DNA from: Aphrocallistes beatrix | Lineage: Eukaryota > Porifera > Hexactinellida > Sceptrulophora > Aphrocallistidae | Assembly: GCA_963281255.1 (NCBI GenBank) | Contig: OY725493.1 | Coordinates: 1,735,550-1,799,549 of the forward strand | DNA length: 64,000 nucleotides | Reading direction: 5' to 3' | Shown here: positions 1 to 64,000 of the stretch, piece after piece | Layout of the letters: each line of letters begins with the position of its first letter | How positions within the stretch are numbered: the stretch's first letter is position 1 | The notes under the pieces: model-generated | The model's input: only the letters and a program-made list of their open reading frames with translations | Databases searched by the model: none | Told to the model about the DNA's origin: nothing | Program-made: the position numbers and the translations under genes

Positions 1-20
1 GTTAGTGCTCTGCTCTCAAG

Positions 21-232
21 GGTAAATTACGGCGTAGAGGTCAAAATTGAAAAAAAGTTGTCAAAATTTGATTCAAAGTTATTGAGCCAAGTGGGCATTT
101 TAGGTCAAAAAGCCTCCAAAGGGTGCTTGGTGGAGTTTTCGGTGCAAAACTACAAATTTCAACCTCATTCCCGTCCGAAAGTGGGCTTTTTATATAATTT
201 TTATATTTTGACCTCTACACCGTGATTTAACC
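21..232. repeat. Foldback MITE-like element beside a cadherin splice donor
   Basis: The first about 27 bases (GGTAAATTACGGCGTAGAGG..) recur as an imperfect inverted copy at 206-232 (reverse complement GGTTAAATCACGGTGTAGAGG..). This is a short element of about 210 bp with terminal inverted repeats and no coding capacity. It lies in the cadherin intron about 50 bp past the splice donor. No clear target duplication was found and the superfamily is unknown. Confidence 0.6.
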
Positions 233-283
233 TATACTATATTTATAAAGAGATAATTCTCTAGAATTGCGATACTGACTTAC

Positions 284-3200
284 GTAGTGACGTGAAATGT
301 TGAAAAATATCGTAATAAGATTCTCCAGTCCTTCTGATTTAACTGCAAGTGCCAGCTGTGTTGCATTCAGTCCAGGTTGTTTCATGGACTTTTGAACAGT
401 GGTGACTAGCACCAAAAAGTCGGTGCACAATTCAAACATAGCAGATCCGTCACAGCATACGACGTTGTGAAAATAGGCGTTAAACAGGGAACCGTTGTGA
501 GAAGCACGTGCTTCTTCAGTCAGGAAGTAGAGGAGCCAAGTGGTGGGGTCGCCTTCTTGGATAAGAACGAAATAATCTTGAGAAATAGTATTCTCCTCGT
601 AGTACCGTAAGCTGGTCATTTCCTGAGAGTCCATGTCTGAACAGTTGAGCCTCCCGACCAGTTCTCTAGAGCGGTTGGATACAGATGTGGTGTGTAGAGT
701 GAGGACAGGAGGGCAGAGGGGGGCGTTGTCATTAATATCCATCACACGCACCGTGATCCTGACCTGTGAGCTCCTGGTACTGGTCTCGGAAGGATCTCCA
801 TCATAGACGTCTACGTATACGATGTAATAGGACTGTTGTTCGTAGTCCAGTTTATCTACAAGGTAGATGTCGCCAGAATGTTCGGCTATGGTGAATAGAG
901 AAGTCTTTGGCTCAGTATGAGTTATATTGTATCTGATGGGAGTAGAAGGGTCGTCTGGATCCTCTACTACTAAACTGTGTATTTTCTCCCCGACAGTGTA
1001 GTTCTCATACAAGTATACAGTGAAGTTGGGATTCTCCACTAGAGGAGGGTACTCATTGACATCTAGTACTTCCACTATCGTAAGGAATTCGTTGCTTACA
1101 TTAGCATTCACTGAGCTGCTACACGACTGTCTCAGTTCATAACTACTCACTTCTTCATAATCCAAACTCTTATCTAGAACTAGTTGACCAGACTGCATAT
1201 CAAGTGAGAAGGTGAGGTTGGAGTTACCACTGAGTACTCGATACTGTATTTCATGTAATACCCCGTCGCAGCTAACATTCCCTACCAGAGACCCAGTTTC
1301 CTGATTCTCTCTGACACGGAATATAAAGACCGGATTGAGAGGATAGATCTGGAGATTTTCTGGTTCTGGAGAGCTGGTATTGATTAGATCGATTCTTAGC
1401 TGTGTAGTAGTGGATAGGGAGTGTACGGGATCATTGTCATGTGCCATTACAAAGATATTGAGGGGAGATGGAAGAGAGAATACAAGTTTGCTAGAAAGAA
1501 ACAACTTTCCAGTGTGTCTAGAGAGGTATAGTCCAGGGATGGTGTTAACGAGTGAATAGGAGACTTTGTTGTAAAAGATATCTGAGTCTACTGCTAGGAA
1601 TGTAAGCAGGAGAGCTCCCAACTCTGAATCACTATAGAGCTGGTAGTGAGATGGAGACATGAATGAAGGAGAGAACTCGTTACAATCTTGTACCGAGACT
1701 GAGATCCCGATTGTGAGCGTAGCATTATGAGGGAATACAACTGTCAGTGTGCTCTCGTATAAATCAGTTGTTTCAGCATCAAGCGGTCTAGATGTAATTA
1801 TTCGACCTTCAGATGTGACAGAAAAAGTTGCAGAGAATAAGTCTGCATCTTCTAGCATGTAGTCAACAGCTGATGCACAGCTAATGTTGAATAGAGTGGA
1901 ATTCACACCTGTATTCTCAGGAGTTAAGATGGAGTAGAAATACTGATCACAAGTATAGTTCATCTCATGCAAAATCGATACTGATAGAGTGCCATAGTTC
2001 GCGAGTTGCCTAGTCAGAGACTGGTCCTTCACTCCAACGGATACTTCAAGCGCTGTGTAAGCTACATGATGCACAGGATATCTCAACCAAATGTCTCCTG
2101 TACGGGAGTCAATATAAAATATTGAAGCGCCTGTCGTCATGTTTAAGAAGTAGAATAGCTCTCCATCCCTCCCGCTGTCTCCGTCTACAGCCCTCACCGC
2201 GTAGAGACGGGATGACAGCAGGGTTTGGCTGTCTATCTGGAGGGAGTAGGGTAGGTTGATGAAGTGAGGGTAGAATTCATTGGATGGCTCGACAAATATG
2301 GATATTTCGATCTGAGTTGAAAATGTAGAATTAGGTTCTGATACTATCAGTACGCCAGTGTACTCTGTCGCTGTTTCATAATCTAGTTTTGTGGTTAGCA
2401 CTAGGGAACCGTTGATAGGTGTTAGGGACTGATGGATAGGAGATGACAAGGATAGTGTGAGCTCACTGCTCAACAGGATGGAATCGGGATCAGAACAAGA
2501 ATATGTTGCAACCACTGAGTGGAGGGGAGCAGACTCATTGATGAAGATAGGCAGGTAGCGAGGGTAGCAGATGGGAGGGAGGGTGTTTTCATTGATGACC
2601 TGGATCTGTAGCGTGGCTGTGCTGGTGAGCGGCTGTGAGGATAGATCAAATGCGGTTATTGACACGTTATACAGTGAGGCTATATCGTAATTCAAGGAAG
2701 ATATGAGGTAAACACTTCCAGATAGGGGGTCAATAGAAAATGTGTTATTTTCCGCAGATAGGCGATATACCACTCCGCCATCAGGCATAGCATCTGCATC
2801 TGTAGCAGATACGTTCAGGAGGCTAGTCCCGACCAGTGTCAGCTCACTGAGAGTGAGGGAGTAGAGAGGTTGAGTGAAGAGCGGCGTGTACTCGTTCACA
2901 GGTGTCACGATCACCTGTGCAAATATAGGTGTGAAGAGAGGGGACTGGTCGCGTCTCACTCGAATCTCTAAGAAGTACTGCATGATTCCAGACTCGTAGT
3001 CTAGAGGAGAGTGCAGTGAGAGGGATCCTGCCTCAGATAGAGAGAAAGGAAGAACCGAATCGTAGTTATGAAATGAGAAGTTGAGTGAGCTGTTGTTCGC
3101 ACAAGAGAACTGTGCCAACGGCAGTTGTACCGGACTCGTCTCTTCTATTTTTATAACTACCAGCTGCCGGGGGCAATCAGGGGGTCTGTTAGTGAGAGAC

Positions 3201-6200
3201 TCAGTTACGGTAACATGGACCGTAGCTGTGTCAGTGAGGGGAGAAGGAGAAGCTGGGTAGTTGTTAGCAGAGAGGAGAGTCAAGTTGTAGAATGAATCCG
3301 TTCTGTAGTCCAAACTGCCCCGGAGGTAGAGAGTTCCTAGAGAGACATTCTAAACCGATAAATGACTGATTATGAAATTTTTTAATACATTTAAACTAAT
3401 CACATCGTTGCAAAATAGTTCATTGTGAAATGTAATGGCTTATTTAAGCCAATACTTAGAGATTAACCTGTGTTAGGATGGAGATAGAAGAGTTGGGTAT
3501 GATCCAACAAGGAGTAGAACACATTGGTCCCATAGTTTCCGGTATCTCGGTCTACGGAGGTAACCTGGAGCAGCTCTGTACCTAGCTGTGCTTCTTCTCC
3601 CACGCTGAGGGAGTAGGAGGGCGAGGAGAAGAGAGGAGGGAACTCATTGATGTCAGACACTGAAACGAAGAGGGTTGTATAAGATGTGAGAGAAGGAGAG
3701 GTACAACAGCTACAAGATATAGTCAGCTCGTAGCTGGAGGCGTTTTCATGGTCGAGGCTTGCAGTAATGAGACCAGTGGACGGGTCTATTTTGAAGGTGT
3801 CAGAGGAGATGGAGTACGTGAATGGAGGATTGGGGCTAGAACTGGTGCGACAAGAAACACGTTCAATCTACAATACATGTATATAGATATTGTACAGAAA
3901 ATAATTTGTTAAACGAATTAATTTTTTTAATTAAATATTAAAACTCGTCTAGACTTACGTCTTGTGAGTTTATATTCTCTGAAACGGTGGCGAAGTATAC
4001 GCGTTTTTCGAAGTGCAGGTCATCAGGAATATCCAGCAGTGTGAGTCTGAATGTGACGGAGGAGTTCAGGTCCCCGGGAGTTCCCTGTATGGGAGAGTTG
4101 GAGGCTGTTATCTGTAGTGAGTACACGGACTTCCTCTCTCTGTCCAGACTTCTGAGGAGGTAGAGAGACCCGGAGTAGAGGTCTACGTGGAAGAGACCCT
4201 CCTCTTCTGTCGAGGTTAGGAAATAGTAGATGTCTCCGTCTCTCCCAGAATCCATATCAGAAGCAGTGAACTAAAGACAATGATTTTTGCATACCTTAGC
4301 TAAGTAGAAATTTCGTGATTGACTCGAGCAGGTTGGGCTCTGAGACGACTCACACGGAATTATGATGTCATTGTCACATATTTTTATAAATTCATAAGTA
4401 TTTACCATGCATGATTCAAGCATTGTTACTCGGTTATTGATGGTTCACAGGGCCCTGATGTGGAATACAAGTGTAATCCCTGAGGACAGGAAGTGCATAG
4501 GCCAGCGAAGCGTGCTTGTTATAATATAATTATATAATAATTATATAATAATTATATAATAATTATATAATTATTATATAATAATTATATAATAATTATA
4601 TAATAATTATATAATAATTATATAATAATTATATAATTATTATATAATAATTATATAATAATTATAATAATTATATAATAATTATATAATAATTATATAA
4701 TTATTATATAATTATTATATAATTATTATATAATTATTATATAATTATTATATAATAATTATATAATAATTATATAATTATTATATAATTATTATACAAT
4801 AATTATATCTTATATATTAAAACGCTAGGATTTTTATTTGTGTTTGTCAGAATTGATTGAAAAATTGGCAAGTGGTAGAGATATGAAAATTGGCAAGCAG
4901 GTGTCAAATGATAACTACGATTAAGTTCAGAGCGAAATTTTCACACCAGATCTAAGCGAATTTTTAGCTTCCAACAGTTGACATAGGGGTTTTGGGGTGT
5001 ATATTTCGAATATCATATTTTCAGATCGATATGATAAATGATTTGTTACTTTTGTTTACATTAGATACACAAAGTACAAAATATAAAAATAACTAGAGAC
5101 TGGCTTCCAACGGTTGACATGGGTTTTCCGGGGTGTAGATTTAGAATATTATATTTTTGGATCTATTGAAAAATTATTTGTTAACTTTTGTTCACAATAT
5201 TTATATAAAGTTAAAAAAATCCCAAAATAGTCTAGATTAAGTAACTCCAGGCGCCCGCAGGGCGCTCTGCGGACACAAAGTGTCCGCAAGCCGCGCAGCG
5301 CAAGCAAGGATTTTTTTGTTTTTTTTGTTTGTCCGAATTGATTGAAGAATTGGCAAGTCGTATATATATGAAAATTGGCATGTAGGTCAAATGATGCTTT
5401 CAACGGTTGACATGGGTTTTTGGGGCGTAGATTTCGAATATCGTACTTTCGAACCATATGATAAATTATTGTTTATATTTGTTTACAATAGATATATCGA
5501 TTCTGAATTTGTTGATATCCCCATCGACTCAGCGAACACAAAGTGTTCGCTAGCCAGCCACGCTACGCAAGTGTGCGAAGCTCGCTTGTAGTATAATATT
5601 CCGTAATAATAAATAGCTGTGACTCAAAGATACATGAAGAAGCTCATAGAGACGTGGTCCAGTTACAAGCACCGATTCGTGCCCTGGCTCTACCTCAATT
5701 GGAGGACTCGCCGTGTTGCCATCAGACCGAGAGCAGCGCTGCTACAGAACACAGACGAGTGCATTAGCTCCCTGTTAGAATTCCTAACCGAGCTAGCTAC
5801 GACGCTACCACACCACTACCTGTACGCAGATGTCGCACCTGATTGGGCGGTGAGAAGGGGGAGGGAGGTGATGGAGAGGAGATTCGGGTTCATTTGTGAG
5901 AGGAGACGGAGTGGTATCAGTAAGGGGGGGACAGGGGTGTTTGTGACAGAGGGATGTGCACCTAAAGAGAGACTAATGTGTCTCTACCCAGGAATGGTAT
6001 ACCTCCCTTTCCACCCTCTATTACTGGTATCTATAAGAAACCGGTACTTACTCCGGTGCTACGATGGAGTGTTCGTAGACGGCAAGAGCACCGGTCTCTC
6101 TCGGATCCTCTACCGGTCATGCGCTAATAGGGACAGAGTGGGAGGCAGACTGAGGTGTGATCTGAGCTGGCTGGGTGGTGAACTGGTCAACCCTCTCTCT

Positions 6201-7501
6201 TTGGGACAGAGAGTCAATAACCAGTCCGATACGAGGGGTGCTAATGTGGAGTATATTGAGATGAGCCTGCGTATGGGACAGCTGGCACCGATGCTACAGA
6301 GACTCATGCCTTATACCTGCTACAGCAGTGGCAGTGGAGAGGAGAGTGTTAGGGTGGTGGGGCTTGTTTCCACTCGACAGATTGAGAGAGACGAAGAACT
6401 GCTCTCGAACTATCTTACCGTTGTGAACACAACACGGAGTTAATGTGTAATTACTTTTTGAAACTTAAACTTACTTCAGCAATTCTGTTTTCAGGTTTCG
6501 TATTCTCAGATATACTGGAAGTGAGAGGTGAGGTAGTGAATCGAGGTGGAAACTCGTTGATAGGCAGGATAGAAACGAGGATGGAGACGAGAGTTGATAA
6601 GGGAGGCTCTCCTAGGTCGGAGATCAATACCTCAAGCAAGAAACCGTCGGGAGTCTGCTCATAGTCCAGCGTCTGAGAAAGACTCAGAACGCCAGTCTCG
6701 TTTATTGAAAAGGCAGAGTAGTCATTCTAAATACAGAATAATTAACATATTGAATTAAAAATAAACAACTGCTGTCTACTACATAGTACTCGCATGCAAT
6801 GAATGTAGATACCTGTAGCTGATAGTTTAGAGTTGCGTTATTCCCTGCGTCCACATCCCAACACTGTAGGACCAGCGCTTCGTTTGTAATTGAATTCTCA
6901 TCGACTGATATTGCATAGAATGTGTGAGTGCATAGAGGCCTGTTGTCATTGATATCGCCTATGCTGATGCTAACATTAGCAGTGTCTACTACCGTGCTGT
7001 TACACGATGCTAATGCTATCAGCTCGTAGAGAGGAGTGCTCTCTCTGTCTAACACTGATGCAGTGTATATCGTGTTTGCATCCAATACGAAATGGGAATT
7101 CAAGGGGCCTGTGAGAGAGAGGCATAAGCATTCTTGGAAAGAAGCATTTTGTATTTGCAGCTGTAGTTGTAGGACGGGAGTGCCGAGTGGTTGGTTCTCA
7201 AGCAAGGACGAATAGTAGTGAGTGGAAGAAAAGTTTGCATAATCTAAAAACAGAAGACATGCCTGTTAATAATAATTATATATATATATAATTATATATA
7301 TATATTTATATATATATAATCAACATTTCATAATAACGCGACTTGTTTGAATGTTTGATATATCAATTCTTATCTTGAATTTTCTGGTCCTTTCTACTCA
7401 CAATATTTGTACACGAATGCCTGACTCGGAACAATTAGCTTACTTGCTTTGACAGAAGTTAGCTGCAGTGTGTAGATTAGTAAGAACAGGAACAGCGACA
7501 T
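284..7501 (-). CDS. Large Fat/Dachsous-like cadherin, 3' end outside the window (six exons seen)
   Basis: A secreted or membrane adhesion protein made of tandem extracellular cadherin (EC) repeats. Exons on the minus strand, from consensus splice sites and continuous reading phase: 7444-7501 (signal peptide MSLFLFLLIYTLQLTSVKA), 6813-7243, 6475-6726, 3959-4270, 3468-3867 and 284-3336, about 1500 residues. EC hallmarks recur: LDYE, D.DSGRDG, DINDNAP, INEFPP and SENxxxG. N-glycosylation sequons are abundant. The last visible exon ends at a strong donor (TAC|GTAAGT on the minus strand, near 283), so membrane and cytoplasmic parts must lie beyond base 1; the reading frame running on to a stop at 227 is intron read-through. 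Introns are 86-200 bp except one of about 2.2 kb (4271-6474), which contains SETD9 on the other strand. Calcium-dependent adhesion or planar-polarity function is inferred from the family. Confidence 0.88.
4285..4515 (+). repeat. Divergent family A element fragment (inside the cadherin intron)
   Basis: Contains a diverged version of the central family A block (GGAATTATGATGTCATTGTC, compare GGAATTATGACGTCATTGTC in full copies) and a degraded 3' tail (CCAGCGAAGCGTGCTTGT). It ends where the AT-rich microsatellite begins. Confidence 0.55.
4516..4806. repeat. AT-rich microsatellite (ATAATTAT units)
   Basis: About 290 bp composed almost wholly of ATAATTAT/ATTATTAT units with switches of phase, in the long cadherin intron between family A-related repeats. 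It is a simple sequence with no coding potential. Confidence 0.9.
4811..5600 (+). repeat. Two family A-related repeats in tandem
   Basis: Two related units, about 4811-5310 and 5310-5591. Each has the family head motif (GAATTGATTGAA, then AATTGGCAAG) and an end with the diagnostic hairpins (GCGGACACAAAGTGTCCGC then CCGCGCAGCGCAAGCAA in the first; GCGAACACAAAGTGTTCGC then GCGAAGCTCGCTTGT in the second). They form a diverged subfamily of the elements at 15.6 and 60.5 kb. The second ends about 40 bp before the SETD9 start codon, so it may supply part of that gene's promoter (inference). Confidence 0.6.
5634..6443 (+). CDS. SETD9: SET domain-containing protein 9 (SETD9-like), nested in the cadherin intron
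   Basis: A single-exon gene of about 269 codons, close to the length of vertebrate SETD9. The start is the ATG giving MKKLIETWSSYKHRFVPW; the open frame before it has no ATG. The family signature is clear: GTGVFVTEGCAPKERL, LYPGMVY, an RCYDGVFVDGKS..RILYRSCANRDRVG block and the SET core NPLSLGQRVNNQSDTRGANV, ending DEELLSNYLTV. SETD9 is a putative lysine methyltransferase whose substrate is poorly defined, so activity is inferred. The gene lies wholly inside a cadherin intron on the opposite strand. Its stop codon is only 31 bp from the next cadherin exon (6475-6726), so its 3' UTR probably runs antisense across that exon; the nearest AATAAA on the plus strand is around 6760. Confidence 0.9.
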   Translation: MKKLIETWSSYKHRFVPWLYLNWRTRRVAIRPRAALLQNTDECISSLLEFLTELATTLPHHYLYADVAPDWAVRRGREVMERRFGFICERRRSGISKGGTGVFVTEGCAPKERLMCLYPGMVYLPFHPLLLVSIRNRYLLRCYDGVFVDGKSTGLSRILYRSCANRDRVGGRLRCDLSWLGGELVNPLSLGQRVNNQSDTRGANVEYIEMSLRMGQLAPMLQRLMPYTCYSSGSGEESVRVVGLVSTRQIERDEELLSNYLTVVNTTRS

Positions 7502-8149
7502 CTTCTTTCCATGGGGTCGATATTGTTGGCACTCAGAGATAGTCGGAATATCCATAACTAGTAGGAAATCAAATATGGTAGATGGTTAGGAATGTATTAT
7601 CGCTAGAGTGTCTTGGTAACACACACGATTCTATCTTTGACGCGGGACAGACAATTAGTCAGGACGATACATACAAGCTATTCGTCCTAAAAGAATCCAA
7701 TATCGTCTTAATGAGATTTACTTCGGGATGAACTTTGTAAAATCTTTAGGAAAACATTGCTGAAAACCCTGAAGGCATAAAAACTCAGAATTCCGTTGAT
7801 ATGTAACGGTGCTAAATTCTCCAAACCTATTAATTCACGATTTTTGTCACATATTATCTGATCCCCCTTCTAGAATATCAAATCGTTTATCGCTGTTATG
7901 GTTTTCTCGAAATGTACCAAATAAAGAATCATTTACCAATTTAGAATTTAATTTTTCTCAGGCAACATTCAACCCATTCCTATAAAAAGTAATTTCATGT
8001 TCTTATAGTGAAATTTGAAATATCAGTTTTTTGTCAAAATAATCAATTTTCTTCTTTTAATCTGTTCACTTTATATTTCATTCCTCCAAACACTGATGGA
8101 AGTAGATAGTAATGCATTTGGACAGTTCAGGGATTTTCTAAAATAGATT
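7502..8149. other. Intergenic, presumed cadherin promoter region
   Basis: 648 bp between the cadherin start codon and the 3' end of the CCDC117-like gene. It is AT-rich. I see no ORF, repeat family or RNA gene. The cadherin promoter should lie in its left part. Confidence 0.5.
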
Positions 8150-8716
8150 TTACGTTTCCATGGATTCATCTTCACTCATCCCGCTAGCATCAGATGCAGG
8201 AGATGCTGCAGCCTCGACTTCCTCTGTGCTAGCAGGTTCTGCGAGATGCAAGAGCACGTCGACAGGTTTCCAAATTGCCACCGCGGTGCAGCTAGATTCT
8301 AGGCTGGAGGTGCTGAGAATAGACTTGATTACGTCGCGCGGTAAAATCTCAGTTGTTCTGCTCATAGCATGTTTGAGATCCTCATCCATTAGGATGCCTG
8401 AGCTCTGTGTCTCTTTCTCAAAATCGTCTTCAGAAAATTCATCGCTCGATGGAAGAGCTACTGACATGGCCAAAACTGTGGGGTAATTTGGAGTTTGTGC
8501 GTATGCTTGAGTTGGTATCAGCTGACTGGAGGAGATTAAGTGAGAGGTGTCAAGTGTAAGATTGTCGAAGTGCAAACTCATCTCTTGTTCAGATGCGCGG
8601 ATTTTAGTCGCACTTGAACCTTCATGGATGAATCTCCTCTTCTTCCTGCGCGATCTGTCACGCAGCAGATTCTGCTCATACAAGGGGATTTGCTGCTGTT
8701 CGAATATGTTCAACAT
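8150..8716 (-). CDS. CCDC117-like protein
   Basis: An intact 188-codon frame. Residues 17-30 are a basic cluster (RDRSRRKKRRF) resembling a nuclear localisation signal. The middle and C terminus are acidic and serine-rich (SSDEFSEDDFEKET, near the end SGMSEDESMET). The recognisable part is a short block in the C-terminal half: an LMDEDLKHAM helix, LPRDVIKSI and then CTAVAIWKPVDVLL. The order (helix, basic/hydrophobic helix, LWKP-type motif) resembles the conserved tail of vertebrate CCDC117 and HCFC1R1. That is a recognition by eye on about 40 residues and could be wrong. The function of the family is poorly known, so I infer only a nuclear protein. No introns. The 3' end faces the cadherin 5' region. 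Confidence 0.5.
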   Translation of the reverse strand: MLNIFEQQQIPLYEQNLLRDRSRRKKRRFIHEGSSATKIRASEQEMSLHFDNLTLDTSHLISSSQLIPTQAYAQTPNYPTVLAMSVALPSSDEFSEDDFEKETQSSGILMDEDLKHAMSRTTEILPRDVIKSILSTSSLESSCTAVAIWKPVDVLLHLAEPASTEEVEAAASPASDASGMSEDESMET

Positions 8717-9157
8717 ACGAATGCGACTATGATGAAATATCTGATATTAAACTACTTAATACATAATACTATACAGCAATGTATGAGATTTCGGAGCCTC
8801 AGCAACAGGTTTATCCTGTCCAGAAACCCGAATATGTGATTTTTAAAAAAATTTTACACCTAACGGAATCTCGTTCCAGTTTTAAAAATAGCAACTCACA
8901 TTTCTAAGATTTTTTGATATTTTAGAATTCTGAAATAAATTGTAATTTTCTAATTAACCAAAGAGGGTGAAACTTGGTTCGAAGACTACAGATTGAGAGA
9001 TCCTATAATATTTCTGTTAAAAATATGTGTAATTATCCATAACGCTATATAAGAATGGAAATAGCATTAACAAACAAATAATTACTAACATAAGCAGAGC
9101 AATCATTGTCTCAGGAATGAATATAGAGATAAAACCAAAAATCAGTAACAGCAGCAC
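8717..9157. other. Intergenic, no feature recognised
   Basis: 441 bp between the start of the CCDC117-like gene and the carboxypeptidase D stop codon, both minus strand. AT-rich, with no ORF or repeat recognised. It should hold the carboxypeptidase 3' UTR and the CCDC117-like promoter. Confidence 0.5.
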
Positions 9158-12034
9158 TCAGTCAGATTCTGTGTCCGACACAGTGATACGATGGAACCCG
9201 TCTTTACGCATGTTGAGCTTGTTCTTCCTCCTGGTCAGTTCTCTCCGCACGCGGGCAATCTTGGGGTGTCTCCAGCTGTAGAGAGATACGAAGAAGAGAT
9301 AGTACAGCCAGAGCAGACAGAGAGCACAGTACACAATCAGGATCGAGATGATGGTGACAGCCAGCAGGGATGCGAGCAGGGCACGCCCTTCCAATCTCTG
9401 AGTCACGTGTCGGGACTCTAGGGTCATGTTTGAGAAGTTGGTTGTCCCTGAAGCGGTCAGAGTGACATTGGCCGCTTTGGTGTGGTAGTAGAGGTGTCCT
9501 ACGATCAGGATGTACTCCCCGGGCGGGACAAGAATCCAGAACTCCCCCTGCTCTGTGGTGTAGAACTGCTTGCTCCTTCCTGCGATCTGTACCGACGCGT
9601 TGTAGATAGGATGGTCGTACCTGTCCAGGATTACACCGGAAATGCCCTTGTGTGCAGCCGAGATGAAGTCAACCAACGACTGAGAGTGCCATCTCCAGAT
9701 TTTCGATATGTCCTCTTCAGAAGGGAAGGGGTAACAGCTAGCGTCGATTGTCAGTTCGAAACAGGAGCTGTGGAGATACTCGTAGTCAGGCCAGGAGTAC
9801 AAGGCTGGCGACCAGGCGTTACCATTCTTAACCCAATCAACAGGAGAATTGTTGTGTGAAGTTCCACATTCGCCAATCTTCCCCTCAGAGGGCATCCCAT
9901 CTACGTACACTGAAGCAACGTGTTGGAAGGCGTCATCATAGTCTGTGTTAGACTTGCCACTGTTGGCGAACCAATACAAGGGATAGCTGACAGTGAAAGG
10001 GCGGCCTCCACGGACAATTCCGGAGAGGCTGAAGGGTGTGCTCTTCAGCCAGTCAAGCACTGCCTTCGTCTCAGGCTGGTAGCCGGACTTCTCGGGGTTG
10101 AGGTCGCTGCTCAGGTTAACTCCGTTGTGGTTATTCTGCGCGTCGCTGAAATCGATCGTGATTTCACCAAGATCTTTATACTCACCGAAAGCCTTCTCAA
10201 ACCCGTCTGGATTGACAGAAGGGAGGATATGGATGCGCGTGGAGCGAATGAGCTGAGTGATGACTGGGTCCACGAGGTACCCCTCGCACAGCTTCTTAAC
10301 CAGCAGCAGGAGCAGCTCCCTCCCGATGCCGTTGTCACCACGGATGTTAGCCATGTACTTAAACTCGGGCTCCCCCACTTCGTGTTCCCCCGGCGAGTCA
10401 GAGAACTCGATCACGTACAGGTACCGCCCCTGCACGGAGTTCCCGATGGAGTAGAAGCTGGTCACGTTGCTGCACTTCGAGTGGAAGTAGGCCAGGTAGT
10501 CCTTGAGAGAGGCGTAGTCGTGGTAGATGAAGTCAGTGGGCGGGTGCTCCACGATCTGAGGAGGCACCTTGTCGATAGACATGTCCACGCTTGGGTCTGT
10601 GCCGTTGAGAGGTGAGTTGTCAGGGGGAGGGAGGGAGGTTCCCACCTCCGTAGAAGGATCCGTATTATTTTGCGTAGTGCCTAGTGCCATGCTATTATTG
10701 GCAGTAGCGTTCATGGACGAGTTGGTCAGTGCAGTGGTATCACTCGTAGGATTGGCTGTGGAAGTGACTTGATCGTCAGCTGTTGTTGCATCCTGCAATG
10801 GCGATAAAGTGAAGTTCACCTGTAGCCCCGGACCAGATGGCACGACTACATTAAGAGCTTGGGCTGGATGGTGGTCTGCATGGTGGACAGAAATGTTATA
10901 AACCCCCGGTGCCAAGAGACGCCAGTAGTCCCCGTACACGTAGCTCGTGATGTTGTGCGCTATCCCGTGAACGGAGATGTTAGCGCCTTCCACGGCGTGG
11001 CCCTCCTCATCAGACACAAATCCCCTCACACCTATCCGCGACTGCTCCATGTAGCTGATCAGTGCCTCTCTGTTCGCCCCCCAGTGCCCGGTTAGGTGCT
11101 TGTCTTCTGGGTACTTGCAACAAGACAGCTCGAGCGTAATCTCCATGCATCCCCCCTTCAGGTAGTTGTAATCTTGCATCCCTCCTACCAGATCGTACCA
11201 GTTGGCGCCATTAGTGATACCGCCCTCGAATACCTCTTCACCACATCTGTCTCCAGGAAGAGACATCTCGGTGTGAGCCTGCGCGTACACACTAGCCAGA
11301 AGCTTGAAAGTCTCGTCGTCTGGAGATTTGCTGTAGACGCTTCCATGTGTCCCGTGGGTGGGACTGTCGTCGAAAGGGTAGCTAGCCACCACTCCGCCCC
11401 CGTGGAGGTTGGCAGAGAGCACGAAGTGTCCGGAGAGAATCCAGTTCATCACAGCCTTTGTTTCAGGCTGAGGGTTCGTGACACGACGCGTCGCGAATTG
11501 ATCAGGAAAGTTCCTATTCAAATCTATATCGTTCAAATTGTTCCTGTGACCAAAGTTACAATGTCCCGGGGTTGAGCGCTCGAATCCATCTGGGTTCATA
11601 GATGGCATGATGTAGATGTCCGTGTTGTGGATCAGGTGTGAAATGCGTGCGTCACTCTTATGTGTAAAACAGATCAGCTGGATCAGGTAGATGAGGATCT
11701 GACGGCCGACTGTCTCGTCTCCGTGCATGTTCCCGATGTATTTGAACTTGGGACGGCCCGGGAACCCCGCCATCTCGGGGTCCATGTGTGCGCAGTGAGT
11801 GAGTCGAAGCGCCCAGAGATCTAAGCCGCCTGCCGACTTCCCAACTGAGAACAGCTGAGAAATGTTGGCACATTGCTGTGAGCTGTTGAGGAGCGTGAGT
11901 AACTGCGTGAGCTCCACGTGCGAGTAGTACGTGTCTGTGGAGATTGTATCCTCAGAATGCGAGTAAGGGAGAAGGAAGAGGAGAGCTGAAGTTAGGATTA
12001 GGGAGCAGAAAGCGATGGAATTGCAGAACAGCAT
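9158..12034 (-). CDS. Carboxypeptidase D-like, two M14 domains, membrane-anchored
   Basis: 958 codons in one exon. Domains in order: signal peptide (about 1-27); M14 metallocarboxypeptidase domain 1 (about 35-335) with the zinc motif GNMHGDETVG (H104, E107), DLNRNFPDQF and the LELSCCKYP segment; a transthyretin-like fold (about 340-415); a Ser/Thr/Asn-rich linker; carboxypeptidase domain 2 (about 505-800); a second transthyretin-like fold; one membrane helix (about 885-915); a basic tail ending in acidic residues. Domain 1 keeps the metal ligands. Domain 2 reads ANIRGDNGIG, so the His and Glu ligands are replaced by Arg and Asn, and it should be inactive. Vertebrate CPD has three domains with the third inactive; here there are two with the second inactive. 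Expected role: trimming C-terminal Lys/Arg from peptides in the trans-Golgi. It shares a 242-bp divergent promoter with the P450 gene. Confidence 0.93.
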   Translation of the reverse strand: MLFCNSIAFCSLILTSALLFLLPYSHSEDTISTDTYYSHVELTQLLTLLNSSQQCANISQLFSVGKSAGGLDLWALRLTHCAHMDPEMAGFPGRPKFKYIGNMHGDETVGRQILIYLIQLICFTHKSDARISHLIHNTDIYIMPSMNPDGFERSTPGHCNFGHRNNLNDIDLNRNFPDQFATRRVTNPQPETKAVMNWILSGHFVLSANLHGGGVVASYPFDDSPTHGTHGSVYSKSPDDETFKLLASVYAQAHTEMSLPGDRCGEEVFEGGITNGANWYDLVGGMQDYNYLKGGCMEITLELSCCKYPEDKHLTGHWGANREALISYMEQSRIGVRGFVSDEEGHAVEGANISVHGIAHNITSYVYGDYWRLLAPGVYNISVHHADHHPAQALNVVVPSGPGLQVNFTLSPLQDATTADDQVTSTANPTSDTTALTNSSMNATANNSMALGTTQNNTDPSTEVGTSLPPPDNSPLNGTDPSVDMSIDKVPPQIVEHPPTDFIYHDYASLKDYLAYFHSKCSNVTSFYSIGNSVQGRYLYVIEFSDSPGEHEVGEPEFKYMANIRGDNGIGRELLLLLVKKLCEGYLVDPVITQLIRSTRIHILPSVNPDGFEKAFGEYKDLGEITIDFSDAQNNHNGVNLSSDLNPEKSGYQPETKAVLDWLKSTPFSLSGIVRGGRPFTVSYPLYWFANSGKSNTDYDDAFQHVASVYVDGMPSEGKIGECGTSHNNSPVDWVKNGNAWSPALYSWPDYEYLHSSCFELTIDASCYPFPSEEDISKIWRWHSQSLVDFISAAHKGISGVILDRYDHPIYNASVQIAGRSKQFYTTEQGEFWILVPPGEYILIVGHLYYHTKAANVTLTASGTTNFSNMTLESRHVTQRLEGRALLASLLAVTIISILIVYCALCLLWLYYLFFVSLYSWRHPKIARVRRELTRRKNKLNMRKDGFHRITVSDTESD

Positions 12035-12276
12035 TCTAATAGTAAATAATAAAGCAAGACCAAATAATCATAAAACTTTGATGACCTAGTCGGCAACACA
12101 TCTAAGCAGAGAAAAATCATTGATATTATTTAAACTAACTAAGATTCCTAGATACATAGTTCACATATATTATATATAAGTATGTCAACTTGGATAGGGA
12201 GATATAATATTATTTTTTAGTGCTTAGCTATTCAACTACGTGCTGTATAGAACATTAGTTCATTTCGACACTCGAA
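12035..12276. promoter_or_regulatory. Divergent promoter region between carboxypeptidase D and P450
   Basis: 242 bp separate two start codons on opposite strands, so both promoters (and 5' UTRs) must fit here, or a single bidirectional one. A TATATTATATATAAG stretch lies around 12166-12180. Directly before the carboxypeptidase ATG the minus strand reads a T-rich tract then TAG|A-ATG, which resembles a splice acceptor. Confidence 0.5.
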
Positions 12277-13770
12277 ATGATGTTTAGCATAGTTGTACAA
12301 GCAGCTCTCGGTGTAACAGCCATCATACTTCTATTCCTAATTTGGAGAATAGTGAAAAGTATTCTCATCTTCCTCGCCATCCCAGGTCCTCCTACCGATT
12401 GGTTATTCCGCCACGAAGTGAACGAATTTACATCTTCTGCCGATCAGGTTAGGGAGTTTAAAATAAAATGGCAACAGAGGTATCCCCGGATATGCCGATA
12501 TTTCGTCGGCGGGCCTCTGCCTTTAATAGCACTTGCACATCCTGAATCCATTAAAGAGTTTGTAAAACACAAACCACCAAAACCGAAACTCTACAAGAGA
12601 ATGCTCGGAGACTGGTTGGGAGATGGGTTATTGATATCAAGTGGTAACAAATGGTTTCGTCACAGGAGAATGCTCACTCCAGCTTTCCATTACAACATCT
12701 TGAACACATTCATGTCCATCTATGTGAAAGCGACGCATGTCATGCTACAGCAGTGGAAAGAAACTGAACAAAAGGATGGTTACATTGTATTACAGAATTC
12801 GATTCCATACTTGTCTCTCGATATTCTACTTCAGTGCATTGGTTCACTCGAAACGAACTGTCAAATTGAGAAGGAAAATATTCAATATGTCAGGGATGTA
12901 CAAGAGCTAACAGCGATTGCAGTCAAACGTTATTCTAATCCGCTTTATATGTTTGATTGGTATTTTTATACTACACAAGATGGAAGAAATTTTCGAAGAG
13001 CTTGTTCTAGATCTCGAAAGTATACATGTGATCTGATCCATCAGCGTAAACAGGTTCTCCTACAATCTGCTGGAACTTCAAGACAGATGAACGATTTTCT
13101 AAGCATTTTACTCACAACCACGGATGAAAATGGAAAAGGCTTGACAAATGAAGAAATCTGTAATGAAGTGGACACTTTTGTATTTGAGGGACATGATACC
13201 ACAGCCACCGCTCTGTTATGGGTATTCTATTACTTAGGAAAGTTTCCAAAATTTCAAGAAATGTGTCGTAAGGAGGTTATGGGATGTGTTGGGGAAAATA
13301 CATTGACAATAGAAGATCTCTCCCAACTAGAATTTGTGAGTATGTTCATAAAGGAATCGTTAAGACTACATCCTCCAGTATATGCTGTTGCAAGAGACAC
13401 AGAATATCCAATCACAATTGATGGTTATGAATTACCGAAGGGAACCTTGGTTCAAATGTCATTTTCCCAACTGCATCTGAATGCAGAGTTTTGGCCAGAT
13501 CCATTCACATTCGATCCTTACCGGTTTTCATCTGAAAATCTACAAAAAGTAAATCCTTACGCTTACTTGCCATTTTCGGTTGGAGAGAGGAATTGTATCG
13601 GGCAAAATTTCGCAATGCATGAAATGAAGTCAGTAGTCAGTATCGTTCTAAAGAAATACGAGATTGAGCTCCATCCCAGCATTTCTGAAACCTCAATTAT
13701 TCACAAGAGGGATATCCTATTCAAACCTGAAACACCTCTAAAATTTTACTTGAAAGAGGCAACTTTCTGA
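12277..13770 (+). CDS. Cytochrome P450, family 4-like (CYP4V type)
   Basis: A single-exon, full-length P450 of 497 residues. An N-terminal membrane helix (residues 5-33) anchors it in the ER. The usual landmarks are present: helix C WFRHRRMLTPAF, helix I FEGHDTTATALLW (oxygen-binding threonines), helix K ESLRLHPP (ExxR), the FDPYRF segment, and the heme loop FSVGERNCIGQNFA with the cysteine ligand. The AFHY and EGHDTT variants are typical of clan 4 (CYP4). These enzymes usually omega-hydroxylate fatty acids or eicosanoids; the substrate here is inferred only. The open 242-bp spacer to the divergent carboxypeptidase holds its promoter. Retrocopy origin is possible but unproven, because most genes here are also intronless. 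Confidence 0.93.
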   Translation: MMFSIVVQAALGVTAIILLFLIWRIVKSILIFLAIPGPPTDWLFRHEVNEFTSSADQVREFKIKWQQRYPRICRYFVGGPLPLIALAHPESIKEFVKHKPPKPKLYKRMLGDWLGDGLLISSGNKWFRHRRMLTPAFHYNILNTFMSIYVKATHVMLQQWKETEQKDGYIVLQNSIPYLSLDILLQCIGSLETNCQIEKENIQYVRDVQELTAIAVKRYSNPLYMFDWYFYTTQDGRNFRRACSRSRKYTCDLIHQRKQVLLQSAGTSRQMNDFLSILLTTTDENGKGLTNEEICNEVDTFVFEGHDTTATALLWVFYYLGKFPKFQEMCRKEVMGCVGENTLTIEDLSQLEFVSMFIKESLRLHPPVYAVARDTEYPITIDGYELPKGTLVQMSFSQLHLNAEFWPDPFTFDPYRFSSENLQKVNPYAYLPFSVGERNCIGQNFAMHEMKSVVSIVLKKYEIELHPSISETSIIHKRDILFKPETPLKFYLKEATF

Positions 13771-14049
13771 ATCTACTCGATTCGTTAGTAATTAGACTTC
13801 TCGTTTAGTAGCTTGAGCTCATACGTGTAATTAATAAATCCTGGGGAAAACTTGGAATTATGCTTACTCATTTCAGGTTTGAGCCCTGTTGGGCGGGTAG
13901 GCCATATAAATTCGTATTCATTACTTAAATAGAAATAACTCCCAAGTTGTCCCCGGATTTTAGTAGTTAACATAAGTAAATAGGGTATTTGTATATGCAC
14001 TTGAGTAATTGCATCAATATATATTTTTGTATGTGAAGTTTGTACGTTT

Positions 14050-14400
14050 GTTTCCAGTTATACAAAGCTTTCTTTATTAGTGCACCATTGTTAGTATTTT
14101 AAAAAACTATACTATAAAAGACGGATAACACTGTATCGTAACGAGGGTGGGGGGAGGCTAAGGGCTAATAGAACTTGTGCAAGTATAATCTGGAAACTCT
14201 GGCCGTAAAATATAGAAACACACACACACTGCTTACCACCTCAACTCCAACCAGCAATCCACAAAATTACCAATCAATCACTGTGGTGAATAAATCTGAG
14301 TATCAAATATCTAATATTTGAGGCTCGACCGTGATGCGACAACGCTATAACTGAGCTCCTGGTAAACTCTCCTCACCCCCTTTTAGTCCAGATCCATTAT
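14050..14400 (-). repeat. Family B repeat, copy 1
   Basis: Minus-strand copy of a dispersed repeat also found at 17.6-18.1, 18.4-18.96 and 27.15-27.48 kb. Shared landmarks on the minus strand: TGAGGAGAGTTTACCAGGAG, GAGCCTCAAATATTAGATA, GATTGGTAATTTTGTGGATT, TTTACGGCC and GTCTTTTATAGT. The core is bounded by inverted GGTGAGGGGAG-like ends. There is no coding potential. The superfamily is unknown. Confidence 0.65.
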
Positions 14401-14857
14401 AGATGCTGTATGGCGTGTAACTTCAGTCCGTCCCTCTCCCCCGACTCGGCTCGTCTTTGGGAAATCAAAAAAAGTGAAATGAATTGCACAAAATTTTAAA
14501 CATACATCCTTATACTATTAAAACTCGATTAATGTATATTTATTTATTTATATATCCTTACTCATAGTATTCTATATACTAAGGCAATGGCACTCACCAA
14601 AAAATTAGTACCATGGATTGGTTAAATACTTCAAAACCAATAATTTTGATATTGTAGATACGTATTTCAATTTTCCATCAATTTAGGCATTCACCCCCTG
14701 ACAAACTAACTATTATTTCAGAACAATTGAAATGAGATATATTATTTGGTTTTTAATGCACATAGTCGAATTATTTAATACTTAATACATACAAAATATC
14801 AAAAGAATAGTTAATCACAATATTGAGACTTGAGGGACAGACTTGACTTAGCTTGAG

Positions 14858-15040
14858 GGACAGACTTGACTTGACATGACTTGACTTGACATGACATGAC
14901 TTGACTTGACATGACTTGACTTGACATGACTTGACATGACTTGACATGACATGACATGACATGACATGACATGACATGACTTGACTTGACTTGACTTGAC
15001 TTGACTTGACTTGACTTGACTTGACTTGACTTGACTTGAC
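14858..15040. repeat. Pentanucleotide satellite (TTGAC / ATGAC)
   Basis: About 180 bp built almost only of 5-base units TTGAC and ATGAC in mixed order, turning into a pure TTGAC run at the right end. Apparent minus-strand frames of the form SCHVMSCHV are products of this repeat, not genes. Confidence 0.93.
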
Positions 15041-15227
15041 AAATAAACAAAGAATATACTTGTATTAAATTAGTTCTTGAATTTAGCCAGTTTACTATTC
15101 TCTTGTTTCAATACTAGTGCATTATATATAGGTCTTAACTTTATTAGAAGTGTATACAATGTTTTAGTTCCATAGTAGCACATGCCAAATGAATAATATT
15201 AGTACGGGAAGAGCCAGAATAAATGTT

Positions 15228-15276
15228 GATGTCTTGTCTCGTGCCTGACCTGTAGTCAGGCACGAGACAAGACATC
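15228..15276. repeat. Perfect 49-nt hairpin
   Basis: 22-base arms (GATGTCTTGTCTCGTGCCTGAC and its exact complement) around a 5-base loop. It may be a template-switch inverted duplication or an RNA hairpin; there is no sign of a gene. Confidence 0.85.
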
Positions 15277-15589
15277 TCGTCCAAATGATTTATGCAATTA
15301 GTATTGTCAAGTGAGGTATTATAAATGAGTAATAGAAATAATATGCAGCAAAACAATACATTATTGTAATCCACTAGTGTTGTATGTGAAGTAAATATAA
15401 ATATTGTGGTTACATAATATTTTCAAAATGAATATTTAAACAACCATGAACTCACAATATGAGATAATTATATAGTTGATAATAACAGTAATTTAATTAA
15501 CGGTTCTAGGATTGAAGTATTTAACCAATCCATGGTACCAATTTTTTGGTGAGTGCCATTGCCTTAGTATATAGAATGCTATGCCTTAT

Positions 15590-15620
15590 CCTTACTATTA
15601 AAACTCGATTATTGTTTGTT

Positions 15621-15651
<31 letters not shown>

Positions 15652-16144
15652 GTAACGAATTGATTGAAGAAACTGCCAGGCGTAGAAAGCTGATTTTTGG
15701 CATGTGGGTGTTTTTTGGCTATGGCTCCAGTAAGTTTTGAGCTCAGACGAAAATGTCGACTCATCATGGAATTATGACGTCATTGTCACATTTTTAAAAG
15801 TTAAGCAACACAGTTATTCGAGCATAACTCAGCCATTATAGGAGATAGAAGGCTGAAATTTTAATAGAATCTGTATGCTAACATGCGTCACATATGATTC
15901 AACTATCGTCAAAAAATGATGAGTCATCACTTTGTTATGACGTCATCATTACGCATCAAAAATTTTAAAATTGACAAATTTGGTGATTTTTTGAGTGATA
16001 TCGATTATAACAGTAGGACAGACATATTTAGAGATGCTATCTCCCTTATAATTAACCAATGTGACCCCAGGCGACCGAAGGGAGCCTTCGGCGGACACAA
16101 AGTGTCCGCCAGCCGCGCAGCGCAAGCAAGCGAAGCGCGCTTGT
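15590..16144 (+). mobile_element. Family A element, full copy 1 (non-autonomous, Helentron-like)
   Basis: About 555 bp. It begins CCTTACTATTAAAACTCG, followed by a TA microsatellite, then TGTAACGAATTGATTGAAGA. The central part has two TGACGTCA octamers. The end has two hairpins (GGCGGACAC..GTGTCCGCC, then CAAGCG-AAGCG-CGCTTG) and the terminus CTTGT. No ORF. The next copy starts at the very next base. Subterminal microsatellite, 3' hairpin and head-to-tail tandems are features of Helitron/Helentron (HINE/DINE-like) elements; the assignment is inference because the canonical 5' TC and 3' CTRR ends are absent. Confidence 0.7.
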
Positions 16145-16658
16145 TACTATTAAAACTCGATTAATCTATATGTGTGTATATATATCTCTGTAACGAATTG
16201 ATTGAAGAAACTGCCGGGCGCAGAAAGCTGATTTTTGGCATGTGGGAGTCTTTTGGCTATGGCTCCAGTAAGTTCTGAGCTCAGACGAAAATGTCGACTC
16301 ATCATGCAATTATGACGTCATTGTCACATTTTTAAAAAGTAAGCAACACAGTTATTCGGGCATAACTCAGCCATTATAGGAGATAGAAGGCTGAAATTTT
16401 AATAGCATCTGTATACTAACATATCTCACATATGACACAACTATCATCAAAAAATGATGACTCATCACTTTGTTATGGCGTCATCATTACTCATCAAAAA
16501 TTGATAAATTTTGTGATTTTTCGAGTGAAATCGATTTTAAAACACTAAGATGGACATATTTAGAGATGTTATCTCCCTTATAATTAACCAATGTGACCCC
16601 AGGCGACCGAAGGGAGTGTCCGCCAGCCGCGCAGCGCAAGCAAGCGAAGCGCGCTTGT
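16145..16658 (+). mobile_element. Family A element, copy 2, tandem with copy 1
   Basis: Starts TACTATTAAAACTCG directly after the CTTGT end of copy 1. It has the same internal order, including ATGACGTCATTG. It lacks about 30 bp covering half of the first 3' hairpin (GGGAG is joined to TGTCCGCC) but keeps the terminal CAAGCG..CGCTTG hairpin and CTTGT end. Confidence 0.7.
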
Positions 16659-17590
16659 TATTTATATGGAGACTTGCTCATGGGTGCAACTTTTTCCTTG
16701 TACAGGTGTTGAAATGTATTAACCAATCAGAATTGTGTTTTATCATAGCATTTTATATACGAAATAACTTTTTACAGGGGCGGTCTTATTAAACTGTCAA
16801 AATTTTCCTATTAAGAAAAATATGTTGGGGATTCAGAGAAATCATACTTTTGACAGGCCTGGCTTATTAAAAGTTGACGAGGTAAAAACTGGCAGTTCAA
16901 AAAGGCAGCTGTATACAAGCAAGCTTGTTTTCATTCAAAATAATAATAAAAATTATTTGAAAGAAACAAACTTCCTAAATTTACTATACTCCTAAGTAAT
17001 TATACTTGTTAGGCCATATGTTAATCAACTACAAATTCATGTATTAAGAGTGGGATAGAGAAGTGCTACATTGAATATCTAAAATTGATCATTCATTTTC
17101 TTCTCCATTTTCAAGAAGGTTACGTATTTTGTTTGGTTCATTAAGTGTGTCCAAAGTACATCTGCCAACCCTTTTAATATCAGAGGTCTGGAAACAGCGT
17201 GACCAATAACTCTCTCGATGTTGATAGGGTCTTGCTCTTGTCATAAAAATTAGAATATTTTTTCATATCATTTTACTCTCACTAAATTAACTATTTTTAG
17301 TGTATTTCATGCTCTAAAGACATCAGAGCTTGCTATAATCTATGAGAAGTTCAATTAAATACAGCTAAACTAAAGTCATTTTACGAGGATTGATTGGAAA
17401 GAGAATATAGGCGCCGAATCCGGGTGCTCGAGCCCCCCTGCATCCTCCAGGTTGTCACGCCCTGGAAACTTGGAAAGACCATTCGTCGGATAAAGGTTAA
17501 AATGTGCATACAGGGATGTACAGGGATTTATATGCCGACTTGCTAATCTCCTTGTTACTGTATCAATTCATAAATTCGAAAAATCGACGA
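16659..17590. other. Intergenic, no gene recognised
   Basis: AT-rich sequence between family A copy 2 and family B copy 2. A GC-richer patch near 17400-17470 contains ATAGGCGCCGAATCCGGG, slightly similar to the terminal repeat of the element at 62.9 kb. I see no ORF or RNA gene. Confidence 0.4.
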
Positions 17591-17599
17591 ATAATGAAC

Positions 17600-18110
17600 A
17601 ATGGAGTTTTAATCATAAAACACAGGTTCAATTGGACCTCTTATTTGTATTAACAAATCTATCATAGAGGCATCGTTCATTCAAATCTGGTGAATCGGAA
17701 TGTATATCTCAGAGAATCCCTTGTGAGTAAGGGGGGCAAGTACTAGTACCACGCCATCCATGTTAGATGTATGAACTTTTTATTTATCTACTAAAAAGGG
17801 GTGAGGGGAGTTAACCAGGAGCTCAGTTATTGCGTGGTGCATCACCGTCGAGCCTCAAATATTATATATTTGTTACTCGTGTTATTTATCCACGCGGTAA
17901 TTGATTTGATTGGTAATTTTGTGGATTGCTGTTCGGATCTATTAGTAATGTGTTTCTATATTTTACGGCCGGAGTTCCCATTATACTTGCATAAGTATTT
18001 GCTCTTAGCTTAGCCTCCCCTCACCATAGTTACTTAATCAAAATATTCGTCTTTTATAGTAGAGTTTCGTTTGAAATAATAATAATGGTGCGCTAACAAA
18101 GGAATTTCTG
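17600..18110 (+). repeat. Family B repeat, copy 2
   Basis: Direct repeat of 18400-18960. Shared order: GACCTCTTATT, ATCATAGAGGCATCGTTCAT, GGGTGAGGGGAG, GAGCCTCAAATATTATAT, TTGGTAATTTTGTGGATTGC, CTTTTATAGT, ATGGTGCGCTAA. The wider copies here show that the family B unit extends beyond the GGTGAGGGGAG-bounded core to about 500 bp. Confidence 0.65.
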
Positions 18111-18234
18111 TATCCATTTAATACAAACATATCCGTATTGATGTAAATTCGCACTCAAAGTTTGAATCTAGTTTCTATATATCATAAACTAAACGAAATA
18201 CGAAAACTTGAAAATGAGAAGAATGTGTATAATC

Positions 18235-18296
18235 AACTTTAAGCACGTAGTTAAAAGCAGCTCTGCACGCAAGTGTGAGAAGCGCGCTTGAATATA
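18235..18296 (+). repeat. Family A 3' tail fragment
   Basis: The stretch GCACGCAAGTGTGAGAAGCG followed by CGCTTGAA matches the terminal hairpin segment of the family A subfamily seen at 5560-5590. There is nothing of the element to its left, so it is a truncated relic. Confidence 0.4.
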
Positions 18297-18399
18297 CAAT
18301 GTTTAGAATATGTGTCGATTCTTTATGATATTGGTGTGTGGAAAATCTGTCGCTTGTTTGAAATGATCAATTCAAACAAGTGACAGATAATAAACAAAA

Positions 18400-18960
18400 T
18401 TATGGAGCCCATTATTTCAAACTAGTTCACTTCGACCTCTTATTCTCGTATGATATTAAACAGTAAATATATCATGGAGGCATCGTCCATTCAAATCTGA
18501 ATCTGATAGCATATTTTAGAGAATTTTCTCTATTCATTTTCTATGCCACTGAAGCCATAAAAGTGCCAAGCCATATAAATGCTCGGCATTCTAAACACTT
18601 CTTTTAGCAAAAAGGGTGAGGGGAGCTCGGTTATTGATGGTGCATCAGAATCGAGCCTTCAATATTAGATATTTCTACTCGTGATGTTTATACACGCAGT
18701 GTCTGATTTGATTGGTAATTTTGTGGATTGCTGTTCTGAGTTGGGATGGTGTTGGTAGGAGGATATCTGCTGGATGTACTTAGGATGGTAAGCAGTTTTC
18801 CTATAATTTATGGCTGGATTTTCCAGAATGTTTTATGTCTTGCATAAGCTGGTTAGCTATAGCTCCCCCCACCCTATCATTTATAAATTGTTATTTGTCT
18901 TTTATAGTCGAGTTTGTTTGAAACAACTAATCATGGTGCGCTAATAAAGAAAGTTTCTAT
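18400..18960 (+). repeat. Family B repeat, copy 3
   Basis: Same order of blocks as copy 2 about 800 bp upstream, in the same orientation (GACCTCTTATTCTCGTAT, ATCATGGAGGCATCGTCCAT, AAGGGTGAGGGGAGCTCGG, GATTGGTAATTTTGTGGATT, GTCTTTTATAGTCGAGTTTG, ATGGTGCGCTAATAAAG). The two may stem from a local tandem duplication. Confidence 0.65.
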
Positions 18961-18981
18961 TGTGTACTGTTATTAATCTAT

Positions 18982-19523
18982 ACAAGCGCGCTTCGCTTGC
19001 TTGCGCTGCGCGGCTGGCGGACACTTTGTGTCCGCCGGAGGCTCCCTTCGGTCGCCTGGAGGTGACATTGGTTAATTATAAGGGAGATAACATCTCTAAA
19101 TATGTCCATCTTAGTGTTAAAACCGATTTCACTCGAAAAATCACCAAATTTGTCAATTTTAAAATTTTTGATGCGTAATGATAACGTCATAACAAAGTGA
19201 TGAGTCATCATTTTTTGATGAAAGTCGCATCATATGTGAGGTATGTTAGTATACAGATTCTATTAAAATTTCAGCCTTCTATCTCCTATAATGGCTGAGT
19301 TATGCTCGAATAACTGTGTTGCTTAACTTTTAAAAATGTGACAATGACGTCATAATTCCATGATGAGTCGACATTTTGCTCTGAACTCAGAACTTACTGG
19401 AGCCATAGCCAAAAGACTCCCACATGCCAAAAATCAGCTTTCTGCGCCGGGCAGTTTCTTCAATCAATTCGTTACATATATATATATATATATATACACA
19501 TTAATCGAGTTTTAATAGTAAGG
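18982..19523 (-). mobile_element. Family A element, copy 3 (inverted)
   Basis: A full-length copy on the minus strand: the ACAAGCGCGCTTCGCTTG terminal hairpin at 18982 and the CGAGTTTTAATAGTAAGG head complement ending at 19523. Both CRE-type octamers and the GGCGGACAC..GTGTCCGCC stem are present. It lies about 330 bp upstream of the Roco kinase start codon. Confidence 0.7.
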
Positions 19524-19857
19524 ATTGATGAAATTTATTGCACTCAAGTACTCAAGTTGAAATAGCATGTACTATCTATTAAACGTAACAATTTTAGGTT
19601 TTAGCTAAATTAAATATATTAACGTTCTAGTGAGCCAGGACAGAGTGAATTAGAATTATATACACTAGACATCAAATTTAGTCGTACCGTACCTTAAAAT
19701 AAAAAATGTCGAGTGAACGAAGAGAGATACAGTACGATTAAGATTTAGTGTAGTATCAAATTGTGCCTTCTTATCATGGATTAGGCTTGTATCAAATGAC
19801 ATTCACTCCACCATGAATCCACTAAGTAAGAAAGATCATTGTTGAATATATTTAATC

Positions 19858-22800
19858 ATGTCCCAAATTGCAGGGAGTGGAGAAAAACAAAAAGAATTAA
19901 TTCCCAGATTATCTATGACCTTTGATAAGGGGAAGATCCATCGGTGGTGTAGAGAAGGAAAATATAGCGAAATTGTTGATTTAATAAGTGAAGGTGTGAA
20001 GTTACAATCTCACTTAAAGTATGGAACCGGAGTGTTCGGGTATACTCCCCTGCATGAAGCTTGTGCAGCAGGACATAGTCAGATCACTAAACTGTTGTTG
20101 AAAGAAGGAGCGGATCCTAATGTGCGCTGTAGCAACAAATACACCCCATTACATCTTGCTACAATACAGAGACACCCTGGGTGTGTGGAGGTCCTAGTCA
20201 AGTTTGGGGGAGCGAAGATGAATGTGGAAGACAAATATAACCGAACTCCGCTAAACCTAGCAATCGAGAGAAAAAGCACTCGAATAATCAACTTGCTAAT
20301 GGGGGAGCAGATGCATCGAGCATGCAAAGACTCAGAAACAGAAGAAATTAACAAAGTTCTTTTAAACGCAAGCAAGTACAAACCAAACCCTATTCTTCCT
20401 GAAGATTACGAGCAATGCCTACTAAGCTGTATCGACAGTTGTAAGATCTTACACATGCGGAAAATCCTCCTCTTCTCCCCAGCCCACCACTACACCCAGC
20501 TGATAGAGCGGGCTGACATGCGCGGGAACATGGAGATGGTAGCATACTTGTTCCTCTGCTCGGCTGCTGAAGAGAACAAAATTAATCTCATCCGATTTAT
20601 TCTTAATATGAATGAAGGAAAATCTATTTACTGTGAGAAGACAAATCGGAACAGTACTATAACCAACAGTTTTCTTTCAGAAGATGAGGAAAAACTACTA
20701 ATGAAGAGTCTACCACAGCTAACCACTAACCTGGATAGGATTATCCCACTGATGCTTGCTAGGAAGAAGAAGAATAGCGCCGCTGTGTTAGAACTACTTT
20801 TGAACATTGATTGTAATAAGAAAACGAAAAAAATCGGCTGGCAAGGGTTGAAACTTCAAGAAATTGAAGATAACGTGCTGCAAAAGGTAGTATGGGTGGA
20901 AGAACTGGACCTAGGTAACAATCAGCTGAAAAGATTAAACGAAAACATCTGCGTTTGCCTTAATCTGGCCAAACTTGACCTCAGTAAGAATCGACTCGAA
21001 TATTTCGACCCCCTCTTATTCAGATCACTCACAAACCTGGAAGAACTTGATGTGTCTGATAACTTGCTCACGTCTCTACGTCCAGTTGTTGCTTCTAACA
21101 CACTGAAAAAGTTCAACCTGTCGGCGAATAAGATACTTTCTCTCCCAGACGGTCTGGTGCTCCCAAACATCCAGCATCTGTCCCTTTCCCACAACAAACT
21201 CAACCGCCTACCTTACTGCGTCACTAACATGACCACCCTGGAGGTTCTGGACATTAGTCATAACATGGGTCTTTTCACGCTGCCATTGGCCCTGGGGAAA
21301 TTGGAAAAATTAATTATTCTGCGTCTGGATGGCCTCCCTGAGCTAAACACCGCTGATTTTCCTAAAACTGCATACGACACAAATAGCAAGAAGATAGTGA
21401 GCAGTGCTCTGATACAGCATTACAAGCACAAGTATCAAAATAGTTGTGAGTTCAACAAACTCAAAATTTATGTTGTGGGCAAACAGAATCGAGGAAAGTC
21501 TACACTGGTACGAAGAATTAAGGAGAGCAAAGAAGACATCAACATATCTACAGTCGGTATTGAGATGAATGAGTGGACATATCCGAGTGGATTTTCTAAG
21601 AAAAGCATCAACTACATTTTGTGGGATTTCGGGGGGCAAGAAGAGTATTATGCAGCACACCAATGCTTCTTAAGCCAGGGCTCTATGTACTTGTTAGTAT
21701 GGAACATTACCCATGGGGAGATAGGGATACAGGAGCTCATTCCTTGGTTGGATAATATCAAAGCTAGGACTCCCAAATCGACACTGATTATAGTTGCTAC
21801 CCATCTTGACATGATGGCAGACTTTGAAGAAGTTGGGAGATTGCTAGATCTGCTGTCAGAAGAGGTACACCAATATCGAGGCCTAAGAGTGGAGAAAATC
21901 ATGTGTGTCAGTTGTTTATCCGGAAAATCCTCCTACATTAGTGAGCTGAGAGAGGCAATCCACCAGACAGCACTGAAGATTAAATCCCAAACAAGTCAGA
22001 GTGAAGAAAACGTATTTGGAACCAAAGTACCTCAATACTACTTAACCCTAGACAAGAAAATAACAGCTCTCAACAAAGATCTCAGAAAGCAAAAGAAGAG
22101 CCCGATCCTCACTTTGAAAGATTTTAAAAAAATCGTCGAAAGCTGGAACATCTCAGATTTAGTAGGGAAAAGTGAGATCGTAAAAGCTATCAACTTCCTG
22201 CATAAGGCCGGGAAATTGCTCTATTATAATGACCCTAACAGCGGTCTTAACGAATTAGTGTTTGTTAACCCACAATGGCTATGCAATATGATGGCGAATA
22301 TCATCACTATCCAAAACAAAAATCCATTTATTTCCAACGGATTGATGGAGGTCAGACATTTCCATAGCCTGTTCAAAGGACAAGGAAATGACTTCCCCCC
22401 GGAGTATTTTAAATGTTACTTGCATCTCCTTGAGAAGTTCGAGATAGGAATGAACATAGGGAATAGTGTTCTACTGATCCCGTCACTCCTCCCTTCTGAA
22501 CGTCCCACTGGAAATATGTTCGATCCTTTGACATTACAACCTTTCTATGCCAGAGTAGTTCTCGGAGTGGATATGGTTCCCTACGGGTTCTGGAGTAGGC
22601 TCCTTTCTAGGCTGCTCCATTGCATTTCCGAGTTGCGTGAACACATAAGTTTTATCAAGAAAGGAGTAGCAGACGAGTTTGAGAGAGATGGGTGGTGCAA
22701 CATTGAGATGATACCTCCTGGCTCTCAAAAAGGAAATACAAATCATATCACGACCATGATAACAGGACCTCAAGAGCCTCAATCGATTAACAACCCGGTA

Positions 22801-25137
22801 GTACTGCAGGTGTGGAGACAAGGGATCTTTTTTGATGACGGTGTTTCCTCATTTCTAGTAGAATCTCTCAAAAACTCAGATTTGGTGCAGTCTCAGAAGC
22901 AAGGAGTGCTCATAATCTGCTCGAAGAGAGTAGAGAGTTGTAGCAAATTCGGACAGATCTACGACACTATTCTCGACCTCTGCGCTTCCTGGTATCCTGG
23001 AGTCCACCTTGACACGTATCTGCTCAGCGAGGAGGTGGTACACATGAAAATGGATTTGGACGATGAAGAGACAACTCTACCTTCCATCCGCAGTTGGTTT
23101 GAGAATCCAAACAGACCACTCGTCATCGCCAGCAAAGAGCATAAAATAGAAGACTTGGCTCCAGACCTTCTCCTACTAGACTTACCTTCTCAATTCGTTT
23201 TAAAAAAGGAAAATTTTGAATTCGATGTTAATAAAACCCTTGGTAAAGGTGGATACGGATCAGTATTCGTTGGCAGCCACAAAGGAAAATCCGTAGCTAT
23301 CAAAACATATCATCAAACTCGAAATGATCCAGATAGCCAAAACGAAGCATTTTGTGAGCTGCGGAGAGAATCCATGGTCCTCAAGAGTCTACACCATCCT
23401 TGCCTGATCGGATTCGAAGGAATTCTAATGAAACCACACATGAGTCTGGTGCTGGAGATCGCTCCGATGGGTTCTCTCAGTGATCTCATCAATAAGAGCA
23501 GTCATGAAGGGAAGCCTCCCTTCGTGAGGCAGATCTACTACAGAATAGCAAAGCAAGTTGCTTCTGGTCTCAATTTTCTACACTGCAGGTCTCACCCGAT
23601 AATATTCAGGGATCTCAAGCCGAGTAATGTGCTCGTTATCTCGATTGATCCTCTCGAACGAATCCAAGTTAAACTGACTGATTTCGGAATCGCTGCATAC
23701 CTCCAACCATCTGGTCATGTGGGGCTAGAAGGTACCAAAGGATTCCAGGCACCTGAGATTCTTAAATATGGCGGCAGAGTCTATTACGATCATCGCGTTG
23801 ACATTTTCTCCTACGGCATGCTATTATACAATGTAGTGAGTATGAATTTGCCTTATGCTAGCATCAGCACCTTGCTGATTGACCAGCAGATAATAAACAA
23901 ACTACGGCCGTCACTCTCCAATGAAGTGCTGAACTACGGGTTGTGTCTATTTGAGGATGTGATCAGACTGTCATGGGATGATGACCCGAGAGTGAGACCC
24001 AATGCAAGCAGCATAATAGAGCTTGTATCCCAACCGACATTCCAATCCGTCATGTGCATTGAGAGAGTGAAGGGATGCTGGGATGTGGTTTATGTGTGGT
24101 ATGGTGAGGACACAATATTAACAGTATTACGGGGAAACAATGGCGAGAATAGGATTGAACTTAGGTGTAAGATTAATCTAACAGTAACCGCGATGATCGA
24201 ATACAAACATGAGGTACACGCAGCTGCTCTAATCAACGAACATGTATGGAGTATAAATAGACGCGTGGAATATGGAGACTTCTTTGCTGCAGTTTGGGAG
24301 TTAAGGAATGGAGAGTACATCATCGCGCATAAAGAGTTGTTTCCAGTAACTTGTAGTTCGCCACAACTTATAGAACACGACAAGTACGTGTATGCAGCGA
24401 GCAGAGACGGTGTGATATTCAGGCTTGTGAAGAACAATGACGCCATTCAGCGAGGGGAGTTAGAAATGCACCTCATATACACCAGGGCAAGTCCATTAGA
24501 CACTTTGATGATCGTTAACGATCAATATTGGTGTTCAAACGAGTTCGATGTATTCGTCTATGATCAGTTCAGCATTGAAACTAAGATAAACTACCCACTT
24601 CCCCGAAAAGGCTCGCATTTCAGATACATGACACTCGCTTGCTACAGAGATGAGGTTTGGATATCACACTTAGATCAGCCACTACTGTCTGTATTCAATA
24701 CGGAAATTCGTAAATGGAAAATGGATATTGATTTAAATCGAGCTATTAATCAAGTTTCAAATGTAAATGGCGGAACAGAAAGCTGCGACATTACGAGCAT
24801 ATGTAGCGAGCTGGATACAGTCTGGATTGGCCTATCAAATGGTACGATTGTGATAATGTCTGCAACTCAAAAGATATTTCTTATTACTCTTACCCCCTAC
24901 AAAGGCTCCGTACTCCATCTTCTCCCTATGTTAGGATCCGGCGCTACAGGTTCTGAAAAAGCATCGATTCTATCCTATGGGCATGGTTATACTTACGAAA
25001 GGTCCGTATCAAACAGTTTAAATAAAGAACATCGGAAAGATACAAAGGAAAGAGAAAATGCAATAATACTATGGGAATGTCAGAGCAGCGAAGAGTTCAA
25101 AGCTATGAAAGCAATGTCAGAAAGCAAAGTGATGTAA
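19858..25137 (+). CDS. LRRK1-type Roco protein (ankyrin-LRR-Roc-COR-kinase)
   Basis: 1759 codons in one exon. Domains in order: ankyrin repeats (about 25-150, YTPLHEACAAGHSQITKLLL); leucine-rich repeats (about 340-490); Roc GTPase (about 534-700) with P-loop GKQNRGKS near 541-548, DFGGQEEYYA and the THLDM guanine-specificity segment; COR (about 720-1080); protein kinase (about 1120-1395) with LGKGGYGSVF, VAIK, catalytic loop FRDLKPSNVL near 1249-1258, TDFG and APE; then about 350 residues suggestive of a beta-propeller. The kinase looks catalytically complete, with Phe in place of the His of HRD (human LRRKs have Tyr). Ankyrin plus LRR without armadillo repeats matches LRRK1 rather than LRRK2. 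Role by family: GTPase-regulated kinase in membrane trafficking. A family A transposon lies 335 bp upstream. Confidence 0.93.
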   Translation: MSQIAGSGEKQKELIPRLSMTFDKGKIHRWCREGKYSEIVDLISEGVKLQSHLKYGTGVFGYTPLHEACAAGHSQITKLLLKEGADPNVRCSNKYTPLHLATIQRHPGCVEVLVKFGGAKMNVEDKYNRTPLNLAIERKSTRIINLLMGEQMHRACKDSETEEINKVLLNASKYKPNPILPEDYEQCLLSCIDSCKILHMRKILLFSPAHHYTQLIERADMRGNMEMVAYLFLCSAAEENKINLIRFILNMNEGKSIYCEKTNRNSTITNSFLSEDEEKLLMKSLPQLTTNLDRIIPLMLARKKKNSAAVLELLLNIDCNKKTKKIGWQGLKLQEIEDNVLQKVVWVEELDLGNNQLKRLNENICVCLNLAKLDLSKNRLEYFDPLLFRSLTNLEELDVSDNLLTSLRPVVASNTLKKFNLSANKILSLPDGLVLPNIQHLSLSHNKLNRLPYCVTNMTTLEVLDISHNMGLFTLPLALGKLEKLIILRLDGLPELNTADFPKTAYDTNSKKIVSSALIQHYKHKYQNSCEFNKLKIYVVGKQNRGKSTLVRRIKESKEDINISTVGIEMNEWTYPSGFSKKSINYILWDFGGQEEYYAAHQCFLSQGSMYLLVWNITHGEIGIQELIPWLDNIKARTPKSTLIIVATHLDMMADFEEVGRLLDLLSEEVHQYRGLRVEKIMCVSCLSGKSSYISELREAIHQTALKIKSQTSQSEENVFGTKVPQYYLTLDKKITALNKDLRKQKKSPILTLKDFKKIVESWNISDLVGKSEIVKAINFLHKAGKLLYYNDPNSGLNELVFVNPQWLCNMMANIITIQNKNPFISNGLMEVRHFHSLFKGQGNDFPPEYFKCYLHLLEKFEIGMNIGNSVLLIPSLLPSERPTGNMFDPLTLQPFYARVVLGVDMVPYGFWSRLLSRLLHCISELREHISFIKKGVADEFERDGWCNIEMIPPGSQKGNTNHITTMITGPQEPQSINNPVVLQVWRQGIFFDDGVSSFLVESLKNSDLVQSQKQGVLIICSKRVESCSKFGQIYDTILDLCASWYPGVHLDTYLLSEEVVHMKMDLDDEETTLPSIRSWFENPNRPLVIASKEHKIEDLAPDLLLLDLPSQFVLKKENFEFDVNKTLGKGGYGSVFVGSHKGKSVAIKTYHQTRNDPDSQNEAFCELRRESMVLKSLHHPCLIGFEGILMKPHMSLVLEIAPMGSLSDLINKSSHEGKPPFVRQIYYRIAKQVASGLNFLHCRSHPIIFRDLKPSNVLVISIDPLERIQVKLTDFGIAAYLQPSGHVGLEGTKGFQAPEILKYGGRVYYDHRVDIFSYGMLLYNVVSMNLPYASISTLLIDQQIINKLRPSLSNEVLNYGLCLFEDVIRLSWDDDPRVRPNASSIIELVSQPTFQSVMCIERVKGCWDVVYVWYGEDTILTVLRGNNGENRIELRCKINLTVTAMIEYKHEVHAAALINEHVWSINRRVEYGDFFAAVWELRNGEYIIAHKELFPVTCSSPQLIEHDKYVYAASRDGVIFRLVKNNDAIQRGELEMHLIYTRASPLDTLMIVNDQYWCSNEFDVFVYDQFSIETKINYPLPRKGSHFRYMTLACYRDEVWISHLDQPLLSVFNTEIRKWKMDIDLNRAINQVSNVNGGTESCDITSICSELDTVWIGLSNGTIVIMSATQKIFLITLTPYKGSVLHLLPMLGSGATGSEKASILSYGHGYTYERSVSNSLNKEHRKDTKERENAIILWECQSSEEFKAMKAMSESKVM

Positions 25138-25878
25138 CATTAAAGTGATAGATTCAGCGTTTACCAGGCATGTCATACTAAATTAAATCATAACGCTAAT
25201 TTATTATAAGTATACGTAGCGTAGTTAGTCTAGCTCTTATAGGGAGATGTCCTTTTGGTACGGAGGGTATACCCCGTCCGTCCTTAGCAACACACAAAGA
25301 ATGTGTATTTACAAGTAGTTGATAATGCTTAACAGTTTGCAAAGCAATCCAGAGTATAATATACTCTGGATTGCTTTGCAAACTAAACATATGCTCATAA
25401 TAAAGAGACTGATGTTAAGCATTTTTATTGTAATACAATAAAAGTTATTTTTGAGATTATCAAACTTATGCTTAAGTGCTTTCACAAAAATGCTCTCCAT
25501 AGTATTGTTCTTTTTGTAATTTAGATCAAATTTATCTTCTATTTATCCAAAGTGGTCCCTATACACAGTCTGGTGGGATCTATTTGTTGTCAAATATCCA
25601 TTGTGTTTGTACAGTTGGTTTTCCTTACTACTCGTATTAAGGGGTAAAAAAATGTAAATTAGAAATTTGGCCAAAGCAAATGGTCCCCCGCCCAGAACAG
25701 GGAGATTATTTTTCCCAAACACACACATACCGTAGTTATAAACTAAGTATGACTGCTGAAGCAATAAAACGAAGATGAATATTTCATGAAAAATTGTGCG
25801 TTTTACTGGCCTGAATGAGATAGCCATAGAGGGATATAATATAATACAGAAAAAAGATATGCTATGATATGAACAAAA
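25138..25878. other. Intergenic, convergent 3' ends
   Basis: About 740 bp between the Roco kinase stop (plus strand) and the GTF3C6 stop (minus strand). It should contain both 3' UTRs. Apart from the 49-nt hairpin at 25335-25383 I see no repeat family or gene; short minus-strand frames here have no recognisable features. Confidence 0.5.
25335..25383. repeat. Perfect 49-nt hairpin
   Basis: GTTTGCAAAGCAATCCAGAG.. is followed by its exact complement, with 23-base arms around a 3-base centre. It lies about 200 bp past the Roco stop codon, so if transcribed it would sit in that 3' UTR. Confidence 0.85.
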
Positions 25879-26211
25879 TTAAGATGCTGGAGTTGTGCTA
25901 TTATTTGCTTGCTGTGTGGACTCCTTCTTCTCAACAGTAACTCTTGAACATACGAGTACTTTTTCCGTCTGACCAACCACTTCATACTTTTTGTCCGTCT
26001 TCTCCCCGAATAGAACATAGGTAGTAGTAGCATCTTGATACTCACCTGAGTAGGTAGAACTCCCAAGTTGTAGCACTGGCTGTTCCCCATCCAATCCGAG
26101 AACTGAGCAAGTGGGAGTAGTGGTGAGTAGCTTCTGAAACGCTTCCACGCGGAGATGAGGGAACTCTACCAGCAGAGTAACTTCTTCGTATTCTTCATTA
26201 GATCCGGACAT
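25879..26211 (-). CDS. GTF3C6: General transcription factor 3C polypeptide 6 (TFIIIC subunit)
   Basis: 110 codons from the ATG giving MSGSNEEYEEVTLLVEFP. A longer in-frame reading upstream (to 26361) has no family features and probably is not translated. The TFIIIC sub6 core is recognisable: an acidic start, VTLLVEFP, then CSVLGLDGEQPVLQLGSS, YSGEYQDATTTYVLFGE. This matches the human order LVLVEL, VLGIDTERPILQV, FAGEYEDTLGTCVIF. GTF3C6 is a small subunit of TFIIIC, which recruits TFIIIB and RNA polymerase III to tRNA genes in the nucleus. The protein is about half the human length; it lacks the long acidic C-terminal tail and ends in a Ser/Thr/Asn-rich stretch. No intron. Confidence 0.82.
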   Translation of the reverse strand: MSGSNEEYEEVTLLVEFPHLRVEAFQKLLTTTPTCSVLGLDGEQPVLQLGSSTYSGEYQDATTTYVLFGEKTDKKYEVVGQTEKVLVCSRVTVEKKESTQQANNSTTPAS

Positions 26212-26523
26212 TAAATTCTTGCAGTAAGATTTTGTTATTGTAAAATCAAAGATTTCAACAAAGTTTGTGATTATACCAATGTAGTTAATATACGTACAGA
26301 TAGATACATTGGTGGGTTTTTTTGGGCTTGGGGCCGCGGCAAAATGGCTTCGAAGCGACACTGGCGGCTCATAATGAGAAAATTTTAATTGATGACGTAA
26401 TAATATGATGATAACTTATATTCGTGTTTTATGGTAAATGAGGATGTAAGTTGTGACGAAAATTTTATCGATCAAGTAAGATCGATGGCAGAATAGCTTG
26501 TTCAGTTTTCCTGATTATAAAAC

Positions 26524-26545
26524 TGTCGGTCGACAGACTGATAGT
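26524..26545. promoter_or_regulatory. Shared 22-bp motif upstream of GTF3C6
   Basis: A GTCGGTCGACAGAC core then TGATAGT. It matches 21 of 22 bases of a site at 59914-59935 upstream of UNC50. It can form a small hairpin (CTGTC..GACAG). It lies about 313 bp upstream of the GTF3C6 start. A promoter role is inference; it could also be a relic of a repeat. Confidence 0.35.
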
Positions 26546-26821
26546 TCCGTTTCAAAAACACAAGCCAGAGGAACTCCGTATAGTTCTATGTGAATCGTTG
26601 AAGTTCCTTAATATCTTGCAATTTTCTATTAAAAGGCGTGAAGCGATGAATACATATAAGAACCAGATACAATACTTCATTATTAATATCAGGCAGACCA
26701 TGATATAGGATTCTCATATCTAATTTGGTAGGAATAGGACAGTTAGATTCCCCAGAATCGCGCGGACGAATGGACAAACCGAATCCACTGGGCTTCTTCC
26801 CGTAGGAGCTAGCTGTATTGA

Positions 26822-26890
26822 AATATAGCAATGACGTCATGATTATGTGATGAGTTGACACCTTTTTGTCTGAGTCTCAAAATCTCAAGT
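26822..26890 (-). repeat. Family A fragment (inverted)
   Basis: GCAATGACGTCATGATTATG, GATGAGTTGACACC and TTTTGTCTGAGTCTCA match the complement of the family A centre (CAATGACGTCATAATTCCAT, GATGAGTCGACATTTT). It is a short relic that keeps a TGACGTCA octamer. Confidence 0.5.
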
Positions 26891-26899
26891 CAATACCAA

Positions 26900-27130
26900 A
26901 ATATTCCACTTATTTAGACAACTCTACATGCACACATATTGTTGTTACACAATGCACTTCATGTATATTCCTACATTTTACAATGATTACGTCATACATC
27001 TTATTAATTAATTAATAATTATCGCGTAGAATACTAATGAAACTCGAGCACGTAATTGGGTGGAGAAATAATGAAGCAGGTGAGTGTTTACATTGTCTAA
27101 TCCTATTATTAAATATTATTAATAATTCTT
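26900..27130. other. Intergenic, AT-rich, nothing recognised
   Basis: AT-rich sequence with a TTAATTAATTAATAATTA run near 27001. There is no ORF or repeat family that I can support. Confidence 0.4.
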
Positions 27131-27149
27131 AGCTTACCATGATTCAAGT

Positions 27150-27480
27150 TTGTACAAGTACTGTACTATAAAAGACTGATCGCACTCTTAGTTACTAGGG
27201 TGAGGGGAGGCTAGGAGCTAATACAACTTGTGCAAGTATAATCTGGACTCCGGCCGTAAAATATAGAGACTTACTGCTCACCACCTAACTTACATCAAGC
27301 AGCGAACCTCCTATCAACACCATCAGCAATCCACAAAATTACCAATCAAATCTCGCGTGGATAAATAACACGAGTAGCGAATATATAATATTTGAGGCTC
27401 GACGATGATGCACCACGCAATAACTGAGCTCCTGGTTAACTCCCCTCACCCCTTTTTATTCCTTTTTAAAAACATTACAA
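27150..27480 (-). repeat. Family B repeat, copy 4
   Basis: Minus-strand copy with AAGGGGTGAGGGGAGTTAAC, CAGGAGCTCAGTTATTGCGT, GAGCCTCAAATATTATATAT, GATTGGTAATTTTGTGGATT, TTTACGGCCGGAGTCC and GTCTTTTATAGT. It is closest to copy 2 at 17.8 kb (GCGTGGTGCATCA is shared), about 9 kb away. Confidence 0.65.
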
Positions 27481-27489
27481 TCAAATTCC

Positions 27490-28084
27490 ATTGTAATCAA
27501 GTCAGATGTACATACGTATATAGTACTTACTGTTCTAAGGCTCAATTGCAGCATTGTTAGTGCAAATAATTCCGACAAATCCATATACGTGTTAACAGCG
27601 ATTGTATATTTTCATTTCGCACCTTTGAAATGATTCTTATTGGAAGTGCTAATTTAATGTTTCTTCCAGATCGGCAAAAAAGTTGCATGCTGTTGCTCGA
27701 GTTTGATGGGGCAACACAATGTGTATATTCACGCAGTGAGACATATGCGAACAGAGACATTTGTGTCAAGCTTAGCGAGACAGTCCAGCCTTTGTACATA
27801 AATGTCTCACTAAGCTTGGAGACAAATATCTCTGAACACAAATGTTAACTCTCCTTTTAAAATAAGTACTGTATATACGTACGACTTAACAAACTATTTG
27901 TAACAAAGGTTTGGTAGAGCACTATTTATATCTCATATCAAAGTCAATTTCAGTTCATATATACTTTGTTTTACAAAAATCTATCAAACTTGTATATTCA
28001 TGATGCGATGACTCTGGTATTCGGTACTTTGCAGCTTGCATTTGTAGGGATATATTATTAATCCGGACCAGCACATGGATAGAT
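27490..28084. other. Intergenic, no supported gene
   Basis: Short overlapping frames occur on both strands (27557-27848), but none has a recognisable motif or neighbouring exon signal. The segment GTGAGACATATGCGAACAGAG and a later TGTCTCACTAAGC are weakly complementary. I cannot support a gene here. Confidence 0.4.
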
Positions 28085-28306
28085 ATGCGTGACATAATCT
28101 CAAACATAGATAAGGTTGCATATGAATATTATAGATACCGGCACTCATGCAAGTTCAATTCCCGAATGGCTTTCTATACTGATCACCAACAAGAATTGTA
28201 TTCAACGGATTCAAATAATGTCAAAGAAGAAACTAACAAACAATTCTTGAAACTCAAGGAACATCTCAACAAATATGTTAACTATTTACTAATACAAGAT
28301 AAATAA
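28085..28306 (+). CDS. Hypothetical 73-codon ORF
   Basis: An intact ATG-to-TAA frame with mixed, protein-like composition: rich in Tyr, Lys and Asn, with an amphipathic C-terminal half (KQFLKLKEHLNKYVNYLL) that could form a helix. I recognise no family. It sits between family B copy 4 and the DUF1152 gene on the opposite strand, about 95 bp from that gene's stop. In AT-rich DNA a 73-codon frame can arise by chance, so it may be no gene, or a lone exon. Confidence 0.25.
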   Translation: MRDIISNIDKVAYEYYRYRHSCKFNSRMAFYTDHQQELYSTDSNNVKEETNKQFLKLKEHLNKYVNYLLIQDK

Positions 28307-28401
28307 AACTAAACCAAGTATGGAAAAAGAAAACACACCCGTAGTAGATAATATCATTGCTCTATTTAGTATTTACACTTGATTATGCTCTCAGTCGCAG
28401 A

Positions 28402-29535
28402 TTACATCGGTAATGGTAGTGGTTCGCGTATTGTCTCAAGTTTCGAACGGTATGAAAATAGTATCTCTTCTGTTTCTGCAGCCCCGGTAGATTTCTTCAC
28501 TTTGTCAATATAAGGAATGTTGGAGTTAACGCCAGCTAAGTCAAATGTCCACATGATGGTCATGAGATGGTTAATGAATAGAGTTGAGCTTCTAGTTCTC
28601 TTAGTCGAGTGGAAGTCTCCGAACTCTCCCACCATTCCATTGATGATGGAAGAGCAGACAATGGAGGCTTGCATCTTAGAGGCAACGTACTCATAGCACT
28701 GGATATACTGCTGGGCTTCAGGAGTGTGCTTTGACACGGAGAAGGATCCGTAGAAGTGACCCTGCTTCTCAGCTTTGGCTACATTCTCTAAGAACAGTCC
28801 ATGGCTAACTCCATGAAAAGAATCCACACCAAATCCTATGCAGCATAACAGCTTCAAGTCTACACCCTCTACCATGTCCACAGCTGCCATACTCGTGTGA
28901 TCCTCCACAGGCGTTCCCATCCCTGTTTCATCTCCATATGTGAGACTGTCTGTGCCTCCGTCCACTAGGAGGATAGCTTGTATTCCCTTCTCCTTACAAA
29001 TCCATTGGTAGCAGTCTACCAAGTCCTTAGTAGGTGGGAAGTGGTCGAATGCAAATATTTCAATTTCTTCTCCTCTTTCACTGAACCACTCGCAAGTGAA
29101 TAGCTCAGGGAAGTAGTGAACTTGGTCCATTTTGACACCGGAATGAACCCGAAAGCCGCACTTTAGCAGAGCGTCTTTAGGATTTAGCCGCCTTGCTTTA
29201 TCTAAGTCGGAAAAAGAAAGGTTTGCAAGGAATGGACTCTTCCCTAATTTCGTAAGTGCGAAGTAGATGGGCAGTGCACTCATGTAATCATATCCTTCCC
29301 CGCATCCTGCCAGCAGGATTCTGTCATACTTGGCTAGGAGGGAGAACAGCAGGGGCTGAGTGATGCTATAAGCGGGGGACAGCGGTTTGCAATCTGGACG
29401 TGAAGAATCGGGATCAAGTGCACTGCTATTGGGACCCTGTTCTGTATTTATCAACTGAGATGCTGAGGTATCTGCATTTAGATCCGTTTGTTTCTGACCT
29501 CCTCTTGGAACGTTGGTTCTAAAATAATTACCCAT
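28402..29535 (-). CDS. DUF1152 family protein
   Basis: 377 codons, one exon. After a variable, polar N terminus (about 1-65) comes the DUF1152 signature: ILLAGCGEGYDYMSALPIYF near 73-92, then LANLSFSDLD, later ILLVDGGTDSLTYGDE, MAAVDMV, CCIGFGVDSFHGVSHGLFL and SSIINGMVGEFGDFH. The glycine-rich first motif resembles a nucleotide-binding loop and the DGGTDSL motif is the family hallmark. The family is well known from bacteria and archaea and is patchy in animals; biochemical function is undefined. The N terminus starts MGNYF, with Gly at position 2, so N-myristoylation is possible (inference). It diverges from the TRP-like gene, with about 1.07 kb between them. The minus strand reads TTAG|TCC-ATG before the start. 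Confidence 0.85.
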   Translation of the reverse strand: MGNYFRTNVPRGGQKQTDLNADTSASQLINTEQGPNSSALDPDSSRPDCKPLSPAYSITQPLLFSLLAKYDRILLAGCGEGYDYMSALPIYFALTKLGKSPFLANLSFSDLDKARRLNPKDALLKCGFRVHSGVKMDQVHYFPELFTCEWFSERGEEIEIFAFDHFPPTKDLVDCYQWICKEKGIQAILLVDGGTDSLTYGDETGMGTPVEDHTSMAAVDMVEGVDLKLLCCIGFGVDSFHGVSHGLFLENVAKAEKQGHFYGSFSVSKHTPEAQQYIQCYEYVASKMQASIVCSSIINGMVGEFGDFHSTKRTRSSTLFINHLMTIMWTFDLAGVNSNIPYIDKVKKSTGAAETEEILFSYRSKLETIREPLPLPM

Positions 29536-30607
29536 GGACTAATTTAATACGAGTAAGGCATCATAAAAAATATAAATATATACATATAAATATAACTTAA
29601 AACATATTTGTTACGATTGTAACAACTCTACTACGAAGAGATGTAATTGAACCAATAAAGTACAGTAATTAGTCTATCATAGAGTAATTAAGCACTCACA
29701 TACGTTCTGCAAAAGGAGAGATGTAAATGTGTTACTCTATGGCCTAGGGAGTATAGACATCTTCAAAAACGAATTAGTTTTGTGGATTCAAGGATGTGTC
29801 AAATTAGCTCTTCATATATTCGTCATTCGATATTAATAAAACTGATTAAGAAGAATGTCGAAGCTAACCATCGTCACAAATCACCAATACATTGACCGCT
29901 TTTTTTTCGGTTAAATTATGGCGATTTCTGAGAAACGCTTAATTTATACCTGAAATCTTGTCAATATTTGTCTTCTCCTCAGTCCCAATTTATATCCGCC
30001 GTTAGGACAAAATGCAGGATTTGTTAAACGAAATATTAGCCTTCACACACTAAGTTACTATTAAAAATTTAAAAAAACACAGCCCATCGCAGCCGGTCGC
30101 CAACCGTTCAATTAAAAGTAGGATAGATACGTCCAATGATGATATCCTCTAATAAAATATTTGCCTAACGAATCGATACTGTTGAAGACTTTAACCCAAA
30201 GTAATTAAGGTTAATAGTAAGAGATCTAGCTAATTACTCATGTGGTATCAGAAATATAAGAAGAATACAGAATTTCACATTCCAGGGTGGACATTAATAA
30301 TCAACAAAGGAACAATGATAGCTTTTAAATGCAGATTGGAATGTTACTCTCAATGTTAAGAGCTAGTAATAATACGATATTATACTTGCCGTTTGTAATT
30401 AAGATAAGATTACTTCATCACACTGATATCTGATTCCAACTAATGAGATATTAACCTTAGGGAAATTAGTAAAGGTCTAAAGGGCAACCATAGAGAACGA
30501 TACAGTTTCACCATTAGTTGAATCAGATAAAGTATATAAACAGGAATTCATGGAGTGGGACACTTTGTCTTGTTTGCTTAACTGTACACATATTCCAGTC
30601 TATTAAA
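29536..30607. promoter_or_regulatory. Divergent intergenic region between DUF1152 and TRP-like genes
   Basis: About 1.07 kb between two divergent genes, which must hold both promoters. A candidate TATA box (GTATATAAACAG, about 30534-30545) lies 70 bp upstream of the TRP-like ATG. A pyrimidine-rich tract ending CATATTCCAG (30598) lies 9 bases before that ATG and looks like a splice acceptor. There are no repeats that I recognise. Confidence 0.45.
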
Positions 30608-33600
30608 ATGGCAACTGAGGAAAAGGAAAAATTGATTGGAGATGACATTGAAATGTCTGAAATAAAAACGACTACAGCTGATAACGATCAAGATGAAAAT
30701 AAAAGTGAAGGTAAAGAAGATAAAAAAGGAGAGGAAAAAGGAGGAAAGGAAGATAAGAAAGAAGTTACTAAAGAGGACAAAGAAAAGAAAAAAATACAAG
30801 AAATACAAGCATTAATAAAAACAATTCTCAAAAAGGAAATTGAAATAAAAGATGTCGATGAAACAAAAGGCGAGGAATTGGAGGCAGCTCTGTGTGAAGG
30901 GAAAGCTGAAACCGTTAAAAAGTTACTAGAAGAAGGGGCACCAATTGATGTCTGGGATTGGGATGAAAACGGTGAGATCGTCACGCCACTAACTTTCGCT
31001 TCTAATATCGATCGTCTGGACATATTTTGTTTGGTGCTAGGACGAGCCCTGAACGAAGGGGTGGATGATGGTGATCTTTATGTCAAGACAGCAATGCAGA
31101 GAGCTTGTATTAAGAACTCAGTATTGATTGCTAAAATATTGATGAAAAAAGAAGTCGACTATGAAAAAATTTATGACGACTATGAAGAAGAGCCTCCCCC
31201 AGAAAAACAAACAAAGCACATTTACAGAGATCCTGAGGCAAATTATCTTCACTTTTGCGCTTTTTTCGGGAGTCGTGAGGTGCTTGTGCTGCTGCTTGAG
31301 AAAGGAAAAGATATTGACATCAACATGAAGGACAGCGAGGGAAACACTGCTTTACATTTAGCCAGTCGGAACGGATACAGCACCTGCGTCAGCTATTTGA
31401 TAACAAAAGGTGCGAGTGTCAACGAAATAAATAAAGACAAACGTACACCACTCTTCCTAGCCATCCAGAATGCACCAGAGGAATTGATCTACAACCTCAT
31501 CCGTGCTGGGGCGGACGTGAATGCAGAGGATCGCAGAGGAATAACTCCCATCTTCACGGCTGCAGTAGAAGGGAGAGATACGCTGATACCGATCTTAGTT
31601 AACAACGGAGCCAATGTAGATGCGAGGAATCGATTTTACCAGACACCACTTATGATAGCAGGAAAAGCAGGAAATGCTGCAACAGTGAGGGAGTTACTGC
31701 TCAGTGGGGCATCGCTAGATGCTAAGGACAAGAGTCGAGCGAATGCATTCATTATTGCGAGAAATAGGAAACAAGACGAGGCGTTGTCAGTGATCGTGAG
31801 GGCACATCAAGGAGTGGATAATTTCAAGGACCTTGGGTGGCACAAAGTTCTGACTAAGGAACTCTACAAAAGTCTTTTGACTATGTTGGATTGCCTGATC
31901 GAACCAGAAACAGAGAAAAATCGAGGTGAGTTAGTAATTACGCACAAAATTATTTAGAATCTTTTGATTAAGATTAGTTTCACTCCACTTATAATTGCAA
32001 AATTAATCTGCAGATGAAAAAATAATTTTAAACAAGAAAATTGCAAACACAAAAAAGTAAAATCAAAAATATCTAGGACATTCATCGTCCTCAATAATTC
32101 CCAGTGTCCACTACTGGTGACTTCCATGCTTAACTTAAGATGTAAGAAACTAATAATTACTATTTAATGAGTACAATTTCCCATAGTGAGAGTAGATTTC
32201 ACAGTTCTCGAAATTGACAGGAAGAACGTGACCCCGGAAGATGACTGGGAGTATGAAGATGAAGGGAGGAGGAAACCTTATTTACTTCAACGCTTTGCTT
32301 CAAGTGACAATGAAGACATCGCATTCCATGGTGTGACTAGGCTCCTCGTCAATCAAAAATTCAAACGGTACGGGAATTTTCTACTCTGGTTCAAGACACT
32401 TATATTTATCAGTTTCTTGGCTGCAATGCTGTATGCACTTGTCCAAGCTGCTCAAGAGCATCCAACACCGCAAACATTATACAGGACTGCAGGAAACACA
32501 GGTTGGGATATTCTGAGGTATCTTTGTGAAATATATGTGGTGCTTTTTTGGATGAGTAACATCGTGACAGAATCGGCCGAGGTATTACAGGTAATGTTCT
32601 ATGCCAGGAAAGAAATAGCGGATAAAAAGGAAGAGAAAAAGTCACGCCTACAGGAAGAATCGGAAAGGAATATTAGGAAAGGAGTACATAAAGAAAAACC
32701 TGGAGAAAGGGAGAAAGGAAAAACAGTGAAGGGGAAGAAAGAGAGCGGAGATGGTTCAGAGGTGAAGCCTAAACCAGAAGGTGACGAGGGAAGTGATTCG
32801 GGTAAAAAATCTGATGGCTCAAGTGTTCATTCGAAGAAATCGGATAAAACTGACGAATCGTCTACTCATGGTGATGACCAGCTCATTGATATCGATGTGC
32901 CCACCAAAACCGATGATGATAAGCCTGATAGTGACAGTGCCAGCGTGAAGAGCGATAAATCCGATAAATCCGATAAGTCCGATAAATCTGAAAAGTCTGA
33001 TAAATCCGATAAATCTGACAAATCCGATAAATCTGACAAATCCGATAAATCTGACAAATCCGATAATTCTGACAAATCTGACGCGTCCGATAAGTCCGAT
33101 AAATCTGCTAAAAAGGATAAAAGTGGCGATGATGGTTCTTTGGGGTTAGGAAGTGATCCTGATTCCGACAGTGACAGTGGGAGCGGTCTGGATTTGGATT
33201 CGGATTCAGATTCGGATTCGGATGACTCATGGGGAGATTATTACTTCGATGATTATTCGGATGACGACGATTATTTCGATTCTGATGAATCTGATGACGA
33301 TGATGATGATTATCTCAACTACTTGAAGGAACAGAGGAAGAAGAGAGATGAAGAAAAAGAAAAGAAGGAAGATCGGGAAGCAGAAGAACCCACTGAGAGG
33401 GAAAAGAAGGATACCAAACTGGATGTAATAAAGGAATATTTATTAAACAATCTTATCGTACGAGTCTTGCTTGACTACTTTCAGGATTGGTACAACTGGC
33501 TGGATATCTCCGGACTGCTCCTCTTGCTGATCCTCATCATCTACCGTATAATCATCCTCGTCAACCCTAATGTGCTCTATGTAGAGTTCCAATGGGTATT

Positions 33601-34597
33601 CGCGACATTCGCATTCGCAATCAACGCATTTAGACTTACAAAACTTCTCAGTGTCTTCAAGATTTTCGGAACTTATATGCGAATTATCATCCTCATCCTT
33701 CTCAAAGATGTCCCCAAGTTCCTGCTACTACTTTTCCTCACTTTCATATTTTTCTCTACAACTCTGTACTTATCATATCGCGTGCCGATAATTCGAGGAG
33801 TGACCGATACTAATGGTACCCGTGTAGTAGAATACTACGTGACGCTATTCGACCTGCCTAATCTTAGTGAGGAAGGTTTCAATTTTTACTACTATACCCT
33901 GATCTACCCGCTACGAGTCCTGCTGGAAGGTAACGCATTTGAGTTCAACTATCTGTTCAACTCTTTCAACATAGTAGCTGCAGTGGTATACGTAATCTTC
34001 TTGTTCCTTATCATTGTTGTATACCTCAACGTGTTCATTGCCCAACTCTCCGATACCTATGCTGAAGTGAAGGCAAATGCGAGGAAAACTGTTGCGAAAT
34101 TCAGACTTGAATTCATCGTCCAATTACAGACAACTTCCATGTTAGCTCTCTTCTTCGATTTCAGGAAGCATTTCTATGACGAGAGCTACATAATGGAGGA
34201 CGAGGAATGGTTGACCTATTTCAATGCAGGTTAGCTTTTATCTTAAATTAGCAGTTAATTTAATCATTGTCTAAAAATATCATATTAATGATTGTGGCCT
34301 TTTATAGGTATTTCGCGACTCGATGATGATGATTTCACGACTCAAGAGCCTTCGGAAAGTCTGCATGTAGTGATAAACAAGTTGCAGCAACAACAGAAAG
34401 TGAACAGTCGTACGCAAGAAATCCTGCAGACTTCTATCGAAAAGAGAGTCAAGACGCAGCAGAGCGATATCGATGACATCAAGAAAACCTTAACAAACTT
34501 GGGCGAAGTGAAAGATTTAAAGGGAAAGCTAGAGGCCTTAGAGACACAGAATAAACAGATTCTGGAGAAACTCACTGAACTGGCACAGAAGGTGTGA
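30608..34597 (+). CDS. Ankyrin-repeat, six-helix TRP-like cation channel
   Basis: Three exons with matching phase: 30608-31925, 32187-34229 and 34308-34597, giving 1216 residues. Start chosen at AAAATGGCA (MATEEKEKLIG). Domains in order: a Lys/Glu-rich N terminus; ankyrin repeats (about 89-405, for example GNTALHLASRNGYSTCVSYL); S1 (about 504-526), S2 (547-568), a huge cytosolic S2-S3 loop (about 580-870) with SDK repeats and poly-Asp/Ser, S3 (876-898), S4 (908-930), S5 (948-970), pore region (about 1003-1025), S6 (1034-1058); a C-terminal coiled coil in exon 3. Topology and cytosolic ankyrins resemble TRPA/TRPC-like channels, but I cannot assign a subfamily. No classical voltage-sensor arginine ladder is seen. 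Likely a plasma-membrane sensory cation channel (inference). Confidence 0.85.
32953..33110 (+). repeat. In-frame SDK triplet-codon repeat
   Basis: About 17 tandem copies of a 9-base unit (consensus GATAAATCC/GATAAATCT) encode (SDK)n inside the S2-S3 loop of the channel. It is followed by Asp/Ser-rich coding sequence to about 33315. It remains in frame, so it probably varies in length between alleles by whole units. Confidence 0.85.
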
Positions 34598-35067
34598 TTA
34601 TAATCCTACTAACAGCTGTATTAGAGTTGGATTTATAGTGTAGCATAACATTGTCTGAACTACTGTGTTTATAATCGTCTTTAGTTAGCATTCTGTACGT
34701 AACTAGGTTGTCTATATGTATATTTCGTATAACATTTCTAGTTTTTAGATTTCTTTAGCAGTGTGAATATTTGTGATTAAATAAAAACTAACATGTAGAG
34801 ATAAATTAAGAAATAGCTGTGGGAGTTATACTCATATCTAGAGATCAGTGGAGTAGGTTGGTGGCAGCAGCAACAGTATTAGGATTTTTTTTTCCGCTTC
34901 TAATGATTCAAGTTAAGCTTGATTTCACAATTAACAACTTGACTATTAAAATGATATAAATGAACTATTTGCCAACAAGATCCAAATTAACACATAATAA
35001 GTTGATCAACCCCAAACTTGTCTTATTAAAATAAACCTCCAAATGTCGTAATCGTGATCTGAGAGGA
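34598..35067. other. 3' flank of the channel gene
   Basis: About 470 bp. Contains a probable poly(A) signal (AATAAA near 34781) about 185 bp past the stop codon. Nothing else recognised before the hAT element's target duplication. Confidence 0.45.
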
Positions 35068-35075
35068 ACTATAAT

Positions 35076-35814
35076 CAGGATTGGAATTTAACCCGGGTTA
35101 AATAGGTTTTGCCCAGCCCAGTGGGTTAAACCCGGGTTAAAACGGGTTTTATTGTCCAGAAACGGATTTTCCCAGTTATTGTCCTTGTTTTCAAATTCAA
35201 CGATATACGTAATTACATAATATATAAGCGTACTTATTGTAAGAGGTGCATATCAAAATCTAATACATCATGAAAATCTAAAACAAATGAAAAGCAAATC
35301 ACCAGTCAAACTCCACTGAACCTCTCAATTCGCGATAACATGTTACCAATTTTGCTGGTTCTCTAAGTCTAATCTATTTCGAAGTTTGTTCTGGACTAAA
35401 CTAAAGTTAGAAAATATTCGCTCAATTGAAGCATTTATGCGCCTGCACCTTGGACCTTCTACTTTTAGAAAAAAGCTTTGAACAGGATCACTGGGCCACC
35501 AACAAAACTAGCATTATACATGTAGTAACCGCTATGATTAGAGTAGGTAAGATGAACAAACTGCTCTACATATATAATAGTAGTATCCTTTGATTGTTTA
35601 CTTAATGCACCTCAGATTGTTGTAACTTTTAAGAAATTCCATTGTTCGTACATCAGGTCTTATTAAAAATATCATTACGGAATCTCAATATAATACTTGC
35701 AGAATAAGAATTTTCAATCCAAACAATTGATATCGCTAAAATTAACTTGATTTACAAGTACATTAGAATAAAACCCACTTTAACCCGGGGGGTGGGTTAA
35801 ATTAGCCAACCCTG
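35076..35814 (-). mobile_element. hAT DNA transposon remnant with 8-bp target duplication
   Basis: 739 bp bounded by inverted ends: left CAGGATTGGAATTTAACCC, right (complement) CAGGGTTGGCTAATTTAACC. Flanked by an exact 8-bp duplication ACTATAAT at 35068-35075 and 35815-35822. CAGG ends and an 8-bp duplication define the hAT superfamily. AACCCGGGTT palindromes lie just inside both ends. Most of the transposase gene is gone; a C-terminal piece remains on the minus strand. Confidence 0.9.
35343..35470 (-). pseudogene. hAT transposase C-terminal (dimerisation) fragment
   Basis: The minus-strand frame reads NASIERIFSNFSLVQNKLRN then RLDLENQQNW and a stop. This matches the conserved hAT C-terminal dimerisation motif (SxERxFS....RNRL..E). 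No start and no DDE catalytic core remain, so this is an internally deleted copy. Confidence 0.8.
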
Positions 35815-36009
35815 ACTATAATATGTTGATACAAAGATAAATAGAAACATAAAAAATGTATAAACCACTTCGAAAATATAGAAATGAAATTAATGACTAA
35901 TAACAGATTTAAGTATTATCGCATAGTCTAAATGTAATAATGAATAATATACATTAACTCGATATAATCTAACTGGATAAATATAGACACTACAATTAAC
36001 AGTAGAATC

Positions 36010-37138
36010 CTAGTACCCGGGGATCAAGGTTCTGAAGGGGTAGTCCCATAACCTGGTGGAGACACCGAACCCCTTGTTGGGTTCGTTGAAGTGATGAGCA
36101 GCATGGTAAGATTTGAGACGACCGAAATAAGACTGTGGCCTAGGAGAGGCGTGGTGTATGTAGTAGTGGCTGAGGTCATAGATAATGTAGCCTAACAACC
36201 CGCCAGCATAGAGAGCACGAGCCCAGGACAGTGGGAAGCAGATGAGGAGAGTTATGAAGATGGGCAGCATGATGATCCCAGCAGGAATGGGAGGGAACAC
36301 AAGGCGCTCGGTGTCGAATGGCACCTTGTGGTGTTGTCCGTGTATCATGAAATGGAAAGAGATGACCACGGGATGTCTCGGCACCAGATGGAAGACAAAT
36401 CTATGCAGACAGTACTCGATTAGCGTCCACACGAAGAGGCCGATTGAGAAGCAAGTAATGAAAAGTGGTAACCGAATCGGATCTGTAACAACTACCCCTG
36501 GAAACAGTGAAGGCTGCCTTTGTGTGCAGGATAGCCAGGACATGTACAGCACCATCGGTACCCATACGAGAGGCACCATGTACCACCTAGTGCGCGTCAG
36601 GTACTCCAAAACTGGGTTGTCGAATAACTTGAGAGGACGATTAACGGGGGAGTGTACCCATTTCTCATAATCGTCTCCTAGCTTCCCAACTTGGAAAGTG
36701 AGGGCTCTGCTCCAGTCGATTAGTTTCTCCTCGTTAAACCCGTCAAGTGAAAAGCTTTTTAAAGATTTCTATAAACAATAATAATAGTTATTATTATTGT
36801 TGTCGACTATTACCAGTATTAATTGTGATTTTAGTGCTACAAACATTACGGTCCACTTCATCCAGCTCTCCGATACAGTACTGCTTGAGGAGGTGAACAG
36901 CGTTAGCTGAATGCTCGTGCAGGATAGAAGAATTCAAAACATCCGACACGTCCATGCCAAGATGTTCCAGCGTTATCTCCTCTCCGCCTGGATGGAGAGA
37001 TAGGAACTTGGTGATATCGAAAACTTTTCCCCCATATATCACCCACGCGTCCTGAGGGGTGTTGTGCTGTGCTACTTCTGTAGAAGGGAAGGTGGGTAGC
37101 TGAGATGAGTCCCGGGGGTTATTGCGCTTACAGGACAT
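36010..37138 (-). CDS. FA2H: Fatty acid 2-hydroxylase
   Basis: Two exons: the first from the ATG at 37138 to about 36825, and the second 36768-36010. Exon 1 encodes a cytochrome b5 domain (DAWVIYGGKVFDITKFL, HPGG heme motif, then DVSDVLNSS..HEHSANAVHLL). Exon 2 encodes DWSRALTFQVGKLGDDYEKW, transmembrane helices and the histidine cluster of the fatty-acid hydroxylase superfamily (EYCLHRFVFH, HGQHHKVPFD, LSHYYIHH, SYHAAHHF), which binds a di-metal centre. It makes 2-hydroxy fatty acids for sphingolipids in the ER. The exact junction is unresolved: the best donor (ACTG|GTAATAG) is phase 1 but the acceptor (TTTATAG|AAATCT) needs phase 0; a weaker donor AAT|GTTTGT would fit. It lies 139 bp downstream of the PAXBP1 stop codon, same strand. 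Confidence 0.9.
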
Positions 37139-37298
37139 GATTAGTTCTCTAACAAACACTTAAAAATAAATGTCAAAAAGTTTGTTGAAGGATCAATCAT
37201 TTATACGTGTATAGTGGAAGATTATAATTGAAAAGGAGAAGTATTGCAATTGAGATTTTAATCTAAAGTTCAAATCTGTTTAACAATGTCACTGTAAA

Positions 37299-40200
37299 TT
37301 ATTTTTTAATAAACTGGTGTTCTAAATGGCTAGCTTGCTCAGAAGCTAAACAACGAATTAGACCGATCATCTCTGTCTTCCCTTCTCTAGCCCGCTTCTT
37401 GATAAAGTCCGGTCCTGTCATGGACTCTCTGTCCAGTGCCTCCACAAGCCAGCACATGTATCTGACCAGAGCTACCACCTCGCTATCATGCCCCCCTCTC
37501 TTAACCGAGTCAGGCAACAACTCCACTAACTGAGAGCACCTCTCCACGCAAGCAGAGTAGTCCGTGAACTGATGCAGGGCTAGTGTCAGGTACCGGTTCA
37601 ACAAGCCGTCAAGTATCAGTTCACGGAGCGTAGGCTCCGGCAGGATTCCTGTCCAAAGAGAGACATTAGCTCCGAGCTGTACTCCCAAACAGAACTGGTA
37701 GCAGAGTAAGGACTTCGCCTCGGAATTCTTCTCCAAGTGATCCTTACTGAACATAGGCATGTACAACGCCTGAGTTGAAGTAAGCAACGTTTTGCTTACA
37801 GTTTGGTACAGAGTTTGCATGGGCTTTTTAGATGCGAGAGAAGGGAAATCCTAGAACATGTTGTACAAAAAAACTCAATGCAAATTAAAAAATTATTGAT
37901 TTTAAGATTTAACCTACATGATTGATCTGCATTACAGAGAGTGCCAGTCTCCTAGTCTGCGAACTGGACATTGGGTCCCAGGCAGTTTTCGCTGCCTCTG
38001 TCAACAACGGGATGAGTGAGTGCTCGAGGAGGGCGGAGAGCAGGTTGTTAGAACTGTTCGAGATGGGAAATAGAGAGATGTACCATTCCTGCAACTTCCA
38101 GTCTAAGCCTTCGGATGTGAGAGGGTCCCATTTCAGAAGTTCAAGCCGAGCATAAATTGCTAAAAGTCTAGACAAATTGAAATTGATCCAATATAAAATG
38201 CTGTAATATCTCTATACTATCCATTTCTATGCTAGCCGAGTAATCCTTACTTTGGGAGAAACAGGGGTATGTAGGATTGTTGATAAGACTCCTCATGGGT
38301 CAGTCTCCAATTCTCAAAGCGCTTTACGACCAACTCGAGTGACGAAAACTCCTCAAGGGCGTCCGAGAATAAGTTTTCTGCTTCCTTTATAATTTCAGCT
38401 TTCTTTTTCTCGTTGCTCAGGTTAATCTCATCAAACCCCTTTTTTTCTTCAACCGTCAGGAGGTCAGCTTCCACGTGAGATGGATAGGATGATTGCACAA
38501 TCGTGATATCTTGTCGTGAAAGACGATCTCTTTCGGCAAGAACGAGTTTTTTGTGGTCAAGAAGTTTTTGAGCAATATCTGATCGAATACCAAGTATTTG
38601 AGATTCAATTCGCTCGATGATGGCTTGTTTCTCCCCAATGCATTCTAAAAGATCTCCAATGTAATCTCCAATCTCCCTGAAGAATCTAGGTTAAATCGAG
38701 AGATAAAATTTCAAGTTTACAGATATTAATGACCACCTAATCATTTTAGTACCTAAAAATTCAAGTTCCTTAGTCAACATACGCGCTGGATAATCAGAAA
38801 TTGGTTCCTAACATTATCAAGTTTCTGAAAAAGAACTCGCGTGGGAAGTTATAGAAAGATAAGAAAGGGCAACCAGTATTCCAAAATTCTAAAGATAGAT
38901 ATTGTTTATTGCTATGCAAACATATTGTATATTCTCTCTTTCCATCCTTAATTAATTACTAAGTAACAAGGTTCACTCGCTAGACGTATTATCAGCAGAA
39001 TTCTAATAAATTAGGAAATTCATCTGGAGAGATATTATTGCACGTGTACAATGCTATCGAATCGCTAAATATAGGATGATGATGAAAGAAAGTATTTAGA
39101 CTTAAGATAAAGCCTCAGAGATCTAAAATTAGCATAAATATTTAATTACATTAATTATGTAGAGAATGATCAGAATCCAAGGAAGGAGTTATTAAGACAG
39201 GCCATGGGGAAATGTTGTATCGAGAGAATGGAATTTAAATTATGTAAAATGGGTAGGCCAGTAGGTCGCTGCACTCCCACCCAGTAAACCAGCATAAAGG
39301 TAGAAAAATAAATAGGAAGAAATAAGTTCTTTCTTTGCTTTAGACATTTCACCTCGAGATATTCAAAAACCTTGAGAAATATCGATAAGGAACTCTTAGG
39401 CTCAGAGACAGAAATGATTAAGGAACCCGAGGCTCAACTTTAATACACGGTTCCTTGTTAATAAAATGAAGAACTCTGTTTGAAATGTTTAAAATAGTTG
39501 TATACCTCGTGACCAAGATAGTCCTGACAATATTTAACATTCTTTATATGTAATATATTGTATCTAATTTCACCTTACCATTAGGTTGAAATAACTTATA
39601 TGCAAAGAAATATTGAGCTAGCATAAAACTATAGTCATCAGATCAGTATTCCAAGGTTAAACTAGGAATGGACAGAGGTTTTAATAATCAAAATAATGCA
39701 CCCGCTCAACCCCCTCAGTATGGCGTAACAACCCCGCTAATCCCACCACAGCAACATCCTCCTGGTTCCATGAATCCCGCAGGTAAGAGTTATGTACATT
39801 GCTAAGAGCTAAGCGCTTTCTGTGTATGACTATTTTTTGGAATGAAAACATTTTGAAAGTATAATTATCTTGTTTAGGCTACCAAGGACAAGGACAACCA
39901 TACCTTCCTGTGTATGATGCCCAAAGCTCTCCCCCCCAGTACCAAGGGGACCAGGCATTTGCAAAACCGGAGTTCCTACGACCCGTCAAGAACATCACAA
40001 ATGGCTGGGCCTGGTGCATCGCAACATTTTCTATTCTCTGCTGTCCTATCACTGGAGTTATAGCTCTGCTATTCGTAGTTAGCGCATATTATCAGGAAAA
40101 GAAGCAAGCTTATCAACAGGCAAAGAGAAGAATCACAATAGCGAAGATCATGAGCGGTATAAGTGTCAGTCTCGGAGCAATTATTATCGTCTTCACCATC

Positions 40201-43200
40201 GTATCTGTTCTTGTAATAGGATTTGGACTTCGTATTTAACTGTAATTGTTATACTCTTAATTAATATATTTCCATGTTAAATGGCTTGAGATGTGCTGGA
40301 GAATCCTAACTACATGTACCGTCATTATGTGAAATGTATTAAATAAGTCACTGGTTTGTCGAATGTCAAAAACATCGTCTTTAATTCATCAGATTAGGGT
40401 TTAAAACATATATTTAGGTTGACTAGTTCAGATCCCATATTGCGTATGGGACAAGTTTTCTTGCTAAATTGACAAGCTAGAAACTGTGTCTTTTTAAAAA
40501 GGCTAGTTAAATATTGGCCAATACATCTATCGCATATTAGCCAAAAAATAATCAAAATTTCACCCCAACTTTACTGGTTAATCAATTACTAGAGATCTAG
40601 GACAGCTCATAACACATGCCCTGCAAATTACAATACATAATATTTATCTGTAGACTTAGGAAATGGAGTTTAGAAAGTTGATGATAGACCAGCTGCTGAT
40701 TGCTTGTATTTTAAGAAATTCAAGGCAAAGTTTATAATGGTCATTGCTCATTCACGTACAATGGATTAGTCAAAACTCTGATTAAATAAGGTCGTTAGTC
40801 TCGTAGCTTGTAGAACACATCTATCATACATTAACTATAACTCAGCAAATTAAGAGTTAGAGAGCATATCTTCATGATGAACTATAGTTCACAAAAAAAA
40901 CATACCTGTAATTTTCTTTATCTCTTTCAATATTTTCCTTCGAATTCTGGAAACTTTCTTCTGTAGCTCGAATGCTTTCAGAATTCCTATCACATTCCAT
41001 CTGTTGAAATGTGACAGTCTCATCCAACTTGTCATGTTCCCTTCTGACAGATAGTAAGATAGACTGGACGGTGACTTCAGAAACAGAAACTGCAGTATGA
41101 GTCGAGCTAAACAGAGACATGTACGTAGTATCATAACGCAATTGTTATACTAGCTGAACACATTATTGTACCTTGTACCGCCATTCTCAACTTTCCAAGG
41201 ATCCTCTATGCGTGGATATTCAATCTGGTAGCTACTCCTCATCTCTGCCCTACTATACTGGTACATGGTAGCAGTATCTCCATGGACCAAGTCCCTACCC
41301 TCTCCTCTAGACGAGATGTGCTCTCCAGAATAGCGAGTGCTATCTACGTACTCATCTACCACAGCCCTCACAGTCACACCTTTCTTCATCTGCTCTTCTT
41401 CCCATTTCTTTACCTAATGAAGTGAGATGATATCCTGCATAATTATTATAATTTCTACAATAAAAGGTAAATATCTCTAAATTTAATAATTCCGGACGCT
41501 TATTATGCTCTTAAATATCCTTAAGATCCTCTGAGGGAGTTAGATTTCCTCTTCCTCTTTCCCCAACTAAGTACAGTCAGGGTCGCTTATTGTGAACCAC
41601 CAGGGGACCAAAAATTTTGTTCATAATAGAGATACTTCATATTAAGCGAACTTGATTCAATACAAATCCAATCTAAAATGAAATTGGGACCAGGAGGTTA
41701 GTTCATAATAAACGAATGTTCATAATAAGCGACCCTGACTGTATATGCCTTAAATGATAATCATTTTCTAGTCAATCGACACGTACTAAAGCATTATCCC
41801 ACCTAAATTATAGACAATGACTTTTAATAAGATACCAGTAAGCTGAACCTTACTCGATGACATATTTGCAGGGAGTGGCCTGATGACTGGCCGTCGCTAA
41901 GAACCACATAAAAATAGATATACTTACGTAGCTCTGTTGCGTGGTATTTTGAGATCGTTGTATTAACTAACCATGGATTAATGATATATCGTAGTATTCT
42001 GAGATTTGTTTCGGATACTCAAATGGGTATATCTCAAAATACCACAGTATTAATTAATCCATGGTTAGTTAACTTAATACTAGTATCTCAAAATACTACA
42101 ATCTCAAATTATACCACGCAACAGCTCTATAATGATAATGATACCGTAGTTGATTAAAATATCGTATTTGATACATGTGACAGTCAACTCGAGTTGTTCT
42201 CTGAAACAAGATATCCATATCATACATTACTAATTTAAATTCTATTACAGAGTCACAAGCTAGATAGTCACGTCTCGTAATTCACTGACCTGACCTGAGA
42301 ATAGCGCAGCTTATAAGATTCAAAGTATAAAATGAGATTCAGGAGGCAGAGACACTGACCAGTTAACATCTCCAAGGAAACATATTTATAAGCTAGCACA
42401 ATGGCGGAGGATACACCGCTTATAACAATAAATAGGGGTATAAACGAATCTAATGGGATACATGGAATGCTATGGTCTGTAGCATCTGGGAGAGTAGGAA
42501 AACTCATCTGTGTCGGGATTGCAAATGTGCTGGTTGCTTTAAACATAGGTCTACTCTTCGCCTGGACAGGAGCGGAACAAAATTCCAAAAATACACAAGG
42601 GTATTCGTTCGATCCGAAAGATGGGAGATTCTTCAATTTGCACAAACTCTTCATGGTATTCGGGCTCTGCATCCTCCCAGCGAATGGATTCCTTATTTAT
42701 CGATACAACTTTCTTCGCTTGCCGCGTTTGCTCTTCAAGATTACGCACGCGATCGTTATGCTCGCTTCAATCGGGTTTGGCATAGCAGGACTGGGAATCG
42801 TAGTCAAGCAGTTAGAAACATGGCAAACAAAGCACTTCACAGATCTGCACGGTTGGTTCGGATTGCTGACGCTTGTCGTGTTTCTAGCACAGTGGGTGGT
42901 CGGGCTTGTGACCTTCCTACTCCCATTAGGAATCAAAAAAAGTCTTAAAGAAGTCATAATGCGATTTCATCGTTTCATTGGAATGATGCTGATAATGCTA
43001 CCGACAATCACGGCACTGATGGGAATATATAGCTTTAAATCTAAACAATATTATAGCGAATTAAACTACTTGGGAGAATTCCTAGGCTGTTTCCTATTCA
43101 TTCAGGGGGTGTTTGTGTCATTCCTACTCTATGGTCCTGGGAATCTAATACTGCAATCATCCGACGGAACAAAAAACGAAAATAAGCCAGGAGGTAGAGG

Positions 43201-46200
43201 GCTAAAGTAATCGATCTGAATTATATAGTAATTTCTATTTTGCTGTTCATCTGTAGTATTCTGTAAACTTGGATAATTAGCATGTACATGTACAATTCAT
43301 AATTTTGTGATTATTGGCATATATTTTGTTAAAAAATATTTTGTTATGGAATAGTTGTTCTACTACGTAGGGAATAAAAACTACTATTATTACCCTTGCC
43401 TCACTTTTAACTTAACTGTTCGGATAATCCTACTGTCTAAATCGTTTTTGTATTTCTGATACAAGGCAAGAGAGGTAGAATCTTGATGTGTTGCTTATAA
43501 ACTTAACGACATAGTCATAACTTTCTAAATTCTAGAACATAATGCAATTATGCAACATACTTACCTCTTCATCCTCATCAGAACTAGATCCATGTTGCAG
43601 CACAGTACGTTGAACAACAGACTTCTTTCGCTTAGCTTCATCAAGTATCTGAACGGGTAAGAGGGATTCTTCCTCCTCACTGATATCCGCATCCATGTCT
43701 TCCCGTATCAGTCTGGAAGCATGGAGTGGCTTCTGCACAGAAGTATCCTCTCTACTCTTCGTGGTGCGCTGGTTCATGGGGATGAAGGCCGGGAGTGAAA
43801 CGTCGGCATCCTGCTCTTGTTGCCGTCTTGCGATTTCTCGCTGCTTCTTAGCAAGGTGGATGGTGGTGGCATCTGGTATCACCCCGATCTGAACGGTGGA
43901 GCGAAGTTTAGAGAGATCATCTCCGTTATTCTGCAAAAATAAATTTTTATATTGATGTACTGCTAAATTAAAGTTACTACAATAAATTCCATACTAAACA
44001 CAAAACATTGGCTGATGTACAATTCAACATAGCCGTCTTCTAATTAATTATTCCCCGCATAAATGCACGATAAATTAACTGAAGGAAAAAACTGTGAAAT
44101 GAAAGACTAGCTAGTGCACAATGGATTAGTGATTGCCTATACTGCATAATGAAATCCAACAATAACTAAGCCATACACACAACCACTTGAATAGCACATA
44201 TGATGGAGTCGACTACAGCAATGTGATATCCAGTAGAAATAGCTACTAACTAGTAAAATAGACAGAACCGTATTTTAACATTGCTTATTGTTTAACTATC
44301 ATTTCGTATGTAACCAGGTAGTAGCATGAAGATATGCGTCACAATATGCTGTCTTCTGACGGTAGCACATCTCGGTGTGTCTGTCGAGCTTGAATACGGA
44401 TCTGATGAATATAACCGAGCATGGAAAAGAACTATTGAAAGAGAAGAGTCCGAGGTTAGCATCCCGACCGATTACCTGAGCCCTTACGCCAAAAATTCGA
44501 GGTTTGAGAGATCGCTAACTAGCTCAAAGAAGAAGAACTTCACACACTTCTACGAGGTATCCAGCGAAGTAAATGATAAGGCATGGCCTCATATAGAAAC
44601 GCGGCAATTCGTGGACGGTACCAAAGACTTGAAGAGGTGGGCAATAGGCACAGTGACGTATGTGGACACCCCGCGCTCAACCTTCTCAATACTAGAACCT
44701 TTCAAGCAAGGAAGTTGTAATAGCGTATGGGCGATACGTTCTACGGTCCAGACAACAGCTGGGAGAAGAACAGGTGGCTGTGCCGTAGCGCAGAACGCAG
44801 GATTCTTTCGGATTAATTCCAACTCCTGTCTCGGGAACATTGTCTCAGATGGGAGGTTCGTACGGGAGTCAGACCACGTGGTGAATGCTAACTTTGGAAT
44901 AAAATCTAGCGGGAAGATATTTGTAGGGTACCTGTCTAATGAGGAAGTGAAAAATCAGACCGACCCCTTCCTACAGCTAGTGAGCGGGGTGATCTGGCTA
45001 GTGAAAAACGGCACTAACTTCGTGAATGAGAGTATGTACATAGAGTCGGCCAATAACGAAGGCACTGGCAACATGAACGAATTCGTGAATGTTCTGTCCG
45101 CACGGACAGCTCTGGGACATGACAAGGAAGGGCGTGTCATAATGGCAGTGATAGAGGGGCAAACGCACAAGAGAGGAGTGAACCTCTTCGAGCTAGCGGA
45201 CATTCTGATAAGGCAAGGAGCAGTGAATGCTATCAACCTGGACGGGGGCGGGTCTGCTACCCTGGTGGAGGAGGGGATCCTGGTCAATCACGTGAGTGAC
45301 CACTGTTCCAGCGACCCAGAGTATAGGTGCATGCGTGCAGTCTCCACAATCCTGTGCGCACATGATGTGAGCTGCGTGCCCCAGGACTGCAATGGACACG
45401 GAAATTGTGTGGATGGAGTTTGTAACTGTACGGAACCATGGACTGGGCTGGGGTGCTCACAGCTCCAGTGTTATGTTGGTGCGTGTGGAGAACATGGCGC
45501 GTGTGCGGAGGAGGCGAACATGTGTGAATGTGAGGACGGGTGGATAGGGGAGTTCTGTGAACATACATGTCCCAGATATTACTACGGGCCCAACTGCCAA
45601 GAGATCTGTTGGTGCACCCTGCATGGGGCTTGTCACCCAAGTACAGGGGCGTGCCAATGTGATCCCGGCTATAGAGGGGAGAGGTGTGAAGAAAAATGCT
45701 CAGAAGGGAGATATGGGAACGGTTGCAGTGAGGAGTGTCAGTGCAGTCAGAATTCAGCCTGCGATCACGTGATGGGGTGTTTGTGTGAGCATGGATGGGA
45801 GGGAGAGTATTGCAACATCTCGGCGATACAGAACATTCCATCTCAAGATTCAGATAATATTACAACAACGGAGGCTAACACTACTGCTGCAGGAATAGTG
45901 TTACCAACAAATGCAACTGAATTGCAAACAGATACAAGCGTTGTTCCAGAAAGTTCCATTCCCACCCCTTCAACTTCTCATACAGTCAAAGATTCACAAG
46001 ACACAGAAGATTTAGATGATATGGAAACCACAACTCCTGGCACTTCTACTGCCACTCCCTCACACAGCGAGACAGTGGCTAATTCCACAGTGATACTTAG
46101 CACAGAAGAAGAAGGACACAGCAACTTCGATACATTCCTAAGGTACACGGGGATTAACATGAGTGCAACGTGTGTGCAGCCCCTGATACTCTCCTACCTG

Positions 46201-47248
46201 CCACTCGTCACGTGTTCTGTTTGCTCGAATTTGCTCATCTGCTTTCTGTCCTGGCTATATTGGGGCAGGAAAACGGATAGAAAATACGAAGGGAAGACAC
46301 GGCGGCAGCAGAGTAGAATGGAGACGGCAGCGAGGAGACTGAAACTTAAGGAAGGAGGGTTCCTTCAAAAGGTCCTGAGAACTCCTGTCTCATACGAACC
46401 AGTGTCAACTCAGTTGGGTAATGAAACCTCTGACAGTTCTAGTTAGGCAATGCTATTCTGCTAGTCCACTATTGTATCTGTATTTTAGATTAGAGGTGTG
46501 ATGCAACAAGTTAATTCAGGGACTAAGCACTGGATCTACGCATTTGTATGTTATGATAAATCACTGATTCACATTAACCATAAGTGAGTATTAATTTGGA
46601 ATGTTTGTAAATTGCAGGAAATTAAGAGAAAAACTATTGTTCGTATCAACTAATTAGTGTATAACATTATCTGAAGAGAGTATACGGGAGTAATTGGATG
46701 CTAGTTTGGAGTTAATGTACAATGGTGGATGCGGGTAGATAGACTTACTGACCTTACCTCGGCTTGGGCGGATTCAGACCCCGAGGGAGGAGAGGAAACC
46801 TCTAACGAACCAGTGGCAATGCTCGATTCGCACATTGGGACAGGAACCGCGGGGTTTCTTGACTTGTGCTTGTGAGAAATAAGACTCTCTCTGGCCATCT
46901 TGCGGCTATGGGAAGATCTCTTGAGTTTGATCGGTTCGACGATATCCTCGTCATCGCTCCCGGCCAGGTCTTGGAAGGTGAGTTGTGTCCGAGGAGTTGG
47001 ATTCTAGAATGAAGGAGTCGCAACAGTATTCCAATACAAGCATTAATTAACAATCTTCACAGCGGTCTGCGTCTATGCTACTGTGGTCCTACCGGTTTCA
47101 GGGGCTGAGTCTCGCTAGCAGGGGGGGCGGATGGGGGGCAGCTATTCTCAGCGCTGGCAGGATTCTCTTCGCTCGCTTTCTCCGCACTGTCTAAAAGTTG
47201 CTTACGGAAATTCCGCTTCCTTCCTCCGGACTTACCAGAACCAATCAT
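37299..47248 (-). CDS. PAXBP1: PAXBP1/GCFC-like protein, eight exons, host of three nested genes
   Basis: Exons on the minus strand: 47093-47248, 46758-47003, 43565-43930, 41172-41413, 40906-41106, 38251-38685, 37918-38167 and 37299-37850. All have GT..AG introns in matching phase; the sum is exactly 816 codons including the stop. Landmarks follow the human order: LTFQDLAGSDDED..KRSSHSRK near the N terminus, IGVIPDATTIHLAKKQREIA, KKWEEEQMKKGV, FFREIGDYIGDLLEC, LPKLLAIYARLELLKWDP, LLTEAAKTAWDPMSSSQTRR, and LRELILDGLLNRYLTLAL in the GCFC domain. PAXBP1 and its paralogue GCFC2 are nuclear proteins linked to Pax-dependent chromatin regulation and to spliceosome work (lariat intron turnover); I call PAXBP1 rather than GCFC2 with moderate confidence. 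Four introns are 65-89 bp; the three long ones (2.15-2.83 kb) each contain a complete plus-strand gene. Confidence 0.9.
38700..39660. other. Intron sequence upstream of the nested CD225 gene
   Basis: About 960 bp of the 2.2-kb PAXBP1 intron before the nested gene. AT-rich, with no repeat family recognised. It must carry the promoter of the nested plus-strand gene. Confidence 0.4.
39668..40239 (+). CDS. CD225/dispanin family two-pass membrane protein (nested in PAXBP1 intron)
   Basis: Two exons, 39668-39782 and 39878-40239 (donor GCAG|GTAAGAG, acceptor TTGTTTAG|GC), 158 residues. The N-terminal half is Pro/Gln/Tyr-rich and cytosolic (PPQYGVTTPLIPPQQ, LPVYDAQSSPPQYQ). The C-terminal half is a CD225 domain: NGWAWCIATFSILCCPITGV (first membrane segment with the double cysteine often palmitoylated in the family), then AYYQEKKQAYQQAKRRITIAK and a second helix. 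Family members include IFITM, PRRT1 and SYNDIG1 and act in membrane fusion or vesicle and synapse biology; the ligand or cargo here is unknown. The gene is wholly inside a PAXBP1 intron on the opposite strand. The start is preceded by TTAAACTAG|GA-ATG. Confidence 0.8.
40240..40905. other. Intron sequence downstream of the nested CD225 gene
   Basis: About 665 bp between the CD225 stop codon and the next PAXBP1 exon. Holds the CD225 3' UTR. No repeat or further gene recognised. Confidence 0.4.
41574..41741. mobile_element. Tc1/mariner-pogo type MITE
   Basis: 168 bp with terminal inverted repeats CAGTCAGGGTCGCTTATTRT.. at both ends and TA at each flank (41572-41573, 41742-41743). The inner parts are also complementary (TTCATAATAAGCGA). 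The TA duplication and CAGTCAGGG-type ends are typical of pogo-like MITEs. It lies inside the PAXBP1 intron, upstream of cytochrome b561. Confidence 0.85.
41936..42122. mobile_element. MITE with 6-bp flanking duplication
   Basis: 187 bp beginning GTTGCGTGGTAT and ending in its complement ATACCACGCAAC, flanked by AGCTCT at 41930-41935 and 42123-42128. Inside are repeated TTTTGAGAT segments and inverted CCATGG-centred parts. The superfamily is uncertain. It ends 279 bp before the cytochrome b561 start codon, so it may form part of that promoter. Confidence 0.75.
42401..43210 (+). CDS. Cytochrome b561 family transmembrane electron carrier (nested in PAXBP1 intron)
   Basis: 269 codons, one exon. 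Six membrane helices are visible. The four heme-ligating histidines are in place: H81 (NLHKLFMVFG), H116 (KITHAIVML), H150 (DLHGWFGLL) and H190 (RFHRFIGMM), giving two b hemes. Such proteins move electrons from cytosolic ascorbate across vesicle, lysosomal or plasma membranes to ascorbate radical or ferric iron; which partner applies here is unknown. An N-terminal DTPLI and the neighbouring acidic residue resemble an acidic-dileucine sorting signal (inference), suggesting endo-lysosomal location. The gene occupies a PAXBP1 intron on the opposite strand, with two MITEs upstream. The start context is CACAATGGCGG. Confidence 0.9.
   Translation: MAEDTPLITINRGINESNGIHGMLWSVASGRVGKLICVGIANVLVALNIGLLFAWTGAEQNSKNTQGYSFDPKDGRFFNLHKLFMVFGLCILPANGFLIYRYNFLRLPRLLFKITHAIVMLASIGFGIAGLGIVVKQLETWQTKHFTDLHGWFGLLTLVVFLAQWVVGLVTFLLPLGIKKSLKEVIMRFHRFIGMMLIMLPTITALMGIYSFKSKQYYSELNYLGEFLGCFLFIQGVFVSFLLYGPGNLILQSSDGTKNENKPGGRGLK
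43211..43564. other. 3' flank of nested cytochrome b561
   Basis: 354 bp between the b561 stop codon and the next PAXBP1 exon. An AATAAA at about 43374 (GGGAATAAAAACT) is a plausible poly(A) signal. Nothing else recognised. Confidence 0.4.
44326..46446 (+). CDS. NAGPA: NAGPA-like uncovering enzyme (nested in PAXBP1 intron)
   Basis: 706 codons, one exon, type I membrane protein. Signal peptide about 1-19 (MKICVTICCLLTVAHLGVSV). The phosphodiester glycosidase domain spans about 105-345: VAQNAGFFRINSNSCLGNIV, GRVIMAVIEGQTHKRGVNLF, and NAINLDGGGSATLVEEG, which carries the conserved glycine-rich catalytic loop. Next come several EGF-like modules (about 355-505, regular cysteines such as CNGHGNCVDGVCNC), a Ser/Thr-rich stalk, a membrane helix (about 620-645) and a cytosolic tail. 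Human NAGPA removes the GlcNAc cap from lysosomal enzymes in the trans-Golgi to expose mannose-6-phosphate. More EGF modules than in human are a difference. The gene lies inside the longest PAXBP1 intron on the opposite strand. CCAG precedes the start by 8 bases. Confidence 0.93.
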   Translation: MKICVTICCLLTVAHLGVSVELEYGSDEYNRAWKRTIEREESEVSIPTDYLSPYAKNSRFERSLTSSKKKNFTHFYEVSSEVNDKAWPHIETRQFVDGTKDLKRWAIGTVTYVDTPRSTFSILEPFKQGSCNSVWAIRSTVQTTAGRRTGGCAVAQNAGFFRINSNSCLGNIVSDGRFVRESDHVVNANFGIKSSGKIFVGYLSNEEVKNQTDPFLQLVSGVIWLVKNGTNFVNESMYIESANNEGTGNMNEFVNVLSARTALGHDKEGRVIMAVIEGQTHKRGVNLFELADILIRQGAVNAINLDGGGSATLVEEGILVNHVSDHCSSDPEYRCMRAVSTILCAHDVSCVPQDCNGHGNCVDGVCNCTEPWTGLGCSQLQCYVGACGEHGACAEEANMCECEDGWIGEFCEHTCPRYYYGPNCQEICWCTLHGACHPSTGACQCDPGYRGERCEEKCSEGRYGNGCSEECQCSQNSACDHVMGCLCEHGWEGEYCNISAIQNIPSQDSDNITTTEANTTAAGIVLPTNATELQTDTSVVPESSIPTPSTSHTVKDSQDTEDLDDMETTTPGTSTATPSHSETVANSTVILSTEEEGHSNFDTFLRYTGINMSATCVQPLILSYLPLVTCSVCSNLLICFLSWLYWGRKTDRKYEGKTRRQQSRMETAARRLKLKEGGFLQKVLRTPVSYEPVSTQLGNETSDSSS

Positions 47249-47501
47249 CACGAACAATAACTACGCACAATATACTGCAGTGGATATCATGCAACTACGC
47301 TAAGTGTGTAGTAATAGTTATTGGTGGGTCGATTTGGGGGATTTGGGTCAAGCAAGTGAAGTTTGTTTCTAATCAATGTGATAATATCGTGAATCCGGCA
47401 AATAAAGCAATTTCAAATATTTCGAGAATGAGATACGTATGACGTTATAAGCGCCGTCAGACATCTACTGTAATTAAATAATTTAGTATAATTATGCTGC
47501 A

Positions 47502-48269
47502 TTAGGTAGTCTGGTTAGAATTTGTAAGTAGTCGCATCTCCTCCCACTCCTCGCTACGGTTCGCCTCATAGAAGAGGACCTTGAGGAGGTAGAACAAGTA
47601 GTCTCTGTTCTGAGTCTTGGTGGGACAGCGCTCTGACTGCAGTTTGACTACATTCCTATCTACGTCGTATTTCCCCGCCAACAACTCCAACATCTTCTCA
47701 CGCGGTCTCCCGCTCAGCTTGAGAGAATCGAAGTCTATCTCCATCACGACCTTCCTCGCGTCTGGATGATACCTGTCGTTCCCCGGCAGGAGGAAGTCCA
47801 CCGTCTCCACCTCCACAGGGCAGTAGGGCAGGTCTGAAGGCCAGGGGGTGCAGAGGGGTCTGAGTGCCGCGCAGTGCTTCTTTATTGCAGACGGAGTCAG
47901 GTGGAAGAAGTTGGGAGAGTCCCAGAAGACGACGTTATTCTCGGAGAAGGGAGCGAGTTCCCGCTTAATATTGTGCCCCCCGGCCCTAACTGGGAGGTTG
48001 ATAAGGTACGGATCAAATGGTTTCTCAGCAGGGTACACGTCCGACCAATCGAAATCAGAGTACATTTCTCTCCTATCCTTTGAAAGGTTGCTTAGATAGG
48101 TATCCAAATCGAATTTATTATCAATAAATTGTTTTCGATCTTCATAAACCTTTTGGCTTCTTGATCCTCTTCCTGTTTTGGTTCTGTGTTCGAGGGCACT
48201 TGTGCTGATGTGCGAGCGCTTGGAACAGAAAGCTGTGAGATAGAGGCTTGGAGGGAGAAGTCGTAACAT
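47502..48269 (-). CDS. MRPS35: Mitochondrial ribosomal protein S35
   Basis: 255 codons, one exon. Residues 1-30 are hydrophobic and basic without acidic residues (MLRLLPPSLYLTAFCSKRSH), a typical mitochondrial targeting sequence. The family core follows human MRPS35: FDWSDVYPAEKPFDPYLINL, LPVRAG, PNFFHLTPSAIKKHCAALRP, PVEVETVDFLLPG, ARKVVMEIDFDSLKL, LQSERCPTKTQNRDYLFYLL and EEWEEMR near the end. It is a small-subunit (28S) protein of the mitoribosome. It lies 253 bp upstream of PAXBP1 and 728 bp downstream of RPS6, all on the minus strand. Before the ATG the minus strand reads a T-rich tract and ACTTAG, 9 bases upstream. Confidence 0.9.
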   Translation of the reverse strand: MLRLLPPSLYLTAFCSKRSHISTSALEHRTKTGRGSRSQKVYEDRKQFIDNKFDLDTYLSNLSKDRREMYSDFDWSDVYPAEKPFDPYLINLPVRAGGHNIKRELAPFSENNVVFWDSPNFFHLTPSAIKKHCAALRPLCTPWPSDLPYCPVEVETVDFLLPGNDRYHPDARKVVMEIDFDSLKLSGRPREKMLELLAGKYDVDRNVVKLQSERCPTKTQNRDYLFYLLKVLFYEANRSEEWEEMRLLTNSNQTT

Positions 48270-48997
48270 CGTAATTTTCTAAGTAACAATAGCTCAATGT
48301 TAAATGACAAACTCAGCAAGAATACTTGAGATAAATCAGATATCAGAACTATTTTCAAGTCATTATTTATCATATTTGTTAAGCGACCTTTTTTTCTCCT
48401 GGAAGGAACTAGCCCGAGATGGTTGAATATTATTTTGAAAAATGCTTTGGTTCACCTGAGACTCTGGATAATCGGCCCACTTTTCCCAGAAAAAAAGTTG
48501 CCCGATTAATGAGTCGACTGTACTACAATGAAGTACGTTTATATATACGTATCCCAAAAGCCCCCTCTGGGGATTTTGGGAGTTTTAGTTTGAGAATAGG
48601 AAAGTCTAACAAGTTCCTCCCCCAAAACAAGGTTTTTTGAAATTTTCAAAATCGATTCATACATATTTGCGTTTTGCCTCCGAATGTTAGCCTTAAATAT
48701 CCCTGGACAGTCTAACTGAGCTGGTGAATTGGTATAATAAACGTATGAGAAACCCCTTTGTAGTTGCAATACGCTAAGTTTCGATACGTATCTGAATGCG
48801 ATATAACGGGGACAGGAATGCACCCCCATTTTAGAAAATTGGAAGTTAAGATTGTGTAGGATGTGAGGTCAGTTTAAAAGTCTGGATACGTGACTAGCGA
48901 GTGTACGGGATCGACGGTAGTAACACATCTCTATATCTCCTATTATTCTCCTAACATTAGACTCCTACAAGGCTATACAGCTACGCCTATGAACATT
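48270..48997. other. Intergenic between RPS6 and MRPS35
   Basis: 728 bp. Short frames on both strands (48363-48829) lack features. CCCGATTAATGAG and CCAGAAAAAAAGTTGCCCG suggest possible transposon remnants, but no ends could be defined. Otherwise nothing recognised. Confidence 0.4.
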
Positions 48998-49741
48998 CTA
49001 CTGAGACTTAGTGCTAGAAGCCCGCCTCTTTAGGATGCTGCTCGTGCGGCGGGAGCGGGCCTCCTTGGCGCGCTGCAGCAGCATCTTCTGGTAGGCAGCG
49101 GCCTGCTCCTTCCCGCGCTGGATGCGCACCTTCTTGACCGCTTTCAGGTGCCTCTTCCTGCGGAGGCGGGACGGCGTGATCAAGCGCTGAATCTTGGGTG
49201 CCTTGAATCTCTCCTTATCCTTCTTTCCCTTCACAGGGAGTGGCCGCTTCAAAACGTACTTCCGGACGTCGTCGTTCTTGCTGAGGTTGTACAGCTTTCT
49301 GATCTTCCCCACACGTTTCGGGCCTAGGCGATTCGGGATCTCTCTATCCGTGAGGCCTTTGATCTCTTTCTCACCGCGCTTAGTCACGATTAGGTTCAGG
49401 ACACTCAAGTTCTTGTCCACAATGCAACCCCTCACCGACTTCTTTTTCCTCTCGCCACTTCGCTTCGGATTGTAGCAGCCACTGTTCTTGTTTAGGAGCA
49501 GACGGACACGTCCGTTCGTGAGAATTCCTTGTTTCATAGGAAACCCGTCCTTATCATTTCCCCCGGTTATCCTGAGGGAGTACCCCTTCCACTCCTCCCC
49601 TAGCGAGTCCCCTACCACCTCCTGGGCTATGCGCTTGTCGATGAAAGGTCGGAACTGTTCGTCCGTTTCCAACTCCAGAAGTTTCTGAGTCCCGTTCGGG
49701 GGGAACGCAATGTTCAGCTTCATCGGCTTTTGTTCCGTCAT
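48998..49741 (-). CDS. RPS6: 40S ribosomal protein S6
   Basis: 247 codons, one exon. Typical eS6: [19 protein letters not shown], then [20 protein letters not shown] with [38 protein letters not shown] and [18 protein letters not shown]. The C-terminal tail [17 protein letters not shown] keeps RRxS sites of the kind phosphorylated by S6 kinase. Most eS6 proteins begin MKLN; here an in-frame upstream ATG adds MTEQKP and has the better start context (A at -3), so the true start may be either (49741 or 49723). An intronless cytosolic ribosomal-protein gene might suggest a retrocopy, but the frame is intact and the neighbourhood is intron-poor, so I treat it as functional. Confidence 0.93.
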
Positions 49742-49972
49742 TGTATCGGCTCAGATTACTTGTCGCTTGAAAATCCCAACTAAATCATGTAAATATGTTA
49801 TTGTATTAATTCTGACATAATCATAAGTTTTGTAGCAAATTTCTAATGACACAATAGTAGTTATATCACATAATTATTATTTTTTAAATCGAAATAAAAA
49901 ATAAATATAAAGGAGTACAACTAATAGAATCCAATATTTAAAAAATCCAATTTTAATTATGCGTATAGGAAA

Positions 49973-51257
49973 TTAGTATTTCTCAAAGAGCTGGATGATA
50001 TCGGAGTAGACCTCCTTGGCAGCCAATAGTCCCCAGATGAAGTCGAGATGTTCAAAAGAATCCAATTTCCTCTGGCGGACAATTTTAGGGATCTTCAACA
50101 GTTTCTGATAATCCTCCGGCTGGACCAGCCAGTCCTCGCCCCCGTAGTAGAGAGCAATCGGCAGCTGGAGTTGGTAAGGAGGGGAGTAGGCCGGGGGGTT
50201 GGGTTGATGGTACTTCTCCATGTTCCCTTTCTTCCCGTAGTCGAAGTGTGACAGGTTATCATTCAGAACTCCCTGTGCCCAGTGTAGCATGTTCTGCACG
50301 GAGGTGCCAGCTGGGGTGTGATGGACGAAGATAGACAAGCGGGACTTGTTGAGTCCACTCCTGTCTGGTCCGCATAGCGCGAACATGACATCCTCACATA
50401 TAAAAGCATCGTCCTTTTCACAAAACAGACTTGCCAGGGAATGAGATAGCTTTCCACTTGGGAGAAATTCACCAATACCGAATAAGTCTGCGATTATTTT
50501 TTCCAATGGCAATATGCCTGCGAAGAAATTGACGAGTCCTTTAACATGCCCGACGTAGAGGACAGGAGCCATAGCGGCGAATACTTTGATTTTGGAGGCT
50601 AGAGCCGGAAGAGAGGAGAACCCGATGAAACCCATGAGTGTCCCCTGGGAGTGGCCTATATACTTGAGCTGAGTCTCCTCTGTGAAGCTGAGAACGTACT
50701 CGATCATGGCAGGGAGGTCTATGAGGCTGTGTTCATCCCAGGAGAACTCCCAGAACTTTAGATCAGACGGCTTCAGAGTCACATGCGACCTTGAGTAGAA
50801 ATTGCCTCGGATGTTACCTATGTATAAACAGGAGGGATGAATCCCACATCCTCCAGTAGCACACTTGGCACATGATTTGTTCCCATAGGCTGACAGCAGC
50901 TAACTTACCCATCCAAACGTCATAGCCTTCATCTGCCAGAATGAATGCCAGCGACTCATTCGGCAGGTTAAGAAGGAAGTCAGCACTGGAGCAGAGCAGA
51001 CAGTGCTGGAGGAAGACCACCCCCTTGCTGGAGTTGGCGTGGGGGATGCGGTGTATAGTCAGGTTGTAGCCGTCAGGTGTTATCACGTTGTGAGACTCCC
51101 CCGGGTAGTGCCAGTAAGCGAGTATCTGCATCACATTCATCTTATCCTCAGGATCTGCTCCAATCGGAGAGTGGAGAGTTGTCTTCAGAGGAATGTGGAG
51201 AGCAGAGAAGAGGGATAGACACAGATAGACTGTTAAAATCTGCACGAGTGCCTGCAT
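49973..51257 (-). CDS. Acid lipase (lysosomal acid lipase/gastric lipase family)
   Basis: Two exons, 50909-51257 and 49973-50817, in phase (DVWMG|GNIRGNFYSR), 397 residues. Signal peptide about 1-20. The AB-hydrolase lipase family pattern is clear: MQILAYWHYPGESHNVITPD near the start, LQHCLLCSSADF, DVWMGNIRGNFYSR, nucleophile GHSQG (S173), the acid in GGEDWLVQPED and the histidine in FEHLDFIWG. It should hydrolyse neutral lipids or cholesteryl esters in lysosomes or outside the cell. Oddity: the usual LQHGLL oxyanion-loop glycine is cysteine here (LQHCLL), which may alter activity. Only one intron, whereas vertebrate LIPA has many. It is part of the minus-strand gene train, 168 bp below RRP8 and 231 bp above RPS6. 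TTTAG precedes the ATG by 9 bases. Confidence 0.9.
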
Positions 51258-51425
51258 TTGAAAACCTAAATTATGTCTTAAAGAATGGAACAGAGAAAGT
51301 AAAGGCTATTAATGATCAGAAAAACGTTTTTTTAAATTAACTCAAGAATTGTTTATATATCTGCTCCCAAACTTCATCCTGATACACAATATCATGTGTA
51401 TGCAGTATTGCTAATACAGTTGAGT

Positions 51426-52277
51426 TTACCGTTTCTTATACAAACAAGGTTTAAGTGAGAACATATCGGATTGAATGGCATCCGGATCAAAGTTGTCCTT
51501 CTTCCTACGAAATCTCATCAGGACAAACATATCCGTTACCTCCTCCCTGCTCAGCAGTTTGAAGTCTAGCCACTCTACCGACTCAATAAACATCTCTATG
51601 TCTTCAAACCTAGAGCTAATCTCGGCGATTATCAGCTCTCCTCTGTGCTTCAGTACGCGCCTCCCTTCCAGCAGGAACTCGTGGGTGTTAGTCCCCATCA
51701 GTGAGAGGCAGAACACCACTATGTCCATGCACGCGTCCTCTAAGGGCACGGATCTCATGTCGCAAGCAGTAACTCTGTTATTGACTGCGACCAAGTCGTA
51801 GGAAAGAACTTCTTGATTCACCTCTAGACACAGTCTACCCTCCCCACAGCCCAGATCAGCCACACGGAGGTGTTCTGGGAGAGTGCGAAGGTGTGAAATG
51901 ATCCGATCTAACGGGTTGATGGGCCATTTCTGTGTTTGGCGCGTGAATCCCTTGTGATAGACAGAGAACATCTGAGGTGAGTCTGTGAAGAGCTGCAGAG
52001 CTCCGGAGCTGTGCTGAGTGTACAGCTGTTCATTCAACCAGCGGAACTTGGAAGAGCTGAGCTTCTCCTCCATCTGAGTCCGCAGTGAGCTAGGAGTGCG
52101 GGACCTAGAAGGGGGAGGGGTGGGGAGAGGAGTTCTCGTTCTCTTATCTCTGCTCTGAGATGACTTAGGTTGTTTCTTAGATTTGTTCCGTTTTATTTTC
52201 GTGGTCAGTATCTTCGTCTGTTTCTCTGTCAGTTTATCCACGGCACCTACCCAATCCTGATTCAACTTAAACCACAT
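51426..52277 (-). CDS. RRP8: Ribosomal RNA-processing protein 8 methyltransferase
   Basis: About 283 codons from the ATG giving MWFKLNQDWVG; an upstream in-frame ATG at 52307 is possible, but a good acceptor-like site (GTACTTATTAG) falls between the two. A basic, Ser/Pro-rich N-terminal part is followed by the RRP8 signature: SKFRWLNEQLYTQHSSGALQ, FSVYHKGFTRQTQKWPINPL, then the SAM-binding motif VADLGCGEGRL, ACDMRSVPLED, VFCLSLMGTN and GELIIAEISSRF. RRP8 (nucleomethylin) makes N1-methyladenosine in large-subunit rRNA and acts in the nucleolus and in rDNA silencing. One exon. In the minus-strand train between the 69-aa protein and the lipase. Confidence 0.92.
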   Translation of the reverse strand: MWFKLNQDWVGAVDKLTEKQTKILTTKIKRNKSKKQPKSSQSRDKRTRTPLPTPPPSRSRTPSSLRTQMEEKLSSSKFRWLNEQLYTQHSSGALQLFTDSPQMFSVYHKGFTRQTQKWPINPLDRIISHLRTLPEHLRVADLGCGEGRLCLEVNQEVLSYDLVAVNNRVTACDMRSVPLEDACMDIVVFCLSLMGTNTHEFLLEGRRVLKHRGELIIAEISSRFEDIEMFIESVEWLDFKLLSREEVTDMFVLMRFRRKKDNFDPDAIQSDMFSLKPCLYKKR

Positions 52278-52455
52278 TGTATTCGCTAATAAGTACATGC
52301 AATTCAATTAAATTTAAAATTGAAAGTAAACAAGTGAACAACGATCTTATTCAAATCAGTTCTCTGAATAATGACAACATACTATATACTCATATGTCCG
52401 TTTCCCAAAGTTGAGGTTTAGAGCTGTAGGCTATCGAATATCATATATCAATACA

Positions 52456-52665
52456 TCATTGTTCTCTCCTCTGGACAGGCCAGTATACATAGGTCGCTAC
52501 AAGAACGCAGGCAATCACGACCAGAATGCATACGACAGCTGTAACAGCTGGGTTTAGATTTCCGTCTTGGAGGATAGACAGCGTTGTGTAGGAATATTGG
52601 GTCCCAGCAGAGGAGAGGAGAGGTGTTGTGAGGAATAGCAAGCAGAGTAGGAGTGGAGACTTCAT
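52456..52665 (-). CDS. Small single-pass membrane protein (69 aa), unrecognised
   Basis: A 69-codon frame with a convincing signal peptide (MKSPLLLCLLFLTTPLLSSA, cleavage after SSAG likely), a short luminal segment with an NPAV turn, one membrane helix (AVTAVVCILVVIACVLVATY) and a short basic tail (WPVQRREQ). I recognise no family. Support for a real gene: ordered signal-peptide and membrane-helix layout, position 124 bp below YIPF5 and 148 bp above RRP8 in a dense co-oriented cluster, and a T-rich tract ending TTTTAG 12 bases before the ATG. It resembles small type I accessory subunits, but no function can be assigned. Confidence 0.6.
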   Translation of the reverse strand: MKSPLLLCLLFLTTPLLSSAGTQYSYTTLSILQDGNLNPAVTAVVCILVVIACVLVATYVYWPVQRREQ

Positions 52666-52789
52666 TGAAATAGCAATCTAAAATATCTAATACAAGCGTA
52701 TTAAAACATTGATCTCTTTTACTTCATTAATTGATCAGATTATTTAATAAATATTAAAGAATAGGCAAACAACATGAAGAATTCACACA

Positions 52790-53404
52790 TTAGAAAATAG
52801 TCAACAAGGCAAATATCCCATACACGAGTGCACAAGGATATGCGATTAAGAGCTGTTGCGATTTCATGTCCAGGGAGTGAGCGAATATTCTGCTGGAGGA
52901 TAGCGTGCACCAGGTGACGATGACTAGCGTCAGGACTGTACACGCCAGTGCGTAATTCTTGATCGCCACAAATATTCCTAGGAAGGCGAGCAGCAGGAGA
53001 GGTAGGATGCTGTAGCCCAGTACGCTGACAATGAGCGTGAAGTTGGGGGAATTGGGGGCTAAGCCTCCTAGGAGTAAGTATATTCCTAGGCAGGATAGGA
53101 TGCTGAGTCCGTAGATGTAGCCGAAATGGCTCTTTCCTCCGAGGAGCAGGATCGCACCGAACAACAGACAGAGGACCAGTGGCCCGACGAGGTCTGCTTC
53201 CTGAGTGAATGAGACAGGAAAGTCCACAACTGGGTTGATCACCTGCTTGGTCCGGGTTAGTATAAGGTTGAAGTCGATTCCCAGCTCCTCCAAGATGCTC
53301 TCCTCTTCTGTAAAGGAGGAGCTGACAGCCGGACCATTTCCAAAGTCTGTGGGCGTTCCGAAGTTTGAGCTAGGGTTGAAGTTCTGAGCACTTGAATAGT
53401 CCAT
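52790..53404 (-). CDS. YIPF5: YIPF5-like Yip1 domain protein
   Basis: 204 codons, one exon. A cytosolic N terminus (about 1-75) carries the family stretch ILEELGIDFNLILTRTKQVI then NP. Five hydrophobic segments follow (DLVGPLVLCLLFGAILLLGG, FGYIYGLSILSCLGIYLLLG, a YSILPLLLLAFLG helix, a WCTLSSSRIF region and a C-terminal YPCALVYGIFALLTIF). The KSHFGYIYG motif is characteristic of YIPF5/YIPF7. These proteins sit in ER exit sites and cis-Golgi, bind Rab GTPases and support ER-Golgi traffic. It is shorter at the N terminus than human YIPF5. It is the first of the eight co-oriented minus-strand genes. Confidence 0.9.
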   Translation of the reverse strand: MDYSSAQNFNPSSNFGTPTDFGNGPAVSSSFTEEESILEELGIDFNLILTRTKQVINPVVDFPVSFTQEADLVGPLVLCLLFGAILLLGGKSHFGYIYGLSILSCLGIYLLLGGLAPNSPNFTLIVSVLGYSILPLLLLAFLGIFVAIKNYALACTVLTLVIVTWCTLSSSRIFAHSLDMKSQQLLIAYPCALVYGIFALLTIF

Positions 53405-53571
53405 TCTTCACAACAAATAATAAATTTAGGAATACATGGGAATGATATAACATTGAATAGTAAGTACAGTTGGCTTTGATTTTGCCTAGGGATCAATTCT
53501 ATTTATAGAATAGACCCCAGTGTCATCCCACACTTTTAGGGATTCCCCACCCAAAAATGACTTAACCGGAA

Positions 53572-53662
53572 ATGAGCTTTGAGCATATTTTAAGCATTAT
53601 TTGAGCATACTTAGAGCATAATTTGAGCATATTTTGAGCATTGTTTGAGCATTATTTGAGAC
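53572..53662. repeat. TTTGAGCATA minisatellite
   Basis: Six to seven units of a sequence around 13-15 bp (ATTTGAGCATA / TTTTGAGCAT) from 53572. The last unit runs straight into an inverted family A element (ATTTGAG then ACTCCCACATGCC). Confidence 0.8.
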
Positions 53663-53739
53663 TCCCACATGCCAAAATCAGCTTTCTGCGCCTGGCAGTT
53701 CCTTCAATCAATTCGTTATATATAAATATATATACATAT

Positions 53740-54419
53740 TAGGGTGCTCCAAAAATTCCAAAGTTTGAATCTTTAGATGCACACTCTTCAAATAGTTCAC
53801 CTTGCTCACCAAGTATTCACCATAAAATTTTCATGCAATTTGGGGATGGTTTAGTGGTCGCGCAAAGTAGCCTCTCCCTCGTGCTAATTTATCATGGGAT
53901 TTGTCCGGGTTGGGGCTAAAAGTTGTAAAAGGCGTACCTCTGATGTTTAAATAAACTAGTAACTTTATTTTTGTGATATTTGGGGGTGGTTTTATATAAG
54001 CTAATAATACATTTTAATAACCTAAAATCTACAGGTTCCGAGATATTGGTGAAAACAGTTGGGACCATTAATAATTTCAACTATGAAGGCTGGTCCCAAC
54101 TGTTTTCACCAATATCTCGGAACCTGTAGATTTTAGGTTATTAAAATGTATTATTAGCTTATATAAAACCACCCCCAAATATCACAAAAATAAAGTTACT
54201 AGCTTATTTAAACATCAGAGGTACGCCTTTTACAACTTCTGGCCTCAACCCGGACATATCCCATTATAAATTAGCACGAGGGGGAGGCTACCTTGCGCAA
54301 CCACTAAACCATCTCCAAATTGCATGAAAATTTTATGGTGAATACTTGGTGATCAAGGTAAACCATTTGAAGAGTGTGCATTATAAGATTCAAACTTTGG
54401 AATTTTTTGGAGCACCCTA
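53740..54419. mobile_element. 680-bp near-perfect palindrome (foldback transposon)
   Basis: Ends TAGGGTGCTCCAAAAA and its complement. The arms are about 325 bp each and nearly identical, around a short centre near 54060-54095 (complementary GGGACC / GGTCCC segments beside ATTAATAATTTC). It was inserted in TA-rich sequence with TA at both ends. No ORF. The long arms with no spacer indicate a foldback element or a MITE that can form a giant hairpin. Confidence 0.9.
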
Positions 54420-54432
54420 ATACATATATATA

Positions 54433-54677
54433 CACTACCTGGCCAAAAGTATTGGAACACATTCTAATGTGTGCCACCATGTGCCATAAGTGGTACAAGT
54501 GGTAGGGAAACGGGCCCATTGAAGGAAATCAACAAAATTTTAGTGGAAGAGGTCGGAGGGACAGTTTCTATTAATATCACAATGTTTACACTTGTTTAAT
54601 ATTGTATTCAATAGGTTGTGCCACTTTGGCAAAAGTGGCACACATTATAATGTGTTCCAATACTTTTGGCCAGGCAG
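54433..54677. mobile_element. Tc1-like MITE
   Basis: About 245 bp. Left end CACTACCTGGCCAAAAGTAT then TGGAACACATT; the right end is its complement (..AATGTGTTCCAATACTTTTG, GCCAGGCAG). TA at both flanks (54431-54432, after 54677). The CCTGGCCAAAAGTATTGGAAC type of end is common to Tc1 transposons across animals. Confidence 0.9.
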
Positions 54678-54718
54678 TATATATATATATAATCGAGTTT
54701 TAATAGTAAGGATACAAA

Positions 54719-55508
54719 AAAAGTAATACTACCCCTACTATCCAATTTTTTCTTTGAGAGTGCAATAAGTAACTTCATTATCATGGGTAAGGTGTTTTAA
54801 ACACTTGGAATAAAACAAAGTTACTCCATTATAAAAACAAATAAGTAAACAAAACACTGATAAAGTATCAACTGAGCTATTGGTATAATATATATCATCT
54901 GTATTTCATTATCCTTATAATCCCGGGATCCCGGGATTTTGAAAAAGAAATCCCGAAATCCCGGGATTGTAAACGCTAATTGCATTGCACAACTCAATAC
55001 GTACCAGCAATTTTGTGATAAGAATAACTCTCAGGTATATATGTACGTAATATGAATCCCATGATTGAAATGAAAAGAAATGTGGTTCTTAGCAACTTCA
55101 TCAAAATACTGTATATCCAAGTTTAATCCATTTACTACTTGAAAAAGAAATAATATTTCAGATATAGAGACTGTTCAATGACTAAAATAACGAGTGATTA
55201 GAAGAATTTTAGAAGGGAATAATTTAGCGTTAATCTTTGTTCCAAGAGGTAGAAAGATTAGCGCTCCCTTTGGGGGGCGATTATTCGAGAGAGGCGATGT
55301 ATACTATTGTAATTAAAATCGCATTCTAATCTTCCCACCTGAATTAATAATATCAACAGGAAATGTATACACTCAGATGAACAAGTATAATAAGCGGTAG
55401 CAACAGAGCTATGTAAGTAGTCTAAGTCCAATAAAATTTCTACACACTCGCAGGTACAATAATTAGTTAATAATTCAGGAAATTAAATAACGCGCACTCC
55501 AAAATGAA
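54719..55508. other. Intergenic before SYCP1, with a CCCGGG inverted cluster
   Basis: 790 bp without a gene. At about 54921-54969 there is a short inverted repeat, AATCCCGGGATCCCGGGATT then AATCCCGAAATCCCGGGATT-like, around a GAAAAAGAAA centre. Otherwise AT-rich and unrecognised. It contains the SYCP1 3' UTR. Confidence 0.45.
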
Positions 55509-58292
55509 TTAATCATCTGTCCCAAGCCCGAATACCATATCAGTGTCGAACCAGCTATAGTCTCTGGATTGCTTGGACTTATCAGAGGCAAGCCTAGGTG
55601 TTTTTCTTTTCTTGCTCTCCTTACTCACAGAGGGTTCGACAGCAGTGTGTTGGATGTTTTCTTTCGCCTGGCTAGATGTTGCGTTGTTTTTTGTCGATTT
55701 TCGTCGTAAACTTGGTCCCTTAGAAGAGGTTGTATCATCTTGTGAGTTGAGGATCTCCATGCTGACGTCATCAAGTCGAATTTTCTTCCTCTTCTGTTTG
55801 AAACTAGAATTCGTGTGGATGGAAGGAGTTCGGAAATTCTTTCCCCCCAAAACTTCCTTGCTCTGTTTCGGCTCTACCTCAATCTCCTGATTTGGTTGAG
55901 AAACGACGGGGCAGGTTTTTGGGATTTTGAGAGAGAGCATGTGACGGGTTGCATCTTTAGGGGTTTTAGGAGTCCTGAGCGATTGGTGAGTCAGCTGTTT
56001 CAAAAGGGGTTGAGAGAGTTTGGGGGTTGAAAGAGAAGTAGATTGTTCCTGCCTTCTCTCATTTTTGTATTTAGATAATTCCTCCTCTAATTCATGTTTT
56101 TCCCTCAAAACGGATTCTAACTTGCTGTTCAATTCGTAGTTCACTCTTTCTAACTCTTCTTTCAGCTGCGCTGAGTGCTTCGACTTGACCTCTTCCAGTT
56201 GTCTGATGTTAGCAGATACGATGTTCTCACTTTCTTGTTTGTATTTGCAGAGAGAAGAAAACATTTCTGATACTTTCCTCTCAGAAAGTTCCTTCTCTAC
56301 ACTCAACTCAGCCTTACTTTGAATAGCAGAATTTTGCACTAGAGACAACTCTTCTTTCAGAGAAGTAAATTGTTGTTTCAGAGAATTCAGCTCATTCTCC
56401 CTTTCTGTTTTCTCAGTCAGCACCGTCTCCATCTCTCTCTTGTACTCTTCTAGCTGACAGGAGTGAGCCTGTTCGTATTTCTCAAGTGTACTCTGTAGAG
56501 TGCTGTGATGGAGAGATTTAAAGTTGGTCATTTCTTCAGAATGGAGAAGCAGCTGGTCAGTGTATTTACACCTGAGATGCTCGATTTCTTTCCCATGATT
56601 CTCCGTTAGCTCACCCTTCTCTACTCTCAGTTCCTCAAGAGTTCTGGCTAACTTGTCCAATTCCAAGCTTTTACTGTCAATAACTGTATTAGAACTTTCT
56701 AGATCTGAAGTTAGTAATTTTGCCTCTTCGAGTTTCTCACTCAATAGAGCGTCAAATTCTTTACATTTCTGTTTCAGTGCTTCGTTATCACAGACAATGC
56801 TGTTTTTCAGCTCCTCGCTAAGTGAGTGCATCTTCTCGACCTCATCTCTCTCTCTCACTACTCTCTCATTCTCCAGTTTGAGACTGGAGATCTCTTTCAA
56901 AAAGTTTTGCGTACTCTCCTCCTTTTCTATATTAAGACTTGCAAGGGAGCTCTGTACCGCACTAAGTTGACCACGCAGTCTCTCTTCTAGCAACTTCAGC
57001 TCACGAGTAGCTCCATCCAACTGCTCTAGCACCGTACTCAGATTTTTTTCCAGAGATACCTTGTCTGCTTCTAACTCGGACACTCGTTCTCTCAATTCCA
57101 GATTCTCATTCTTCTCACTGCTAAGCTCATTCGCGATTTTCACTAATTCAGAAGCTATTCCGTCTGCTTTGCATTCAGCTTTGCTCAACTTCTCAATCGA
57201 CTTGTTCTCCTTCTCTTCCAGCTCTTCCACGCAGTTCCGTAGAGAAATGTTCACAGATTCGAGAGAATTCCTACTACTTCTCACCACCTCTAGCTCTGTA
57301 ATTAACTCGTTGCACTGATTCTGATATTTCTCACTGATTAAAACTCTCTCTGTTATTTCATTCTCTCTCTCAACTAGATTCTTATCCAACTTTTCGCACC
57401 TCTCGCTTACATCCTCAATTTCTCGTTTAGCATCTGTGAGCTGAGATACCAAGATTTCCTTTTCTCTGTCCAGTTCTTCACACAACTTCTCTCTCATTCT
57501 TATTTCAGAAGTTAGTTTTTCTAAACTCTCCTCAAACATCTGCGTTTTCTCACAAATATCTTTAGTTAGCCTAGCTACTTCTTCCAACAGACCCTGGTTA
57601 TTCTCCCTCACACTCCTGCACTCCTCTCTACTCTCATTTAGCTCGGATTCCAGCCCCTCTGTCACGATGTTACACCTGCCCTGTAGGGAAGAGAAATTTT
57701 CGCAGATATCTTCGTACCGTCTCTTCAGCTGCTCCTGGAAGTTTGAGAGGTCGCTGTCATCAACCCCACTACTCCATAGCTCCTGCTCCACTCTCTCCAC
57801 GTGCAGTGTGACAGCTGAGAACAGCTCCCGGGTGTGACTCAGCTGCTTCCCCAGCTGGTCCTGGTTCCCTCTCTCCTCCTGCAAAAGTCCGGACACTTTC
57901 TCGTACTCTAGCTGCACTTCAAGAAGAGATTTTCGTTGCTCCTCAATCTGTGATGTCATATCCTTGATGTGCTCGCTCTTATCTTTCAGTTCCATTTCCA
58001 TTGAAGTCTTCCATCTGCGGATTTTATCAGCCTCTTGCTTCAACTTGGAATGGAGACTGCCCACTCTTTCTGTCTCCTGACGCATTCCTATCCTCTCACT
58101 GTTCTCGCATGTCTCCTGGGTGCTCTGAGTCATTTGGGAAGAGAGGTGACCTCTCTGCTTCATTGGAAGAGACCGGGTTGCGGATGAGGGAGAATGAGTT
58201 GTAGAAGGTTCTAGTGTGAAGAGGGGATTTGAAGATTGAGAACTGGATTGAGGAGCGACGAATCGATTAAAATTCTGTTGTGTAGAATGCAT
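55509..58292 (-). CDS. SYCP1: Synaptonemal complex protein 1
   Basis: 927 codons in one exon. Residues 1-70 are polar (QQNFNRFVAPQSSSQSS, compare the FALFVPPRSSS start of human). The family fingerprint follows: LHSKLKQEADKIRRWKTSME with MELKDKSEHIKDM, QIEEQRKSLLEVQLEYEKVS, closely matching human SYCP1 in the alpha-N-end region. About 70-740 is a long uninterrupted coiled coil. The C terminus is basic and Ser/Thr/Pro-rich (TPKTPKDATRHMLSLKIPKT) and ends in a compact DYSWFDTDMVFGLGTDD. SYCP1 forms the transverse filaments linking homologous chromosomes in meiosis, with the N terminus at the central element and the C terminus on DNA. Length is near human (976). Expression should be germline-limited (inference). 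The minus strand reads ATATTTAG|CTACTGCTAGC before the ATG. Confidence 0.87.
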   Translation of the reverse strand: MHSTQQNFNRFVAPQSSSQSSNPLFTLEPSTTHSPSSATRSLPMKQRGHLSSQMTQSTQETCENSERIGMRQETERVGSLHSKLKQEADKIRRWKTSMEMELKDKSEHIKDMTSQIEEQRKSLLEVQLEYEKVSGLLQEERGNQDQLGKQLSHTRELFSAVTLHVERVEQELWSSGVDDSDLSNFQEQLKRRYEDICENFSSLQGRCNIVTEGLESELNESREECRSVRENNQGLLEEVARLTKDICEKTQMFEESLEKLTSEIRMREKLCEELDREKEILVSQLTDAKREIEDVSERCEKLDKNLVERENEITERVLISEKYQNQCNELITELEVVRSSRNSLESVNISLRNCVEELEEKENKSIEKLSKAECKADGIASELVKIANELSSEKNENLELRERVSELEADKVSLEKNLSTVLEQLDGATRELKLLEERLRGQLSAVQSSLASLNIEKEESTQNFLKEISSLKLENERVVRERDEVEKMHSLSEELKNSIVCDNEALKQKCKEFDALLSEKLEEAKLLTSDLESSNTVIDSKSLELDKLARTLEELRVEKGELTENHGKEIEHLRCKYTDQLLLHSEEMTNFKSLHHSTLQSTLEKYEQAHSCQLEEYKREMETVLTEKTERENELNSLKQQFTSLKEELSLVQNSAIQSKAELSVEKELSERKVSEMFSSLCKYKQESENIVSANIRQLEEVKSKHSAQLKEELERVNYELNSKLESVLREKHELEEELSKYKNERRQEQSTSLSTPKLSQPLLKQLTHQSLRTPKTPKDATRHMLSLKIPKTCPVVSQPNQEIEVEPKQSKEVLGGKNFRTPSIHTNSSFKQKRKKIRLDDVSMEILNSQDDTTSSKGPSLRRKSTKNNATSSQAKENIQHTAVEPSVSKESKKRKTPRLASDKSKQSRDYSWFDTDMVFGLGTDD

Positions 58293-58760
58293 GCTAGCAG
58301 TAGCTAAATATATAAATTATGAAAATTTGCTTGCAATTTATCGATCAAATATAATATAATATAATCAGTTAGATTTGCCAAATGGAATTAGCCAATCAAT
58401 TCAGTTGCGTAGTGGAATGAATGCCTATCCTTCTGAAACAGACACATCCATCCAATCAATCAGTCTACAAACAGAACTTTGAATATGACTAAATACGTAG
58501 TCAGCATTCAATTGGTTCAGATGTACAATTTGTAATTTTGTTAACAGGATACAAGACTAAAATTTATGACAAAGATATGTTATTTTGTACTAGTGACGAA
58601 AATGAAACGAAGTTTACATATTACGTGCTTATCCACGACGCATCAAGTACTCCATTATTTATAGGAATTAGAAAATTATATTAACATTTTATCTTTCATC
58701 AAAATCTGATAAAGAGGAAATGATCATTCATTGAATAAGAACATGCAATATTTAAATAAA
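58293..58760. other. Intergenic between UNC50 and SYCP1
   Basis: 467 bp; SYCP1 promoter and UNC50 3' UTR. A short ATATAATATAATATAAT run at about 58353. No ORF or transposon recognised. Confidence 0.45.
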
Positions 58761-59489
58761 TTAATAAGGGTGACCAACTCTGCCAGCATAGAATTTATAC
58801 AGGACAATAGTGAAGTTAAGATTGAGGGGTAGAGACACGAGAAAGAACAGAATAAGTGGGATAACGGCGTAGAGGATAGAGATGGTGAATTTGCTGGGCG
58901 AGACTGCGGAGTAACCTAGAAAGGTTATATATATGTAGTAGAGTATGGCGAGCACCCATAGCGAGTTGCCGAGTAGTGCTGAGGCTATGTAATGCTGACA
59001 AACCAGCTTAGAAACACAGAGCAGCAGTCCGTGTAAGATCAGTAGGAGGGGAGTGAACGCGTTCAGGTGTACATCGAAAGCATACGCCCACTCCACACCG
59101 GCAGCAGGCTGGAATTTCTTGAACAGGGCCCAAAACATAGTTCCAATTACTAAGCCAATGCCTATGCAGTCCACGAATACGACGTACAAGATAAACTTGA
59201 TAAACCCAAAGAAGGACAGCTTCAGAGCGATTGCGAACCCTATCGAGCTGATGCAGAGGGCGAGAGAGAGGAGAACTAGGAAAGCAGGATCATCGCGCGC
59301 CCATTTCGACTTTGTCTGCTTGTTGAATTGGAATTGTCTGTAAACTTTAGATGGGTAGAAGAGCAGGCATGACATCTGCCAGATGGCATACTCAAAGTCC
59401 ATGTGTTGATACTTGTATACGCGACGTATGTAGGTGGGAATGCGCAGGGAACCTGGCTTGCAAACTGCCGGCAAAGGTATGCTGGTCAT
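58761..59489 (-). CDS. UNC50: UNC-50 homologue
   Basis: 242 codons, one exon. Strong family blocks: RRVYKYQHMDFEYAIWQM, FQFNKQTKSKWARDDPAFLV, VVFVDCIGIGLVIGTMFW, EWAYAFDVHLNAFTPLLLIL and YYIYITFLGYSAV. Five to six membrane helices. UNC50 is an inner nuclear/Golgi membrane protein with RNA-binding activity reported in mammals, and it promotes assembly and traffic of specific nicotinic receptors and GARP-linked Golgi transport. The minus strand directly before the start reads TTCTGACTTATTAG|CTGAA-ATG, a good acceptor-like site. A 22-bp motif shared with the GTF3C6 upstream region lies about 425 bp upstream. Confidence 0.93.
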   Translation of the reverse strand: MTSIPLPAVCKPGSLRIPTYIRRVYKYQHMDFEYAIWQMSCLLFYPSKVYRQFQFNKQTKSKWARDDPAFLVLLSLALCISSIGFAIALKLSFFGFIKFILYVVFVDCIGIGLVIGTMFWALFKKFQPAAGVEWAYAFDVHLNAFTPLLLILHGLLLCVSKLVCQHYIASALLGNSLWVLAILYYIYITFLGYSAVSPSKFTISILYAVIPLILFFLVSLPLNLNFTIVLYKFYAGRVGHPY

Positions 59490-59913
59490 TTCAGCTAATA
59501 AGTCAGAAAAATATAACTACATTATGTATATACTATATGATTATTCAATCCAAGCCATCAGGATCGAACGATCAATTGTTTAGGTTTCCTCAATAAGGAG
59601 AGGAGCAGAACGGCAAAAATATACAAGTTCTACAACTTCCAATTCGGTCCAATATATTTTATAAGAACGAGGAAACAGAAGGACGGCGAATGGTACACGC
59701 CATTCATGCCATAAGTAAAATCATCTCTATAATAGAGGCACTAAAAATCCTCGGTCGCCTTTTGGGTGGTTCTCCCCTAGCCATAATTTCAGAGTTCGAA
59801 GTTAACATTTCAAAATATACGCCATTAACTCGCTGTCCCGCATTCGCACTGAAAGCTTTCCTCGAAAATCCATGAATCTGGCAATTATAAGCCAATAAAT
59901 TCATATATAAAAA

Positions 59914-59935
59914 TGTCGGTCGACAGACCGATAGT
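59914..59935. promoter_or_regulatory. Shared 22-bp motif upstream of UNC50
   Basis: A GTCGGTCGACAGAC core then CGATAGT, identical at 21 of 22 positions to 26524-26545. The stretch CGGTC-GACA-GACCG can form a small stem-loop. The flanking bases differ between the two sites, so a shared repeat is not obvious. A regulatory role is inference. Confidence 0.35.
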
Positions 59936-59939
59936 GTAC

Positions 59940-60455
59940 AGATCCAGGAAGTGTGGCTCACTAAGTTCTGACTTTTCGCTAGGACATTCTAATGGTAGAC
60001 CCCCAGCCACTCAAAATATTTTTAGGGCATGCCAATGAAACACCAAACCGATTTTCACTTTTTTTATTTTAAAGATGGTCAATTTTGAAATTTTAGTCCT
60101 GAGATATAGAGATTTTAAGTTTAAATGTTAAGAACAATGTAAAATGAGCTATTAAGGATAAATAAAAGCATCCATAGGCATTTATTCGCATTTATACTGA
60201 TAATTTAGATATATTCCAAAAAATTTTGGGGAAAAGTATACCGAAAATCCACAAATTTCTTTGAGGCTCCTAACCCCGAATATTTTGAACCAATTGGAAA
60301 TAATAATTCATAGTCCTAGCACTAGAAAGTATAATCCATCAGTTTAGAATTAATAAAGAGCTTCTAAAAAGTAAAGTTAGAATTTTCGAAAAATGCTACG
60401 TCATGACATGATAAAGATCTAAAATTTAATTAACATTCCATAGGACGTAGTGCAA
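59940..60455. other. Intergenic, no feature recognised
   Basis: About 515 bp of AT-rich sequence before the family A cluster. No ORF of note and no repeat that I can match elsewhere in the window. Confidence 0.4.
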
Positions 60456-60458
60456 TTA

Positions 60459-61040
60459 TCCTTACAATTAAAACTCGATTAATATTTATTTATATATCCT
60501 TACTATTAAAACTCGATTATTGTATATATATATATTATATATATATATCTGTAACGAATTGATTGAAGAAACTGCCGGGCACAGAAGGCTGATTTTTGGC
60601 ATGTGGGAGTATTTTGGCTATGGCTCCAGTAAGTTCTGAGTTCAGAGCAAAATGTCGACTCATCATGGAATTATGACGTCATTGTCACATTTTTAAAAGT
60701 TAAGCAACACAGTTATTCGGGCATAACTCAGCCATTATAGGAGATAGAAGGCTGAAATTTTAATAGAATCTGTATACTAACATACCTCACATATGATGCA
60801 ACTATCATCAAAAAATGATGACTCATCACTTTGTTATGACGTCATTACTCATCAAAAATTTTAAAAATTGACAAATTTTGTGATTTTTCGTGCGATACCG
60901 ATCAAACAGTAAGACAGACGTGTTTAGAGATGTTATTTCCCTTATAATTAACCATTGTGAACCCAGGCGACCGAAGGGAGCCTCCGGCGGACACAAAGTG
61001 TCCGCCAGCCGCGCAGCGCAAGCAAGCGAAGCGCGCTTGT
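60459..61040 (+). mobile_element. Family A element, full copy 5 (with doubled head)
   Basis: The head sequence occurs twice, at 60459 (CCTTACAATTAAAACTCG) and 60498 (CCTTACTATTAAAACTCG). The second leads into a full element: TA microsatellite, AACGAATTGATTGAAGAAAC, AATTATGACGTCATTGTCAC, AGCCTCCGGCGGACACAAAG and the terminal CAAGCG-AAGCG-CGCTTG hairpin with CTTGT at 61040. The next copy begins at 61041. Confidence 0.75.
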
Positions 61041-61365
61041 CCTTACTATTAAAACTCGATTAATGTATATTTATATATATCTATCTCTGTAACGAATTGA
61101 TTGAAGAAACTGCCAGGCACAGAAAGCTGATTTTTGGCATGTGGGAGTCTTTTGGCTATGGCTCCACCAAGTTCTGAGCTCAGAGCAAAATGTCGACTAA
61201 TCATGAATTATGACGTCATTGTCACATTTTTAAAAGTTAAGCAATACAGTTATTCGACTATAACTCAGCCATTTTACATGATAGAAGGCTGAAATTTTAA
61301 TAGAATCTGGATACTAACATACCTCAAAAATGATGACTCATCACTTTGTTATGACGTCATCATTA
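61041..61365 (+). mobile_element. Family A element, copy 6, tandem and truncated by a palindrome
   Basis: Begins CCTTACTATTAAAACTCG immediately after the CTTGT end of the previous copy. It keeps both CRE-type octamers (AATTATGACGTCATTG, TTATGACGTCATCATTA), then stops where the 61366-61743 palindrome begins. Its 3' hairpins are missing. Confidence 0.7.
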
Positions 61366-61743
61366 TTTTTTCATGGAATGTTGGTACATTCCAGTTGGTA
61401 CATTGCTATGGAAACGTGTTTTGGTCAGTTGGCGTTATATCTTGAAAACTGCAATGGCTACACATTCAAATGCAATTCCATTTGATAGCGAATATACTAC
61501 TTCCTATTAAGTGATAATATAATTTCGACCTCTAAATTCAATAGTTTATGAGATATTCGACAATGTACCATATTGGTCACATTTGATAATTTGTCGAATA
61601 TCTCAGAAACTATTGAATATAGAGGTCGAAATTATATTATCACTTAATAGGAAGTAGTATATTCGCTATCAAATGGAATTACATTTGGACCAAAACACGT
61701 TTCCATAGCAACACTGGAATGTACCAACATTTCATGAAAAAAT
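61366..61743. mobile_element. About 378-bp foldback palindrome
   Basis: Outer arms TTTTTTCATGGAATGTTGGT and complement; inner arms TTGATAGCGAATATACTACT.. ATATAATTTCGACCTCTA and complement, centred near 61570. The left arm carries about 50 bp (CAGTTGGCGTTATATCTTGA..) absent from the right. Non-coding. It interrupts family A copy 6. Confidence 0.8.
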
Positions 61744-62885
61744 TCCAAACTTTTCGTATTAACCCATTCACATCTCAGTTCTATGCGAAAAATTTTACAA
61801 TGTAAACACTTAGAAGTGCCCCTAAACGGCCTGAAAATCACCAAATTTGTCACAAATATAATCTATTGCGGAATCATATGGTGACTAATCAAATTTTTAA
61901 CAACGGATATGGGTATTTTGACACCATATTTATATATGCTGATAATACATTCCTAAGCTCTATTGTGCTTTGTAAATGATTTAAGGCAGCTCATGATTAA
62001 TTCAATGGTCTTCCTCCGCATCCCTAGTCCCAAATCCGCAAGTTACTGTGAGGCCTTATATACAGTAGGCTATGTTTAAGGTTATAATAGATTATATATC
62101 TTCAATAGTTTTTAAGATATGACCTCGGCCTCTTTAGGGACCATAGAGGTATTATGCCCGAACTTTACCTACAATAAGCGATAACTCACGAACAAATGGT
62201 CGGATCTGTACAATTTTTTTAAAAGAATGATCAGAATTTTACTTCTGATACAATTGTCACATAATATCTGCTGATATCAAACTGACCATTTCCCGATCAT
62301 TTTAGAAATGAACTCCCTTATAGAGCTATTTTGATTGGATTTTATTGGCCTTTATTCTAAATCTTTGTTATAATCTCCAAAGGGGTCAAAACAATGTTGA
62401 GGTCCATATCATTAAAAAATATCAAATCCGTTTAAAAACTAATTGATGAATGCGCATATATTGAAATTTCTATTCGCATGCGAACAAGCTACTATTCGCA
62501 TGCGAATAAGCAACAATTACGAATCAGATTCAAGGAACTGTTACACGAAAAATAGACACCCCCAGAATGGTTCCCACCGGTCAATATATTCGTAATATTT
62601 GGACCCCCTCGGAACTAATATTTCAGTGTTATCCTCTAAAATATATGGACCATCATTATACAGAGGTCAATTGTAATAGGAAAGTCAACCACGGGACTAT
62701 TTTTTAAAAAAATTATAATTCGAATGATACTAGAATGTTTCGATCTAAACGTTAATTAAAGGGAAGATGAAGAACAGACGAACTCGGTATGCTCGACTAG
62801 TAGAGAGTCTCCGAACATTCAGATGGTTGCACTCTTTACTGCAACAGCTCTGGGTCTAAGCATCTAGCAGGGCCTTCTGACATCA
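61744..62885. other. Intergenic, unexplained
   Basis: About 1.1 kb without a recognisable gene. Short palindromes ATTCGCATGCGAA occur twice near 62473 and 62495. Phrases such as TTTTTAAGATATGACCTCGGC suggest old repeats, but no second copy is in this window. Confidence 0.4.
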
Positions 62886-62893
62886 GTCAAAAC

Positions 62894-63191
62894 CATAGGC
62901 GCCAAGTGTGGGTACCTGGGGGGGGGGGGGGCGTGGTGCTGAGCAGTGGAACAGCGAAGGTATGGCGGGAATCCACACAAACTTATAGGTTACAACTAAA
63001 CCCCAAAATTGTTAATTGAGTCTAAATATATATCCCAATTACATTTTTGCTTCCACTATAGTCCGAGATTTTCTTTTCCCTAGGTAACAACAATAGCTGT
63101 ATATCAATATTTGAGCATCTAAGATTTAACAAATTTTCTGGGGGCTTGCCCCCCCAGGTTTTATTCTATTTTCCAAAACTTGGCGCCTATG
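62894..63191. mobile_element. hAT-type MITE with 8-bp target duplication
   Basis: 298 bp with ends CATAGGCGCCAAGT and ACTTGGCGCCTATG, flanked by exact GTCAAAAC at 62886-62893 and 63192-63199. Just inside are a poly-G run (62929-62940) and a matching CCCCCCC run (about 63149). The 8-bp duplication points to hAT. It lies immediately upstream of the DUF4371 transposase relic. Confidence 0.85.
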
Positions 63192-63244
63192 GTCAAAACG
63201 CGAATGCAGAACCCACAAAACCAAAACTAACTAACTATCCCAAA

Positions 63245-64000
63245 AATTCCCAGGGCCGTTCGTTTGTGTTCAACTAGTTTTCGAAACATACGTAAGTGGG
63301 CAGAATAGTCACAAAAGGAAAATGCCGTGTACTGTTGTCCTTGCCGGTTTTTCTCTCGCCGCTCTGACATTCAAATCACTCCATTTGCATCTGCATCAGG
63401 GTTCAAAAACTTGAAGAATACGTCCATCCGAATGCCAGAGGCCCAGAGCACAGTGCATCTGAAAGACACAGAATCAGTTACTGCTTGGGCGGAGTTCTTG
63501 AGGATGCTGGAAAATAATGCCAGTATCGCTCACATGCTAAATGTCGACCATGCTAAACATATTCAAGAGAATCGGCACTATCTAACAGCTATTCTGAAAT
63601 CTGTACTTCTTTGTTGCCGCCGGCATGGCATCGCCTTTCGGGGACATCGTAAGGATCTAACTAATAAACCAATGCAAACCCTGGCAATATCCTTGCTGTT
63701 TTTGGGAATTGTGTCGAATATGATAATATTGTGCCTTCTCGACTGCTGGGCATGGATGGTATGAGTAGCAAGAATCCATCCAATGCAAAGTACACATCGA
63801 AATCAATTCAGAAAGAGCTGATCTCCATAGCGGCAGATATCGTTCTAGAAACAAGCAGACAACTAAGTACCTCTCTCCTGTGCGATGAGTGCAAAGGCAG
63901 CTCTAAGACAGAACAGATTTGTGTAGTGCTTCGCTATGTCACTGTAGACTGCAGTATTACCGAGTCCTGCATTGGGTTCTATGCCTGTGAAGGACTGGAT
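63245..64000 (+). pseudogene. Decayed DUF4371 / hAT transposase (ZMYM1-like), cut by the right edge
   Basis: The longest intact stretch (63327-63680) reads AVYCCPCRFFSRR (a TTF-type zinc-finger segment), SGFKNLKN, ESVTAWAEFLRMLENN, ENRHYLTAILKSVLLCCRRH and GIAFRGHR, the hallmarks of DUF4371 transposase-like proteins. Upstream the frame is broken by TAG stops. Near 63665-63680 it shifts; the remaining frame continues with NPGNILAVFGNCVEYDN, KYTSKSIQKELISIAADIVL and CDECKGSSKTEQICVVLRYV up to base 64000. It is a domesticated-looking but disrupted transposase relic. The rest is outside the window. Confidence 0.8.

Follow-up and report, generated by a model that had tools for sequence, protein, structure and literature searches.

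Three opposite-strand genes nested in the long introns of a PAXBP1/GCFC2-type gene of the glass sponge Aphrocallistes beatrix

Intronic nesting of genes is already common in compact animal genomes. The glass sponge Aphrocallistes vastus is reported to have 2432 nested genes among 19,578 (12.4%), many of them called conserved, together with 12,409 single-exon transcripts (PMC10282587). For the ctenophore Hormiphora californensis, 2357 nested genes have been reported in 1654 hosts, some of which hold several (PMC8527503), and the figure given for Caenorhabditis elegans is 567 opposite-strand nested pairs, such as ceh-10 in polq-1 (PMC12274878). Here, we analysed a 64,000-nucleotide stretch of the Aphrocallistes beatrix genome (hereafter the window; GenBank assembly GCA_963281255.1, contig OY725493.1, positions 1,735,550 to 1,799,549 of the forward strand), in which a PAXBP1/GCFC2-type gene carries a predicted gene on the opposite strand in each of its three long introns (Table 1). 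Like the genome described for A. vastus, this is a compact glass-sponge genome with short introns, many single-exon genes and nested genes; unlike the reported A. vastus assembly of 80 Mb in 186 scaffolds (PMC10282587), the present one comprises 100.5 Mb in 28 contigs, the window lying on contig C7. As described in H. californensis, one host can hold several nested genes (PMC8527503), whereas the 14-base spliced-leader tail of that ctenophore is not enriched here (3 matches versus 4 in the reversed control), and on this ground we rejected a ctenophore origin. The guests resemble ceh-10 in polq-1 in occupying introns on the opposite strand, with the difference that an effect of the guest on its host is reported to have been measured in C. 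elegans (PMC12274878), the description of the PAXBP1 locus being drawn from sequence. In a literature search that favours papers containing more of the query terms, none of the top 8 of 355 papers named PAXBP1 together with nested genes. The locus is a new example of an already common arrangement.

Splice-site search and exon joining assembled the eight host exons into 2448 nt, that is, 815 codons and one terminal stop, with GT-AG borders at all seven introns. This reproduces, counting the stop, the 816 in-phase codons of the first-pass annotation, and its four short introns of 65–89 bp (introns 1, 4, 6 and 7; 89, 65, 83 and 67 bp) were recovered; the coordinates of the three long ones are exactly those that it gives. 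The long introns were set at the positions given in that annotation, and their flanking exons join in frame. At the short-intron junctions, further in-frame GT-AG options exist and the sites used are the best among several, so the length of 816 codons depends on selecting the best-looking sites. The host protein is a homologue of chain PX of PDB entry 8ro2, which we take to be human PAXBP1 (E 3.4e-47, 164 bits, query residues 36–799). The alignment falls into two stretches, one strong (residues 447–799, 136 bits) and one weak by itself (residues 36–449, 24 bits, i-Evalue 7.6e-5), the latter spanning introns 2–5. GCFC2 (chain 9s2e_GC) scored lower, at E 8.5e-33 and 117 bits, in a ranking by alignment score. 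The host also carries the GCFC domain (PF07842, E 2.3e-10, 41 bits versus a cut-off of 28.1) and thus combines the domain with similarity over most of its length, as expected of the PAXBP1/GCFC2 family.

The same alignment bears on whether the exons on either side of the guests form one gene. At intron 3, the junction DEE/VKKWEEEQMKKG matches 8ro2_PX on both sides, as does the junction YR/FFREIGDYIGDLLEC at intron 5, and at intron 2 conserved stretches lie to either side of the junction. Because the similarity to 8ro2_PX extends to either side of the guests, and because frame and phase also join, the exons flanking the guests belong, as far as can be read from the DNA, to a single host gene, in agreement with the first-pass annotation. 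Two or more separate minus-strand genes between the guests would be compatible with short-intron choices that are not unique, but they are scarcely credible when the match to a single protein starts ahead of intron 2 and continues through to the end, and when the exons join in frame and phase. A genome search with PF07842, which failed to pick up the host because its domain is divided among exons, found two further GCFC-domain loci ~24 kb apart (C9:831987-832787 and 856035-856835). In both, a single open frame (774 and 776 aa) covers the entire domain. They might be of the TFIP11 type.

The coding region of each guest lies wholly within one host intron (3/3). Profile searches placed the NAGPA guest in PF09992 (E 2.3e-31, 109.7 bits versus a cut-off of 25), with similarity to PDB 6u11 (E 8.5e-121), and the b561 guest in PF03188 (E 3.2e-27, 95.9 bits versus a cut-off of 23), with similarity to PDB 4o6y (E 2.4e-13). 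The third guest matched PF04505 at E 4.9e-5 and 23.8 bits, under the gathering cut-off of 27.1, and is for this reason named dispanin-like only; its intron was chosen among several in-frame junctions. Judged by these scores, the NAGPA and b561 guests are firm predicted members of their families and the dispanin-like guest is a weak one. A hexamer coding score, with 33 other long ORFs from this genome as its training set, was highest in the proposed reading frame of each guest (among six frames) and of the host (among the three frames of its own strand). The guests scored 0.082, 0.008 and -0.069, and six guest-free intron pieces scored at most -0.275 in every frame. According to these gene models, the arrangement of three putative plus-strand coding regions, one per long PAXBP1 intron, is real, and the opposite strands of host and guests noted earlier are borne out.

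The claim of one whole plus-strand gene per long intron stands for the coding parts of all three guests and weakens at the family assignment of the CD225 guest, whose match lies below the cut-off. Completeness inside the intron can be stated for coding parts only, because the NAGPA coding region, which stops 311 bp short of the end of intron 2, has no AATAAA or ATTAAA between its stop and the intron end. That interval contains just a GATAAA variant, and an AATAAA first occurs at 47401. The 3' end of this gene may use the variant signal or extend into host exons. No Rfam match at the gathering threshold was found in the PAXBP1 locus.

Table 1. Features of the PAXBP1/GCFC2-type locus (window positions) and the occupied or transposon-bearing long introns of the genome survey.
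Feature	Position	Strand or orientation	Description
Host gene, PAXBP1/GCFC2-type	37299..47248	-	8 coding exons, 815 aa
Host exon 1	47248-47093	-	spliced gene model
Host exon 2	47003-46758	-	spliced gene model
Host exon 3	43930-43565	-	spliced gene model
Host exon 4	41413-41172	-	spliced gene model
Host exon 5	41106-40906	-	spliced gene model
Host exon 6	38685-38251	-	spliced gene model
Host exon 7	38167-37918	-	spliced gene model
Host exon 8	37850-37299	-	spliced gene model
Host intron 2	43931..46757	-	2827 bp, after codon 134, phase 0, guest NAGPA
Host intron 3	41414..43564	-	2151 bp, after codon 256, phase 0, guest b561
Host intron 5	38686..40905	-	2220 bp, after codon 403, phase 2, guest dispanin-like
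Guest 1, NAGPA-type phosphodiester glycosidase with EGF repeats	44326-46446	+	706 aa, single exon
Guest 2, cytochrome b561 family	42401-43210	+	269 aa, single exon
Guest 3, dispanin/CD225-like	39668-39782 + 39878-40239	+	two exons, 158 aa, one 95-bp intron
MITE-like element	41572..41743	.	172 bp, 26-nt terminal inverted repeats, arms 96% complementary
Second palindromic element	41929..42129	.	~201 bp, host intron 3, inverted repeats I2-I4
CCT intron		antisense guest	4194 bp; 354-aa ankyrin-repeat ORF
CCT intron	C9:4033085-4082068	mainly antisense	48,984 bp; tandem ORF array
Kinesin intron	C11:3957705-3959540	two antisense ORFs	1836 bp; MCTS1-like (pre-PUA + PUA) and ATG12
Kinesin intron		antisense guest	1196 bp; PRK-family kinase ORF; profile gap skips 24 positions
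Myosin intron	C10:228986-231503	sense guest	2518 bp; zinc transporter (Cation_efflux), 376 aa
Myosin intron	C10:235228-243243	three sense ORFs	8016 bp; one NHL-repeat, two without Pfam match
Transposon-type intron			20.8 kb; Mos1 helix-turn-helix, 32.5 bits, over cut-off
Transposon-type intron			23.6 kb; reverse-transcriptase/retroviral-type RNase H, 85.8 bits, over cut-off
Transposon-type intron, kinesin			15.6 kb; RAG1-like piece, 22.7 bits versus cut-off 25, under
Transposon-type intron			1621 bp; Tc3 helix-turn-helix, 22.4 bits versus cut-off 31.5, under

The first-pass annotation had offered two scenarios for the origin of the arrangement. One of them, insertion into short introns, which we take here as recent insertion of retrocopies or duplicates, is in our view unlikely. 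It would fit the single-exon structure of the b561 and NAGPA guests and the reported observation that duplication into introns often gives nested genes (PMC8467205). However, no second NAGPA-domain match was found in the genome, in a search that a copy finely split by introns could escape, and each of the eight b561 matches in the genome, guest included, has its domain in a single uninterrupted frame, so an intronless b561 guest is normal for the family here. The dispanin-like guest retains its intron. Of its 15 matches in the genome, two correspond to its own exons, and the closest of the remainder shows 52% identity. No poly-A tail was evident by eye beside the single-exon guests, and the pattern expected of a recent retrocopy, a parent gene with introns accompanied by a copy that lacks them, was not found. 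With a single NAGPA match and a best dispanin paralogue this divergent, the guests do not have the appearance of recent arrivals.

We surveyed long introns elsewhere in the same genome using Pfam profiles of four families, CCT/Cpn60, kinesin, aldehyde dehydrogenase and myosin, which yielded 35, 55, 14 and 78 matches, respectively. Since adjoining profile positions indicate exons of one gene, the gap between two such matches was treated as an intron; lengths are approximate, and the shortest (13–40 bp) probably reflect trimmed ends. Neighbouring matches more than 25 profile positions apart were left out, which set aside two candidate introns of great length (C2:582220-638628 and C14:1909914-1934583) and a third candidate, of ~2.5 kb (C10:231798-234291). 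The minimum ORF length for a guest was 70 or 80 aa, raised to 150 aa in the four introns longer than 15 kb, a search that small or finely split guests escape. The resulting 102 homology-anchored introns comprised 44 below 150 bp, 31 of 150–500 bp, 10 of 500–1000 bp, 12 of 1–5 kb and 5 above 5 kb. Among the 17 introns of at least 1 kb, six held a gene, four held transposon-type ORFs and seven contained nothing recognisable. Guests were mainly antisense in four of the six occupied introns and sense in two, and both sense-guest introns (zinc transporter; NHL-repeat ORF) belong to one myosin gene.

Among the transposon-type introns, the 15.6-kb kinesin intron contains a 157-aa ORF (C14:1907559-1908029) that resembles part of the RAG1 recombinase and is possibly a RAG-like transposon. 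A further ORF of the 23.6-kb intron, antisense and 227 aa long, is of the OTU-protease type; instead of being cargo of a transposon, it might represent a guest gene. In the seven apparently empty introns, the longest ORFs, where tested, gave no Pfam match; these included an antisense ORF of 153 aa in the 1019-bp intron and ORFs of 122 and 101 aa in the 1926-bp intron. No Rfam match at the gathering threshold was present in the loci holding the empty introns. ORFs longer than 120 aa were absent from the 500–1000 bp introns inspected, nine of the ten.

The statement that no long intron is empty therefore holds within the PAXBP1 gene (3/3) and fails across the genome (7/17 introns of at least 1 kb without recognisable content), while the companion statement, that no short intron is occupied, is true and trivial, since 65–89 bp is too small for these genes. 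Guest-bearing long introns are frequent in this genome, and guest-free ones are frequent as well. The other scenario holds that introns shrink unless a guest blocks deletion, each long intron thereby marking a guest. It can draw on the full occupancy of the long PAXBP1 introns, on the genes in 6/17 other long introns and on the lack of large ORFs among the 500–1000 bp introns, but we consider it about as doubtful as recent insertion. Seven long introns have neither a recognisable guest nor an Rfam match in their loci, four contain transposon-type ORFs, and an occupancy of 3/3 has a probability of 0.044 at the rate of 6/17, for a pattern picked after the fact. In addition, a MITE-like insertion lengthens one of the very introns in question.

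This high-copy element sits in host intron 3, upstream of b561, and adjoins a second palindrome. At least 40 further near-full-length copies (94–97% identity) and two partial ones occur among 43 matches listed, which include the copy of the window itself, 40 of 1245 candidates having been scored; more copies than those listed are likely to exist in the genome. Intron 3 is thus partly lengthened by a MITE-like repeat. The non-guest parts of introns 2, 3 and 5 amount to 706, 1341 and 1648 bp, many times the length of the short introns of the host and far above what would remain had a guest simply been added to a short intron, so that neither scenario fits fully. Given this large remainder and the MITE-like element in intron 3, a good part of the length of the long introns may be due to space for promoters, UTRs and repeats.

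The survey also bears on the products of the guests. That all three are membrane proteins had been noted, but this cannot be generalised. Families matched by guests at other hosts include PUA/pre-PUA (MCTS1-like), ATG12, ankyrin and PRK kinase, and a membrane-type guest occurs as well (the zinc transporter in a myosin intron). Since soluble-type guests are found at other hosts, the membrane theme of the PAXBP1 guests looks like coincidence. We rejected a shared membrane function as a rule on account of the soluble-type MCTS1-like and ATG12 guests.

The anatomy of the locus, the strands, the one host reading frame and the coding potential are shown by the sequence. The reading that we favour, and hold to be very probably correct, takes the locus as a case of ordinary opposite-strand nesting, with three independent genes in three PAXBP1/GCFC2 introns of a compact genome. 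The host would be transcribed through the guests, which would be removed as intron RNA, and each guest would be transcribed from its own promoter on the opposite strand. Antisense placement would keep the splice and polyadenylation signals of the guests out of the host pre-mRNA, and the orientation may be tolerated because these signals are not read there; functional coupling between host and guests would be absent. Other nested ORFs in homology-anchored introns of the same genome (ankyrin, MCTS1-like with ATG12, PRK-family kinase, zinc transporter) support this reading. The guest introns show no depletion of host-sense poly(A) signals (7 observed versus 8.8 expected), giving no sequence sign of selection on interference. 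Antisense placement is a preference at most, since sense guests (zinc transporter, NHL-repeat ORFs) exist in the same genome. A published opposite-strand bias of about three to one, reported as 220/296 simple pairs in human and 193/248 in mouse (PMC8467205), makes the all-antisense guests of PAXBP1 unremarkable.

There are precedents for a regulatory arrangement, in which antisense transcription of the guests would tune PAXBP1 output, or the reverse: a nested gene of C. elegans is reported to induce its opposite-strand host (PMC12274878), transcription of a nested gene is described as triggering intronic polyadenylation of the host at H13/Mcts2 (PMC13309782), and for human cells it is reported that nested genes can lead to intron retention or exonization (PMC3192792). 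We nevertheless regard regulation as improbable at PAXBP1, as the families of the guests are unrelated and comparable nesting is seen in the same genome at hosts of other kinds. Ordinary nesting thus remains the preferred reading.

The largest occupied intron of the survey lies in a CCT-type gene, which we presume to be CCT3. Its exons at C9:4082069-4084387 and 4032755-4033084 adjoin in the profile (to position 361 and from position 360), and the gap of 48,984 bp between them has a GT donor and an AG acceptor. The gap contains a tandem array of single-exon ORFs, many with a common start sequence: 19 antisense ORF pieces of at least 150 aa make up ~16 units, as three continue a neighbour, and there is one sense copy of 569 aa, with two further sense ORFs opposite antisense ones. 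Both array ORFs tested, one antisense and the sense one, carry TRAF-type zinc fingers. An assembly or rearrangement artefact may be the source of this gap. It is still less probable than regulation at PAXBP1 that the long introns of glass sponges are a principal landing site for genes, with antisense guests, including the ~16-unit TRAF-type array, kept by coupled host-guest transcription, and with the PAXBP1 locus as one of many regulatory units.

Other parts of the window and assembly yielded separate observations. An ORF of 276 aa at 5613-6443 (+), SET-like by eye and with no match in Pfam, is flanked by cadherin-like ORFs on the minus strand (3938-4270 and 6702-7265, of which the Pfam test covered 6705-7265) and is a possible fourth nested gene of the window. 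At 19858-25134 (+), an open frame of 1759 aa has ankyrin, LRR, Roc, COR-A, kinase and LRRK2-like propeller matches, and by these domains it is a predicted single-exon gene of the Roco kinase type. On contig C28, the open frame of COX1 (3140-4480) contains 16 AGA, 14 TGA, 0 TGG and 42 ATA codons, with AGA at what we take, by eye against homologues, to be serine positions. This codon use, with AGA at serine-like positions, no TGG and abundant ATA, agrees for COX1, the one gene considered, with that of hexactinellids, whose mitochondria are reported to read AGR as serine, to leave TGG for Trp nearly unused and to favour ATA/AUA (PMC2267718).

The 49-kb CCT intron array deserves more attention than the PAXBP1 locus itself, which taken alone is an example and establishes no new principle. 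The PAXBP1 locus does provide a clean case for asking whether a host tolerates three antisense guests. Because guest-bearing, transposon-bearing and apparently empty long introns coexist in this genome, the question of what keeps introns long becomes countable here.
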